NCBI GenBank assembly: GCA_018695135.1
Contig: JABHOV010000052.1
Span: 1-52,609, forward strand
Source: Candidatus Melainabacteria bacterium
Lineage (GTDB): Bacteria > Cyanobacteriota > Vampirovibrionia > LMEP-6097
Direction of reading: 5' to 3'
DNA: 52,609 nt
This document shows, in pieces, positions 1-52,609 of the stretch. The position numbers and the translations under genes are program-made. The notes below the pieces were generated by a model. That model was not told where the DNA came from and did not search any database. It worked only from the letters and a program-made list of their open reading frames with translations. Numbering within the stretch: the first letter of the stretch is position 1; every line of letters begins with the position of its first letter.

Positions 1-1
1 T

Positions 2-772
2 AGAGGCTTCAAATCTGGTCTCGGTGACCAAAGCGCACAAATCTTTGGCAAGAAAAATCATTTTAGTTTCATCAAACTAGAACCCAGTCTTGATATCAAC
101 TACCAAGCAATCCCAGAAGATCTTGGGATAATGACAGTCACAAGTTCAATCAAAGCAGATAAAAACCTCAAAGAGTTTCAAGCAGCAAATGAAAACATAG
201 CAGCATATAAATCTATCAACAAAATAGCCGAGAAACACCATTGCAATTTCCTTGGCGATTTACTTTATCACTATGACGAGCCAGTGATCTTTAAAATCCT
301 TGAAGAGATAGAAGATCGTAAATCAAGAGGACTGGCACTCTATGGTTTAGCGGAGGGAGCAAGGGTCAAAGAACTCAAACAAGAGCTTGATGCTGGCAAA
401 TTAGGCAATCATCTCAATCTCTCTCATAGTGCAGAATCCAACTTCAAACAAGAACACGGCAAATGGTGCCCAAGAAGTCAAGAAGACAAAGAAAGATATA
501 AATTCAACACAGAAGAATCACTTGCATCTCATTCAGGCATTTATCACGCCAGCACATTAATTAATGATCAGCTTCAAGACTTTAGTAATAGTTTAGATGG
601 TGTATTTGGAAGCTCAATAAGTGGTGCCGGATTAGGTGGTAGCAACAGTATCATCTGCAAGAAAGCTTACCAGCACCGAATAGAACAAGCTCTAGCAGAG
701 GGTTTTTACCCCCACCAAAAGATCTACATCCACGCCAGTTCTAGTTCATCTGCAGCAAATACCCTCACATAG
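2..772 (+). CDS. Hypothetical protein, 5'-truncated by the window edge
   Basis: The frame of ORF 131..772 stays open back to base 2 (RGFKSGLGDQSAQIFGKKNHFSFIKLEPSL...), so the true start is probably upstream of the window. Confidence 0.6.
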   Translation, partial: RGFKSGLGDQSAQIFGKKNHFSFIKLEPSLDINYQAIPEDLGIMTVTSSIKADKNLKEFQAANENIAAYKSINKIAEKHHCNFLGDLLYHYDEPVIFKILEEIEDRKSRGLALYGLAEGARVKELKQELDAGKLGNHLNLSHSAESNFKQEHGKWCPRSQEDKERYKFNTEESLASHSGIYHASTLINDQLQDFSNSLDGVFGSSISGAGLGGSNSIICKKAYQHRIEQALAEGFYPHQKIYIHASSSSSAANTLT

Positions 773-827
773 TGCTACCTATCTGTTAACAGATAGTTAA
801 TCAAAATCGGGTAAATAATAAATAGAG

Positions 828-1316
828 ATGCAAAGCACCAATTCTTATTTACTACCCACTCTAACCCTTGCTCTATTACTGGCTTTCAGCCCTGCCTTGG
901 CTAGCGACATTAAGAACTACGAAATTCTTGACACGATCAAAATTCCTAACGGAATCAACAAACCAGATTTTGACTTCAAACGAAACAATGAAGTCCCCAT
1001 GGATTCAACTTCATATAAAGTCCTTGAAAGATCCATAAAACGCAAAAGACCCAAAAACAAGAGCTGTAAAAAATTTGGACCTCTTAAATTCGACTTCAAA
1101 GTAAACCCATTTAATTTGAACAGAACAGGTATAGTTTTAGATATCGATATACTAGAATCATTTGATCTATTTGCTAACAAACAAAATATGCAAGAACTTA
1201 AAACCACTATGCAAGCATCAGCTAGTCATAACATCATCAATGATGATGTTAAAGCAAATTACAGTAAAATCAAAACATGGTTGAGTGCTCACAAGGAAAC
1301 TTCAGGACACACTTAA
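828..1316 (+). CDS. Secreted hypothetical protein
   Basis: ORF with N-terminal signal-like segment MQSTNSYLLPTLTLALLLAFSPALA. Confidence 0.6.
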   Translation: MQSTNSYLLPTLTLALLLAFSPALASDIKNYEILDTIKIPNGINKPDFDFKRNNEVPMDSTSYKVLERSIKRKRPKNKSCKKFGPLKFDFKVNPFNLNRTGIVLDIDILESFDLFANKQNMQELKTTMQASASHNIINDDVKANYSKIKTWLSAHKETSGHT

Positions 1317-1327
1317 AGCTTAGCTTA

Positions 1328-2164
1328 CTAGTCTTCTAGCAAGCTAGTAACAAATTCAAGGTATCTTGCATCAGCTTTACTAAAGTGCACATCAATATCC
1401 AAGTCTTTGTCTTTTGTTTGGTAATTCAATAAACCATCGTCAAAAATAGAACTTGCAAATTGTTCAAGCACCAGTTTAGCTGGATCAATAAAATTGTAAT
1501 CATTAGTAGACTTAACGCGCAAGTCCCCTTGCTCTTTACTAACGGAACTAGTGCTTAGCACCGTTCCGACCTTTTTTGTGTCGACATCACTAGCAAAACT
1601 TTGTTTTGCAGGATGTCTAGCCTCAACTAAAAAAGAATAATGAGTACAACCGATTATCACATCAGTAATCGCCTCAGGCAAATTCTTTAAATGTGTTTGC
1701 CAATTTGCTTTTGCTTCTTCAAGCTTGCCAGCTTCAATCAATGGCACCAGATCAGTACAAGCAACTGGATGGATATCTACTGACCAGTTTTTATAACGCC
1801 CAGAATCAATAGTTGCTTGAGTTGCAATCAAGGCAACTGGTTTGTCAAATTGATTAGTGGCAAAATATTTAGTCAGCACATCATTCAAACTAATGACCTG
1901 AAAAAAATAATCCACAAAATCAATTTGATCAAGATACATCGAACTAGAATTGCAAGCAGAAACAAGAACATCAACTTGCTTCTCTTGCATAAAGTCCGCA
2001 ATCTCTAGAACATAGCTCTTAAGCTGTTCTGGGCTCTTAGTACCATAAGGAGCCCGTGCTGAATCACCAAAATACACATATGAATACTTTGACCCATACT
2101 TGGCTATGAACTCTTTTAGTACCGAGAGCCCACCTAAACCTGAATCATAAAAGCCAAGCTTCAT
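1328..2164 (-). CDS. murI: Glutamate racemase with unusual internal insertion
   Basis: MKLGFYDSGLGGLSVLKEF, YFGDSARAPYG, VSACNS and IIGCTHY motifs. Confidence 0.92.
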   Translation of the reverse strand: MKLGFYDSGLGGLSVLKEFIAKYGSKYSYVYFGDSARAPYGTKSPEQLKSYVLEIADFMQEKQVDVLVSACNSSSMYLDQIDFVDYFFQVISLNDVLTKYFATNQFDKPVALIATQATIDSGRYKNWSVDIHPVACTDLVPLIEAGKLEEAKANWQTHLKNLPEAITDVIIGCTHYSFLVEARHPAKQSFASDVDTKKVGTVLSTSSVSKEQGDLRVKSTNDYNFIDPAKLVLEQFASSIFDDGLLNYQTKDKDLDIDVHFSKADARYLEFVTSLLED

Positions 2165-3852
2165 AAGCCTTCCAGGTATTTAATTATTCCTCGTGCTACT
2201 GATTTTGCTAAATCATTTTGATAGCTTTCTCTCACTAATTTCTTTCTCTCAGCAACATTGGTCATAAAACCAAGTTCTAATAAAACAGAAGGCGCTTTGG
2301 TATATTTTGTCACCCAAAAATTGGCATGTCTAATTCTTTGATCTGGCATTAGTACATCCGTTAAGAGTTGCTTGTGTATCACTGCACCCAACTGCTTTCC
2401 TGTTGAAGAGTAATAATAGGTTTGTAAGCCCTGCATCTCTGGATTAGTAATTAAAGCATTGACATGAATCGAAACAAAAATCTTAGGGTCTACAGCATTG
2501 GTTACTTCAACTCTTTCAGCTAGTGAAATGAATCTATCCTCGGATCTCACCATATAGACATTAATTCCAGCAGCAGCCAAGTATTCCTGAACCTTGCGGG
2601 TAATATCAAGGGTGATGTCCTTTTCGTTGTAACCACCATAAACAGCACCAGAATCATAACCACCATGCCCAGCGTCCAAGACCACTACCGTACCAGCACT
2701 TTTTTGGGCAGCTTCAATTTCAACACCACCCTTGACTTTATCAGGAGAAACTCCAATCATTCTAATCAAAAGAGTTTTAGAGCCATTCGATTCCTTGAAT
2801 TCCTCAATAACATTCTTGGTTTTCATATCAAAAACAATTCTTGTCACAGGCTTTCCTAGGGTAGCTAAACCAAAACGCAAGTCTTGAACAAATTCAGTCT
2901 CCGGTAGTTGTTCCGCACCAAGCGCATCGTCGTAATCTAAACCGATCAAATCTACTACTAAGCGTTCCGGATTATGCAATTTCAAGAATTTGTAATCAAG
3001 CTTCTTTGAAGACTCAACAGCATAAACTACTTCTTCTTTAGAGTTGCGGTGTAACTTAATTGACAAAACTTTGTTATCCGCTCTAAAACCTTCGCTGTTT
3101 TCTTTGCCTTCACCCAAAACCAAAACTTGTTTTTCATTATTGCTAATGCGAACTTCTCTATTATGAGTATCTCTACCAGTAAAAACAACTCTAACAATTG
3201 AAGAATCAAATTGTGTAACTCTCATTTCTTCAGTGCCATTTTGATATGTTTTTTCCTGACTTGTACTTTTCAGCCTCGCGCCAATCAGGTCTAGTACCAG
3301 CCTTTCAGGGTTGTCCAACATGATTGACCTTGGTACTAAGGAACCATCAGCGGTGATACGCATATTACCATCTTCAAAACCAAAATCTTGAATTACCACA
3401 TCTTTGATTGCATATCTGAAAAACAATGTCTTTCCAATGTTTTCAATATTTACTTTTTCAAGTGCCGTTAGTGTAGTTGCTTCTGTAACAACTCTCACGG
3501 TATCAGCATCAAACTGAGCAACCCTTGCCCTCGTAATATCCAAACCAGTTGGTAAGTTATAAACAAAGCTCTTATTACCTAAATGTGCATCAAGAATATC
3601 AAAAACCAATCTTGGTGGATTTTCATAAATTCTTTTTTTAAATTTTAAATCACTAGCAGAATCATGATTCACTTCAAGAACCGTATTTCTGAGTGTAATT
3701 TCTTTGATTTCAATTTGCTTAGCAGTTGCAGCTAAACTGGCAAAACAAAAAGCCAAACAGATAATCAGATATCTAAAAATACAAGACATTGCACTAATAT
3801 TAAAGCAAATACCCAGGCTTAGCAAATATGTATTTCGTGCTTCGGGCGTCAT
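2161..3852 (-). CDS. AMIN-domain N-acetylmuramoyl-L-alanine amidase (Amidase_3)
   Basis: VVVLDAGHGGYDSGAVYGGYNEKDITLDI, SIHVNA and LLELGFMTN motifs; N-terminal AMIN-like repeats (PERLVLDLIGARL). The signal peptide suggests the true start is the internal Met near 3789. Confidence 0.88.
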   Translation of the reverse strand: MTPEARNTYLLSLGICFNISAMSCIFRYLIICLAFCFASLAATAKQIEIKEITLRNTVLEVNHDSASDLKFKKRIYENPPRLVFDILDAHLGNKSFVYNLPTGLDITRARVAQFDADTVRVVTEATTLTALEKVNIENIGKTLFFRYAIKDVVIQDFGFEDGNMRITADGSLVPRSIMLDNPERLVLDLIGARLKSTSQEKTYQNGTEEMRVTQFDSSIVRVVFTGRDTHNREVRISNNEKQVLVLGEGKENSEGFRADNKVLSIKLHRNSKEEVVYAVESSKKLDYKFLKLHNPERLVVDLIGLDYDDALGAEQLPETEFVQDLRFGLATLGKPVTRIVFDMKTKNVIEEFKESNGSKTLLIRMIGVSPDKVKGGVEIEAAQKSAGTVVVLDAGHGGYDSGAVYGGYNEKDITLDITRKVQEYLAAAGINVYMVRSEDRFISLAERVEVTNAVDPKIFVSIHVNALITNPEMQGLQTYYYSSTGKQLGAVIHKQLLTDVLMPDQRIRHANFWVTKYTKAPSVLLELGFMTNVAERKKLVRESYQNDLAKSVARGIIKYLEGL

Positions 3853-3873
3853 ACATATGCTATAAAATTAGTA

Positions 3874-4941
3874 ATGGCTAAGATATATAAAGTAGGCATT
3901 TTAGGCAGCACCGGCTATACCGGGGCTACTTTAACCGGATTACTGGCTAAACACCCCAATATAGAGATTGTTTTCCTCGCTTCCCAGCAATATGCCGGAC
4001 AGAAATTCTCCACTATCTATAGTGAATATAGAGGCTTAGTCGATATCGAGTGCAGCAATATTGATGATGAAGCAATTCTTAATTTAAACAAAGACGAGAT
4101 TGACTTAGTCTTTTTTGCAACTCCCAATGGAATTGCCCACAAACATGTACCTGGTCTAATTGCAAAGTCAATCCATTGTATAGACCTTAGTGCTGACTAC
4201 AGGTTCAAGGATTTAGATTTATACACTAAGTGGTACGGCTTCAAGCGTCAAGACCAAGCGACTAATGCCCAAGCAATTTATGGTTTAGTTGAATATAATC
4301 GCGAGGCAATTAAAAAAGCAGCCAAATCACAAACTATGATCATCGGCAATCCCGGTTGCTACACCACTTCTTCAATACTAGCGCTCGCTCCGATACTTGA
4401 AGCAATGGCAGATTCCATAGACACTAAATCAATCATCGTTGACGGCAAATCTGCAATCAGCGGAGCTGGACGCAAAGCTGCAACCAACTTGCTATTTTCT
4501 GAGATCAATGAATCCTGCTCGCCATACAAGCTAGCCAATCAGCACAGACACGGTCCTGAGCTTGAAACTTTCTTTTCAGAGATTAGCGGCAAAGAAATTC
4601 AGCTTAGTTTTTCTCCGCATCTAGTGCCAATGTCAGTGGGGCTCTTGACCACTTGCTATATTCAATTTACTAAAGAAACAACTGAAGCCGACTTGCGCAA
4701 GCTCTATGAAACCAGATACGCAGCTGAACAATTCATCAAACTACTGGAACCTGAACTCTACCCACAAACCAAATGGGCAGTTGGCACTAATCAAGCATTT
4801 ATTCAAATCAACTACGATCCAAGACTCAAGCGCGCCACCATCACTTGTGCAATTGATAATCTAATGAAAGGTGCAGCCGGGCAGGCTCTGCAGAATATGA
4901 ACTTAGTTTTTGGTTTAAAAGAAAATATTGGCTTGAATTAA
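3874..4941 (+). CDS. argC: N-acetyl-gamma-glutamyl-phosphate reductase
   Basis: KVGILGSTGYTGATL, GNPGCYTTSS and HRHGPE motifs. Confidence 0.93.
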   Translation: MAKIYKVGILGSTGYTGATLTGLLAKHPNIEIVFLASQQYAGQKFSTIYSEYRGLVDIECSNIDDEAILNLNKDEIDLVFFATPNGIAHKHVPGLIAKSIHCIDLSADYRFKDLDLYTKWYGFKRQDQATNAQAIYGLVEYNREAIKKAAKSQTMIIGNPGCYTTSSILALAPILEAMADSIDTKSIIVDGKSAISGAGRKAATNLLFSEINESCSPYKLANQHRHGPELETFFSEISGKEIQLSFSPHLVPMSVGLLTTCYIQFTKETTEADLRKLYETRYAAEQFIKLLEPELYPQTKWAVGTNQAFIQINYDPRLKRATITCAIDNLMKGAAGQALQNMNLVFGLKENIGLN

Positions 4942-5831
4942 CTTAATAAAAACAATTCAGCCAAAACTAATTGCGGTCTTACCGAACTCTTCAAACTACT
5001 AATTGCTTTTTCATATTGCAAAACTAAATCAGCTTGTGCTAAATCAGCACTATTACTAAAATCATTTTGCAATATTTGCAAGGCACCAACAAGATCTTTA
5101 TTCTCGCGACTAGAAATTTCTTCTGCTTTCATTAGTTGTGCCAAACGTGAGCTCGCATTATTTGACCCGAAGAATTCACGAAGCTCGTCACTAAGCTCGC
5201 GAGCAGCTTCAGTAAATTCTTTATCAGAGTTGTTATTCAAGGCAAGCACTTGAGACCTACTTACTATAGTAGAAAGCACAGATGAGCGTGATTCAGCAAA
5301 AAGCATAAACAAAGTACCCTCTCTTGCTTCTTCTATTGTTTTTAATAATGCAGCTGATGAATTTGGATTCAAAACTGCCGATGAGGCATCTTCTATAATT
5401 ACAATTCTAAAAAACTCAGAGCTTTGTGACAACTCCCCCTGAAGTTCTCTAATTTGATCTACTTTGATTACATGTGTCTTGCTTTCAGCATCCGGTCTTA
5501 AATAAATTGGTGTCCGAGGATGTGTAGCTAGCTCTATCCACCTACAACTTTGGCAAGTTCCACAAGCCGCTCGTAAAACTAGGTCTTTATTAGCAGAACA
5601 ATTCAAAACCATATTCATCTGTTTGACTAACTGATGCTTGGAGCCAAGATCACGCCCAGTAAGCAAGTAAGACCTAGCTAAATGATCTTTAGTTAAGCTC
5701 TGGTTAAAAAATTCCGTGACGAATTTGTGTTCTTTTATATCTATTAATTCTGCCATTATGAGTAATGAAACAACGCTTAATGCATATCCAATTAAAACGT
5801 AGCTCTTAATGACAATAATAGCAAGTTCCAC
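4938..5831 (-). CDS. holB: DNA polymerase III delta' subunit (HolB-like)
   Basis: CGTCQSCRWIELATHPR zinc-like motif, SSAALLKTIEE, and SVLSTIVSRSQ sensor motif. Start may be the internal Met (MAELIDIKEHKF). Confidence 0.82.
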   Translation of the reverse strand: MELAIIVIKSYVLIGYALSVVSLLIMAELIDIKEHKFVTEFFNQSLTKDHLARSYLLTGRDLGSKHQLVKQMNMVLNCSANKDLVLRAACGTCQSCRWIELATHPRTPIYLRPDAESKTHVIKVDQIRELQGELSQSSEFFRIVIIEDASSAVLNPNSSAALLKTIEEAREGTLFMLFAESRSSVLSTIVSRSQVLALNNNSDKEFTEAARELSDELREFFGSNNASSRLAQLMKAEEISSRENKDLVGALQILQNDFSNSADLAQADLVLQYEKAISSLKSSVRPQLVLAELFLLS

Positions 5832-6051
5832 CAGATGGGCTAATATTAAAAGAATTTCATCTCCCTTAACAAATCCATAACCCTGTTATGCATTTATTCA
5901 TTTGTACTAATCAATTAGCAAATAAAGCCGATAGATAAGTACAGAGAATAGTTTGCTTAGGAGACAGTCGATGTTTCTAGCAGTAGTTAAAATCTCAAAG
6001 ACCCATCTAGGGCCCAAGAGCCAATAACACCAAAACAAAGGAGAACAGATT

Positions 6052-6828
6052 ATGTCATTAACAGGACGCAATCCAACTATAAGATTATCGATCATTAGAT
6101 CGCAAATCGACAAACAACAACAAGTAATAGCTTTACTTGAAAACAGATTACAAGAGGCAATCCTCGGTGGTACTGATGTAGGTGATATCTACGGAGATCA
6201 GGATCTCGACGGAGGTTTAGGCGAAATCGCACAAATCTACGGAGATAATGGAACCATCGATTCTAAATATGGCTATGTGCCAGATCCAGCAACAGGTGCC
6301 GCAACAACAGAAATAAAGCAATTGAATACAGCTACTGGACTAACAGAATCAGTTAACGAAGACGTTAACTTAACAAACGTTCGTATAGACAGAGCAGCAG
6401 CAACTGGAGATCCGGTTCAAGGTATATATCAGTTCTTTGATCCTGATGGTGAAGTCAATGTTGAAGAATATGCAAGATACCAACAAGATTATGCAATAGC
6501 TTATGGTGGAGCATTACTGGATCCAAGTGATGATACTTCATTCAGAGACGCTCCAGCAGGCAGAGCGGACTCGCAAGGTCTTAACGCTGCAGAGTTATTA
6601 CCAACATATACTGGACTCACTGGTGCAATGCACAAGGGTGTTCTTGACTTCCAGCAAGTTGATGGTGCCGGCACTCCACTTCCATTGGAGCAAGATGGTA
6701 TTAGACAACTACTTTATCAAGCGAGAGCATTGATGGGTGAACTTAGAGTTGAAGAGCAACATTGGAATGCTGAAGTAAACGAAGAGAAATCTAGACGTAA
6801 AGAATTAATTGACTTTACCAAAGGATAG
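6052..6828 (+). CDS. Hypothetical acidic protein
   Basis: ORF with strong SD (aaaggagaacag) just upstream of the ATG; GDIYGDQDLDGGLGEIAQIYGDNG acidic stretch. Confidence 0.75.
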   Translation: MSLTGRNPTIRLSIIRSQIDKQQQVIALLENRLQEAILGGTDVGDIYGDQDLDGGLGEIAQIYGDNGTIDSKYGYVPDPATGAATTEIKQLNTATGLTESVNEDVNLTNVRIDRAAATGDPVQGIYQFFDPDGEVNVEEYARYQQDYAIAYGGALLDPSDDTSFRDAPAGRADSQGLNAAELLPTYTGLTGAMHKGVLDFQQVDGAGTPLPLEQDGIRQLLYQARALMGELRVEEQHWNAEVNEEKSRRKELIDFTKG

Positions 6829-6846
6829 AAATTAATACAAAAAAAT

Positions 6847-6884
6847 ATCGAGGCCAAGTTTTGTACTAGCCTCGATTTTTTTTT
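6847..6884 (+). terminator. Rho-independent terminator
   Basis: ATCGAGGC...GCCTCGAT stem followed by a T tract, directly downstream of the 6052..6828 CDS. Confidence 0.9.
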
Positions 6885-6901
6885 GTACTCGATAAAACAA
6901 A

Positions 6902-6987
6902 CGTCATTGCGAGGGAATGAAATGACCGAAGCAATCTAGTGGATAGTTTTTAGATTGCCGCGCTGCATTCTGCAGCTCGCAATGACG
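6902..6987. repeat. CGTCATTGCGAG-family palindromic repeat (intergenic copy)
   Basis: Starts CGTCATTGCGAG, ends CTCGCAATGACG, with internal GAAGCAATC / GATTGCC half-sites. Confidence 0.9.
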
Positions 6988-7031
6988 ATTTTGTAAGGCT
7001 TCACCATACTTCAAAAAACTTATCTGCTTTA

Positions 7032-8330
7032 CTAAACCATTCCAGCATCACCTATATTAGGTTCAAAGTACTTAGACGGCAAAGTGATTTTACCAGCTAA
7101 TTTATAAGCAAGAATTTGTGCGTCTAGTAGGTTATCAGCGACTGCAGTCGCTCCAAAGATCTCAGATTCTTTATCGTGAGCTTCTTTAGAGCCAGTGAGA
7201 CCGTAGAAGACTAGTGGTAGACCAGAAAAACTCTCACTGATTTCACCAAGTTGCTTATTAATAGAATCCAAAGCACCGAGGTTCTGCCTATAACCCGCTA
7301 CACTGTCAGCGGTAACAACATTGACCGATAAAGCAGAGCCCAAGAACTTGTGAAGTCCTTCTTTATAAAAGCTAAGATCAAGGTTTGCTGATGCCATAAA
7401 CAATTCAAACAGATCTTCATCGAGTAGCGGCAAAATCACCTGCGCGTCAGAGTCAGCAAAACAAGTTCGGTATTGAAGTAGTTTGGGTTTATTTTTGTCT
7501 CTTGAATCTAAGACAATGTCAAAAGCCAGTAAACCAGAATAAGTTCTTCCTTCTTTAGCCATTGCAGCCAAAGTCGGATCTATAATTTCATTGCGAATTT
7601 GCATCATTAGATCAGGAGTCAAAACAGGTGTAGGTGCGTAAGCCCCCATATCTTGATATGAATCTAATTCATTTTCTTCTCTATAAGCTTGCACCGGCAA
7701 CAAAGACAGAGCCCTAGTACCGTCACAGACAGTGTTGATACTCAGCTTGGGACCTTCCAGAACCTCCTCAAAAATAACTTTGGAACTAGTTCTTGATAGA
7801 AAACGATTCTTGAACATACTCTTAATGACTTTATTTGCTTCAACAATGTCGCAAGCAACCCTTGCTGGTTTAGTTGTTTCAAATTCTTTATCAGCACAAA
7901 TTCTCAGTGGGTAACTTGCTCTTTCCAAAAAGGCTTCAGCTACAGCTTGATTATCAAAACAGACAAAACGTGGACCAGGTATCTCATTACGATAAATAAA
8001 ATCTCTTGCAAAAGCGTTTGAAGACTCAATTTCAGCAGCAGCCTGGGTCGGACCCATAATTAACTTATTGTTGGCTCTAAAGAGATCGACAATTCCCATT
8101 GTAAATAATCGAGAGTCACCTATTATTGTCAGATTAATATTGCGCGCAATAGCAATCTCTAATAATCTATCTATGTCATTAGTATCAACATCAACACATT
8201 CAGCAAGCTTGGCAAGCGCCTGATTACCGGGCGCAGCAACTATTTCTATATCACTAAATTTCTCAGAAGCTAATAGCTTCCAGATCATCGCATGTTCTTT
8301 TGAGCCGGAGCCTATGATGAGGAGTTTCAC
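7032..8330 (-). CDS. purD: Phosphoribosylamine-glycine ligase
   Basis: MKLLIIGSGSKEHAMIWKL N-terminus, ATP-grasp layout, YSGLLAFDIVLDS. Confidence 0.88.
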   Translation of the reverse strand: MKLLIIGSGSKEHAMIWKLLASEKFSDIEIVAAPGNQALAKLAECVDVDTNDIDRLLEIAIARNINLTIIGDSRLFTMGIVDLFRANNKLIMGPTQAAAEIESSNAFARDFIYRNEIPGPRFVCFDNQAVAEAFLERASYPLRICADKEFETTKPARVACDIVEANKVIKSMFKNRFLSRTSSKVIFEEVLEGPKLSINTVCDGTRALSLLPVQAYREENELDSYQDMGAYAPTPVLTPDLMMQIRNEIIDPTLAAMAKEGRTYSGLLAFDIVLDSRDKNKPKLLQYRTCFADSDAQVILPLLDEDLFELFMASANLDLSFYKEGLHKFLGSALSVNVVTADSVAGYRQNLGALDSINKQLGEISESFSGLPLVFYGLTGSKEAHDKESEIFGATAVADNLLDAQILAYKLAGKITLPSKYFEPNIGDAGMV

Positions 8331-8350
8331 TTAGCTATTATCTCATGATA

Positions 8351-8555
8351 GTAGAAAAGCAGCAAGCTGCTGTTCTACGGTGGCGCTCACTTTGTTCGCT
8401 GGTTGCGCTTGCCTTTCAGGCTCGCTGGTTGCGGCACTTCGTGCCTGCCTCTTGTGTCAAAAGTCTTAGATTGTTCTCTTTTATGTTAGAAGCAGGACGT
8501 GAAACGTCCGCAACCAGGGAGCAAAGCGACCACAGCCAGCGAACAAAGTGAGCGC
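8351..8555. repeat. Complex GC-rich nested palindrome
   Basis: Perfect 20-bp IR GCGCTCACTTTGTTCGCTGG (8383-8402) / CCAGCGAACAAAGTGAGCGC (8536-8555); inner IR CTGGTTGCGG (8425-8434) / CCGCAACCAG (8508-8517); hairpins GTAGAA..AGCAGC-AA-GCTGCT..TTCTAC (8351-8378) and GGACGT-GAA-ACGTCC (8495-8509). Confidence 0.9.
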
Positions 8556-8595
8556 AACCGTCCTCGAAGAGGACACTAGCTATATAATAAAACTA

Positions 8596-11500
8596 ATGCA
8601 ATTCATCGTCCCCATCTCTTTTATATGTTTTTTTCTTAGTGGAGCAGTAGCACTAGTCTATGAATTAACTTGGCTTAGATTGTTAAGACAAATATTTGGT
8701 ACCGACAGCCTGGCTCTTAGTACCATGCTTACAGTTTTCATTGGTGGCATTGCCGTTGGTACTTGGCTTTCTGGAGTCATCATCAATAAATATTTTAGAC
8801 AACATGATTATCAAAGCGAAGAAAAAAACCACATCGTAAGGATGGCGCATAGTTACATCCTTATATATGCTTATGCTTTCATTGAGCTATTACTAGGTGT
8901 CTATGCACTGATGGTGCCATTTTTACTTGGCAGTAATTTCCTTGGCAAGATATGGCTACCATTTGCACAAATCGCAGTTGATAACTTAATGGTCGGCTCT
9001 TTAGTCAAGTTTGTACTTTCAGCAATCCTCTTGATCATTCCAACTCTATTAATTGGGCTTAGTTTTCCATTACTTACAGAACTAATAAATATAGACAAGG
9101 CAGAACACAGGGATTCGCAGTTTGCTGCAAGTAATTTATATGCAGTCAACACTTTTGGTGCCATTATTGGTGCAGCAATTTGCGGATTTTATTTACTACC
9201 TGTATTTGGCTTAGATTTCAGTACCAAGATCGCCGTTCTTGGCAATCTCGCAATTGCAATACTCTGTTATTTTTGTGTATTTTCCAACCGAACAAACTTC
9301 ACAAACGCAAGCCTAATCGGTGTTTGTGACTTTGTCTGCAAATTAGCTAAAGACAATCACGATCCAGACGAGAAGCATGAACATAGTAAAGAATACAAAA
9401 GAGTTAACTACTTACTGCTTTTGATTGCATTTACAATTGGCTTTATCAACCTTGGACTCGAAGTCATTTGGACCAAAGTTTTGACTTTGATTATCGGCTC
9501 ATCTACTTATTCACTAACTATAATCCTAATAGCAGTGCTTGGCGGCATCAGCCTTGGCGCATTCATGCTCAATTACCTAATTAAAATCATCGACAAGTTC
9601 AATCTAAGCTACAAAAGCTTTCTTAATTACTCACTCTTGAGCTTCGCTTGTTTAATAACAATCTCATCATCATTTTTCAATAAAGCGCCTTGGTATTTTT
9701 TAAACCTCAACCAAACAATAGAAAACATCTTAGGTTACTCACCATGGCTACTCTCAAACATAATCAAGTTCATGAGCATTGCTGCAATCATAATTCCAGT
9801 CACTGCCTTTGAAGGCTTGATATTTGCCTTTGTACTTTATCTAGTTTCTGGCAAAACCAACATGATAGAGAACCGCAAGCTAGAACCCGTTGGCACAAGG
9901 GTTTCCAAGGCATCATACATCAATACCTTTGGTGCTATTACCGGCTCATTCCTGACTGGCTTTGTACTCATTCCCCTGTTTAGCAAATTTGGCAGCGGCA
10001 CTTATGGCTGCTTGATCACATTAATCTGCATTGCATTTGCTCTTGCTCTTTTTACCAATTTATATGATTCCAAGTTTAATCCACTGGCTATCGCAACGAT
10101 AATCGCTTGCTTGCTGAGTATTAACTTTCTGCCGAAACTAGACGCCAATGAAATCTCTAGTGGAATTGCTGTCTACAAAGGCATGAAATATAAATCAATC
10201 ACCAAGAAGGATTACAAGCGCGCCATCTCAGAGCAGATATTAATGCACGAGGAAGGCATCAATAGTATCGTCACAGTAGTAGAAAACAAAGCAGCTAATG
10301 CAATCTTCTTAAAGACAAACGGCAAAATAGAAGCAGGAATGCCAATCAATCCTGAAGATCCATCCAAAGCCGACATGACGACTCAAGTGCTGCTTGGTCA
10401 ATTGCCAATCTTCGTCAAACCCAATATAGAAAAAGCTTTGCTCATAGGCATGGGCTCAGGCATTAGCCACAAGTCCCTACTCAAAATCGGTGCCAAAGCT
10501 CAGCTCAAACAAGTAGAGGTTTGTGAAATTGAAGAACTAGTTTACAAAGCAGCAGGTAAATATTTCAATGCAGTAATGACAAAGGACTATGGTCCAATTA
10601 AGCTTAATCATCATATGGCCGACGCCCGAAATTTCTTGATAGCCAATAAAACGAAACAAGGAGCAGGTACACTTTATGACCTAATAATCTCCCAACCTTC
10701 TGATCCATGGATTTCAGCAAATCTATTTACTGAAGAATTTTGGCAACTAGCATCTTCTAACCTCAATGAAGATGGGATCTTTGAACAATGGATTCAACTA
10801 TATTCAATTGACCCCAAACATCTAGAAATCGCCTTACGTACTTTTAGTCAGGTCTTCCCAAATAGCATGGCATTCAAGCCTGGAGACGCCGCTGAGCTGC
10901 TACTAATTGGCTCAAAGCAAGAGCTGGAGCTTGATAGCAAGAAGATCAATGAGCTCATGAAATACAAAGAAGTCAAACAAGAACTTTCTTATATTGGCAT
11001 TAATGATGATGCTGATTTACTATCCAACCTAGTCTTAAGCCCAGCAGCAATCAATAAATTATTAAACCGCAAAGCCGGTAACCAAGCACATCACAACATC
11101 AAGATCTTAAAATACATCACCAAGATTGATGCTGGTACTCATGAATACAAACCTAAGCTAGCTAATCAACACAATGAAGAAGAGAATGATAAAAAACCTA
11201 GCAAACAAAAATTAAATACCGATGACAATATGTTGCTTGAATTTCACACTCCAAAGCAGCTTAGTCAGTTTTATCAAACCATCAAGACCAATCTTAGTTA
11301 TATAGAAAAACATAGTAACCCTGCAGATATTATTGAGTACCTTGCCTTACAAAAAGACAGTAGTCTCCTTACTAGAATCGCCATGGCACACAGTCAAAGC
11401 AGTTCAAAACCACACCCCAAGCTAGCTCTCGGGATCGCTGAGCAAATGCATGAGATCAATAAGACACCAGCCAGCTATCTAGCGCTCTACCACATCCACA

Positions 11501-12348
11501 AAAACAATATGAACGACGAAGAAGCTGACTCATTAATTTATCAAGCCGAATCACGCTTTGCTGACATGGTGATGAGTGGCAAAAAATCACAAGTGATAAT
11601 CTTTGAAGGCTTAATGGGAGAGACCAAATTAGATAGTTATCAACTTGCAAGCCTGGCACAAATCTATATGCATGATCAATCTTGGGACAAAGCTCAGGCA
11701 TTAATTGATAGAGCAATAGAAATCGATCCAGCTAACAATCAACTCAAAATTGTCAAAGCTCAAATCACTTTCCAAAAAGTAAAACAATTTCAGTATCCAG
11801 ACAATAGGCTCAAAACTAGAGACCTGGCACTAAGCCTTGATTTATATGAAGACGCTCTCAATGCTGATGAATTCAGTATCGACGCCTATCGCGGGCTAGC
11901 GAGATTCCATCTCTTTAAAGCCGCTCAGAGCAAGGGTGCTGAAGCTGAAAGACTAAAACGAATCGCCATCAAAAAATGCACCAACGCACTTGAGCTCAAC
12001 CCCAAATCTTGGTCTTTACAACTTGAACTAGCCAAGATTTATTTATCCAGTTTGCCTGATTCACAATTAGAACTAATGAAAAACCCAGGTGACAAATTAG
12101 AAAGCGCTATCAAATTCTTAAGCAATAGTTTAGTGCTCAAGCCTGACTCCATCGAAGCTAATTACGAGATGTCTCAATTACAATATCTCATCGGTAATAT
12201 TGACTTAGCCTACAAACACTCAATGCTACTAGAAGAACTCTGCGCAGAAGGTTCTAGCTGCGTTGATATACTCGGCACCCAAAGACTCGACAAAGCTAAG
12301 AGCCTCAATGAAAAGCTCGATAAAATCGCTAACGGGAATTTAAGCTAA
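8596..12348 (+). CDS. Multi-pass membrane protein fused to spermidine-synthase-like domain and C-terminal TPR region
   Basis: Many hydrophobic helices, ALLIGMGSGISHKSLL SAM-like motif, DLIISQPSDPWISANLFTEEFW, TPR-like C-terminus. The ORF-track GTG start at 8548 lies in the palindrome; ATG 8596 is more plausible. Confidence 0.8.
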   Translation: MQFIVPISFICFFLSGAVALVYELTWLRLLRQIFGTDSLALSTMLTVFIGGIAVGTWLSGVIINKYFRQHDYQSEEKNHIVRMAHSYILIYAYAFIELLLGVYALMVPFLLGSNFLGKIWLPFAQIAVDNLMVGSLVKFVLSAILLIIPTLLIGLSFPLLTELINIDKAEHRDSQFAASNLYAVNTFGAIIGAAICGFYLLPVFGLDFSTKIAVLGNLAIAILCYFCVFSNRTNFTNASLIGVCDFVCKLAKDNHDPDEKHEHSKEYKRVNYLLLLIAFTIGFINLGLEVIWTKVLTLIIGSSTYSLTIILIAVLGGISLGAFMLNYLIKIIDKFNLSYKSFLNYSLLSFACLITISSSFFNKAPWYFLNLNQTIENILGYSPWLLSNIIKFMSIAAIIIPVTAFEGLIFAFVLYLVSGKTNMIENRKLEPVGTRVSKASYINTFGAITGSFLTGFVLIPLFSKFGSGTYGCLITLICIAFALALFTNLYDSKFNPLAIATIIACLLSINFLPKLDANEISSGIAVYKGMKYKSITKKDYKRAISEQILMHEEGINSIVTVVENKAANAIFLKTNGKIEAGMPINPEDPSKADMTTQVLLGQLPIFVKPNIEKALLIGMGSGISHKSLLKIGAKAQLKQVEVCEIEELVYKAAGKYFNAVMTKDYGPIKLNHHMADARNFLIANKTKQGAGTLYDLIISQPSDPWISANLFTEEFWQLASSNLNEDGIFEQWIQLYSIDPKHLEIALRTFSQVFPNSMAFKPGDAAELLLIGSKQELELDSKKINELMKYKEVKQELSYIGINDDADLLSNLVLSPAAINKLLNRKAGNQAHHNIKILKYITKIDAGTHEYKPKLANQHNEEENDKKPSKQKLNTDDNMLLEFHTPKQLSQFYQTIKTNLSYIEKHSNPADIIEYLALQKDSSLLTRIAMAHSQSSSKPHPKLALGIAEQMHEINKTPASYLALYHIHKNNMNDEEADSLIYQAESRFADMVMSGKKSQVIIFEGLMGETKLDSYQLASLAQIYMHDQSWDKAQALIDRAIEIDPANNQLKIVKAQITFQKVKQFQYPDNRLKTRDLALSLDLYEDALNADEFSIDAYRGLARFHLFKAAQSKGAEAERLKRIAIKKCTNALELNPKSWSLQLELAKIYLSSLPDSQLELMKNPGDKLESAIKFLSNSLVLKPDSIEANYEMSQLQYLIGNIDLAYKHSMLLEELCAEGSSCVDILGTQRLDKAKSLNEKLDKIANGNLS

Positions 12349-12357
12349 TGCACCAAA

Positions 12358-12418
12358 TTCATCTATTTCTAATAGAATCATACACAAATGTGGTATAATT
12401 CTATTAGAAATAGATGAA
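12358..12418 (+). promoter_or_regulatory. Putative autoregulatory operator/promoter of the TA operon
   Basis: Perfect 21-bp inverted repeat TTCATCTATTTCTAATAGAAT (12358-12378) / ATTCTATTAGAAATAGATGAA (12398-12418) overlapping TATAAT (12394-12399) and the antitoxin ATG (12414). Confidence 0.85.
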
Positions 12419-12734
12419 AAACGACGATAAAATCCAAATTCCATTAAATAGTCAACTCAAGGATGACTTTAAAGATAAATGTGAGAACATTGGATTTTCC
12501 TCTGTGAATGAAGCATTGAGAGTATTGATTCACAATTTTACCTACAACAACAATATCACTCTTCAGTTAATGAATCTAAATACAAAACCTATTCCACAAA
12601 ATCTGGACCATGAACTATTAGACAAAGAGACAGATCGACGCTTAGATGAAGCCTATCAAGCAATCAAGGATGGTGAGTATACAGCAGTAGATAGTTCAAA
12701 AAGTAACTGGCTCAAAAGACACCTTGAAAGCTAA
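12414..12734 (+). CDS. RelB/ribbon-helix-helix-like antitoxin
   Basis: Small protein with IQIPLNSQLKDDFKDKCENIGFSSVNEALRVLIHNF RHH-like N-terminus; overlaps the toxin by 1 nt. Confidence 0.82.
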   Translation: MKNDDKIQIPLNSQLKDDFKDKCENIGFSSVNEALRVLIHNFTYNNNITLQLMNLNTKPIPQNLDHELLDKETDRRLDEAYQAIKDGEYTAVDSSKSNWLKRHLES

Positions 12735-13021
12735 TGTACAAATTAATATTCACCAAACCTTTTGACAGAGACTTACGTAAGTTTTGCAAAAATAGAGAGC
12801 AGCTAATCAATAGAATTGAAAAAGTATTAGACATACTACAGGCTGATCCTTTTCACGAAATTCTCAGAACCCACAAAGTCAATAGTAAAAACCATGGCAC
12901 AGCTTTTAGCTCAAGAATTAATGGTGATCTCAGAATAATATGGAATTTTTCTCAGGACAAGATACAAATATTCTTACTTGATATTGGTGGGCATTCAGGT
13001 AAGGATAAAGTTTATAGTTAA
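12734..13021 (+). CDS. RelE/YafQ-like toxin
   Basis: MYKLIFTKPFDRDLRKF, LRIIWNFSQDKIQIFLLDIGGHSGKDKVYS. Confidence 0.85.
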   Translation: MYKLIFTKPFDRDLRKFCKNREQLINRIEKVLDILQADPFHEILRTHKVNSKNHGTAFSSRINGDLRIIWNFSQDKIQIFLLDIGGHSGKDKVYS

Positions 13022-13102
13022 ACTAGATTAGAGCCTGTTCGAAAGTATCTCAACAAGGTGCAAATTTATTCAGAGATTGTCAAGCTCATTGGTATAGTAA
13101 AC

Positions 13103-13227
13103 AAAAGCTATCTCGAAAGTTCGAGAACGAGGCTTTTTTCGAGTAGCGGAACGGAGTTGGCTGAGCCGCCAATGTAGTGAGCAACACAGGAAAGTAACGA
13201 AGTTATCGGGCTTTCCAGGTAGCTTTT
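13103..13227. repeat. Palindromic element downstream of clpC
   Basis: AAAAGCTATCT (13103-13113) / AGGTAGCTTTT (13217-13227), internal CTCGAA-AG-TTCGAG hairpin, and a 21-nt segment (13154-13174) shared with the acs insertion. Confidence 0.65.
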
Positions 13228-15949
13228 AAGCTGTTTTGTTGCCTGCGGGTTCTTTAGATGCTCCCCCTACGCTCGCACCAGTACTAGACAGCGTCAAGAC
13301 CTTATTCTTAGTCTTAATAGTAGATTTCTTCAAAGCTTCTTGTTCTTCTTCTGTGTATTGTCCAATCACTTCAAATTTAACTTTGGCTTTAATAAGAGCT
13401 TGTCTAATATCAGCTTCTTTTGTATCGTCAGTAGGTTGTTTTTCTTCCTTACTATAATCTTTTTCCTTAGGAAACTCTGCATCAAACACTAATGACGCTT
13501 TTACTTTGTTACCAGCACCAAGTCTCTCATTAATAAGTTCATCAGAGATCTCATCTTCCAAAAGCTTTTGTATAGAGCGTTTCATTGGTCTTGCACCAAA
13601 AGCACGTTTGTAACCTTCTGTAGCGACTTTGTCTTTAACATCATCGGTAAGCTCAATAGTCATTCCGTGTTCTTTTAATCTAAGTTCAAGTTCTTTAATT
13701 AAGATGTTAACGATCAAGCGCATATCATCTCTATTAAGGTGTCTAAAGACAACAACATCATCAAGTCTGTTAATAAACTCAGGCTTGAATGCTCGTTTCA
13801 CTTCTTCCATTACGGCTTCTTTCATACGTTGGTATTCATTTTCTTCTGCCTTCTCTTTATTACCAGAGAAGAATCCAATTCCACCAGTATTAGACATTCT
13901 GTTGGCACCAACATTGGAAGTCATAATAATGATTGTATTTTTGAAACTAACTTTACGTCCTCGACTATCAGTCAAATGACCATCATCAAGCATTTGTAAC
14001 ATGACATTGAATACATCAGGATGACCTTTTTCAATCTCATCAAAAAGTACAACACTATAAGGCTTACGTCTAACAGCTTCAGTCAACTGACCACCATCTC
14101 CGTAACCAACATAGCCAGGAGGTGAACCAATTAATTTACTAACTGTATGTTTCTCCATATACTCTGACATATCAACTCTAATCAAGTTCTCTGCACTACC
14201 AAAGAAGTAGTCAGCAAGTACTTTTGCAAGTTCTGTTTTACCAACACCAGTTGGTCCACAAAAAATAAACGAACCAATTGGACGTTCTGGGTTTTTCAAG
14301 CCTGAACGAGCTCTTCTAATTGCTTTAGAAACAGCAGTAACTGCAGGGTCTTGTCCAATCACTCTGCAATGAATAATATCTTCCATATTCTTGAGCTTTT
14401 CATTCTCGCCTTTTTTCAGGTCACCGATCGGGATACCTGTCCAACATGAAACAATATGAGCAATCTCTTCTTCTTCAACTTTGGGTTTATTTTTCTCCTG
14501 CTCTTTTTTCCATTCTTCTTGGATTTCTCTAATCTTGTCTCTTAAATCATTTTCTTCATCACGCAATTGTGAAGCTTTTTCAAATTCTTGATTACGAATT
14601 GCTTCTTCTTTATTACGAGAGATTTTAGTTAAATCATTTTCTAGTTCTTTACCTTCTGGCGGCAATGAGCTAGCACGAAGCCTAACTCTCGATGAAGCTT
14701 CATCGACTAAATCGATTGCTTTATCAGGAAGGAATCTGTCAAAGATATATCTATCAGATAAAGTAGCAGCAGCTTCAATTGCTTTATCAGTAATGATCAG
14801 CTTGTGGTGATCTTCATATTTTTGTCTAAGTCCTCTAAGAATATCGATTGTTTCTTCCACGGATGGGGAGTTGATTACAACCGGCTGAAATCTACGTTCA
14901 AGTGCAGCATCACGCTCGATATGTTTACGATACTCATCAAGAGTAGTAGTACCAATACATTGCAGCTCACCACGTGCTAGAGCAGGTTTGAGAATATTGG
15001 CAGCATCAATAGCTCCCTCTGCAGCACCTGCACCAATTAAAGTATGCAACTCGTCAATTACTAACATGATATTGCCAGCACTACGAATCTCATCCATGAT
15101 TTTTTTCAGTCTTTCTTCAAACTCACCACGGTATTTAGTACCAGCGACTAATAAACCAAGGTCTAGCATAACTAACTTCTTGCCATCTAATAATTCAGGT
15201 ATATCATCTGAAACTATACGCGAAGCGAGTCCTTCACTAACTGCTGTTTTACCAACACCAGGTTCACCAATTAAAACTGGATTGTTTTTAGTTCTTCTTC
15301 CAAGTATTTGAATAACTCTTTCAATTTCTTCTGCTCTTCCAATAACAGGATCAAGACGTCCTTCTTGAGCAGCGAGCGTAAGGTCAGTACCAAACTCATC
15401 AAGAGTTGGAGTTCTAGTTCTACCACCTTGCTGAGCGCTACCGGCTTTACCAGCACCACTAGAACCTACTCCTAGTAAGGATCCGCCTGTAGCACCACTT
15501 GTGTCAGCGCTAGAAGATTCACCAAGTAATCTAATAATATGTTGTCTAACTTTGGCAAGATCTACTCCCAAGTTATCAAGTACTCTTGCAGCAACTCCTT
15601 CGCCTTCACGAATCAAACCTAATAAAAGATGCTCAGTACCAATATAGTTGTGACCAAATTGTCTCGCTTCATCCCAACTCAATTCAAGAACTCTTTTGGC
15701 TCTTGGTGTGAAGGGGATCTCAACAGCGACAAATCCAGAACCTCGTCCAATAATTTTTTCTACTTCAACTCTAGCGTCTTTGAGATTAACTCCCATTGAC
15801 TTGAGTGTCTTAGCAGCAACTCCAGTGCCTTCACCAATCAATCCCAGTAGTACTTGCTCAGTACCAACAAAATTGTGTCCCAAACGTCTAGCTTCTTCTT
15901 GAGCTAACATTATTACTTTTATGGCTTTCTCTGTAAATCTTTCAAACAT
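13226..15949 (-). CDS. clpC: ATP-dependent Clp protease ATP-binding subunit ClpC
   Basis: [32 protein letters not shown], two AAA modules ([21 protein letters not shown]), UVR-like motif. Confidence 0.96.
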
Positions 15950-16159
15950 TGTATTTTAGTTCCTTTCTATATTATTCACTTATTTAGCTCTACTGTATCA
16001 ATTCATTAGGTCGAATTAATAAATATAAAGTACGCTGAAAACCCCTATTGATGAGTAATACACATTAGTGCGCTTTGTGCACTAGCCCATAGCGTCTTCG
16101 ACGCCTGCATTGCATACGCCACTTCGTGAACTTATGCAACGAGTAAAGCGAGCACAAAC

Positions 16160-16191
16160 AAAAAGGATTCAACTTTCATTGAATCCTTTTT
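16160..16191 (-). terminator. Rho-independent terminator between the regulator gene and clpC
   Basis: AAAAAGGATTCAA-CTTTCA-TTGAATCCTTTTT perfect 13-bp stem. Confidence 0.85.
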
Positions 16192-16226
16192 AAGATATTA
16201 GGAAAATTCCACTCAAAATTTCGCTA

Positions 16227-17012
16227 TTATTTAGATACGGCTGTTTTTGAGTTGTTCATTGTAACTCTCATTAATGACTCTAAGTCATGTTTTAGAGCAT
16301 AAAGAACAGCTTGAGTTCTATCATTAACTTTCAGTTTAGTAAATACGTTATTGATATGGGTTTTAACTGTTGATTCAGAGATAAACAATTTTTGTGCAAC
16401 GCTCTTATAGTTAAGACCTTCAGACAAGTACTTAAGTACTTCCGCTTCTCTTTCAGTAAGCAATTCAAGATTACCGAAATTAGCATTAGCATTTGTAAGT
16501 ACTGATTGTTTCTCATTAACCAGATTTCTGATTGACTTGTTTATTGCAAAGTCAAGGAACAATTGAGCTGCTTCAGCAGATTCAATTGCAAAAGATAAGG
16601 TTCTGTCAGCTCTTTCGCTTAGTAGCCAAGCGCAAAGGTTAGCTGCTAGATACAAGTTCAAGATTATATCTTCTGGTATAGATTTTGAGATAAAAATGAC
16701 TTTAGTATTAGGTGAAGCTTCAGCAATTTCGCTAAACATCTCATTCATTGTTTTACGACCAGGCAATTCGCTAGTAACAATAATAATTTGAGGTTTTCTA
16801 GCTTGTACTGCTTGTATTAAAGCTTCTTGATAGTCGACTCTATCAATTCTGTTGTATCCAGCCATATTCAATTCTTTAGTAATTTGAACGGTCGACTGAA
16901 CTGGACTCAAGGCAATAACTGCCTCTCGGGTTTGGTTTTGTTGTGTTGTCATGAGTGGGGCTCCTGTTGGGGTTATGTGGAACTCTGGAAGATTTGTATT
17001 ACCAAAGCTCAC
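16227..17012 (-). CDS. LuxR/NarL-family regulator with degenerate receiver-like N-terminus
   Basis: LTEREAEVLKYLSEGLNYKSVAQKLFISESTVKTHINNVFTKL HTH. Internal Met near 16952 has a better SD (aggag). Confidence 0.85.
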   Translation of the reverse strand: MSFGNTNLPEFHITPTGAPLMTTQQNQTREAVIALSPVQSTVQITKELNMAGYNRIDRVDYQEALIQAVQARKPQIIIVTSELPGRKTMNEMFSEIAEASPNTKVIFISKSIPEDIILNLYLAANLCAWLLSERADRTLSFAIESAEAAQLFLDFAINKSIRNLVNEKQSVLTNANANFGNLELLTEREAEVLKYLSEGLNYKSVAQKLFISESTVKTHINNVFTKLKVNDRTQAVLYALKHDLESLMRVTMNNSKTAVSK

Positions 17013-17215
17013 CCTACTGATATAGGCCCAAAAAGGGAAAGTCCCCTAGGGATAACCCCATAGATAGATGTAAAATTTCTTACTATCGGTATATATCGGC
17101 AAAAGTCAAGTAAACTTGAATTAAAATTTGTTAATATTTCATTTTTTCAAAGAAAATTGGAACAATTTAACTATGGCATAACAAACTTGTAATTTCCACG
17201 ATGAAAATAAAATAT

Positions 17216-17310
17216 AAAGTTTTGCTATGAATTTAACTTACTCGGCTGCAAGCAACCGAGTTTTTCAAGTTAAATTCATCATTTTCTTCGAAAATGACCG
17301 GCAAAACTTT
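17216..17310. repeat. Three-branched palindrome / possible structured RNA upstream of ftsH
   Basis: Outer stem AAAGTTTTGC/GCAAAACTTT; branch 1 ATGAATTTAACTT/AAGTTAAATTCAT capped by ACTCGG/CCGAGT; branch 2 CATTTTC-TTC-GAAAATG. Confidence 0.8.
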
Positions 17311-17524
17311 GATCGTCATTCCGTTCAATCCTTCGTGAGCAAGCTCTCAAGTTTTCACTCCATTCGGAATAAATTAAAGCCATAGAGCAGGACTAAAGAT
17401 ATATCCGAGCCAAACGATGTAGTATCGACGATCTGCATTAAGCAGGGGAGCTTTTTTGTATTACGGATAGAGGATTCAGTACTGAAAATCTCATTGAAGC
17501 ATATAAGTGATAGAATCACATAAA

Positions 17525-19531
17525 ATGAAGAAACTCCCAACCACTCTACCATTTATCATCTTGATTCTATTTCTGTCATTATTTGCAATTAGCTTAATGG
17601 GACAAGAAAAACAACGCAATATTCTAAGCTATAGCGATTTCATTAAACGAGTATTACCATCAGACGGTAGTGCATCAACAGCATATAAGGTAGAACTAAC
17701 CAATGGTGAGGATGTTGCCAAAATAGAGGACAAGAGCGGAGACGTTTACTACGCAAGAGTTCCAGCCAATCTTTTAGGTGCAAACCCAGAACTGGCAGAT
17801 AAATTAGTTAAACAAGGTATACAAGTAGATGTAAAAGCTCAACAAGGAGATAGTATCTGGGCTGGGATTATTTCCAATCTCTTAGTACCACTTATACTTT
17901 TTGGTCTTTTGATGTTCATGTTACGCAATGCTGGCGGCGCTGGTGGACCGATGTCATTCGGCAAAAGTCGTGCCAAACTCATGACTCGCAACACCAATAT
18001 CAGTTTTGATGATGTTGCTGGTATCGAAGAAAGTAAACAAGAACTTGAAGAGATCGTTGACTTTCTCAAAAATTCAGTGAAATATACATCACTGGGAGCC
18101 AAAATCCCCAAAGGAGTAATCCTAGTTGGACCTCCAGGTTGTGGTAAAACCCTCTTAGCCAAGGCTGTTGCCGGTGAAGCAGGTGTACCATTCTTTACAA
18201 TCTCCGGTTCAGACTTTGTAGAAATGTTTGTTGGTGTTGGAGCAAGTAGAGTTAGAGATCTTTTTGAACAAGCCAAGAAAAATGCTCCTTGCATAATTTT
18301 CATTGACGAAATTGATGCAGTTGGAAGACAGCGTAGTGGTATGTCCGGTGGTGGTAATGATGAGCGTGAACAAACTCTAAACCAATTATTAGTTGAGATG
18401 GATGGCTTCCAGCCTAATAGTGGGATCATTGTTTTGGCTGCAACCAATAGACCAGACGTACTCGATAAAGCATTATTAAGACCAGGTCGCTTTGACCGCA
18501 AGGTCAGCATTGACACTCCTGATCTTAATGGACGTACAGATATTCTTAATGTGCACGTGCGCGGTAAGCCTCTCTCCCAGGACGTTGACACAGATACACT
18601 TGCCAAACGTACACCAGGATTTTCGGGTGCCGATTTAGCTAATCTCATTAACGAGGCGGCAATTCTTGCAGCAAGAGAGGAAGCGAAAGATATTTCAATG
18701 AGACATCTTGAAGAAGCTATCGACAAAGTTGCGATTGGACCAGAGAAAAAAAGTAAAATCATCAAACCCAAGGATCAGGTTTGCACTGCGATACATGAAA
18801 CAGGTCACACCTTAACTAGCATCTACTATGAATCTAGTAATGAGTTTCACAAGGTGACTATCATCCCAAGAGGAATGGCACTTGGTTTAACTTGGTCAAC
18901 TGAAGAAGAGTACAAAGTATCTCAGTCAGAAGATCAGCTCAAAACTGAAATGCGTGTACTACTCGCTGGCAGAGCAGCAGAAGAAATCATATTTGGCAAA
19001 GGTAATGTCACTAGCGGCGCATCCAATGACATGGAACGTTGTACTGCGATTGCTCGTGCCATGATTACCAGATTTGGCATGAACCAAAGTCTTGGTATTG
19101 TTGCTTACGGTGAAAAACATGGTAATCCATATCTTGAAGGAGAATACACCTCAAAGAACTACAGTGAAGCCTATGCCAATAAAATAGATCAAGAAGTACA
19201 AGTCTTAATCCAAGCACTCTACGAAGAGGTTAAAGCCAAGCTGATAGGACATAGAGAACAGTTACTTGCCGTCTCACAAATCCTCTTGCAAAAAGAAACT
19301 CTAAACAAAGAAGAAGTATTTGCTGTTCTTGAAGAAATCAAAAATGGCAAATTTGTCAAAATCCCTTTTGAGAATTTCATTGATCTAGCAAGCACCAGAA
19401 CTCCAGAGAGAGTCAAGACCCTTATCAAAGAAGAATCTGACAAACGTAAATCAGAAAGAGAAAGACTTAGAGCGATTGACAAACAAAGAGAACAAAACTC
19501 TGAAGAAGGCGACCAACGCAAAGTTGGCTAG
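17525..19531 (+). CDS. ftsH: ATP-dependent zinc metalloprotease FtsH
   Basis: [28 protein letters not shown] zinc motif, SRH region. ATG 17525 preferred over the ORF-track start 17507. Confidence 0.95.
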
Positions 19532-19540
19532 AATAAAGTC

Positions 19541-22225
19541 GTGAAGAATCTCAGTTGCCAAGAAATAAGAGAAACATGGATTAATTTCTTTACTAAGAAA
19601 TGTGACCGTATACATCAGCATATCGCTTCAGGATCTTTAGTACCGGATAATCCAACCCTACTACTTAACGCTGCTGGCATGGTTCAGTTTGTACCGATCT
19701 TCGTGGGTACCAAACCTGCCCCCGAGCCGCCAAGAGCTGTCACAGTACAGAAATGTGCGCGTGTCGGCGGCAAAGACAGTGACCTAGAAAATATCGGGCG
19801 CACAACTAGACATCATAGTTTTTTTGAGATGCTTGGTAATTTCTCATTTGGGGATTATTTCAAAAACGAAGCAATCAAATGGGCTTGGCAATTCGTCAGA
19901 GAAGAACTTGAACTAGACGCTGATAAATTATATGTTTCTATCTTTGAAGGCGACGAGCAAAACCCAATGGACACTGAAGCCCAAGCAATTTGGCTAGAGA
20001 TACTTGCACGAGACTTCCCTGATTTAGAGCAGCGTCAAAAACGTATTTGGAAGATGGGTCGCAAAGACAACTTTTGGGGGCCTCCAGGTACTACCGGTCC
20101 TTGCGGACCTTGTAGCGAAATATACTATGATCTTGGTGATCACATCAGTGACCCAGAAGACAGGTATCTTGAGATCTGGAACTTGGTTTTCATGGAATTT
20201 CTTAAAGACGAAGAAGGCAAATTCACTCCACTTGAAAATAAAAATATAGATACTGGCGCAGGACTAGAAAGAATCGCAACGATATTACAAGGAGTTAACA
20301 ACTCTTTTGAAACCAATGAACTATTCAATGTAATGCAAAGCCTTGCCAAAGACCTTGGTCTAGAATATGGCAAAAATCCAGATCATGATCTTTATCTCAA
20401 GATCATCACTGATCACTTACGTTGTCTTTGTTTCTTGATAGCTGATGGTGTTAGACCAAGTAATATGGGACGCGGTTATGTCCTTAGAATGATCACAAGA
20501 CGCGCTGCTAGGTTTGTTTATTTAATCCGTAACCAAACAGATGCTTTTCTTTATAAGCATTGTACTAGCGTAATTCAAAACTACTCACTAGCCTACCCTG
20601 AGCTGCAAGCAAACTCAGAAGCGATTGTTTCAGTTTGCCGCAAAGAAGAGGAGGCTTTTGCCAAGACTATTGTCAATGGACTTGCTTTGCTTGAGGAGAA
20701 ACTCAAAGCGAGTGGCAAAATGGTAGACGGAGAATTTATTTTTGATCTTTATTCAACTTATGGCTTACCACTTGAATTAAGCAAAGACATTGTTGAAGAA
20801 CAGGGACTCACTATTGACCTAGAAGCATACCAAAAATCCAAAGACGCTCACTCCAAAGCCTCTGGCACAGGCAATTTCAAGACATCCGTTGAATCGAATT
20901 CTTATGTCGCTGACTTAATCAAAAAACATGGTCCAACTAAATTCCTTGGTTACGACCAGCTTGAAGCCAAAGCCAAAGTGCTTGCAATCCATGGCAATGA
21001 CATCGTGCTTGATCAAACTCCATTTTATGCTGAGTCTGGCGGGCAGGTGGCAGACTCTGGCACCATCCGTCATTGCGAGGCGAAGCCGAAGCAATCCAAT
21101 GGACAAGTTAAAGCCACAGACGTCATTGCGAGCGTAGCGAAGCAATCCAGAGTAACCAAAGTAAAAAAAATCGAGGGCATATTCATTCATACTCTTGAAA
21201 GCACTGAAGACTTTAATATCGGCGATGAAGTCACAGCTCAAGTCAACAGTAAAAGCAGAAACCTTACTGGCTATCACCACACAACTTGTCATCTCTTGCA
21301 AGCCGCCCTGCGCCAAGTACTAGGAAACGACATTCAACAAATGGGCTCGCAAGTCGGACCAGAATATACTCGCTTTGACTTTAACCTTGATAGAGCCATG
21401 ACTAAAGAAGAAATATTCAAGACAGAAAAGATAGTCAATGACTGGATTCAAGCCAAGCTACCAGTAGAAACTAAGGTCATGGATTTTGATGATGCAATTG
21501 CAGCAGGCGCCCTTAGTTTCTTTGAAGAGAAGTATGACGACCAGGTTAGGGTTTTGTTTATCAGAGACGATCAACAAACAGCATCTATTGAGTTATGCGG
21601 TGGCACTCACGTCTCTAACATCGGCGATATTAGAGAAGTAGTACTGGCTCAAGAGGGTTCAGTGGCTGCAGGCATTCGCCGTATTCGCATGCTCGCTCAT
21701 GACTTAGCTGCCAAGCACCGAGAAGAAGAAAAACTCAAAGAAGCTGCGTTAGCCCAAGAGCAAGCTGCTCAAGAAAAAGCAAAAGCAGAGGCTAAGGCGC
21801 AGAAACTAGAACAAAACAACTTAGTACTTACAAAAACTGATGAGATTCTCAGCAAATCAAACAAAACGACAGAAGCTCAAATCATCATTGCCAATCTTGC
21901 AGATTATTTTCCTGGCGAAGAACTTGAAACCGATGCTGTCAAAACTCTAATAGAAGCCTTGCTCAGCAAGATAGAATCATCTGGTTCTCAAGCCTTTATT
22001 TTAGTAGCTGCAGCAAGCACTAGCAAAGTCACTTTTATGGCAGCAGCCTCTCAAGAACTAGTTAAAGACAAAAACTCTAGATATAATGCCTCTAATGCAG
22101 TCAAAACGGCAGCCCAAATCTGCGGTGGTGGTGGCGGTGGTAGACCCAATTTTGCCCAAGCAGGGGGGAAAGACCCTAGCAAAGTCCCTGAAGCCCTACA
22201 ACTAATTCAAGAAGATACAAAATAA
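19541..22225 (+). CDS. alaS: Alanyl-tRNA synthetase carrying in-frame repeat insertions
   Basis: FFEMLGNFSFGDYFK, CGGTHV, C-terminal DHHA1 with GGGGGGRPNFAQAGG. Confidence 0.95.
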   Translation: MKNLSCQEIRETWINFFTKKCDRIHQHIASGSLVPDNPTLLLNAAGMVQFVPIFVGTKPAPEPPRAVTVQKCARVGGKDSDLENIGRTTRHHSFFEMLGNFSFGDYFKNEAIKWAWQFVREELELDADKLYVSIFEGDEQNPMDTEAQAIWLEILARDFPDLEQRQKRIWKMGRKDNFWGPPGTTGPCGPCSEIYYDLGDHISDPEDRYLEIWNLVFMEFLKDEEGKFTPLENKNIDTGAGLERIATILQGVNNSFETNELFNVMQSLAKDLGLEYGKNPDHDLYLKIITDHLRCLCFLIADGVRPSNMGRGYVLRMITRRAARFVYLIRNQTDAFLYKHCTSVIQNYSLAYPELQANSEAIVSVCRKEEEAFAKTIVNGLALLEEKLKASGKMVDGEFIFDLYSTYGLPLELSKDIVEEQGLTIDLEAYQKSKDAHSKASGTGNFKTSVESNSYVADLIKKHGPTKFLGYDQLEAKAKVLAIHGNDIVLDQTPFYAESGGQVADSGTIRHCEAKPKQSNGQVKATDVIASVAKQSRVTKVKKIEGIFIHTLESTEDFNIGDEVTAQVNSKSRNLTGYHHTTCHLLQAALRQVLGNDIQQMGSQVGPEYTRFDFNLDRAMTKEEIFKTEKIVNDWIQAKLPVETKVMDFDDAIAAGALSFFEEKYDDQVRVLFIRDDQQTASIELCGGTHVSNIGDIREVVLAQEGSVAAGIRRIRMLAHDLAAKHREEEKLKEAALAQEQAAQEKAKAEAKAQKLEQNNLVLTKTDEILSKSNKTTEAQIIIANLADYFPGEELETDAVKTLIEALLSKIESSGSQAFILVAAASTSKVTFMAAASQELVKDKNSRYNASNAVKTAAQICGGGGGGRPNFAQAGGKDPSKVPEALQLIQEDTK
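21068..21149. repeat. Two direct half-copies of the CGTCATTGCGAG repeat inside alaS
   Basis: CGTCATTGCGAGGCGAAGCCGAAGCAATCC (21068-21097) and CGTCATTGCGAGCGTAGCGAAGCAATCC (from 21121), translated in frame as RHCEAKPKQSN and VIASVAKQSR. Confidence 0.92.
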
Positions 22226-22228
22226 AAA

Positions 22229-22257
22229 TTGCATAAATAGTAGAGGAATTGTATAAT
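22229..22257 (+). promoter_or_regulatory. Sigma-70-like promoter
   Basis: TTGCAT - 17 bp - TATAAT upstream of the 22370 CDS. Confidence 0.6.
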
Positions 22258-22369
22258 AAGTACAGATGAAGAACATATATCTTCAGCAGCACTTACAAAG
22301 AGGTAACCAGTAATACAAGTTACAAATAACAGCAACCACATAGGCGATAAATATGAGTCAGCATTTAAA

Positions 22370-22753
22370 ATGAGTCGAACGCAGAACTCACTTTATGAAA
22401 ATATACTACAGCAATTAGCAGTATATGTAGTTGAACCTTCCATGAGAGAAGGTATTAAGGATGGATTAAAAGAGGCTGTAAAAGAACTAAGAGACTTTCC
22501 ATATAGATCATTCGCAGGACCTCACTCTTACGATGGTTTTTTTAATTCGTTGCAGGACAGCATAAATTATCTACTCAAACCAGAGACTGATATAGAGACT
22601 TCACTCACTGTTGCAAGATACTTATTGAATCAATTAGAAAATAAAGTAGTAGTACTTCCTGAATCGTCAATTCCTTGCAATTCAAGGGTAAAACCGCATC
22701 AAAACAAGAATCGCAGACCCAGCGATACTCACTTATTCGCTAAAAATAATTAG
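22370..22753 (+). CDS. Hypothetical protein
   Basis: 127-aa ORF with promoter upstream; 3' end overlaps acs convergently by 21 nt. Confidence 0.6.
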
Positions 22754-24937
22754 ACCTTCCAATACCTGCATATTCTCAAGCGTACTAATATCACCAGTAA
22801 CTTCTTTACCTTGAGCAATCTCTTTAAGTAATCTACGCATGATTTTACCTGAACGAGTTTTAGGAAGTGCTGAACAAATAACTATTCGTTCTGGTCTTGC
22901 TATTGCACCGATCTCTTTGACGACTTGATTTTTAAGTTCTTCTTCCAGATCGTCATTGCGAGTCGCCGAAGGCGGCGTGGCAATCTTGACATTAGAAGCT
23001 CTGGATTGCTTCGTTTCACTCGCAATGACGACAAAAGCAACAATAGCTTCACCCTTAATCTCATGAGGTATCGAAACTACAGCAGCTTCACTTACTAGCT
23101 CATGAGCAACAAGTGCTGACTCAATTTCGGCAGTTCCAAGACGATGACCAGATACATTGATCACATCATCTACTCTACCGCCAATTTTGATATAACCGTC
23201 CGCGTCTTTAGTTGCAGCATCACCAGCGAGATAAACGTCATTGCGAGGAGCGTCAGCGACGTGGCAATCCAGGCTAGATTGCTTTGCTTCGCTCGCAATG
23301 ACGTGACTCCAGTAAGTATCTATATACCTTTGATCATCACCCCAAATAGTCCTTGCCATAGAAGGAATAGGACTTTTCAAATATAGAAGTCCTTCATTGC
23401 TGACATCAGCATCCACACCAGGCAAAGGCAAGCCTGCCACACCTGGTTTCATCTCATGAACTCCAGGTAGAGTTGTAATTGCAATGCCACCAGTCTCTGT
23501 CTGCCACCAAGTATCCACTATAGGGGAATATTGTTCGACGACTCGCCCTGGACAACGCGAGCCACCTATATTCTTATAAAACCACTCCCAAGCAGCAGGG
23601 TTAATTGGTTCTCCGACAGAGCCAAGTAAACGAAGTGAACTTAGGTCGTGCTTCTCGACATGCTCCAAACCCCATTGCATAAACGCCCTCACCGCAGTCG
23701 GTGCCGTATAAAAAATACTAATCTTGTATTTCTCTATCATTGACCAAAAACGAGATTTATCTGGGTAGTCTGGAGCGCCTTCGTAGATGAAGACGGAGGC
23801 GCCGTTAGAAAGCGGCCCATATGCTACATAGCTATGTCCCGTCACCCACCCCACGTCCGCTGTGCACCAGTATAAATCCCCAACTGCTGCGTTACGCTCA
23901 TGATTTACAGTCATCATTGGCGGCTCAGCCAACTCAGCCTGTAAATCATTCGCAAGCCTTGCATTTGGAGAATTTCTACTGGCGCACAGAGTATCCACAG
24001 TTGAATCACAGTCTTGAGTTTTCAAATCGAATACCCAGTTACTGGTTAAATGCGTCCAAAGAATATATCCCGCCGTCGTATGCACTATCCCCTTAGGCTT
24101 GCCTGTAGAGCCGCTTGTATACAAAACAAAGCTCATGTCTTCAGCCTCCAATTGTTCTGGCTCACAATTCGCTTCAAAACTACTTAGATCCCAAGTAACC
24201 AAATTCGCAATTGATTTCTGCAATTCCAAATCGTCATAGCTAGAATCAACTTGTTTAATCCGATCAAAACAAACTACTCTTGAAACAAAACTCAAGCCAT
24301 CGACAGCTTCTTTAACTGTCTCTAACAGCGGCACCACTTTGCCTCGACGAAACGATCCATCCGCAGTGATCACATACTTAGATTTAAGATCCTCAATTCT
24401 ATCGCGCAATGCTTGTGCAGAGAAACCTCCAAACACTACACTATGAACAGCACCAATTCTCAAACAAGCATGCATCGCAATTATTGCTTCTGGGCACATT
24501 GGCATATAGAGAGTGACTGTATCGCCCTTCTTAACACCAATACTCTTAAGCAAATTAGCTGCCTTGCAAACTTGATCATGCAGCTCTTGATAAGTCAGGG
24601 TCTTAGTATCACCAGGCTCACCTTCAAAAACAATTGCAGCTTTGTTGGCTTGAGTTTTTAGATGCCTGTCGATACAGTTGTATGAGATATTGATCTTGCC
24701 ATCTTCAAACCAAGTAAAGAAGGGCTCTTCTTTCTTCAACATTGCCACCGTCGGTTCTTTAAACCAATCCAAATTCTCTTTAGCTAAATCCAACCAAAAA
24801 GCATCAGGATCAGTTTTGAATTTAGACATCAAAGCCTGATAATCAGCATCCTTGATATTAGCTTGTGCTTTAAATTCTTCACTGGGGCTGTAGGATTGCT
24901 GCATGCAACAATGATAGCATCGCTTCAAATAATTCAT
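22733..24937 (-). CDS. acs: Acetyl-CoA synthetase with three in-frame insertions
   Basis: [64 protein letters not shown]. Internal Met 24904 is a possible start. Confidence 0.93.
22951..23030. repeat. CGTCATTGCGAG palindrome inside acs (copy 1)
   Basis: CGTCATTGCGAG...CTCGCAATGACG; encodes [27 protein letters not shown]. Confidence 0.92.
23236..23303. repeat. CGTCATTGCGAG palindrome inside acs (copy 2)
   Basis: CGTCATTGCGAGG...GCTCGCAATGACG; encodes [24 protein letters not shown]. Confidence 0.92.
23879..24022. repeat. Third, different palindromic insertion inside acs
   Basis: ATGATTTACAG (23900-23910) / CTGTAAATCAT (23939-23949); interrupts the conserved ...[16 protein letters not shown] segment with ~45 extra residues. 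Boundaries approximate. Confidence 0.7.
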
Positions 24938-25021
24938 AGATATCTTGAGTCGCCAACACTAGATTTTCGTAAAAGCTCAATAATTTAAGGACAAGGTACT
25001 TCTCTGTGAATGAACATAGAC

Positions 25022-25142
25022 GGAGCATGAACAAAACGAATTTTCCAAAAAGCAGCCTCGCAAAGTCAGCAGCTTCTTCGAAGCTGAACTGTACTCACTT
25101 TGCTACAGAACCTTTTTGGAGAAATTGTTTTGTCCACGTTCC
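25022..25142. repeat. MITE-like imperfect inverted repeat A
   Basis: GGAGCATGAACAAAACGAATTTTCCAAAAAGC versus reverse complement of CCTTTTTGGAGAAATTGTTTTGTCCACGTTCC; central CAGCTTC-TTC-GAAGCTG hairpin. Confidence 0.75.
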
Positions 25143-25192
25143 TTAATTCATCTAGTAATGGAGCTTTTAGAGATTTACTTAGTAATATCAAA

Positions 25193-25334
25193 AGCAAAAA
25201 GTCTAAAAGGATTTTGAGCTAAGATTTGCGAAAGAGGTTTGAGTTCAAGTAATGAGCAGCGATAGTCTGCGAAGAACTTGACACGTGATAGCGAGCTGAG
25301 CAAATTCTTAGTCAAAATTCGTAGACTTTTTGCT
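25193..25334. repeat. MITE-like imperfect inverted repeat B
   Basis: AGCAAAAAGTCTAAAAGGATTTTGAGCTAAGATTTGC (25193-25229) versus reverse complement of GCAAATTCTTAGTCAAAATTCGTAGACTTTTTGCT (25300-25334). Confidence 0.78.
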
Positions 25335-25407
25335 TGGAGCTAAATACGCATAATTCGCTTACAAATCAAAGGATTCAAAATATCTATGAATTATATAGAG
25401 TCAATGA

Positions 25408-27015
25408 TTAAAGCTCAAGTAAGGCTTTTGGAATATAGTTCAACAAATCAGATGCCATCACTGAATACTCAGTAAGTTCTTTAGATGCCTTCTCACCAGC
25501 CTTGGCATGAACATAGCTAGCCAAAATAGCAGCCTGTGTCAAAGGACTAATTTCAAAAACAGTAAAAAAGAATCTAATCTCTGGATATTTTTTATACAAA
25601 GTATAAAGCTGGGCAGCGAAGCCCAAAGTAAGTCCAGTCAAAACGTCACCAGTACCAGCACTAGCAAGTCCAGAATTACCAAAAGGAACCAAGAACACTT
25701 TGCCTCCTGGGTCAGCGATGATAGTCGGCGCCCCTTTGTGCAAAATACTAATTTGATATTCCTGAGCCTTGGCTCTCAAATCTTCAATCAAGTCAATTGG
25801 AGTCAATGCTTTATCAAACTTGCCAAAGAGACGAGTGTACTCTCCAGCATGAGGCGTAATCAATAAATCAGACTTATGTTTTTTGAGTAGTTTAGTATCC
25901 AAGCTATTAATCGCATCAGCATCTAATATCATCGGCGCATCATAGGACTCAATCAAACTAGCTATTTGATCTTTATAAGCCAAAGATAGTCCAGGACCAA
26001 GTCCCAAAACCGCCGGCTCTTTAATGCACGCTTGTTTCAGCAGATCATCAACGATGTCTTCGCTGATAGCTTCAAGTAAATTACTGGCAACTATTTTTCG
26101 CGATTGAGTATCTGTTAATAGTTTCAATAAACCAAGCCCTGATTTATAAGCTGCAGTTCCAGCAAGACTGGCTGCTCCTTCCATTCCAGGCGAGCCAGCA
26201 ATCAAAGTAGCAAAACCATGATCGTATTTTGAGCCCGTGGCAATGCGAGGCGGCAAGAGTTGTTTGACTGCATTTGCAAAATATATTTTTGATTTAAATT
26301 CCTGTTCAAAGATCTCTATTGGATATGAAAGATTTTGTACAATAGTAAGTCCATAATTCGCTCTTGCCGGAAAGAAGAAACTACCTAGCTTGGGATAGCC
26401 CATAGTGAGCGTAGTATGAGCCCTTACTCCACTGCCATTGATTTCACCAGTATCAGGATCAGAGCCAGACGGCAAGTCTACAGCGATAGTAACGACACTC
26501 GCATAATATTCATTAATAATACGGATCAGGCTAGCAGCAGGCTCCATGGGCTTGCCATTAGCGCCAATACCAAGAAGTGCATCAACAAAAAAATGCTTAT
26601 TGTATTTAGATGATATTTTGCCAAAATGTTTTTGTACTAATTCAATATCTTCAATACCTTCAATAAAATCTAGATATTGATTTTTTTTATTGCTTCTTTC
26701 AAGCTCAAGGTAAGCATGTCTTGCTTCATTCTTTAGTTCACTAACAGAGCCTAGGATAAAACATTTAACCGGATAACCTTCTTCAGCAAGGTAAGCAGCA
26801 AGCAAGATTCCATCACCACCATTATTACCCTTACCAGCAAAAACTGTAACAAATGCTTCTTGTCCCTTTTTTTGACATTCCATGTAACGATTAATCACAA
26901 GATCAAAAAGTCCACGAGCAGCTCTTTGCATATATTCAAAACCAAGTCCATCATGTGAGCTGGCAACCGCTTTGTCTATATTTGCCATTTCGGCTCTAGT
27001 GAGGACAGGGATCAT
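25408..27015 (-). CDS. nnr: Bifunctional NAD(P)H-hydrate epimerase / ADP-dependent dehydratase
   Basis: VFAGKGNNGGDGILLA, AVDLPSGSDPDTGE, LDADAIN, LLITPHAGEYTRL, GNSGLASAGTGDVLTG. Confidence 0.93.
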   Translation of the reverse strand: MIPVLTRAEMANIDKAVASSHDGLGFEYMQRAARGLFDLVINRYMECQKKGQEAFVTVFAGKGNNGGDGILLAAYLAEEGYPVKCFILGSVSELKNEARHAYLELERSNKKNQYLDFIEGIEDIELVQKHFGKISSKYNKHFFVDALLGIGANGKPMEPAASLIRIINEYYASVVTIAVDLPSGSDPDTGEINGSGVRAHTTLTMGYPKLGSFFFPARANYGLTIVQNLSYPIEIFEQEFKSKIYFANAVKQLLPPRIATGSKYDHGFATLIAGSPGMEGAASLAGTAAYKSGLGLLKLLTDTQSRKIVASNLLEAISEDIVDDLLKQACIKEPAVLGLGPGLSLAYKDQIASLIESYDAPMILDADAINSLDTKLLKKHKSDLLITPHAGEYTRLFGKFDKALTPIDLIEDLRAKAQEYQISILHKGAPTIIADPGGKVFLVPFGNSGLASAGTGDVLTGLTLGFAAQLYTLYKKYPEIRFFFTVFEISPLTQAAILASYVHAKAGEKASKELTEYSVMASDLLNYIPKALLEL

Positions 27016-27112
27016 AGTTCAATTGTAACTGGTTTTTAGCTAGTCTTCACCGTAAGGCGGAGCTAGTTTACTATTAAAGCTTAGGAATAATGACCTAAGA
27101 CCAACTAAACTC

Positions 27113-27961
27113 TTATACTGCATAATCAGACAAAATTGGCTTAAGACTTGGTCCCTGTAATTTAGTCAATGCCTGGCATTCAGTTTGCCTGACCGTTTCC
27201 TTACTCATTTTAAGTAATTTACTAATAGCATCCAAAGTCCACTTGTCATCAGTTTCAATACCAAATCTCAATTTAATTACAGCCTGTTCTCGATTAGTTA
27301 AATATGAAATTGCTTTCTCTAAATCACCAGCCAACATGTGATCTTCACAATTGGGTTCTGGCATAGAATTTAGATTAGGATCTGCAATCAACTCATCAAG
27401 CTTCATATCATCATCAGATCCATAATTCATACTAGTTTCAAGCGACAAAGTTTTATCAGCAAGTACCATCATTAGTTTTACTTTTTCGATAGGTAATGAA
27501 ACAGCTTCAGCAAGCTCATCATCAGTTGGTTTGCGTCTGAGTTTAGTTTGCAACTGCATATTAGTTTTTCTGATCTTTCGCATCAAATCTAATTTATGCA
27601 CAGGGATTCTAATTGATCTAGCTTTATTGGAAATAGCTCTGGTAATCGCTTGTCTAATCCACCAAGTAGCATATGTAGAAAATCTATAACCACGACTTGC
27701 ATCAAATCTATCGACTGCTTTAATCAAGCCAATATTGCCTTCTTGGATCAGATCCAAAATAGACATTCCATGGTTTTGGTATTTCTTGGCAATAGAGATA
27801 ACTAATCTCAAATTATGCCGTACCATCTTATCTTTAGACCGCTGGCATCCTTGTTTAATCAAAGTTCCAAGTTCTTGTTCTTGACATGCTGTAAGCAAGG
27901 ACCAATGTGCAATTGAATGTAAATACGGGCTAATCTCTGTTTCAAATTTCGTTGTTGTCAT
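27113..27961 (-). CDS. RNA polymerase sigma-70 family factor (RpoD-like, no region 1.1)
   Basis: NLRLVISIAKKYQNHGMSILDLIQEGNIGLIKAVDRFD..GYRFSTYATWWIRQAITRAI, C-terminal HTH. Confidence 0.9.
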   Translation of the reverse strand: MTTTKFETEISPYLHSIAHWSLLTACQEQELGTLIKQGCQRSKDKMVRHNLRLVISIAKKYQNHGMSILDLIQEGNIGLIKAVDRFDASRGYRFSTYATWWIRQAITRAISNKARSIRIPVHKLDLMRKIRKTNMQLQTKLRRKPTDDELAEAVSLPIEKVKLMMVLADKTLSLETSMNYGSDDDMKLDELIADPNLNSMPEPNCEDHMLAGDLEKAISYLTNREQAVIKLRFGIETDDKWTLDAISKLLKMSKETVRQTECQALTKLQGPSLKPILSDYAV

Positions 27962-28157
27962 TATATTTTCTATGCCCAGATAAAGCCCCCCAGATTACAA
28001 AGACAAAATTAATTTAGATTTAGTCGGGAACCCGCAACTCGCCAAATATTGTGGAAACTTTAGAATAACTGAATTTATTAACACCTGAGCGAACAGTCGT
28101 TTTATAATGTTTTGGTACTTAGTAGATTTATCATAAAATACAAAAGTACAAACCAGC

Positions 28158-28234
28158 GCTCCTGTAGCTCAGTTGGTTAGAGCAGTCGACTCATAATCGA
28201 TTGGTCAAGTGTTCAAGTCACTTCGGGAGCACCA
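28158..28234 (+). tRNA. tRNA with CAU anticodon (Ile2 or elongator Met)
   Basis: Manual cloverleaf: acceptor GCTCCTG/CGGGAGC, D-stem GCTC/GAGC, anticodon stem GTCGA/TCGAT with CTCATAA loop, T-stem AAGTG/CACTT with TTCAAGT loop, encoded CCA. Confidence 0.95.
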
Positions 28235-28235
28235 T

Positions 28236-28276
28236 TAAAAAATAGGTACCTGCTGAAGTAGGTACCTATTTTTTTT
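28236..28276 (+). terminator. Rho-independent terminator after tRNA
   Basis: AAAAATAGGTACCT - loop - AGGTACCTATTTTTTTT. Confidence 0.9.
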
Positions 28277-28321
28277 GTTTCATGAGTGACTTGAACACTT
28301 GCTATAATCCTTTAAAACAAG

Positions 28322-29089
28322 ATGCTAAACCAAGCCCTCAACTCAAGAAGCAAAAAAGATCAAGATCTTTTTGATAGCATAAGCAAACAGTATTTCAAGA
28401 AAGATTTAAACAAAGCATCAAGAATAGCTCGCAAACATAGACTCATTCAAACCCTAGGCAAGAACAATAAAAAACTAAGAGTATTAGAGCTCGGCTGCGG
28501 AGCTGGTTTTGGAGCCGAGTATCTTCAAGGCTACTATAGTCACTATACAGGAGTGGACTATTCTACTCAATTCATTAATCTTGCCAAACAAAGAAGCCAA
28601 GATCCCCAAGTCACTTGGATCTGTTCAGATTTTCTAGAACTCGATACTGATAATCAATATGATCTCATTTTTATGATTGGAGTTTTGCATCATATGGAAG
28701 ATATCAACGCTGCACTTAGAAAATGCTTTAAACTTTTAGCGCCAGGTGGCATTTTAATAGTTAATGAACCACAGCCAAATAATTTCTTGATTCACAACAT
28801 GAGGAAATTGAGAAAAAAACTCGATAGTCACTACTCTTCAGACCAAGAAGAACTTGAATCCCAGTTTATAACAGATAAATTCAAAGAAGTTGGTCTATGT
28901 GAAATCACAACTAGCCCGCAAGGCATCTTCTCAACTCCTTTTGCAGAGATTAGTTTCAAGCCCGAGTCTTTCTTTGCAGCCTTGGTTCAACAGTTCTGCA
29001 ACTGGGATAAATATTTGGAAAAACATTACCCTAAGATACTAAGTAATTGGACTTGGAATTGTATAGTATCTGGACAAAAAGCTAATTAG
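28322..29089 (+). CDS. Class I SAM-dependent methyltransferase
   Basis: VLELGCGAGFGAEYLQ, YDLIFMIGVLHHMED, LLAPGGILIVNEP. Confidence 0.88.
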   Translation: MLNQALNSRSKKDQDLFDSISKQYFKKDLNKASRIARKHRLIQTLGKNNKKLRVLELGCGAGFGAEYLQGYYSHYTGVDYSTQFINLAKQRSQDPQVTWICSDFLELDTDNQYDLIFMIGVLHHMEDINAALRKCFKLLAPGGILIVNEPQPNNFLIHNMRKLRKKLDSHYSSDQEELESQFITDKFKEVGLCEITTSPQGIFSTPFAEISFKPESFFAALVQQFCNWDKYLEKHYPKILSNWTWNCIVSGQKAN

Positions 29090-30525
29090 TGCTTCAGGCT
29101 GCCCTTAAGCCAAATACACTGAAGTGAACCAGGTCCAACTGATTGATAATGCTTTTGCAGGTAAGATTTTTTCTTATTGTTTAGTGGATCATAAACTTTA
29201 TCCAGAAAAACGATTATGGCTGGCTCAGTTCCTTCCTTTACGACAAAAGGGTCTCTGCCTGTAACTCTACTAATATCAGAATTTTCAAACCAAAAATAAT
29301 CTATGTCTTTATTAAAAACATATGCAGGGCAAGCTCTATGATATGTTGCTATTTTTGCTTCCCTACTAAAATTTTGCAATGCAAAATCAAGAGTATTTTT
29401 CTGACTCAAATACTTAAGATCTGGAGCAGACTTGACTTTTTTAATATTATTAGTAAATATCGCTAGTCCAAGAAGCAACAAAATCACTAGCTTTTTCTGA
29501 CTCATTTTCCTCTTAATTAAATAGTTATTCACACCATTAGCAGTAAAGATAGACATGAAGGGTAAAAATATAATACAGTAATAAGGGAAAAAGCCCTTGA
29601 AGCAACCATAGATTGGCAATAACGTGCAAAGCAGCAATAGTCTAGTTTGGCTTGACTTCAACTGCATCGAAAATACTCCCAAGAGAGTGAAAGAACATAG
29701 TAAAAAATCTTTCAGGAAATTCAAGCTCGTTAATTGCATCCCAATATAGGCATAAGACCGGTTACCAGCAAGAGAGAAGTTAAAGATAGTAGTGTAATAA
29801 AGGAAGTCATTCAATGCTCCTTGAGAATAAAAATAAATACCAAATACTAGATAAACTAATGATACACCAATCGCAATAAATAGACCGATTTGCAATGACC
29901 TAGCTTCTCTCTTTTGATAGTATTCGGAGAGAAGAAAAAGAAATATAGCAAGCAACAATATTATAGATTTAAAGTTACAACAAAGCATTAAACCAAAAAG
30001 ACATCCACTAAGTACAAAAACCCACACTTTTGTAGTTTTTTGGTTTATCACAAAAAGATAGAACCCCAACAAAGCAAATACTGACTGTAAAAGATCAGGT
30101 CTAATCTCAATAGAAGTCGCCTGAATTATATGCCACATCGTAAAGACCATAGTAGTTAGTAAAGCCGAGCTGATTGTCTTCAATAAAAATTTTGCAATCA
30201 AAAAAACTAAAATAAATATCAAGAGACTTGTAAAAAAAGAAGAGTGTCTAAAAATAATTAAAGTATCAAAACTAGCTGGCTCATTAATCTTAGTCAAGAT
30301 GAAGCTATTTAACAGTGTATAAATTGGTCCATGATGATCAAAGAAATCTCTATAAATCATGAGTCCATTAAATTGATTCCATGCATTATGAACATGTTGA
30401 AACTCATCTTCACTAAAAGGCTTTAGGTATATGTTTTGATATATAGCAAAAATATTATTTAGAAGAATTAATATTGGTGAAATAATCCAAAGATTCTTGC
30501 TATCTTTTACCACCAAGCCTCCCAA
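29086..30525 (-). CDS. Multi-pass membrane glycosyltransferase (GT39/ArnT-like)
   Basis: Multiple TM helices; FSEDEFQHVHNAWN with early acidic motif, DFFDHHGPIYTLLNSF, EIRPDLLQ. Confidence 0.75.
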   Translation of the reverse strand: MGGLVVKDSKNLWIISPILILLNNIFAIYQNIYLKPFSEDEFQHVHNAWNQFNGLMIYRDFFDHHGPIYTLLNSFILTKINEPASFDTLIIFRHSSFFTSLLIFILVFLIAKFLLKTISSALLTTMVFTMWHIIQATSIEIRPDLLQSVFALLGFYLFVINQKTTKVWVFVLSGCLFGLMLCCNFKSIILLLAIFLFLLSEYYQKREARSLQIGLFIAIGVSLVYLVFGIYFYSQGALNDFLYYTTIFNFSLAGNRSYAYIGMQLTSLNFLKDFLLCSFTLLGVFSMQLKSSQTRLLLLCTLLPIYGCFKGFFPYYCIIFLPFMSIFTANGVNNYLIKRKMSQKKLVILLLLGLAIFTNNIKKVKSAPDLKYLSQKNTLDFALQNFSREAKIATYHRACPAYVFNKDIDYFWFENSDISRVTGRDPFVVKEGTEPAIIVFLDKVYDPLNNKKKSYLQKHYQSVGPGSLQCIWLKGSLKH

Positions 30526-31255
30526 GCATCATCAATAGAATTTGATAGCAAACTATAAATGGATATGCAAGATTGATAAACGAGTCACCATGTCTTCTCT
30601 TTCTAAAGGTAATAGGGGTTTGAAGAAATCTCATCTTCTTATGACTAGCATCCAATAAAAGTTGTTGAGTGTAATTATAATCACCGTTAAAGTTGAAGCA
30701 TGATAAATATTGTCTATTAAGTCCAAACAAACCTGGCTGACCATCTTTTACATTCCAACCAGTAATAATGCTCATTAATTTATTGAATACTTTATTGCCA
30801 ATCAATCTAATCAAAGGCATTTTGTATTCTATTCCTTGAAACCTATTGCCATAAACCAAATCTGCTTGATCAGTTTCTAGTAACTTCATTAGCTTAAGCA
30901 TGTCTTTTGCTTCATGTTGAAGATCTGCATCTATTTTAATCACAAAATCAGCGCCTTTTATTTTTGCATAATTCAATCCAGCTCTAACAGCAGCTCCTAG
31001 CCCTTTATTGCTAGTATGTGTAATTATTTTATCAACCTCTATATTTTCTAATGTTAGTCCAGTTCTGTCAGTCGATCCATCATTAATAATTATGATTCTT
31101 GTCTTGTATTCATTTTCTAAACTACTAAGCGTTTCTATAATTTCCGAGATAGCTATAGCGATACTAGCTTCTTCATTAAACACAGGTATGAGAACAAATA
31201 GGCTAGGGGCCAAGCCTCCGCAATTCTGTTTCTTTAATACTTCATTTGCTGACAT
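30500..31255 (-). CDS. Family 2 glycosyltransferase
   Basis: LIPVFNEEASIAIAISEI, IINDGSTDRTG, VIKIDADLQHEAKDM. Confidence 0.88.
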   Translation of the reverse strand: MSANEVLKKQNCGGLAPSLFVLIPVFNEEASIAIAISEIIETLSSLENEYKTRIIIINDGSTDRTGLTLENIEVDKIITHTSNKGLGAAVRAGLNYAKIKGADFVIKIDADLQHEAKDMLKLMKLLETDQADLVYGNRFQGIEYKMPLIRLIGNKVFNKLMSIITGWNVKDGQPGLFGLNRQYLSCFNFNGDYNYTQQLLLDASHKKMRFLQTPITFRKRRHGDSFINLAYPFIVCYQILLMMLGRLGGKR

Positions 31256-31444
31256 TGTCTAATATACCTATTTGATAAGTATTAAGATCTTAGCAAGTTA
31301 TAATTTTTGCATCTATACTGAGCAGAAGTGTCAGAATATGGCTTATCCTGAGTCATATTATCTGTAATGCATAGGATTATAGTTATTTGTAATTTCAAAA
31401 ATGGTTGCAATCAGTCTCATAGTACAATCAATAAAGTTTTCAAG

Positions 31445-32209
31445 ATGCATAAAGATATAAAACTAATAAAAGAATATATATCACGTAAATCAACCTACGC
31501 AATAATACCCATCACTTGGAATGAAGGCGAAAAAATAGCAAAGCAAATTGATAGAATGCAATCAATAATTGATTATGCAGATATCATCATTGCCGACAAC
31601 GCTAGTGATGATGGGTCACTAGCAGATGAGTTTCTACAATCCAAAAATATAAGAGCCAAAGTCATCAGCTCAGCAAGGGGCTATGGCAACGCCCTTAGAC
31701 CGGCAATCTCTTACGCCTTAGACCAGGGCTATGAGGGCATTATTACTATAGATGGTAATAACAAAGATGGACCAGAAGCTCTTATCGAAATGACCGAATA
31801 TTTAAAACAAGGCTATGGATTTATCCAAGCCTCACGTTTCATGAAAGATGGGACCCAAAAAAATATGCCACTTGATCGTTTGCTAGCAGTAAAGCTGTTC
31901 ATGATTCCTCTATTTACAATTGCCAGTGGTTTTGCTTACACCGATCCATCCAATGGTTTCAAGGCCTATAGTCGTGAGTTTTTATTAGATACTCGAGTTT
32001 CACCACTGCGAGAGATTTTTCATGATTATCGGTTTCAATATTTTGCCAGCACGCAAGCTCCGCGCCTGGGCTATAAAGTCATCGAAGTCCCAGCTTCTAG
32101 AGTCTATCCAGACCAAGGTAAAACACCAACCAAAATCAGGGGTATTTGGGCACGCTTAACAATAATGTGGCAAATGCTAGAGGCTGCGCTAGGGCGCTAT
32201 AATGTATAA
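31445..32209 (+). CDS. Family 2 glycosyltransferase
   Basis: IPITWNEGEKIAKQID, IIADNASDDGSL, GIITIDGNNKDGPE. Start set at internal Met 31445; track ORF starts at 31367. Confidence 0.82.
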   Translation: MHKDIKLIKEYISRKSTYAIIPITWNEGEKIAKQIDRMQSIIDYADIIIADNASDDGSLADEFLQSKNIRAKVISSARGYGNALRPAISYALDQGYEGIITIDGNNKDGPEALIEMTEYLKQGYGFIQASRFMKDGTQKNMPLDRLLAVKLFMIPLFTIASGFAYTDPSNGFKAYSREFLLDTRVSPLREIFHDYRFQYFASTQAPRLGYKVIEVPASRVYPDQGKTPTKIRGIWARLTIMWQMLEAALGRYNV

Positions 32210-32911
32210 GTGCCTGGTAAACAAAAAATATTTCTGGTAAGTGGCGTAAGTTCAGGCATGGGTAAGGCATTTGCGAAGTTCATCCAAGCCAAAGGACATA
32301 ATCTAATAGCACTAGTTCGCAACAAAACCTCTCTAGTAAATTTCAATTGCGAGCAGATAATTGAATTGGATTATGCTTATCCTGATAGAGTTGAAGCTGC
32401 ATTCCATAACTTCAAAACCAAGATCGATTGCTTTGTCAATTTTGCTGCAATTCTACCTGGTAAGTCATACGATGAATACGATGACAAAAGCCTTGCAGAG
32501 TTAATGAATATAAATGTCATTAGTCCAAGCTTGATAATCAAATCCATCGTTCCTCATATCAAAGAGAATGGTTCTATAATACTCTTAGGTTCTGTCTCTG
32601 CCCAGAAAGGTAGTTATGATGATGCTTACGCCGCAAGCAAAGGAGCTATTCATAGCTTAGTCAAATCATTGGCTTTAAAACTCGCGCCTCAAATTCGCGT
32701 AGTGGGGCTTGCACCAGCTTTATGCAACAATACGAGAATGACACAAGAGCTAGTTCCAGGTCGTTACCAGCGTAATCTAGAGACAATTCCACTAAAGCAA
32801 GCTGCAGAAGTCGAAGATATAGCCCAGATTGCATATTTCCTAAGCTCTGACAGTTCCAAATTCATAACTGGTTCTATGCTTGATGTCAATGGAGGGCAAT
32901 ATTTGAGATGA
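32210..32911 (+). CDS. Short-chain dehydrogenase/reductase
   Basis: FLVSGVSSGMGKAFAKF, YAASKGAIHSLVKSLALKLAP, C-terminal FITGSMLDVNGGQ. Confidence 0.9.
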   Translation: MPGKQKIFLVSGVSSGMGKAFAKFIQAKGHNLIALVRNKTSLVNFNCEQIIELDYAYPDRVEAAFHNFKTKIDCFVNFAAILPGKSYDEYDDKSLAELMNINVISPSLIIKSIVPHIKENGSIILLGSVSAQKGSYDDAYAASKGAIHSLVKSLALKLAPQIRVVGLAPALCNNTRMTQELVPGRYQRNLETIPLKQAAEVEDIAQIAYFLSSDSSKFITGSMLDVNGGQYLR

Positions 32912-33993
32912 TCTATGATGTTGCAATTATTGGCGCCGGTATTTTTGGAATAGAGCTAGGACTTCTACTTGCTAGAAAAAACCTTAAAGTAATTATTCTA
33001 GAAAAAGAAAATAATATTTGCATGAGAGCATCTGCAAATAATCAAGCAAGAGTGCACAATGGCTACCACTATCCACGTTCTCGCGAGACATTAGTTGCTT
33101 CACACCGTCACTACAACAGGTTCCTAAGGGAATTTCATGATTGCATCAATTCAGATTTCACCAACTTGTACGTTTTAGCAAAAGACTCTCAAGTAAGCTC
33201 TGAAAATTTCAAGGCTCTCTGTGATCATCACGGACTTTATTGTAAAGAAGTTAATAGCCTCTATAAAGAATATTTCAATTTTGATTTAATTGACGATGTT
33301 TACTTAAGCCAGGAACTTGTTTTTGACATCAATAAAATCAGAAACAAACTTTTAGAGCAGCTAATGGAAGCGGGTATTGAGCTACGCTTAAACACCAGGA
33401 TAGAAGACCTAGACATTGCTCCAATTATCAAATTATCTTCTGCAAATGAAAGCTTTACATGTAAACAGGTTTTCAATGTGACCTATGCCAGCATAAATAA
33501 CTTACTCAAGAAACAGGACTTCGAAATTTTCCGTTTGAAATATGAGCTTGCTGAGATTTGCTTAGTTGATGTGCCAAAAGAACTGCAACAACTGGGAGTC
33601 ACAATTATGGATGGACCATTCTCTTCGATTCTTCCTTTCCCTACAACAAAGCAGCACTCGCTAAGTCATGTCAAATACAGTTCTCACATAAAATGCTACG
33701 CCAAAGATGGTCTACCTCCATCTTATGAAATGATTCCCGAAAAACTCAGCAGCAATTTTGATTTAATGAAAAATGATATTGCTCGTTTCATTCCAGCCTT
33801 AAGCAAAATGCAATACCAAGAATCATTCTATGAAACCAAAGCTCTTCTTGAAGCGCACGAAATTGATGATGGCAGACCGATATTAATAAAACAACATTGC
33901 GATAATTTCAGCTCCATCCTAGGATCCAAAATGGATAATATTTACGATCTCGAGCTTCAATTAGACAATGTTTTAGATTGCCAAATGCACTGA
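32908..33993 (+). CDS. FAD-dependent oxidoreductase (DAO-like)
   Basis: YDVAIIGAGIFGIELGLLLARKNLKVIILEKE Rossmann motif; ATGA overlap with the SDR. Confidence 0.87.
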   Translation: MIYDVAIIGAGIFGIELGLLLARKNLKVIILEKENNICMRASANNQARVHNGYHYPRSRETLVASHRHYNRFLREFHDCINSDFTNLYVLAKDSQVSSENFKALCDHHGLYCKEVNSLYKEYFNFDLIDDVYLSQELVFDINKIRNKLLEQLMEAGIELRLNTRIEDLDIAPIIKLSSANESFTCKQVFNVTYASINNLLKKQDFEIFRLKYELAEICLVDVPKELQQLGVTIMDGPFSSILPFPTTKQHSLSHVKYSSHIKCYAKDGLPPSYEMIPEKLSSNFDLMKNDIARFIPALSKMQYQESFYETKALLEAHEIDDGRPILIKQHCDNFSSILGSKMDNIYDLELQLDNVLDCQMH

Positions 33994-35411
33994 AAGGGTT
34001 CAGGTCCTATTCGTTGATAGTGCTTTTGGAAATAAGCATGCCTGTCTCGAGTCCGCTCATCATCAAAGACCGGCATAAAAGCAACTATTGGTCGTTCAGT
34101 GAGTTCTAACTTATCAAACTCTTGAAGATCAAAAGGGTCTTTCCCTGATACTCTAGCAATGTCATAGCTTTCAAACCAAAAATAATCAATATCATTATTA
34201 AAAATATAGGCGGGGCAAACCCGGCGATATGCAGCAATTGCCTGATCTCTACTGAAATGCTCTACGGCAAACTCAAGTGTCTTTTTCTGACCCAGATATC
34301 TCCGGCTCTCAACAAGTCTCGTTTTCCTTATATTGTTAGTCACCAAAGCCAATCCAATCAAAAATAGAATCACTAAGCGTTTTCCATTAAACTCTTTTTC
34401 AATCAGATAGTGATTAAGTCCTTGAGCTGCGTAGATAGAAATAAATGGCAAGAAAATAATGCAGTAATGAGGAAAAAGCCCATTGAAACAGCCGTAAAGT
34501 GACAATAAGCTACAAACTATCATTAGCCTTTGAGACTTCAACTTCAATCCAAGTGAAAACATCCCCAAGATAGCAGAGAGACAAAGCATAAAATCTTTTG
34601 CAAAATGGATGGCCGTATAGCGTAGTCCCAAATTCCCATAAGACCAATGGTTTGAAAAAAGAAAATTGAATATAGTATTGTAATATAGAAAATCTTTCAA
34701 AGCCCCTTGAGAATAGAAATACATGGCAAATAATCCATAAACAAACAATACTCCAAGTCCAAGGTATAGCCCGCTCTTTAATATCCGAGCTTCACGCTGC
34801 ATGTAATATTCATATAGAAAAAAGAGAGCGAGTGCTACTAGCAATATTATAGATTTAAAATTGCAAGAAATCATCAGACCAAAGCAGCAGCCACTAAGCA
34901 TCAAACGTAGAACTTGCTTAGAATTCAAATTCCGAATGAGAATATAGAAGCCTAGTAAAGCAAACACCGTCTGTAGAAGATCGGGTCTAATCTCAACTGC
35001 AACAGATTGGCTAATATGCCACATAGTAAACACCGTTGTGCTCAAGAGGGCTAAACTTCGCTTCTTTAAAAAAACTTTCGCAATTAAAAAAATCAAACAG
35101 AGAATTAACAAAGTAGAAAAAAAAGAGTAATGCCTAAAAATAATCAAAGTCTCAAAGCTTGCTGGGCTATCAAATTTGCTCAATAAGAAGCTATTGAATA
35201 AAGTGTAGAGAGGTCCATGATGTTCAAAGAAATCTCGATAAACCAACAAGCCATTGAAGTGATTCCATGCGTTATGCACATGCTGCAAACTATCTTGGTG
35301 AAAAGCCTTAGTGTATATGCTTAAATATATAGCAATAATATTATTGAGAAGAATTAATCCAGGCACAATAGTCCAAAGCTTCTTGTTGTTTTTCATCAGA
35401 AGGTCTCCCAT
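33957..35411 (-). CDS. Multi-pass membrane glycosyltransferase, paralog of 29086..30525
   Basis: Closely matching layout and motifs (HVHNAWNHFNGLLVYRDFFEHHGPLYTLFNSFLLSK). Confidence 0.75.
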   Translation of the reverse strand: MGDLLMKNNKKLWTIVPGLILLNNIIAIYLSIYTKAFHQDSLQHVHNAWNHFNGLLVYRDFFEHHGPLYTLFNSFLLSKFDSPASFETLIIFRHYSFFSTLLILCLIFLIAKVFLKKRSLALLSTTVFTMWHISQSVAVEIRPDLLQTVFALLGFYILIRNLNSKQVLRLMLSGCCFGLMISCNFKSIILLVALALFFLYEYYMQREARILKSGLYLGLGVLFVYGLFAMYFYSQGALKDFLYYNTIFNFLFSNHWSYGNLGLRYTAIHFAKDFMLCLSAILGMFSLGLKLKSQRLMIVCSLLSLYGCFNGLFPHYCIIFLPFISIYAAQGLNHYLIEKEFNGKRLVILFLIGLALVTNNIRKTRLVESRRYLGQKKTLEFAVEHFSRDQAIAAYRRVCPAYIFNNDIDYFWFESYDIARVSGKDPFDLQEFDKLELTERPIVAFMPVFDDERTRDRHAYFQKHYQRIGPEPFQCIWQSKTLSN

Positions 35412-35461
35412 GCGGCATCTGCTATTTTCATAATATTGATTGAGTTTTGCATGAATATCAT

Positions 35462-35486
35462 ATTGTCAAAAGTCTTCTTTGACAAT
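35462..35486. promoter_or_regulatory. Inverted repeat upstream of the arylsulfotransferase-like gene
   Basis: ATTGTCAAA - 7 nt - TTTGACAAT. Confidence 0.45.
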
Positions 35487-35579
35487 AATACTACTTAATT
35501 TACAGATTCATAGACTTGCTATCTATGTTAAAATCACTTTTGGTTATCAAAGAAAAGAGCTTTATAACAAACAAAAACG

Positions 35580-36893
35580 ATGTTTAAGAAAATTGAATTA
35601 TGGATAGTTGCTCTTCTACTTGTTCTTTTTTCAATGATCTTAATTAGCTATGCTGCTTTTTTACAACTGACGCTAACAAAAGCCCCAAGCCAATATTCGA
35701 AGCTAGAGCAAGCTGCTCTATTTATTGCAGATATCCCAAGCAACTTCAGGAAAATAATTGGCGCAAGTGCAGGCAATCCTTTGATACTTAGGACCCAAGT
35801 AAACCAGCTCAATAACTACAAGAAGGGCTACTTGCTGGTATCTGCTTTTAGTAAAAAGCACGGGACCAATATTGTCTATCTCTATGACCTGAAACGTGAA
35901 GCAAGAATTCATCAATGGCTGCCACCTATCAAACAAATCCAAGCCCAAATCAAAAACAATAAATCTGCAAGGATGGAAGCCGTCAATTTCAGAACCCTGC
36001 ATCCACTCGTGAGCAAGGATGGAACGATTGTCTTTAGCAATGGCAGAGGTCCATTGGTCAAGCTTGATGTTTGCAGTAATCTAGAATGGGTAAGTGATAG
36101 ATATTTTCATCATTCAATCGAACTCAACTCTAGAGGCAACCTTATTGTGCCGATTGTCACAGAATCTAAACAAAACTATTTTACAGAACTTGCAGGACCG
36201 GACGCCAATCCCGGTAATTTTCAAGATGATGCTTTTGCGGAAGTTTCAATGGAGAATGGCAAGGTCCTAAGTGAAACATCAATAACGAAGATTTTAATAG
36301 AAAATAAATATCACAACTTAGTTCTTCAATCACTGTCTGTGACTGATGATTTAATTCATTTAAATGATGCTGAGCCTATCAATTTCACTGATGGTTTTGT
36401 TCGGGAAGGAGACATAATGCTAAGCATGAGAAATACTTCTTCAGTGGCCTTATATCGTCCAAGCATGAGCAAGATAGTCTGGCTAAAACAGGGTCCTTGG
36501 AGACAGCAACATGATATTGATTACCAGGGGAATGGAGTCTTTACTATTTTTGGCAATGACAGTTACCAAAACCGTTCGCTAAGAGGCTACTCTATAATTT
36601 ATTCTTATGACATGAAGGCTGCTAGTGCAACTGAATTCTTAGCTTTAAAAGAACCTGCAATTTTTGCAGGAACTGAGGGTTTGCATCAAATCATCTCGGC
36701 AAATAGAATCTTCATAGAGGAAACTAACAAAGGCATAATCCATATCATGGACAGAGAAGGGCAAGACCAGTTAAGATATATAAGTAAGTTCAATAATTCA
36801 TATCATAGTGGACTACATTGGTCTAGATTTATCAATGACGAAGATTTGATTTCAAGTGTCAAAGAAGCGAAGGCAAATTCATGTCCAAATTAA
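35580..36893 (+). CDS. Membrane-anchored arylsulfotransferase-like protein
   Basis: N-terminal TM anchor; HHSIELNSRGNLIVPIV and QHDIDYQGNGVFTIFGNDS resemble ASST-type beta-propeller motifs. Confidence 0.6.
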   Translation: MFKKIELWIVALLLVLFSMILISYAAFLQLTLTKAPSQYSKLEQAALFIADIPSNFRKIIGASAGNPLILRTQVNQLNNYKKGYLLVSAFSKKHGTNIVYLYDLKREARIHQWLPPIKQIQAQIKNNKSARMEAVNFRTLHPLVSKDGTIVFSNGRGPLVKLDVCSNLEWVSDRYFHHSIELNSRGNLIVPIVTESKQNYFTELAGPDANPGNFQDDAFAEVSMENGKVLSETSITKILIENKYHNLVLQSLSVTDDLIHLNDAEPINFTDGFVREGDIMLSMRNTSSVALYRPSMSKIVWLKQGPWRQQHDIDYQGNGVFTIFGNDSYQNRSLRGYSIIYSYDMKAASATEFLALKEPAIFAGTEGLHQIISANRIFIEETNKGIIHIMDREGQDQLRYISKFNNSYHSGLHWSRFINDEDLISSVKEAKANSCPN

Positions 36894-37105
36894 AAATCCT
36901 AACAGTAATCATTTGCAGCATAGCGGCCCTCCCGGTTCAGGCTTATATCGGTCCTGGTATGGGCGGAGGGCTTATTACAGCAACAATAGGCGTCGTTGTC
37001 GCAATCTTGTCTTCTTTGTTAGGAATTATATACTTCCCCATCAAAAGGTTTTTTGAAAACAGAAAACGCAAGAACCAAACCAACAAAGCTAATGCAAAAC
37101 TATAG
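36881..37105 (+). CDS. Small membrane protein
   Basis: MSKLKILTVIICSIAALPVQAYIGPGMGGGLITATIGVVVAILSSLLGIIYFPIKRFF; overlaps both neighbouring genes. Confidence 0.75.
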   Translation: MSKLKILTVIICSIAALPVQAYIGPGMGGGLITATIGVVVAILSSLLGIIYFPIKRFFENRKRKNQTNKANAKL

Positions 37106-38090
37106 CTCTATACAAAAATTCTTGCATCAAATAGTCTTAGGCAATTCTTTCTTGGCTAGATCTTTATTTGAGATGGAGAAATCTTTATTTCATAAAAAAG
37201 ATGAGATCATAAGCAATGCTGAACATGTTTTCATCACAGGTTTACCAAGATCAGGAACTACTATACTGCTCAAAGCTCTTTATGAGACAGGAGATTTTGC
37301 TTCATCAACTTATGCAGATATGCCATTTGTCTTAGCGCCAAATTTATTCAAGCAATTTTCAAGCAAATCAAACTTACAAACTAAAGAGAGAGCTCAACAA
37401 GATGGCATAGAGCTTGATTTAACTTCCCCAGAAGCTTTTGATGAGGTTTTCTTCAAGGCTTTCACACAAGATGAGTCTCACGAGGAGCTACAAGCTTTTG
37501 TCTCACTCATCTTGAAGAAATATCAAAAAAAAAGATATTTAAGCAAAAACAATCTAAATTATCAACGTATTGAATTAATCAGCTCAGTTTTCCCTAATGC
37601 AAGATTCTTAATTCCATTTAGAGAGCCATTGCAACATGCTTATTCATTACTAAAGCAACATCAGCATTTTTACAAATTACAAAAGCAAGATAGTTTTGTT
37701 TTGGAATATATGAATTTACTCGGACATCATGAGTTTGGATTAAACCATATAGCTTGGAACCCAGCCCAGCAATACACAGATCCTTTTAGTCTTAGTTACT
37801 GGCTAGAACAATGGTGTATGTTCTATCAAAACATTCTCAAAGACAAGTCAAAACAATCAAGCCTCGTTTCTTATTCAAGGCTATGTGAAAGCCAAGAATA
37901 TAGACAAGCCTTGGTCACAGAACTAAAACTAACAGAGTTGACAACCGTCTTCAAGCTTGCACAAGCAGATATTCAAGAAGACTATGACAGAGATCTGTAT
38001 GATAAGTCTAACGAGATTTATCAAATCCTCAATTTGAGTAGTACGTGTAAAAGTTTAGGTGACCTAAGTCCCTACAAAGTACAATCATGA
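37092..38090 (+). CDS. Sulfotransferase-family protein
   Basis: HVFITGLPRSGTTILLKAL PAPS-binding-like P-loop, FLIPFREPLQHAYSLLKQH. Start at internal Met 37092 preferred over 37053. Confidence 0.8.
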   Translation: MQNYSSIQKFLHQIVLGNSFLARSLFEMEKSLFHKKDEIISNAEHVFITGLPRSGTTILLKALYETGDFASSTYADMPFVLAPNLFKQFSSKSNLQTKERAQQDGIELDLTSPEAFDEVFFKAFTQDESHEELQAFVSLILKKYQKKRYLSKNNLNYQRIELISSVFPNARFLIPFREPLQHAYSLLKQHQHFYKLQKQDSFVLEYMNLLGHHEFGLNHIAWNPAQQYTDPFSLSYWLEQWCMFYQNILKDKSKQSSLVSYSRLCESQEYRQALVTELKLTELTTVFKLAQADIQEDYDRDLYDKSNEIYQILNLSSTCKSLGDLSPYKVQS

Positions 38091-38241
38091 AAATATCGCT
38101 CACCCACTCTCTGTTACTGCATCAGTTTTTTCGAGTAATCACAGTCTGAAGCGCTATGTGAGGATCGATGACTGTAAACAGTCCTCACAAATATTTTCAG
38201 ATTGCACTTTGTAGGGACTTAGGTCACCTAAACTTTTACAC
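38045..38241. mobile_element. MITE-like element with near-perfect terminal inverted repeats
   Basis: 36-bp perfect IR (38045-38080 / 38206-38241), extended to ~51 bp with one substitution and one indel. Confidence 0.85.
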
Positions 38242-38277
38242 ACAACTTACAACACGCCAATGTAATATACTAATACT

Positions 38278-40116
38278 ATGTCCCAATGGTCAATCCATTC
38301 CAAAAACAAAATCGGTCCAGAGCTACTAGAATTAGCGAAGGGAGATAGTTTAATTGCACGTATTTTACTCAATCGTGGAGTCAATACTATTGAAGCTGCT
38401 CGTTACTACCTTGACACCAAAAACATCCAAGCTTCTAGCCCACTTGAAATACCAGAAATGGATGTCGCTTATACCAGAATCAACAAAGCAATAGAACAGA
38501 AAGAAAGAATCTTGATCTACGGAGACTATGATGTTGATGGCACCAGCTCAGTGGCGCTACTTTATAGAGCATTTGCAATGATTGGAGTTCATGTCGATTA
38601 CTATATTCCTGACCGTCACTCCGAGGGTTACGGCATCAACAAAGAAGCTATCAAAAAAATCAAAGAAGAACATCAAGCGGCGCTAATGATCTCCTGTGAT
38701 TGTGGCATTAGTAATTATGATGAAGTAGAATATGGACAAAGTATTGGTTTGGATATTATAGTCACTGACCATCATTCAATACCAGACAACCCACCTCCAG
38801 GGATTGCCAACTGCAACCCAAAGACCTTGCCTGAAGAGCATCCCTTGCATTTTTTGCCAGGAGTAGGAGTTGCCTACAAACTAGCCGAACTCATCTTAAG
38901 TCATCATTTAAATAAAGAGATGGCAGTAACTTACACCCAATCACTTCTTGACCTTGTAGCACTCGGCATGATTGCTGATCTGGCACCATTACGCGCAGAA
39001 AATAGATACCTGACAGTGCTTGGCTTAGAGGTATTAGCCAAAACCAAAAAACCAGGTTTGCAAGAGCTACTCAAAATCAGTAGCAGAGGAGCTGACACAG
39101 AATCAATTGGTTTTGGGCTGGCACCAAGAATTAATGCAGCAGGTAGATTAGCTGACGCCACTAGAGCGGTCAGACTCATGATTACAGAAGACAGAGATGA
39201 AGCGATTGAGCTTTGCCGTGACCTTGATGATGAAAATAAAAACAGACAAGAACTTTGTAATGAGATTCAAGAAGATGCCCTCAGTATCATTGATCAAGAT
39301 AGAGCGATGCTTGAGGATAATGTAATCGTACTAGCCAAAGAGGGTTGGCATCACGGAGTAATTGGCATTGTAGCTAGTCGCATGCTCGACAAGTTCCACT
39401 TGCCAGTTTTTATTATGGCGCTTGATGGTGACAAAGCCAGAGGTTCAGTACGTTGCATAGCTATTGATGATTTAGATATTTATCAAGAGATGAAAGCTAT
39501 TCAAAAAAAGCATAATTTATTCCTTGGCTATGGCGGGCACAAAATGGCAGCTGGATTTAGTGTCAAAGCTCAAGACACTAATGAACTTTGCCTTGCCATT
39601 AGAGATCACTTCAGACTCAAGCTCGATGGACGCAACCTTGAAAAACAAATCAAGATTGATACAGCCCTCAGGCTCAAAGAACTCAGCAGCTCACTAATCA
39701 CTCGCCTTGAGAAGCTAGCACCTTATGGTATGGAGCATAGGCAGGCATTGTTTATCTCTGGTCCACTCAAAATTGAAGCGACAAGAATGCTCGGCAAAGA
39801 TGGCAAGCATATCAAGTTGTTTTTGTCTGAAGGAGATAGTCGCAAAAAATATGAAGCAGTACTCTGGAATAGAGCAGAAGAACTAAGCCAAGAATTTCAA
39901 GCTGGCTCAGCGATCACCATTGCATATACACCGCGCATAAATGAATTCATGGGCGACAAAATAATGCAACTAGATATCAAAGACTGGAAACATCCAAGTG
40001 ATGTTGCTGATGAATTTTTTGAGAGATTTAAGGACACGCTGAAAAACGAAGTTTTTCTAGTCGGGTCCATGAAAAAAGGTTCTAACATGGCGGAGCATGG
40101 CCCAGATAAGGGTTGA
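38278..40116 (+). CDS. recJ: Single-stranded-DNA-specific exonuclease RecJ
   Basis: ILIYGDYDVDGTSSVALL, VTDHHSIPDNPP, APRINAAGRLADA, GYGGHKMAAGFS. Confidence 0.95.
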   Translation: MSQWSIHSKNKIGPELLELAKGDSLIARILLNRGVNTIEAARYYLDTKNIQASSPLEIPEMDVAYTRINKAIEQKERILIYGDYDVDGTSSVALLYRAFAMIGVHVDYYIPDRHSEGYGINKEAIKKIKEEHQAALMISCDCGISNYDEVEYGQSIGLDIIVTDHHSIPDNPPPGIANCNPKTLPEEHPLHFLPGVGVAYKLAELILSHHLNKEMAVTYTQSLLDLVALGMIADLAPLRAENRYLTVLGLEVLAKTKKPGLQELLKISSRGADTESIGFGLAPRINAAGRLADATRAVRLMITEDRDEAIELCRDLDDENKNRQELCNEIQEDALSIIDQDRAMLEDNVIVLAKEGWHHGVIGIVASRMLDKFHLPVFIMALDGDKARGSVRCIAIDDLDIYQEMKAIQKKHNLFLGYGGHKMAAGFSVKAQDTNELCLAIRDHFRLKLDGRNLEKQIKIDTALRLKELSSSLITRLEKLAPYGMEHRQALFISGPLKIEATRMLGKDGKHIKLFLSEGDSRKKYEAVLWNRAEELSQEFQAGSAITIAYTPRINEFMGDKIMQLDIKDWKHPSDVADEFFERFKDTLKNEVFLVGSMKKGSNMAEHGPDKG

Positions 40117-40165
40117 GACTTTGCATTTTCCAGTGCATCCTTAGCATGCTACAATCTTCTGCGTT

Positions 40166-41116
40166 ATGACTAAATATTCAATCGTATTTCCAGGACAAGG
40201 CGCTCAATCAATAGGCATGGGGCAAGAAAGCTACCAAGCCAATGCACAAATCCAAGAGATCTACTCTAAGGCAGATGAATTATTTGGCTCAAGTCCTTCA
40301 ATCTCTCAAGTGAGTTTTAATGGACCAGAAGAAACACTCGCTAAAACACTTTATACTCAACCAGCAATCTTGACACTTAGTATCGCACTTGCCGCTCAAG
40401 TCAAAGCAGCAATTCAAGCTGGCAAAATAGCCAAACCAGAATTTGTAGCTGGTCATAGCCTTGGAGAATTCTCTGCGCTGTATATGGCAGATGTTTTGAG
40501 CCTGGATGATGTACTCAAATTAGTTATCAAAAGAGCAGAATTAATGGAAGCTGCTCCAGCCGGTGCAATGTCAGCAATCATTGGTATGGACGAAAATACT
40601 TTAAATCAAATCATAGACAATATCGAAGGAGCTTCAGTTGCCAATTACAACTCTGCTGAGCAAATAGTTGCAACCGGTACTAAGGAAGCAATGATAGAAC
40701 TTGGCAAACAAGTTGAGGACTATGCTGCAACAAACTCAATCAAAGCAAGGGTTATAGCATTAAACGTTGGCGGCGCCTTTCATTCACCACTAATGCAAGC
40801 AGCTTCTGCTGAGTTCTCAAACTTGATTGACGCCTGTAATTTTAAAGATGCATCAATTCCAGTAATTCAAAACATAAACGCCCAAGCTACAATAAATGCT
40901 AATGACATCAAAACCAATCTCAAACAACAAATGACTGGTTCAGTACAATGGACTAAGACCTGTGCTGATTTAATTAGTAAGAATGATGAGATTTGGGAAA
41001 TTGGACCAGGCAAAGTCTTAGCTGGTTTAGTCAAAAAACAAGAGCGCAGATTTCCTGTTAAGAATATCTCTTCAATCACTGATTTAGATTCAGTTTTGAA
41101 CCCTGTCGTTAACTAA
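40166..41116 (+). CDS. fabD: Malonyl-CoA:ACP transacylase
   Basis: FPGQGAQSIGMG, VAGHSLGEFSALY, GGAFHSPLM. Confidence 0.95.
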   Translation: MTKYSIVFPGQGAQSIGMGQESYQANAQIQEIYSKADELFGSSPSISQVSFNGPEETLAKTLYTQPAILTLSIALAAQVKAAIQAGKIAKPEFVAGHSLGEFSALYMADVLSLDDVLKLVIKRAELMEAAPAGAMSAIIGMDENTLNQIIDNIEGASVANYNSAEQIVATGTKEAMIELGKQVEDYAATNSIKARVIALNVGGAFHSPLMQAASAEFSNLIDACNFKDASIPVIQNINAQATINANDIKTNLKQQMTGSVQWTKTCADLISKNDEIWEIGPGKVLAGLVKKQERRFPVKNISSITDLDSVLNPVVN

Positions 41117-41141
41117 ATTTAATCATGGCAAGACATAGTGG

Positions 41142-41444
41142 ATGCACTGTATAGAGCAATTCTGCGAACAAAGATTTGTCATAATTGCACTAATGACTCC
41201 AAAGTGGCACAACTTTGATAAACATAGAGCCGAAGTTTGTAAACAAACAGGCTATATCTTATGCACACCCTTTTGTATTATGTCATTGCAGTTGATCCTA
41301 AACAATTTTCTAATCGACAAAGATCTAAGATTTGGTTTCACTATTGCTTCAATACTTGGGCTCTTGGGATTTTTGCTAGTTGTGAAATCGATAAAAATAA
41401 TGTACTATCTAGACAGGAGTATTGCTTATGACACTATTAACTGA
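41142..41444 (+). CDS. Small membrane hypothetical protein
   Basis: ORF with two hydrophobic segments; overlaps the next small ORF by 17 nt. Confidence 0.45.
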   Translation: MHCIEQFCEQRFVIIALMTPKWHNFDKHRAEVCKQTGYILCTPFCIMSLQLILNNFLIDKDLRFGFTIASILGLLGFLLVVKSIKIMYYLDRSIAYDTIN

Positions 41445-41592
41445 CGGTCAATGGCTTGGCTTATTGATTCTTGCAATTTTCACAGCAGTGGCTTTCTATT
41501 TATCTTATTATATCGGAGCAGAGCTTGATCCTGATTGTGAGATAATGAGAAAAAGATTTGGAAGAAGAAGAACCACAAAAGAAACTCAATAA
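41428..41592 (+). CDS. 54-aa small membrane protein not in ORF track
   Basis: MTLLTDGQWLGLLILAIFTAVAFYLSYYIGAELDPDCEIMRKRFGRRRTTKETQ, with aggag SD upstream. Confidence 0.55.
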   Translation: MTLLTDGQWLGLLILAIFTAVAFYLSYYIGAELDPDCEIMRKRFGRRRTTKETQ

Positions 41593-42367
41593 ATTCAATT
41601 GGTACCCCGGGCATATCGCCAAAGCGGAACGTCAATTAAAAGAGAAACTCAAAGTTATAGATCTAGTAATTGAGCTACTAGATGCTCGCATCCCTGAAGC
41701 TAGTAGACACAAAGATCTCAAAGAATGGGCAAACAACAAGCCAGTCATAACAGTAATCAACAAAGCTGATCTCGCTCCTCCCAATGATAATTACATTTCA
41801 ATTAATTCAAAAGACAAAGCCACACTCAAACAACTAATCCACGAAATCGAAAAAGCATCCAAGCCAATTCTTGACAAATATCTCAAACATGGGGTTATAG
41901 GCAGAGCAACCAAAGTAATGGTGGTCGGTTACCCCAATGTCGGTAAGTCATCATTAATCAACGCCCTTACCAAAAACAAAAAGAAAGCCAAAGTAGCAGA
42001 CAAAGCTGGAGTCACCAGGCAGCAACAATGGATAGACACCAAGTCCAAACTCAATATCAAACTCTTAGATACTCCAGGGATAATTCCAGCCAAGTTTTAT
42101 TCTGAAGACCAAGCGCTCAAATTAGCACTCTGCAATTGTCTTGGCGATAAGGCTTTTGATCATGTACTAGTAGCCAAAGAGGGTATGTATTTGCTAGAAG
42201 AGCACGTCACTAAGTTCTACAAAATAGAGCTTGGAGATGATCCTCTTAGTGCACTGGCTGTTTGCAAGAGTATGATTCGTAATGGTCAACCAGACGCTGA
42301 AAGAGCTGCTGGTTTATTCCTTCAGGATTTCAGAGAGGGTAAGCTGGGCAAAATCAGTCTAGACTAA
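41558..42367 (+). CDS. ylqF: Ribosome biogenesis GTPase YlqF/RbgA-like (circularly permuted)
   Basis: NWYPGHIAKAERQLKEKL, VINKADL before GYPNVGKSSLINAL and DTPGI. TTG start. Confidence 0.92.
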   Translation: MEEEEPQKKLNKFNWYPGHIAKAERQLKEKLKVIDLVIELLDARIPEASRHKDLKEWANNKPVITVINKADLAPPNDNYISINSKDKATLKQLIHEIEKASKPILDKYLKHGVIGRATKVMVVGYPNVGKSSLINALTKNKKKAKVADKAGVTRQQQWIDTKSKLNIKLLDTPGIIPAKFYSEDQALKLALCNCLGDKAFDHVLVAKEGMYLLEEHVTKFYKIELGDDPLSALAVCKSMIRNGQPDAERAAGLFLQDFREGKLGKISLD

Positions 42368-42404
42368 AGCTTAAAATAGCCAAATATGCTATATTGAACT
42401 TGTT

Positions 42405-42629
42405 ATGTCAACAATCATTTTTGCAATACAAATTCTTTCAGGTCTATTTACAGTATTTTTTGTACTCATCAAGGACCCTAAATCTGAAGGTCTTGGAGCA
42501 ATTGGATCATCAGCTAGTAGCTTCAAAGGAGTTAAAACTAGTGCTGATGAGCAGCTTGACAATATGACTTGGATATTTGTTGCAGTATTTTTATTTAGTT
42601 CAGCTCTATTAGGTTTTAAGCTAGTATAA
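42405..42629 (+). CDS. secG: Preprotein translocase subunit SecG
   Basis: Two-TM 74-aa protein, FVLIKDPKSEGLGAIG. Confidence 0.85.
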   Translation: MSTIIFAIQILSGLFTVFFVLIKDPKSEGLGAIGSSASSFKGVKTSADEQLDNMTWIFVAVFLFSSALLGFKLV

Positions 42630-43772
42630 ATAGTCCAGATCCTCAGCAAAGCCGAGATCTGGACGGATGCGTTCGCTATGCTCACTGGTTGTGCCTGCTT
42701 TGCAGGCTTCCACTAAACGTATAGATCCTGTGATGATGACAAGATCATTAGAAGTTTTTAAACCTTTTGCAGTAGCAATAGCTTCTTGAGGATTTAGAAT
42801 CATCATCTTATTAGCATCAATAATTTCATCAAGTACAAAAGCAGGAGTAGCTCTTGAAGAATCAATCTCTGTAAGTATTACAAGATCTCTATCAGCATCA
42901 AAAATTTCTTGTGTTAACAACTCATCAAGGCAGGCTTGATAGTCCTTATCTAAAAAAGCCAAAACGAAAATCTTGCGCTCAAAGCTTGGCAAATCCTTTT
43001 GAATAAAGTGGTTAAGCTTTTTCATTGCAGCAGGATTATGAGCGACGTCAATTAAAACTCCGTCATTATATTCAAAACGAGCTCTATGACGCTGAGGGAA
43101 TTGTTTTAAGACTTCTTGTTTTGTTTCATCACTAACTATAAGCTTATTTATTGATTCAAAGATTTCTAGAGCAAGAAGAAAATTGCTTCCCCTTACATCA
43201 TTGGGATTAGCCCCTGAGCCATGAGCCCCCAGCCCTGAGCCTTCGAAGTGGCAAATGCCGCTTCGACAGATCCCTTCTTTCTCACGACGAATTTCTTCAA
43301 TACTGTTGCCCAAATAATCCATATGGTCCATTGCCACATTAGTAATAGCTGAAGCAATTCGATTCTCTACTGGAATGACATTAGTAGCATCAAAGCGTCC
43401 ACCCAGACCAGTTTCCAAAATAACTATATCAACTTGCTCTTGTTTAAAATATTCAAATCCAATCAAAGTGAGTTTTTCAAATTCAGTTAGCCCTGAGCCC
43501 TCAAGCTCCAACCCTGAACCAAATTTTTCAAACTCCTCTTGAGAAATATCTTTGCCATTAACACTAAATCTCTCCGTTACCGACCAAATATGTGGGCTGG
43601 TATATTTACCGACTTTAAGATCAGGCACAACATTCAAATACAAAAGCTCTAAGAACGTGCAAACTGATCCCTTGCCATTGGTTCCAGCAATATGAATAGT
43701 TCTAAAATCATAAGGACCAAGCTTGCTATAAGCTGTTTGCACATTGTTCAAAGAATAGTTAATCACTGACAC
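42621..43772 (-). CDS. folC: Folylpolyglutamate synthase-like ligase
   Basis: HIAGTNGKGSVCTFLE, TSPHIWSVTERF, ETGLGGRFDATNV, DVAHNPAAMKKL. Confidence 0.92.
   Translation of the reverse strand: MSVINYSLNNVQTAYSKLGPYDFRTIHIAGTNGKGSVCTFLELLYLNVVPDLKVGKYTSPHIWSVTERFSVNGKDISQEEFEKFGSGLELEGSGLTEFEKLTLIGFEYFKQEQVDIVILETGLGGRFDATNVIPVENRIASAITNVAMDHMDYLGNSIEEIRREKEGICRSGICHFEGSGLGAHGSGANPNDVRGSNFLLALEIFESINKLIVSDETKQEVLKQFPQRHRARFEYNDGVLIDVAHNPAAMKKLNHFIQKDLPSFERKIFVLAFLDKDYQACLDELLTQEIFDADRDLVILTEIDSSRATPAFVLDEIIDANKMMILNPQEAIATAKGLKTSNDLVIITGSIRLVEACKAGTTSEHSERIRPDLGFAEDLDYLY
43207..43241. repeat. Heptamer tandem repeat in folC (array 1)
   Basis: Coding strand GGCTCAG-GGCTGGG-GGCTCAT-GGCTCAG-GGGCTAA. 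Confidence 0.85.
43486..43520. repeat. Heptamer tandem repeat in folC (array 2)
   Basis: Coding strand GGTTCAG-GGTTGGA-GCTTGAG-GGCTCAG-GGCTAAC. Confidence 0.85.
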
Positions 43773-43813
43773 AAATCAATTATAGCGAAACTCAGACCTC
43801 GACTGCCAGAAGC

Positions 43814-43910
43814 AGATTGCGAAGCAATCTCATATGCACTAGCCGCAGGCTAGCTAAGCAGGTCGTGAAACGACCATATGCAGCTTAGTTCCTATGCTTA
43901 GGAACTAAGC
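43814..43910. repeat. Cluster of four consecutive hairpins between RNase E/G and folC
   Basis: AGATTGC-GAA-GCAATCT; CTAGCC-GCA-GGCTAG; GGTCGT-GAA-ACGACC; GCTTAGTTCC-N8-GGAACTAAGC. Confidence 0.9.
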
Positions 43911-45710
43911 TTTTGCTTCATCACCACTAGGCTTGGGCATAGCACTAGTCGTATTCTCAACAATATGCGTTGCACCAAAGCTTTTAGTCTTGCTGCGATC
44001 ATTACTAGAACTAATGACAGCTGGGTTTTTAGTTTCCTTCGCTTCTTTAGGAGCTTCTTTCACTGCTGCTGATTTTCCTTTGTCATCAACGGGTTCTGAC
44101 TTTGTAGTCCCAGTACTTGTGTCTTTATTATCAGCACTTGGTCTTGGTCCACGATTTCGAGGTCCACCTCTTGAGTCGCGGTTATTATAGCGGCCTGATT
44201 TCTGATTATTATTACGTCCACCACTGCGTCTATCACCACCAGTACTGCTATCAGCTTGGTCACCTCGATCACTCTGTTCACTACGGTCGACAATACGATC
44301 ATTACGGTCAGGACGATCATTACGATCAGGACGGTCACTACGTTCAGGACGGTCATTACGGTCATTACGTTCAGGACGATCATTACGTTCAGGACGATCA
44401 TTACGTTCAGGACGATCGTTACGGTCAGGGCGGTCATTGCGATCATTACGGTTATTATAACTACGTTGATTGGTATTTCTTGGACGTCTATTGCCGTGAC
44501 TATGCGGAGCCTCATCAGTTTTCAAATTAAATAAAACACCAGTACCACTACAATGCTGGCAAGCAGTGCCAAAAGTTTCGGCAAGCGCTTGTCCAGATCT
44601 CTTACGAGTAATCTCAACCAAACATAAATCAGAAAGTTGTCCGACTTGTGGCTTAGCTTTATCAGGTCGAAGAGCCGTTTCAAGTACTTCCATCACAGTG
44701 ATACGATCTGCTCTTTCTGACATATCAATAAAGTCAATAATAATCATGCCACCAATATTGCGCAGTCTCATTTGTCTTGCAATTTCGACAGCAGCTTCCA
44801 TATTAGTTCTTCTAACCGTCTCACGCAAAGTGTTTGAGCTAGTAAATTTGCCCGAATTGATATCAATTGCAGTAAGCGCTTCCATACCTTGAATAACAAG
44901 GTAGCCGCCACTTGGAAGATTGACTCTATTAGAAAGGCAATTACGTAGTTCTTTAACTACATCTGTTTTAATCAAAACTTGATCAACATCATGATGAGTT
45001 AGATTAACTTCTCTACCAGTCCAGCTCTTAAGATGTTCTTGACACTTGTACTTCGCTTGCATGCCACCAACAACGATCTCATCGACACTAGTATTATAGT
45101 GGTCACGTAAAGTAGTGTATAAGAAATCAGATTCTTTATAGATCGCCCCATAGCCATCGAGCCTATCGTATTTATCAACTATATTTTTCCATTTCTCCCA
45201 GATAGTCAGAAAATCCTCTTCAAGTTCTTCTTGACTATGTCCTGCAGCCTCAGTTCTAATTACAACCCCAAGCTCTTCTGGCTTCATCAAATTGGTAATA
45301 GACCTCAATCTATCTCTTTCAGAATTCTCGCTAATTCTTCTACTGATTGCAATACCTTTGTTTTCACTAGTAAGAACATAGTATCTACCAGGAATCGAAA
45401 TCGCCAAATTGACTCTAGGACCCTTATTACCAGTGGGTTCTTTAACGATTTGAACCAAAAGTCTTTGTCCAGGACTCAACCTATCGTAAAGTAAACCTCT
45501 ACCGGGAATATCATTTGCATGAAGGAATCCCATTTGTCCATCTTGCAGCTTAACGAATACTGCATTGATTGATTGCATAATATTTTCTACTGTTACAGCA
45601 TAAACATCACCAACACTAAAATCATTTTTCTGAATAATAAAGTCTATTGCCTTGCCATTATCTAGCAATGCAGCAATATTATCCTGTTCGGAAATTACTA
45701 ATTGTCTCAT
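43905..45710 (-). CDS. rng: Ribonuclease E/G with repetitive Arg/Asp-rich tail
   Basis: QSINAVFVKLQDGQMGFLHANDI S1-like region, VIQGMEALTAIDINSGKF, GGMIIIDFIDM, CQHCSGTG zinc-link. Confidence 0.93.
   Translation of the reverse strand: MRQLVISEQDNIAALLDNGKAIDFIIQKNDFSVGDVYAVTVENIMQSINAVFVKLQDGQMGFLHANDIPGRGLLYDRLSPGQRLLVQIVKEPTGNKGPRVNLAISIPGRYYVLTSENKGIAISRRISENSERDRLRSITNLMKPEELGVVIRTEAAGHSQEELEEDFLTIWEKWKNIVDKYDRLDGYGAIYKESDFLYTTLRDHYNTSVDEIVVGGMQAKYKCQEHLKSWTGREVNLTHHDVDQVLIKTDVVKELRNCLSNRVNLPSGGYLVIQGMEALTAIDINSGKFTSSNTLRETVRRTNMEAAVEIARQMRLRNIGGMIIIDFIDMSERADRITVMEVLETALRPDKAKPQVGQLSDLCLVEITRKRSGQALAETFGTACQHCSGTGVLFNLKTDEAPHSHGNRRPRNTNQRSYNNRNDRNDRPDRNDRPERNDRPERNDRPERNDRNDRPERSDRPDRNDRPDRNDRIVDRSEQSDRGDQADSSTGGDRRSGGRNNNQKSGRYNNRDSRGGPRNRGPRPSADNKDTSTGTTKSEPVDDKGKSAAVKEAPKEAKETKNPAVISSSNDRSKTKSFGATHIVENTTSAMPKPSGDEAKA
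44294..44455 (-). repeat. Minisatellite encoding (N)DRPERNDR repeats
   Basis: Near-perfect 18-nt unit CGTTCAGGACGATCATTA and variants within the RNase E/G tail. Confidence 0.85.
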
Positions 45711-45782
45711 TTTGAACCTATCCTTTTATGTTTCAGGCTTGAAATCGCCTTTAGGAAATTTTTGCTGGTACTAACTGTGAAG

Positions 45783-48632
45783 CTAGACTAGCTCAGGAGT
45801 TTTTGTTGTCTTAAACACTTGTTCTTGTTTACAAATACTCCATTTAGAATTTGTTAGAAAGGCATTAAGAACTTCGTCAGGTCTTTGAGTTGACGTTAAC
45901 CTAAGTTCTAATTGTTCTGAATCTAAAAATTGCATACCGATTATATTGTCTCTAATATTCTTAGATTGCCCCTTGCCTCTCGGGTCTTTCTTGACCCCAA
46001 TCACTACGATCTCCCCTTGATCGAGAAAAGTTGTTAGACTTTGATCTAATTTCTGCTGAAATTCATCCTTATCTGTATTACCTAGATCATTATTCTGGCT
46101 GGAAAGCTCGTCATTCTGTATTAACTTTGCTGTATAAACCGTCTCTAGGACATCTTCAAGGGATAATCTTTCTTTAGAAGAGATCTCCGTCACCTCTACT
46201 ATTCTAGCTTGTTCTGGAAGTTCTTGGTTTAAAATTTCTTTTAATTTATCAAGATCTTCAAAAACCTCAGCCAGTTCTATAATCAAGTATTCCCCCATAC
46301 TCTCAACAAATAACGATAATGCATTCATCCAACTAATTTTGATACGCTGATTAAAGCCCTTGCTATGGACCAACGGCAAGCCAGAACGCCTGAAAGCACG
46401 CTCTAAAAGCCTCTGGAAATCCAAATGTGAAGCAAATCTATAGTCTCCAAGCTTAGTAATTTTTAATTTAATTCGTTGTTTACAAACCGTATTTCTGACA
46501 ATTATTTTAGGTTGCTTACTTGAAACTAGCTGCTCAGGCTCAATCACAGCCATACCTGTATTGACTAAAGCGTCCAAAAATAACAGGAGGTCGTGATATT
46601 TTTGTGCACGAATTAACCACTCTTGCTTCATAACATCTTGATCAGCCAATCTTGAGTCTTGATCAAGCGTTTCTACAAAAGGATTTGAATCAGAAAGATC
46701 TACTCCAACGATATTTTTCACATCGAGATTAAAACATACACCGCAAGCGTGACATTTATTTTCGGTACAAGGCGCAGTCTCAATTTCATCAACAGCTTGC
46801 TGCCATTCATGCACTAGAAACTTATCAGTAAAACCAATAGTCAAAACATCCCATGGCTGCTTTGAGCCAGGTTCCCTATGCTTAGTAACTTCCTTTTCGA
46901 TATCCAAACCACACTCAGCAGCAACCGTTTGCCAGCGATCAATATTGAAATGCTCAGACCAAGAGTCCATGCGAGAACCGGTCTCCCAAAGCTTTTGAAT
47001 AACTTGTCCCCATCTTCTATCACCACGTGATAAGACAGACTCTATCATTGCAAGTTCTGGCTCGGTGCAATTGAGCTTAATGTGTTTAGCTACTCTTCTT
47101 TGTCTTAATCCATCACGGATATATTTTTGTTTACGGTAAAATTCTGCAACACTGCATTGCGGGAACCACTGAAAGGCAGTAAATGTTTTTGGTACAAAAG
47201 TAGAAATAGTACAAGTGATCTTAAGAGGTGCTTTTCTTCCTTTGCCATTAAGTCCAGTAGCTCTGTGCAAATTTGCTGCCCACTCTAAAATATCTATGAT
47301 CCCATCAAGATCAGCATCTTCTTCAAAGGGTAAGCCAATCATAAAGTAGAGCTTGATTTGCTTCCAACCCTTGTCGTAAGTACCTTGTATGGCACGTTTA
47401 ATTTCTGCCTCACTAAGTCCCTTGTTAATAATGCGGCGCATTCTTTCGGTACCAGCTTCAGGTGCAAAAGTCATTCCAGATTTGCGCGCGCCTGAAACCT
47501 CATCTGCAAGCTGCACATTAAATCTATCAGCACGTTGTGATGGCATTGATAAACCAACTCCATTTTCTGCATGCTCTTCATTAATTGCATGAGCCGCTTC
47601 TGTCAGGCAAGTATAATCACTAGCCGACAATGACAACAGTGTAATGTCTTCATAACCAGACTGCTTGACTGACTCACCGCTCAATCTCAAAAGATCCTCT
47701 GCAGAGCGTTCACGCACTGGCAAGTAAGTATAACCAACTTGGCAAAAACGACAACCACGATCACAGCCACGGCGTATCTCAAGCACTTGTTTGTCTTGTA
47801 CTGTTTTGATATGCGGCACTGGACCAGAGATAGGGTTGTTAGAGTCGGTTAGGTATTGAGTGATTCTTTTTTCAACGGGGTAAGGAGGCTGCAAAGCTGT
47901 AGGGTTAGAAGGCTGTAGGGCTGTAAGGCTAGAAGGCTCTATGGGGCGTGGGATATAATTCTCGTCTAATTCATATAATGAAGGGACATATACTCCCTGT
48001 AATTGAGACAGTTGTAAAAGCAAATCTTCCCTTCCAGCCTTAGAACCCTCCAGCCTTAGAGCCTCAAGAAAATTAAGACACAAGTCTTGAATTTCTAGAA
48101 TCAACTCCTCTCCATCCCCAATAATAAAAAAGTCAAAATACTCAGCCATTGGCTCAGGATTAAAACACGCAGGCCCGCCAGCAAATACAAGTGGGTGACT
48201 TAGATCACGGTCTTTGGTTTTAAGTGGTAAGCCGGCAAGATCAAGTACATTGAGTACATTGGTGTAGCAAAGCTCGTAAGCTAGTGAGATCCCAATAAAA
48301 TCAAACTCAGCAAGTGGTTTGTTAGCCTCCCAAGACCAAAGCGGCATTTCATTGGCGCGCATCATCTCTTCCATATCAGGCATCACCGCAAAGGCTCTGT
48401 CACAAAGATAGTCAGGATGATTATTTACGATTTGATAAAGTAGTTTGAGCCCAAAGTTGGACATGCCAAGTTCATAAAGATCCGGGTAGACCAAAACCAT
48501 TCTTGACTTTGCTGAGTCCCAATCCTTGTGAGCCGCTCCCCATTCATTACCAAGATACTGTCCAGGTTTTTGAACTTGGGGGAGTATTTGGTTTCTTAGT
48601 TTGGTAGAAATCATTTTTATTAAATCCGTCAT
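45783..48632 (-). CDS. B12-binding radical SAM protein fused to DUF2344-like domain (TIGR03960-type)
   Basis: LVYPDLYELGMSNFGLKLLYQIVN, EIRRGCDRGCRFCQVGYTYLPVRERS, C-terminal FASHLDFQRLLERAFRRSGLPLVHSKGFN. Confidence 0.9.
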   Translation of the reverse strand: MTDLIKMISTKLRNQILPQVQKPGQYLGNEWGAAHKDWDSAKSRMVLVYPDLYELGMSNFGLKLLYQIVNNHPDYLCDRAFAVMPDMEEMMRANEMPLWSWEANKPLAEFDFIGISLAYELCYTNVLNVLDLAGLPLKTKDRDLSHPLVFAGGPACFNPEPMAEYFDFFIIGDGEELILEIQDLCLNFLEALRLEGSKAGREDLLLQLSQLQGVYVPSLYELDENYIPRPIEPSSLTALQPSNPTALQPPYPVEKRITQYLTDSNNPISGPVPHIKTVQDKQVLEIRRGCDRGCRFCQVGYTYLPVRERSAEDLLRLSGESVKQSGYEDITLLSLSASDYTCLTEAAHAINEEHAENGVGLSMPSQRADRFNVQLADEVSGARKSGMTFAPEAGTERMRRIINKGLSEAEIKRAIQGTYDKGWKQIKLYFMIGLPFEEDADLDGIIDILEWAANLHRATGLNGKGRKAPLKITCTISTFVPKTFTAFQWFPQCSVAEFYRKQKYIRDGLRQRRVAKHIKLNCTEPELAMIESVLSRGDRRWGQVIQKLWETGSRMDSWSEHFNIDRWQTVAAECGLDIEKEVTKHREPGSKQPWDVLTIGFTDKFLVHEWQQAVDEIETAPCTENKCHACGVCFNLDVKNIVGVDLSDSNPFVETLDQDSRLADQDVMKQEWLIRAQKYHDLLLFLDALVNTGMAVIEPEQLVSSKQPKIIVRNTVCKQRIKLKITKLGDYRFASHLDFQRLLERAFRRSGLPLVHSKGFNQRIKISWMNALSLFVESMGEYLIIELAEVFEDLDKLKEILNQELPEQARIVEVTEISSKERLSLEDVLETVYTAKLIQNDELSSQNNDLGNTDKDEFQQKLDQSLTTFLDQGEIVVIGVKKDPRGKGQSKNIRDNIIGMQFLDSEQLELRLTSTQRPDEVLNAFLTNSKWSICKQEQVFKTTKTPELV
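47893..47940. repeat. Octamer tandem repeat in the radical SAM gene (array 1)
   Basis: AAAGCTGT-AGGGTTAG-AAGGCTGT-AGGGCTGT-AAGGCTAG-AAGGCTCT; encodes 8-aa repeat TALQPSNP TALQPPYP. Confidence 0.85.
48034..48065. repeat. Octamer tandem repeat in the radical SAM gene (array 2)
   Basis: CCAGCCTT-AGAACCCT-CCAGCCTT-AGAGCCTC, reverse-complement relative of array 1. Confidence 0.75.
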
Positions 48633-48731
48633 TGCGAGGAACGAAGTGACGTGGCAATCCAGTGGATTAATTTCAAAAGTTTATTCAATAGTCAATGCAT
48701 TAGGTTGCTTCGCCTACGGCTCGCAATGACG
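48627..48731. repeat. CGTCATTGCGAG-family palindrome between radical SAM gene and rpsJ
   Basis: CGTCATTGCGAGGAACGAAGTGACGTGGCAATCC ... GGTTGCTTCGCCTACGGCTCGCAATGACG. Confidence 0.92.
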
Positions 48732-48733
48732 CT

Positions 48734-49075
48734 CTAAACTCGGACTGCTATATCCACACCAGCAGGCAGATCAAGATCTTTCAAAGCAACTGTAGTCTCA
48801 TGCGTAGGATCAACAAGATCAATTAAACGCGAATGAGTTTTAATTTGAAAATGCTCTCTTGATTTTTTATCAACGTGAGGCGATCTCAAAACACAATATC
48901 TTCTGATATTACTTGGCAAAGGGATAGGACCAGAAACTCTAGCGCCTGTTCTTGTCGCGGCCTCAACTATTTGTTTAGCTGATGCATCAAGGTTTACCGC
49001 ATCATAACTCTTAAGTCTGATTCTTATACGGTTTTGCTGTTTTTTCTTTGTTGTAGTTGCCATATCAGCTGTCAA
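48734..49075 (-). CDS. rpsJ: 30S ribosomal protein S10
   Basis: [71 protein letters not shown]. Confidence 0.96.
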
Positions 49076-49134
49076 TTATAGCGAATGGCTTCAAAGCAAA
49101 TCATAGAAATATTATTAATGTGTATTACGCCAAC

Positions 49135-51993
49135 CTAGTCCCTAATCAACCAATAAAGCTCAGCATGGGTATTATTGCCCAAGTCCGGATCTTCCACTTC
49201 CAGCCGATCTATATTATTCAGTGTTTCAAGCTTAGAACCAGCTCCAAAGCTATAAACAGAGACTCCAACAAAAGACTTAGGCTTAAAGATCAGCGTCTCG
49301 TGCTTCTTCGTTTCGGCAGGAATATAATCCCAATTACAGCTAATCAGACTAGCTCCTTGATCTAAATTACAAGCATCACTATATGGATTTTGCACATATT
49401 CAAGATCTGAAGCGAATGGAGAGCTAAAACTTACCCCATAGGCAGTTTTGCCTTCTCTCAAGCTCGATTTATTTTCTGCTATCACAGAGACGACTATATT
49501 CTCACCATGTTTTATATAGCTAGCTTCAGCTTGAGCATCAATGGCGATCACTGGGACTAAGCTCAGAGACATGTTAGCAAAGTTGCCATTCAATATTGGT
49601 GGTTCTGGTGGAGGTGTTGGTGGTTCAACTGGTGGTGGCAGTACATCATCATCACCATTGAAACTTATATTATACCCAAAAGATACATTGTCTGATGTTC
49701 TAGGATCAAGAATAAATTTAGACACAGGTTGAACTCTTGCACGTTGAACCTGAATTGCTTTACGCTCTCCTGGTTCAAGATCACCATTAAATTCAAAACT
49801 CAAATCAAAATGAATACTTTCATCAATCGCTAATTCTTTAATATCACATTGCAGTTCAGAGCTATTTCGCTGACAATAATTAGGCAACACACCAACAAGG
49901 TTCAAATCTTCTTGTATTGGCATAGTTAAAAACGCAGAACTTGCTACAAAATTACCTCCTAGAGCCCAGCGAGGTGAAGCTATATTTTGAACTGCAAATT
50001 CAATCTTAACTATTTCTGACTCTTGGTAAGTAAATTTATCAAGAAACGAAGATATTCCTAAGTCTGCATAGTCAGGCCTAATTGCTCCAGCAATTCTTCT
50101 ACCGGCAAAATACATTAAATCGGTTGAAACATGACCTGAATTATCATAGACAGTAAGTTTAATGGTTAAATCTTGACCAGGCAATTTATAGTTTGCCAAA
50201 TTATCAACCAAGATATCATCAACAGCTGCTGCACTAGACTCATAAAATTGCTCCCAGTCACTAGTCGAATCATTCCTAAAGTGAATTCCTCTTGCGTATT
50301 CTACAGTATATTTTTGAAAATCTTGTCTATCATCAGCAATTCCCGTAATTCTTTGAATATTTCTATCTGAGTCCATTTGAGCATGTATATAAGCAAGTGG
50401 ATATTCATTAGTCGCATTAACGGCTGCTGCTGCATCAACCACACCTCGATCAAACTCAGGAAATACAACTGAGTCACTAGTGTTTCTCAAAATAGACCTT
50501 ATCTCCTCAATAGTATATTCTGGATGTTGCTCCAATATCAAAGCAATAAGTCCTGCCACATGCGGTGATGCCATTGAGGTACCAGACTCAGAGCGATATT
50601 GCAAATCATTCCAGGTGCTTACAATATCTGTCCCTGGAGCAACCACATCAACCATGGTCCCATAACTTGAGCCATTTCTGAAACCAGCACGAGCCGTACC
50701 TCTATCTCTTTCGTCCTTAATAGTAGAATTACCAACGATTATCATTTTTGAATGATAATTAGGTCCCAGGAAAACTGCCCTTGCTGAATTATTTCCTGCA
50801 GCAAATACATTAATAACCCCAGCATCATAAGCAAAATCTAGAACATCCTTAAATGAACGGAAATATCCAGGTTGGTTATAGCCCCAAGAATTATTAATTA
50901 CAACTTTGTTTATAACACCTTCTTGATAAAGCTCGACTATATATTCAATTGCTTCCACTAAATCACTTGAACTACCACCTAAACTTTTAAGAGGTAAAAT
51001 TTTTGCTCCATATGCAACCCCCGCAACCCCTCGTGAGTTATTGCCGATAGCAGCAACAGTACCTGCAACATGAGTTCCATGTCCATCAGCATCTCTGGGG
51101 TCTGGATCATCCTTTGCAAAATCATAACCAAACATATATGGTACTAGTTCATTAGAATCAATATTCCTGTTACCGTTCAAATCAGCATCATCAAGATTAA
51201 CTTTGCCATCACCATTTCTATCATCCACAAGATTGGGATTGACCCAAATATTTTCCCATAAATCAGGGTGCTGATATGCAACTCCTGTATCATTAACAGC
51301 AATTACTACTCCCTCACCAGTTGCAGTCTCCCAAGCTCTTGGTGCCTTGATTCTAGAAATACCCCAAAGTTTTGTTTTATCAAGCACCTCACCCTCTTTA
51401 ATTAATTCAGGATCATTCAATTCTACTAAAGGCTCAACTATAGGTACTGACTCAGCATATTCAATACTTGGATCTGCATTAAGCTTGGCAACGAAGTTCA
51501 TAAAAGACTCACAGTCTTTTTCTTTTACATTGATGGTATAAATTCTTTCAATACCATAAGCCTTACGCAAAGCTCTAATCTTTTTACGTCTTGCAAGCTT
51601 GGTTTTATTTAAAGCTCTTGTTTTCAAACCATTTTGTTTCACTCTTGAAATGAATGACTTTCTAACTTTTGTTGTTTTTAACTTCTTATACTTCTTTTTA
51701 AGGTACTTATATAAATCCTTATCATAGTTAGCAGCTTCTAAGTTTTGATTTTGGGCAGCGATTACTTTCTTCTTCTTTTTAATGAATCCACTTTTCTTGC
51801 GCTTCTTTCTTCTTGCAAAAGCCTGCAGCATATCAGTGTTAGCTTTGAGAATAATTTTACCCTTTTCGTGGTCTCGACAGACAAAGCCTGGATTGCTTTT
51901 GGCTGATTTCTTCTTTGCCAATACAGGACTTGTACTTAAAACTACACTTATTAAAACTAAAACACTAAGAACCGATCTAATTATTTTTTTCAT
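49135..51993 (-). CDS. Secreted subtilisin-like S8 protease with Lys/Arg-rich prodomain and C-terminal domains
   Basis: Signal peptide; VIAVNDTGVAYQHPDL, DADGHGTHVAGTVAA, SGTSMASPHVAGL catalytic motifs. Confidence 0.93.
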   Translation of the reverse strand: MKKIIRSVLSVLVLISVVLSTSPVLAKKKSAKSNPGFVCRDHEKGKIILKANTDMLQAFARRKKRKKSGFIKKKKKVIAAQNQNLEAANYDKDLYKYLKKKYKKLKTTKVRKSFISRVKQNGLKTRALNKTKLARRKKIRALRKAYGIERIYTINVKEKDCESFMNFVAKLNADPSIEYAESVPIVEPLVELNDPELIKEGEVLDKTKLWGISRIKAPRAWETATGEGVVIAVNDTGVAYQHPDLWENIWVNPNLVDDRNGDGKVNLDDADLNGNRNIDSNELVPYMFGYDFAKDDPDPRDADGHGTHVAGTVAAIGNNSRGVAGVAYGAKILPLKSLGGSSSDLVEAIEYIVELYQEGVINKVVINNSWGYNQPGYFRSFKDVLDFAYDAGVINVFAAGNNSARAVFLGPNYHSKMIIVGNSTIKDERDRGTARAGFRNGSSYGTMVDVVAPGTDIVSTWNDLQYRSESGTSMASPHVAGLIALILEQHPEYTIEEIRSILRNTSDSVVFPEFDRGVVDAAAAVNATNEYPLAYIHAQMDSDRNIQRITGIADDRQDFQKYTVEYARGIHFRNDSTSDWEQFYESSAAAVDDILVDNLANYKLPGQDLTIKLTVYDNSGHVSTDLMYFAGRRIAGAIRPDYADLGISSFLDKFTYQESEIVKIEFAVQNIASPRWALGGNFVASSAFLTMPIQEDLNLVGVLPNYCQRNSSELQCDIKELAIDESIHFDLSFEFNGDLEPGERKAIQVQRARVQPVSKFILDPRTSDNVSFGYNISFNGDDDVLPPPVEPPTPPPEPPILNGNFANMSLSLVPVIAIDAQAEASYIKHGENIVVSVIAENKSSLREGKTAYGVSFSSPFASDLEYVQNPYSDACNLDQGASLISCNWDYIPAETKKHETLIFKPKSFVGVSVYSFGAGSKLETLNNIDRLEVEDPDLGNNTHAELYWLIRD

Positions 51994-52165
51994 TCATATC
52001 CCCTTGAACAGATTCTTTTTACCAGTCCTAGCTTAAGAACAGATTAAGCAATAGATTAAAATAATTTCACTAAAATCCCTTCATTCTTAATCGTTGTATA
52101 ACTATAATTTGCAATTTTAAATTGTATCCAGCAGTCAATAGTTCACACACAGAAAGGGGAAATCA

Positions 52166-52609
52166 GTGAAAAACATAATTAGCATAACTTTAGTCGCAAC
52201 AATTTTATTATTAAATCCAATACCAGCAGAAGCTAGGTTTGTAGAGTCTGTAATCAACTCATACAGCGTTACAAATCTATTTGACTACAAGAAATACGAT
52301 AGCGTCATTAAAACCATACAAGAGTGTGCAGGATATTTAGGATCATCAAAATCAGTAGAAGACTTTATAAGTAACGGCAACAAACTCGCTGTATATCATT
52401 GTGTTCAAGACAAAACTAGTTTTGAAGCGATGGGTGGCGATGCTCGTCATGCAAACTCTATTGCAATGGGGGGGTTTAGTCTTGCAAATGCAAGTGATAC
52501 TATTGCTATTGGTACAAAATCTTATTCCAGAGATAAATACAGTGTGAGCTTAGGCAATTCTGCGTTTACATCGGGTGAAAATTCAATAGCAATCGGGAGC
52601 AAGGCTATA
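52166..52609 (+). CDS. YadA/Hia-like trimeric autotransporter adhesin, 3'-truncated by window
   Basis: GTG start after agaaaggggaaatca SD; MKNIISITLVATILLLNPIPAEA signal; ANSIAMGGFSLANASDTIAIGTKS..SVSLGNSAFTSGENSIAIGSKA head repeats. Confidence 0.85.
   Translation, partial: MKNIISITLVATILLLNPIPAEARFVESVINSYSVTNLFDYKKYDSVIKTIQECAGYLGSSKSVEDFISNGNKLAVYHCVQDKTSFEAMGGDARHANSIAMGGFSLANASDTIAIGTKSYSRDKYSVSLGNSAFTSGENSIAIGSKAI

Follow-up and report, generated by a model that had tools for sequence, protein, structure and literature searches.

The 17-nt inverted copy of the T-arm behind the tRNA-Met gene of this Candidatus Melainabacteria bacterium is one case of a family-specific habit, in which about a third to half of the tRNA genes have pieces of their own sequence next to them. 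This wider family pattern, rather than the single arm, is the main finding of the work. Our preferred reading of the arm, to which we give a probability of roughly 0.55, is that it represents the antisense arm of a truncated tRNA-flanking fold-back unit, formed by template switching and by recombination at tRNA ends. It is most likely a leftover scar and not a working switch.

The inverted pair at the tRNA-Met locus

The window, by which we mean the whole stretch of 52,609 nucleotides that was analysed, contains tRNA-Met(CAT) as its sole tRNA gene. The features around this gene are given below, where G000 is the genome of the window and G001 that of a congener.

28158 to 28234, plus strand: tRNA-Met(CAT) gene with its CCA encoded (ARAGORN; Rfam RF00005, 70 bits)
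28206 to 28222, plus strand: left arm of the inverted pair, which is the T-arm, tRNA nucleotides 49-65 (CAAGTGTTCAAGTCACT)
28237 to 28274, plus strand: intrinsic-terminator-like hairpin and T run, putative leader of a truncated unit; contig C50 of G001 has the same hairpin before the arm
28285 to 28301, minus strand: right arm, a 17-nt antisense copy of the T-arm and putative antisense arm of the truncated tRNA-flanking unit (AGTGACTTGAACACTTG)
28300 to 28308, plus strand: extended -10-like element TGCTATAAT, overlapping the end of the antisense arm; a consensus match only, identical in G001
28322 to 29089, plus strand: class I SAM methyltransferase ORF of 255 aa, the downstream neighbour (Pfam Methyltransf_11, 5e-23)

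The two arms are complementary at 17 of 17 positions over a spacer of 62 nt, exactly where the original prediction had placed them, and the terminator hairpin that it had seen between them is borne out as 17 pairs followed by a T run. Because the T-arm itself forms a stem-loop, the 17 letters are partly self-complementary, and it is by the 7-nt loop, TTCAAGT in the tRNA and ACTTGAA in the copy, that an inverted copy can be told from a direct one. The locus holds a reverse-complement copy of nearby sequence, as template switching would leave behind, here without a mismatch. Besides tRNA-Met itself there is no direct tRNA fragment in the window, and the combination of an intact tRNA and a displaced end that is the hallmark of an island is not seen there. 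No integrase gene is present at the locus, the two PF00589 matches of G000 being on contigs C46 and C96, and the family's units offer too little length for such a gene. Of the parts of the units described below, the window has only the terminator and the antisense arm, not a complete unit.

Could the arm simply be the region upstream of the methyltransferase promoter, resembling a T-arm by accident or convergence? Some observations are compatible with this, since a common T-arm sequence has GACTTGAAC as its reverse complement, and the extended -10 with which the arm overlaps could be retained for its own sake. In addition, the arm differs from that of G001 at 1 of 17 positions and the adjacent coding DNA is 92% identical, therefore there is no sign of selection for complementarity. 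However, exact 17-nt pairs were absent from all of 40 dinucleotide shuffles of the whole window, searched for exact inverted pairs with a spacer of 20-200 nt; the longest pair obtained was 14 nt, and pairs of that length occurred at 0.05 per window. Against chance also stands the fact that numerous tRNAs of the family show the same relation and that the loci sampled in other families all lack it, and we regard an accidental origin as very improbable.

The 17-mer has no other match with up to one mismatch in the 2.05-Mb genome, and with two mismatches contig C57 gives a single further match, the surrounding stretch having no tRNA gene. The sequence is thus locus-specific, and a dispersed ordinary repeat, which had been named as the finding that would speak against a special arrangement, is ruled out. 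A general excess of inverted repeats in the genome was likewise rejected, the two longer pairs of the window both being away from tRNA genes. One of these is formed by the perfect 36-nt terminal inverted repeats of a 197-nt non-coding MITE-like element (38045-38241), and the other measures 20 nt. As separate observations, a dispersed palindrome with CGTCATTGCGAG arms occurs in the window at 6902-6987, 22950-23031, 23235-23304 and 48627-48731, and the ORFs at 19541-22225 and 22733-24937 (AlaRS among them) have IAS-AKQS-like insertions resembling Rickettsia-type palindromic elements.

Part of the arm now lies within the promoter region of the methyltransferase gene. The TATAAT at 28303-28308 is directly preceded by TGC, giving an extended -10 whose TG is supplied by the antisense arm, and it ends 13 nt before the ATG at 28322. 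The proposal that it would give a near-leaderless methyltransferase mRNA is right, yet the situation is ordinary. Among the 34 ORFs of at least 120 aa in the window, nine have a -10-like hexamer ending 5-6 nt before the start codon, where about 0.5 would be expected from a base-composition estimate, and only four have a Shine-Dalgarno-like word. Leaderless or near-leaderless mRNAs are consequently probably common in this organism, and with nine of 34 ORFs alike the methyltransferase promoter is unremarkable.

Cognate fragments around the tRNA genes of the family

Six genomes of the family (G000, G001, G002, G003, G006 and G007, all draft assemblies) were compared by scoring each tRNA against its own flanks and, as the non-cognate control, against flanks belonging to tRNAs of other amino acid specificity. 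For the 62 tRNA genes of G000 and G001, the cut-off was the 99.9th percentile of the non-cognate scores, and above it we found a downstream antisense copy at 11 genes, a downstream direct copy at 13, an upstream direct copy at 10 and an upstream antisense copy at three. A look at the other tRNA genes of the genome had been proposed as a check, and cognate flank fragments do recur there: in G000, 17 of the 31 tRNA genes have at least one such fragment within 300 nt. The corresponding numbers are 12/31 in G001, 11/27 in G002, 9/31 in G003, 10/31 in G006 and 9/33 in G007, with a non-cognate expectation in the six genomes of 0-0.3 per fragment class. Antisense copies are concentrated close to the gene. 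Of 81 family loci, 22 have one in the first 200 nt downstream (control 0.8); at 200-400 nt this is the case for 5 of 79, and beyond 800 nt for none. Outside the family, 46 single-tRNA loci were taken from seven other families of the class, and an antisense copy was found at none of them.

These fragments are organised into units of approximately 75-250 nt that are tandem and gene-free. A downstream unit runs from a leader or terminator through an antisense arm, a sense return and hairpins to an exact copy of the tRNA 3' end. The downstream units of G007 are clean tandem repeats, and the one behind tRNA-Ala (95 nt, two copies) reads as a 21-nt leader, antisense nucleotides 67-51, sense GAGTGTT, GATCTTTTCGC, a hairpin, CAT, and CTTCGGGTCCACCA, the last being the tRNA-Ala 3' end. 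The same plan is seen at Trp (90 nt), Cys (99 nt) and Asp (about 101 nt), and in G000 and G001 at Phe (96 nt). In G007 a run of 4-6 T comes after the antisense-sense hairpin. The final tandem copies in this genome are truncated, and those of Ala and Thr-ggt stop past the leader and the antisense arm.

Units on the upstream side have the mirrored order: exact tRNA nucleotides 1-17/19 and a hairpin come first, then an A-rich stretch, a short piece in sense, a piece in antisense, and a leader before the real tRNA; examples are Met (three copies), Thr-ggt (three copies) and Val. With tRNA regions assigned by position in the tRNA, the D loop is where 16 of 22 exact 5' copies break off, and for 20 of 28 exact 3' copies the start falls in the T loop or in the 3' strand of the T stem. 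The anticodon arm holds the break of Thr-tgt, and the D arm that of Thr-ggt (131 nt, two copies).

A common body sequence for all units of G000 and G001 was rejected, as only short words are in common, several of which apparently derive from a separate dispersed repeat. Such a repeat, with TAGACATCCTGC, was observed in the flanks of six tRNAs in G000 and G001 (Arg-ccg, Gln-ttg, Leu-taa, Met-cat, Ser-gga and Val-gac). An Rfam scan of the unit bodies gave, tRNA aside, no family at or above the gathering score.

Units are also precisely present or absent. In G003 a 223-nt unit with its own terminator lies downstream of tRNA-Lys, and in G007 the site is empty, the tRNA-Lys directly abutting the same flank, which matches that of G003 at 194 of 199 positions. 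Similar differences between G000 and G001 were found at Tyr (374 nt), upstream of Ala-ggc (148 nt) and upstream of Pro (92 nt). Despite this presence and absence the Lys unit looks old. Its hairpin is GTAATTTGC-AAA-GCAAATTAC in G000 and G001 and GTAAAAGC-AAA-GCTTTTAC in G003, in the same position and between similar flanks, so that pairing is retained despite the change in sequence. Its displaced 3' tRNA end matches the tRNA of its own genome at 29/30, 30/30 and 30/30 positions in these three genomes and that of the other genus at only 20-21/30, which points to concerted evolution of the displaced ends with the host tRNA. Between G003 and G007, most units are conserved at 0.95-0.99, compared to 0.71-0.85 in the DNA behind them, with exceptions. 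We also noted that terminator hairpins can differ completely between conserved flanks, as at tRNA-Lys in G000 and G001, and at tRNA-Met at the end of C24 and in C50 of G001, as if they had been swapped whole.

The tRNA-Met locus in relatives and the origin of the arm

The locus is best followed in G001. There, a 7.3-kb island (1333-8690 of locus L042, contig C24) consists of the tRNA, a different terminator and two large ORFs, and ends with tRNA nucleotides 33-77 again, the break being in the anticodon loop. The larger predicted protein (1905 aa) matches DUF58 only weakly, narrowly missing the Pfam cut-off, and the other (406 aa) has no Pfam match; no integrase is present in the island. Contig C24 ends at the island and C50 starts with the same 69 nt. 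We infer the junction from this exact overlap of the two contig ends, and the order of island, unit and arm in G001 depends on it. The unit in C50 comprises antisense nucleotides 31-52 (none of 2000 shuffles was as good), a weaker sense copy of nucleotides 28-46, hairpins and direct nucleotides 53-77. Past the unit come the terminator of the window, the antisense arm and the methyltransferase gene, whose protein is 93% identical. As the arm in G001 comes after a complete unit and a 7.3-kb tRNA-integrated island, the arm of the window is most likely the scar of a tRNA-targeted process.

To reach other relatives, a collection of 85,462 species was scanned. The methyltransferase yielded none, and the neighbouring NAD(P)HX epimerase/dehydratase-like ORF led to the G002 contig with tRNA-Met, from Candidatus Melainabacteria bacterium SB9156_S5_bin_14. 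At orthologous loci, one of the checks originally proposed, the arm is kept in G001 with 16 of 17 positions, but no antisense arm was found downstream of tRNA-Met in G002 (49 nt searchable), G003 or G007. The two species that have the same flank both have the arm, and the three without it have other flanks. Upstream Met units are present in G002, G003, G006 and G007. With only two species having it, the arm may be either the remnant of a collapsed unit or a founding state, the former being our tentative reading. The suggestion of an invertible segment is not supported, as the terminator and the arm have the same orientation in both species with the segment.

The same locus brings in integration. 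The alternative is that the units are non-autonomous miniature integrative elements for which a tyrosine recombinase cuts in tRNA loops, the window showing the end of one; the element would restore the tRNA and leave a displaced end, and the antisense arm would belong to a recombinase-binding site that it carries. Integrases are known to cross over at particular tRNA subsites, in the anticodon loop, in the T loop and at the T/acceptor junction (PMC4383910). The tRNA-Met islands of relatives are in agreement with this, with the anticodon-loop break in G001 and, in G003, an integrase gene adjoining a displaced copy of tRNA nucleotides 24-77. The exact tRNA ends and the precise presence and absence of units also fit integration, and the Lys unit of G003 carries a terminator unlike the one behind it. 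However, the listed subsites (PMC4383910) do not include the D-loop breaks seen with 5' fragments, integration is not expected to give antisense arms cognate to each host tRNA, and no unit contains a gene. Integrases are equally common in families without units, for which reason integrase number was rejected as the cause. Y1 (RAYT-like) transposases were rejected as a general cause as well, with six matches in G000 and none in the unit-bearing G003 and G007. We consider the integrative explanation tentative, at perhaps one chance in four. The earlier idea of an integration relic at a tRNA comes nearest to the evidence, in that relatives do use the same tRNA and antisense pieces are standard in the units.

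Another alternative is that the arm is a working RNA element, in which read-through would pair the T-arm with the arm, spoil the tRNA and so check transcription or maturation; in G007 the antisense-sense hairpin and its T run may itself be a terminator. Sequestration of the T-arm in a read-through transcript, as had been predicted, is possible energetically: the modelled read-through RNA (163 nt) folds T-arm to arm at -69.7 kcal/mol, replacing the cloverleaf, and the terminated RNA (119 nt) folds as cloverleaf and terminator at -48.5 kcal/mol. The T runs behind the G007 hairpins, the higher conservation of most G003 and G007 units over the DNA behind, and the pairing kept in the Lys hairpin would fit a function too, but template switching also yields paired changes (PMC8794818). 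In the window a strong 17-pair terminator precedes the arm. The arrangement is not conserved: in G001 the island and a unit separate the arm from the tRNA, and no arm lies behind tRNA-Met in the searchable 49 nt of G002 or in G003 and G007. Because of the strong terminator, this lack of conservation, and an arm that diverges about as fast as coding DNA, sequestration is an unlikely purpose at this locus. The arm probably has no present role in tRNA maturation, and a working element seems to us doubtful, clearly more so than an integrative one.

We favour the truncated fold-back unit, since template switching gives cognate antisense arms by construction and breaks in the first hairpin from either side, and both hairpins and paired changes are documented products of it (PMC8794818). 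In this scheme, tRNA genes of the family would gain short non-coding units made of their own sequence. The antisense arms would arise by fold-back template switching of the polymerase on tRNA hairpins, and the repeated tRNA ends would recombine, so that units are added and removed by tandem gain and loss. At the window, such a collapse would have left the terminator and the antisense arm between tRNA-Met and the methyltransferase gene, and the last copies of the Ala and Thr-ggt units of G007, truncated at the same point, support this. Template switching alone does not account for the hairpins that are not derived from the tRNA, nor for old displaced tRNA ends that are identical to the host tRNA.

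Relation to known systems

The tandem rtT repeats of the Escherichia coli tyrT operon lie behind a tRNA gene and contain a copy of the tRNA 3' end. To our knowledge they are restricted to that operon and to direct copies, whereas the units described here are found at many tRNAs, in both orientations and on both sides; no rtT match was obtained in the Rfam scans of the units. Small palindromic non-coding units are also known as the REP/RAYT palindromes and the Rickettsia-type palindromic elements. The present units differ from these in following the sequence of the host tRNA itself, with no family consensus, and in the lack of Y1 transposases in G003 and G007.

Bacterial islands land most often at tRNA genes, and adjacent fragments are usually read as island ends. 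Fragments of tRNA-integrated islands (Islander, PMC4383910; tRNA gene fragments in prokaryotes, PMC9897764) resemble the units in the complete tRNA with a displaced exact end and in the loop breaks, and the same tRNA-Met hosts real islands in G001 and G003. In contrast to islands, the units have no genes or integrase, measure only some 75-250 nt, are tandem, have antisense arms and D-loop-broken 5' copies, and occur at a third to half of the tRNA genes. They may have escaped notice because island searches discard candidates below 2 kb (PMC4383910). Template-switch (fold-back, quasipalindrome) mutations (PMC8794818) share with them the nearby reverse-complement copy, the new perfect hairpins and the paired changes, but the known cases are single and local, whereas the units are tied to tRNA ends, are tandem and occur at many tRNA genes of one family.

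In the open-access literature we found no such units. It is conceivable, though less probable than the fold-back reading, that they form an undescribed class of tRNA-dependent units, with sense and antisense pieces of the host tRNA, loop breaks, tandem amplification and concerted evolution, acting as minimal site-specific parasites or as RNA regulators. The units are far below the size covered by island searches, and antisense arms are expected from local replication errors and not from integration. Within this one set of genomes, tRNA hairpins become testable as mutation hotspots or as recombination sites, and the apparent concerted evolution of the displaced ends with the working tRNA would call for continuing conversion or for a function.
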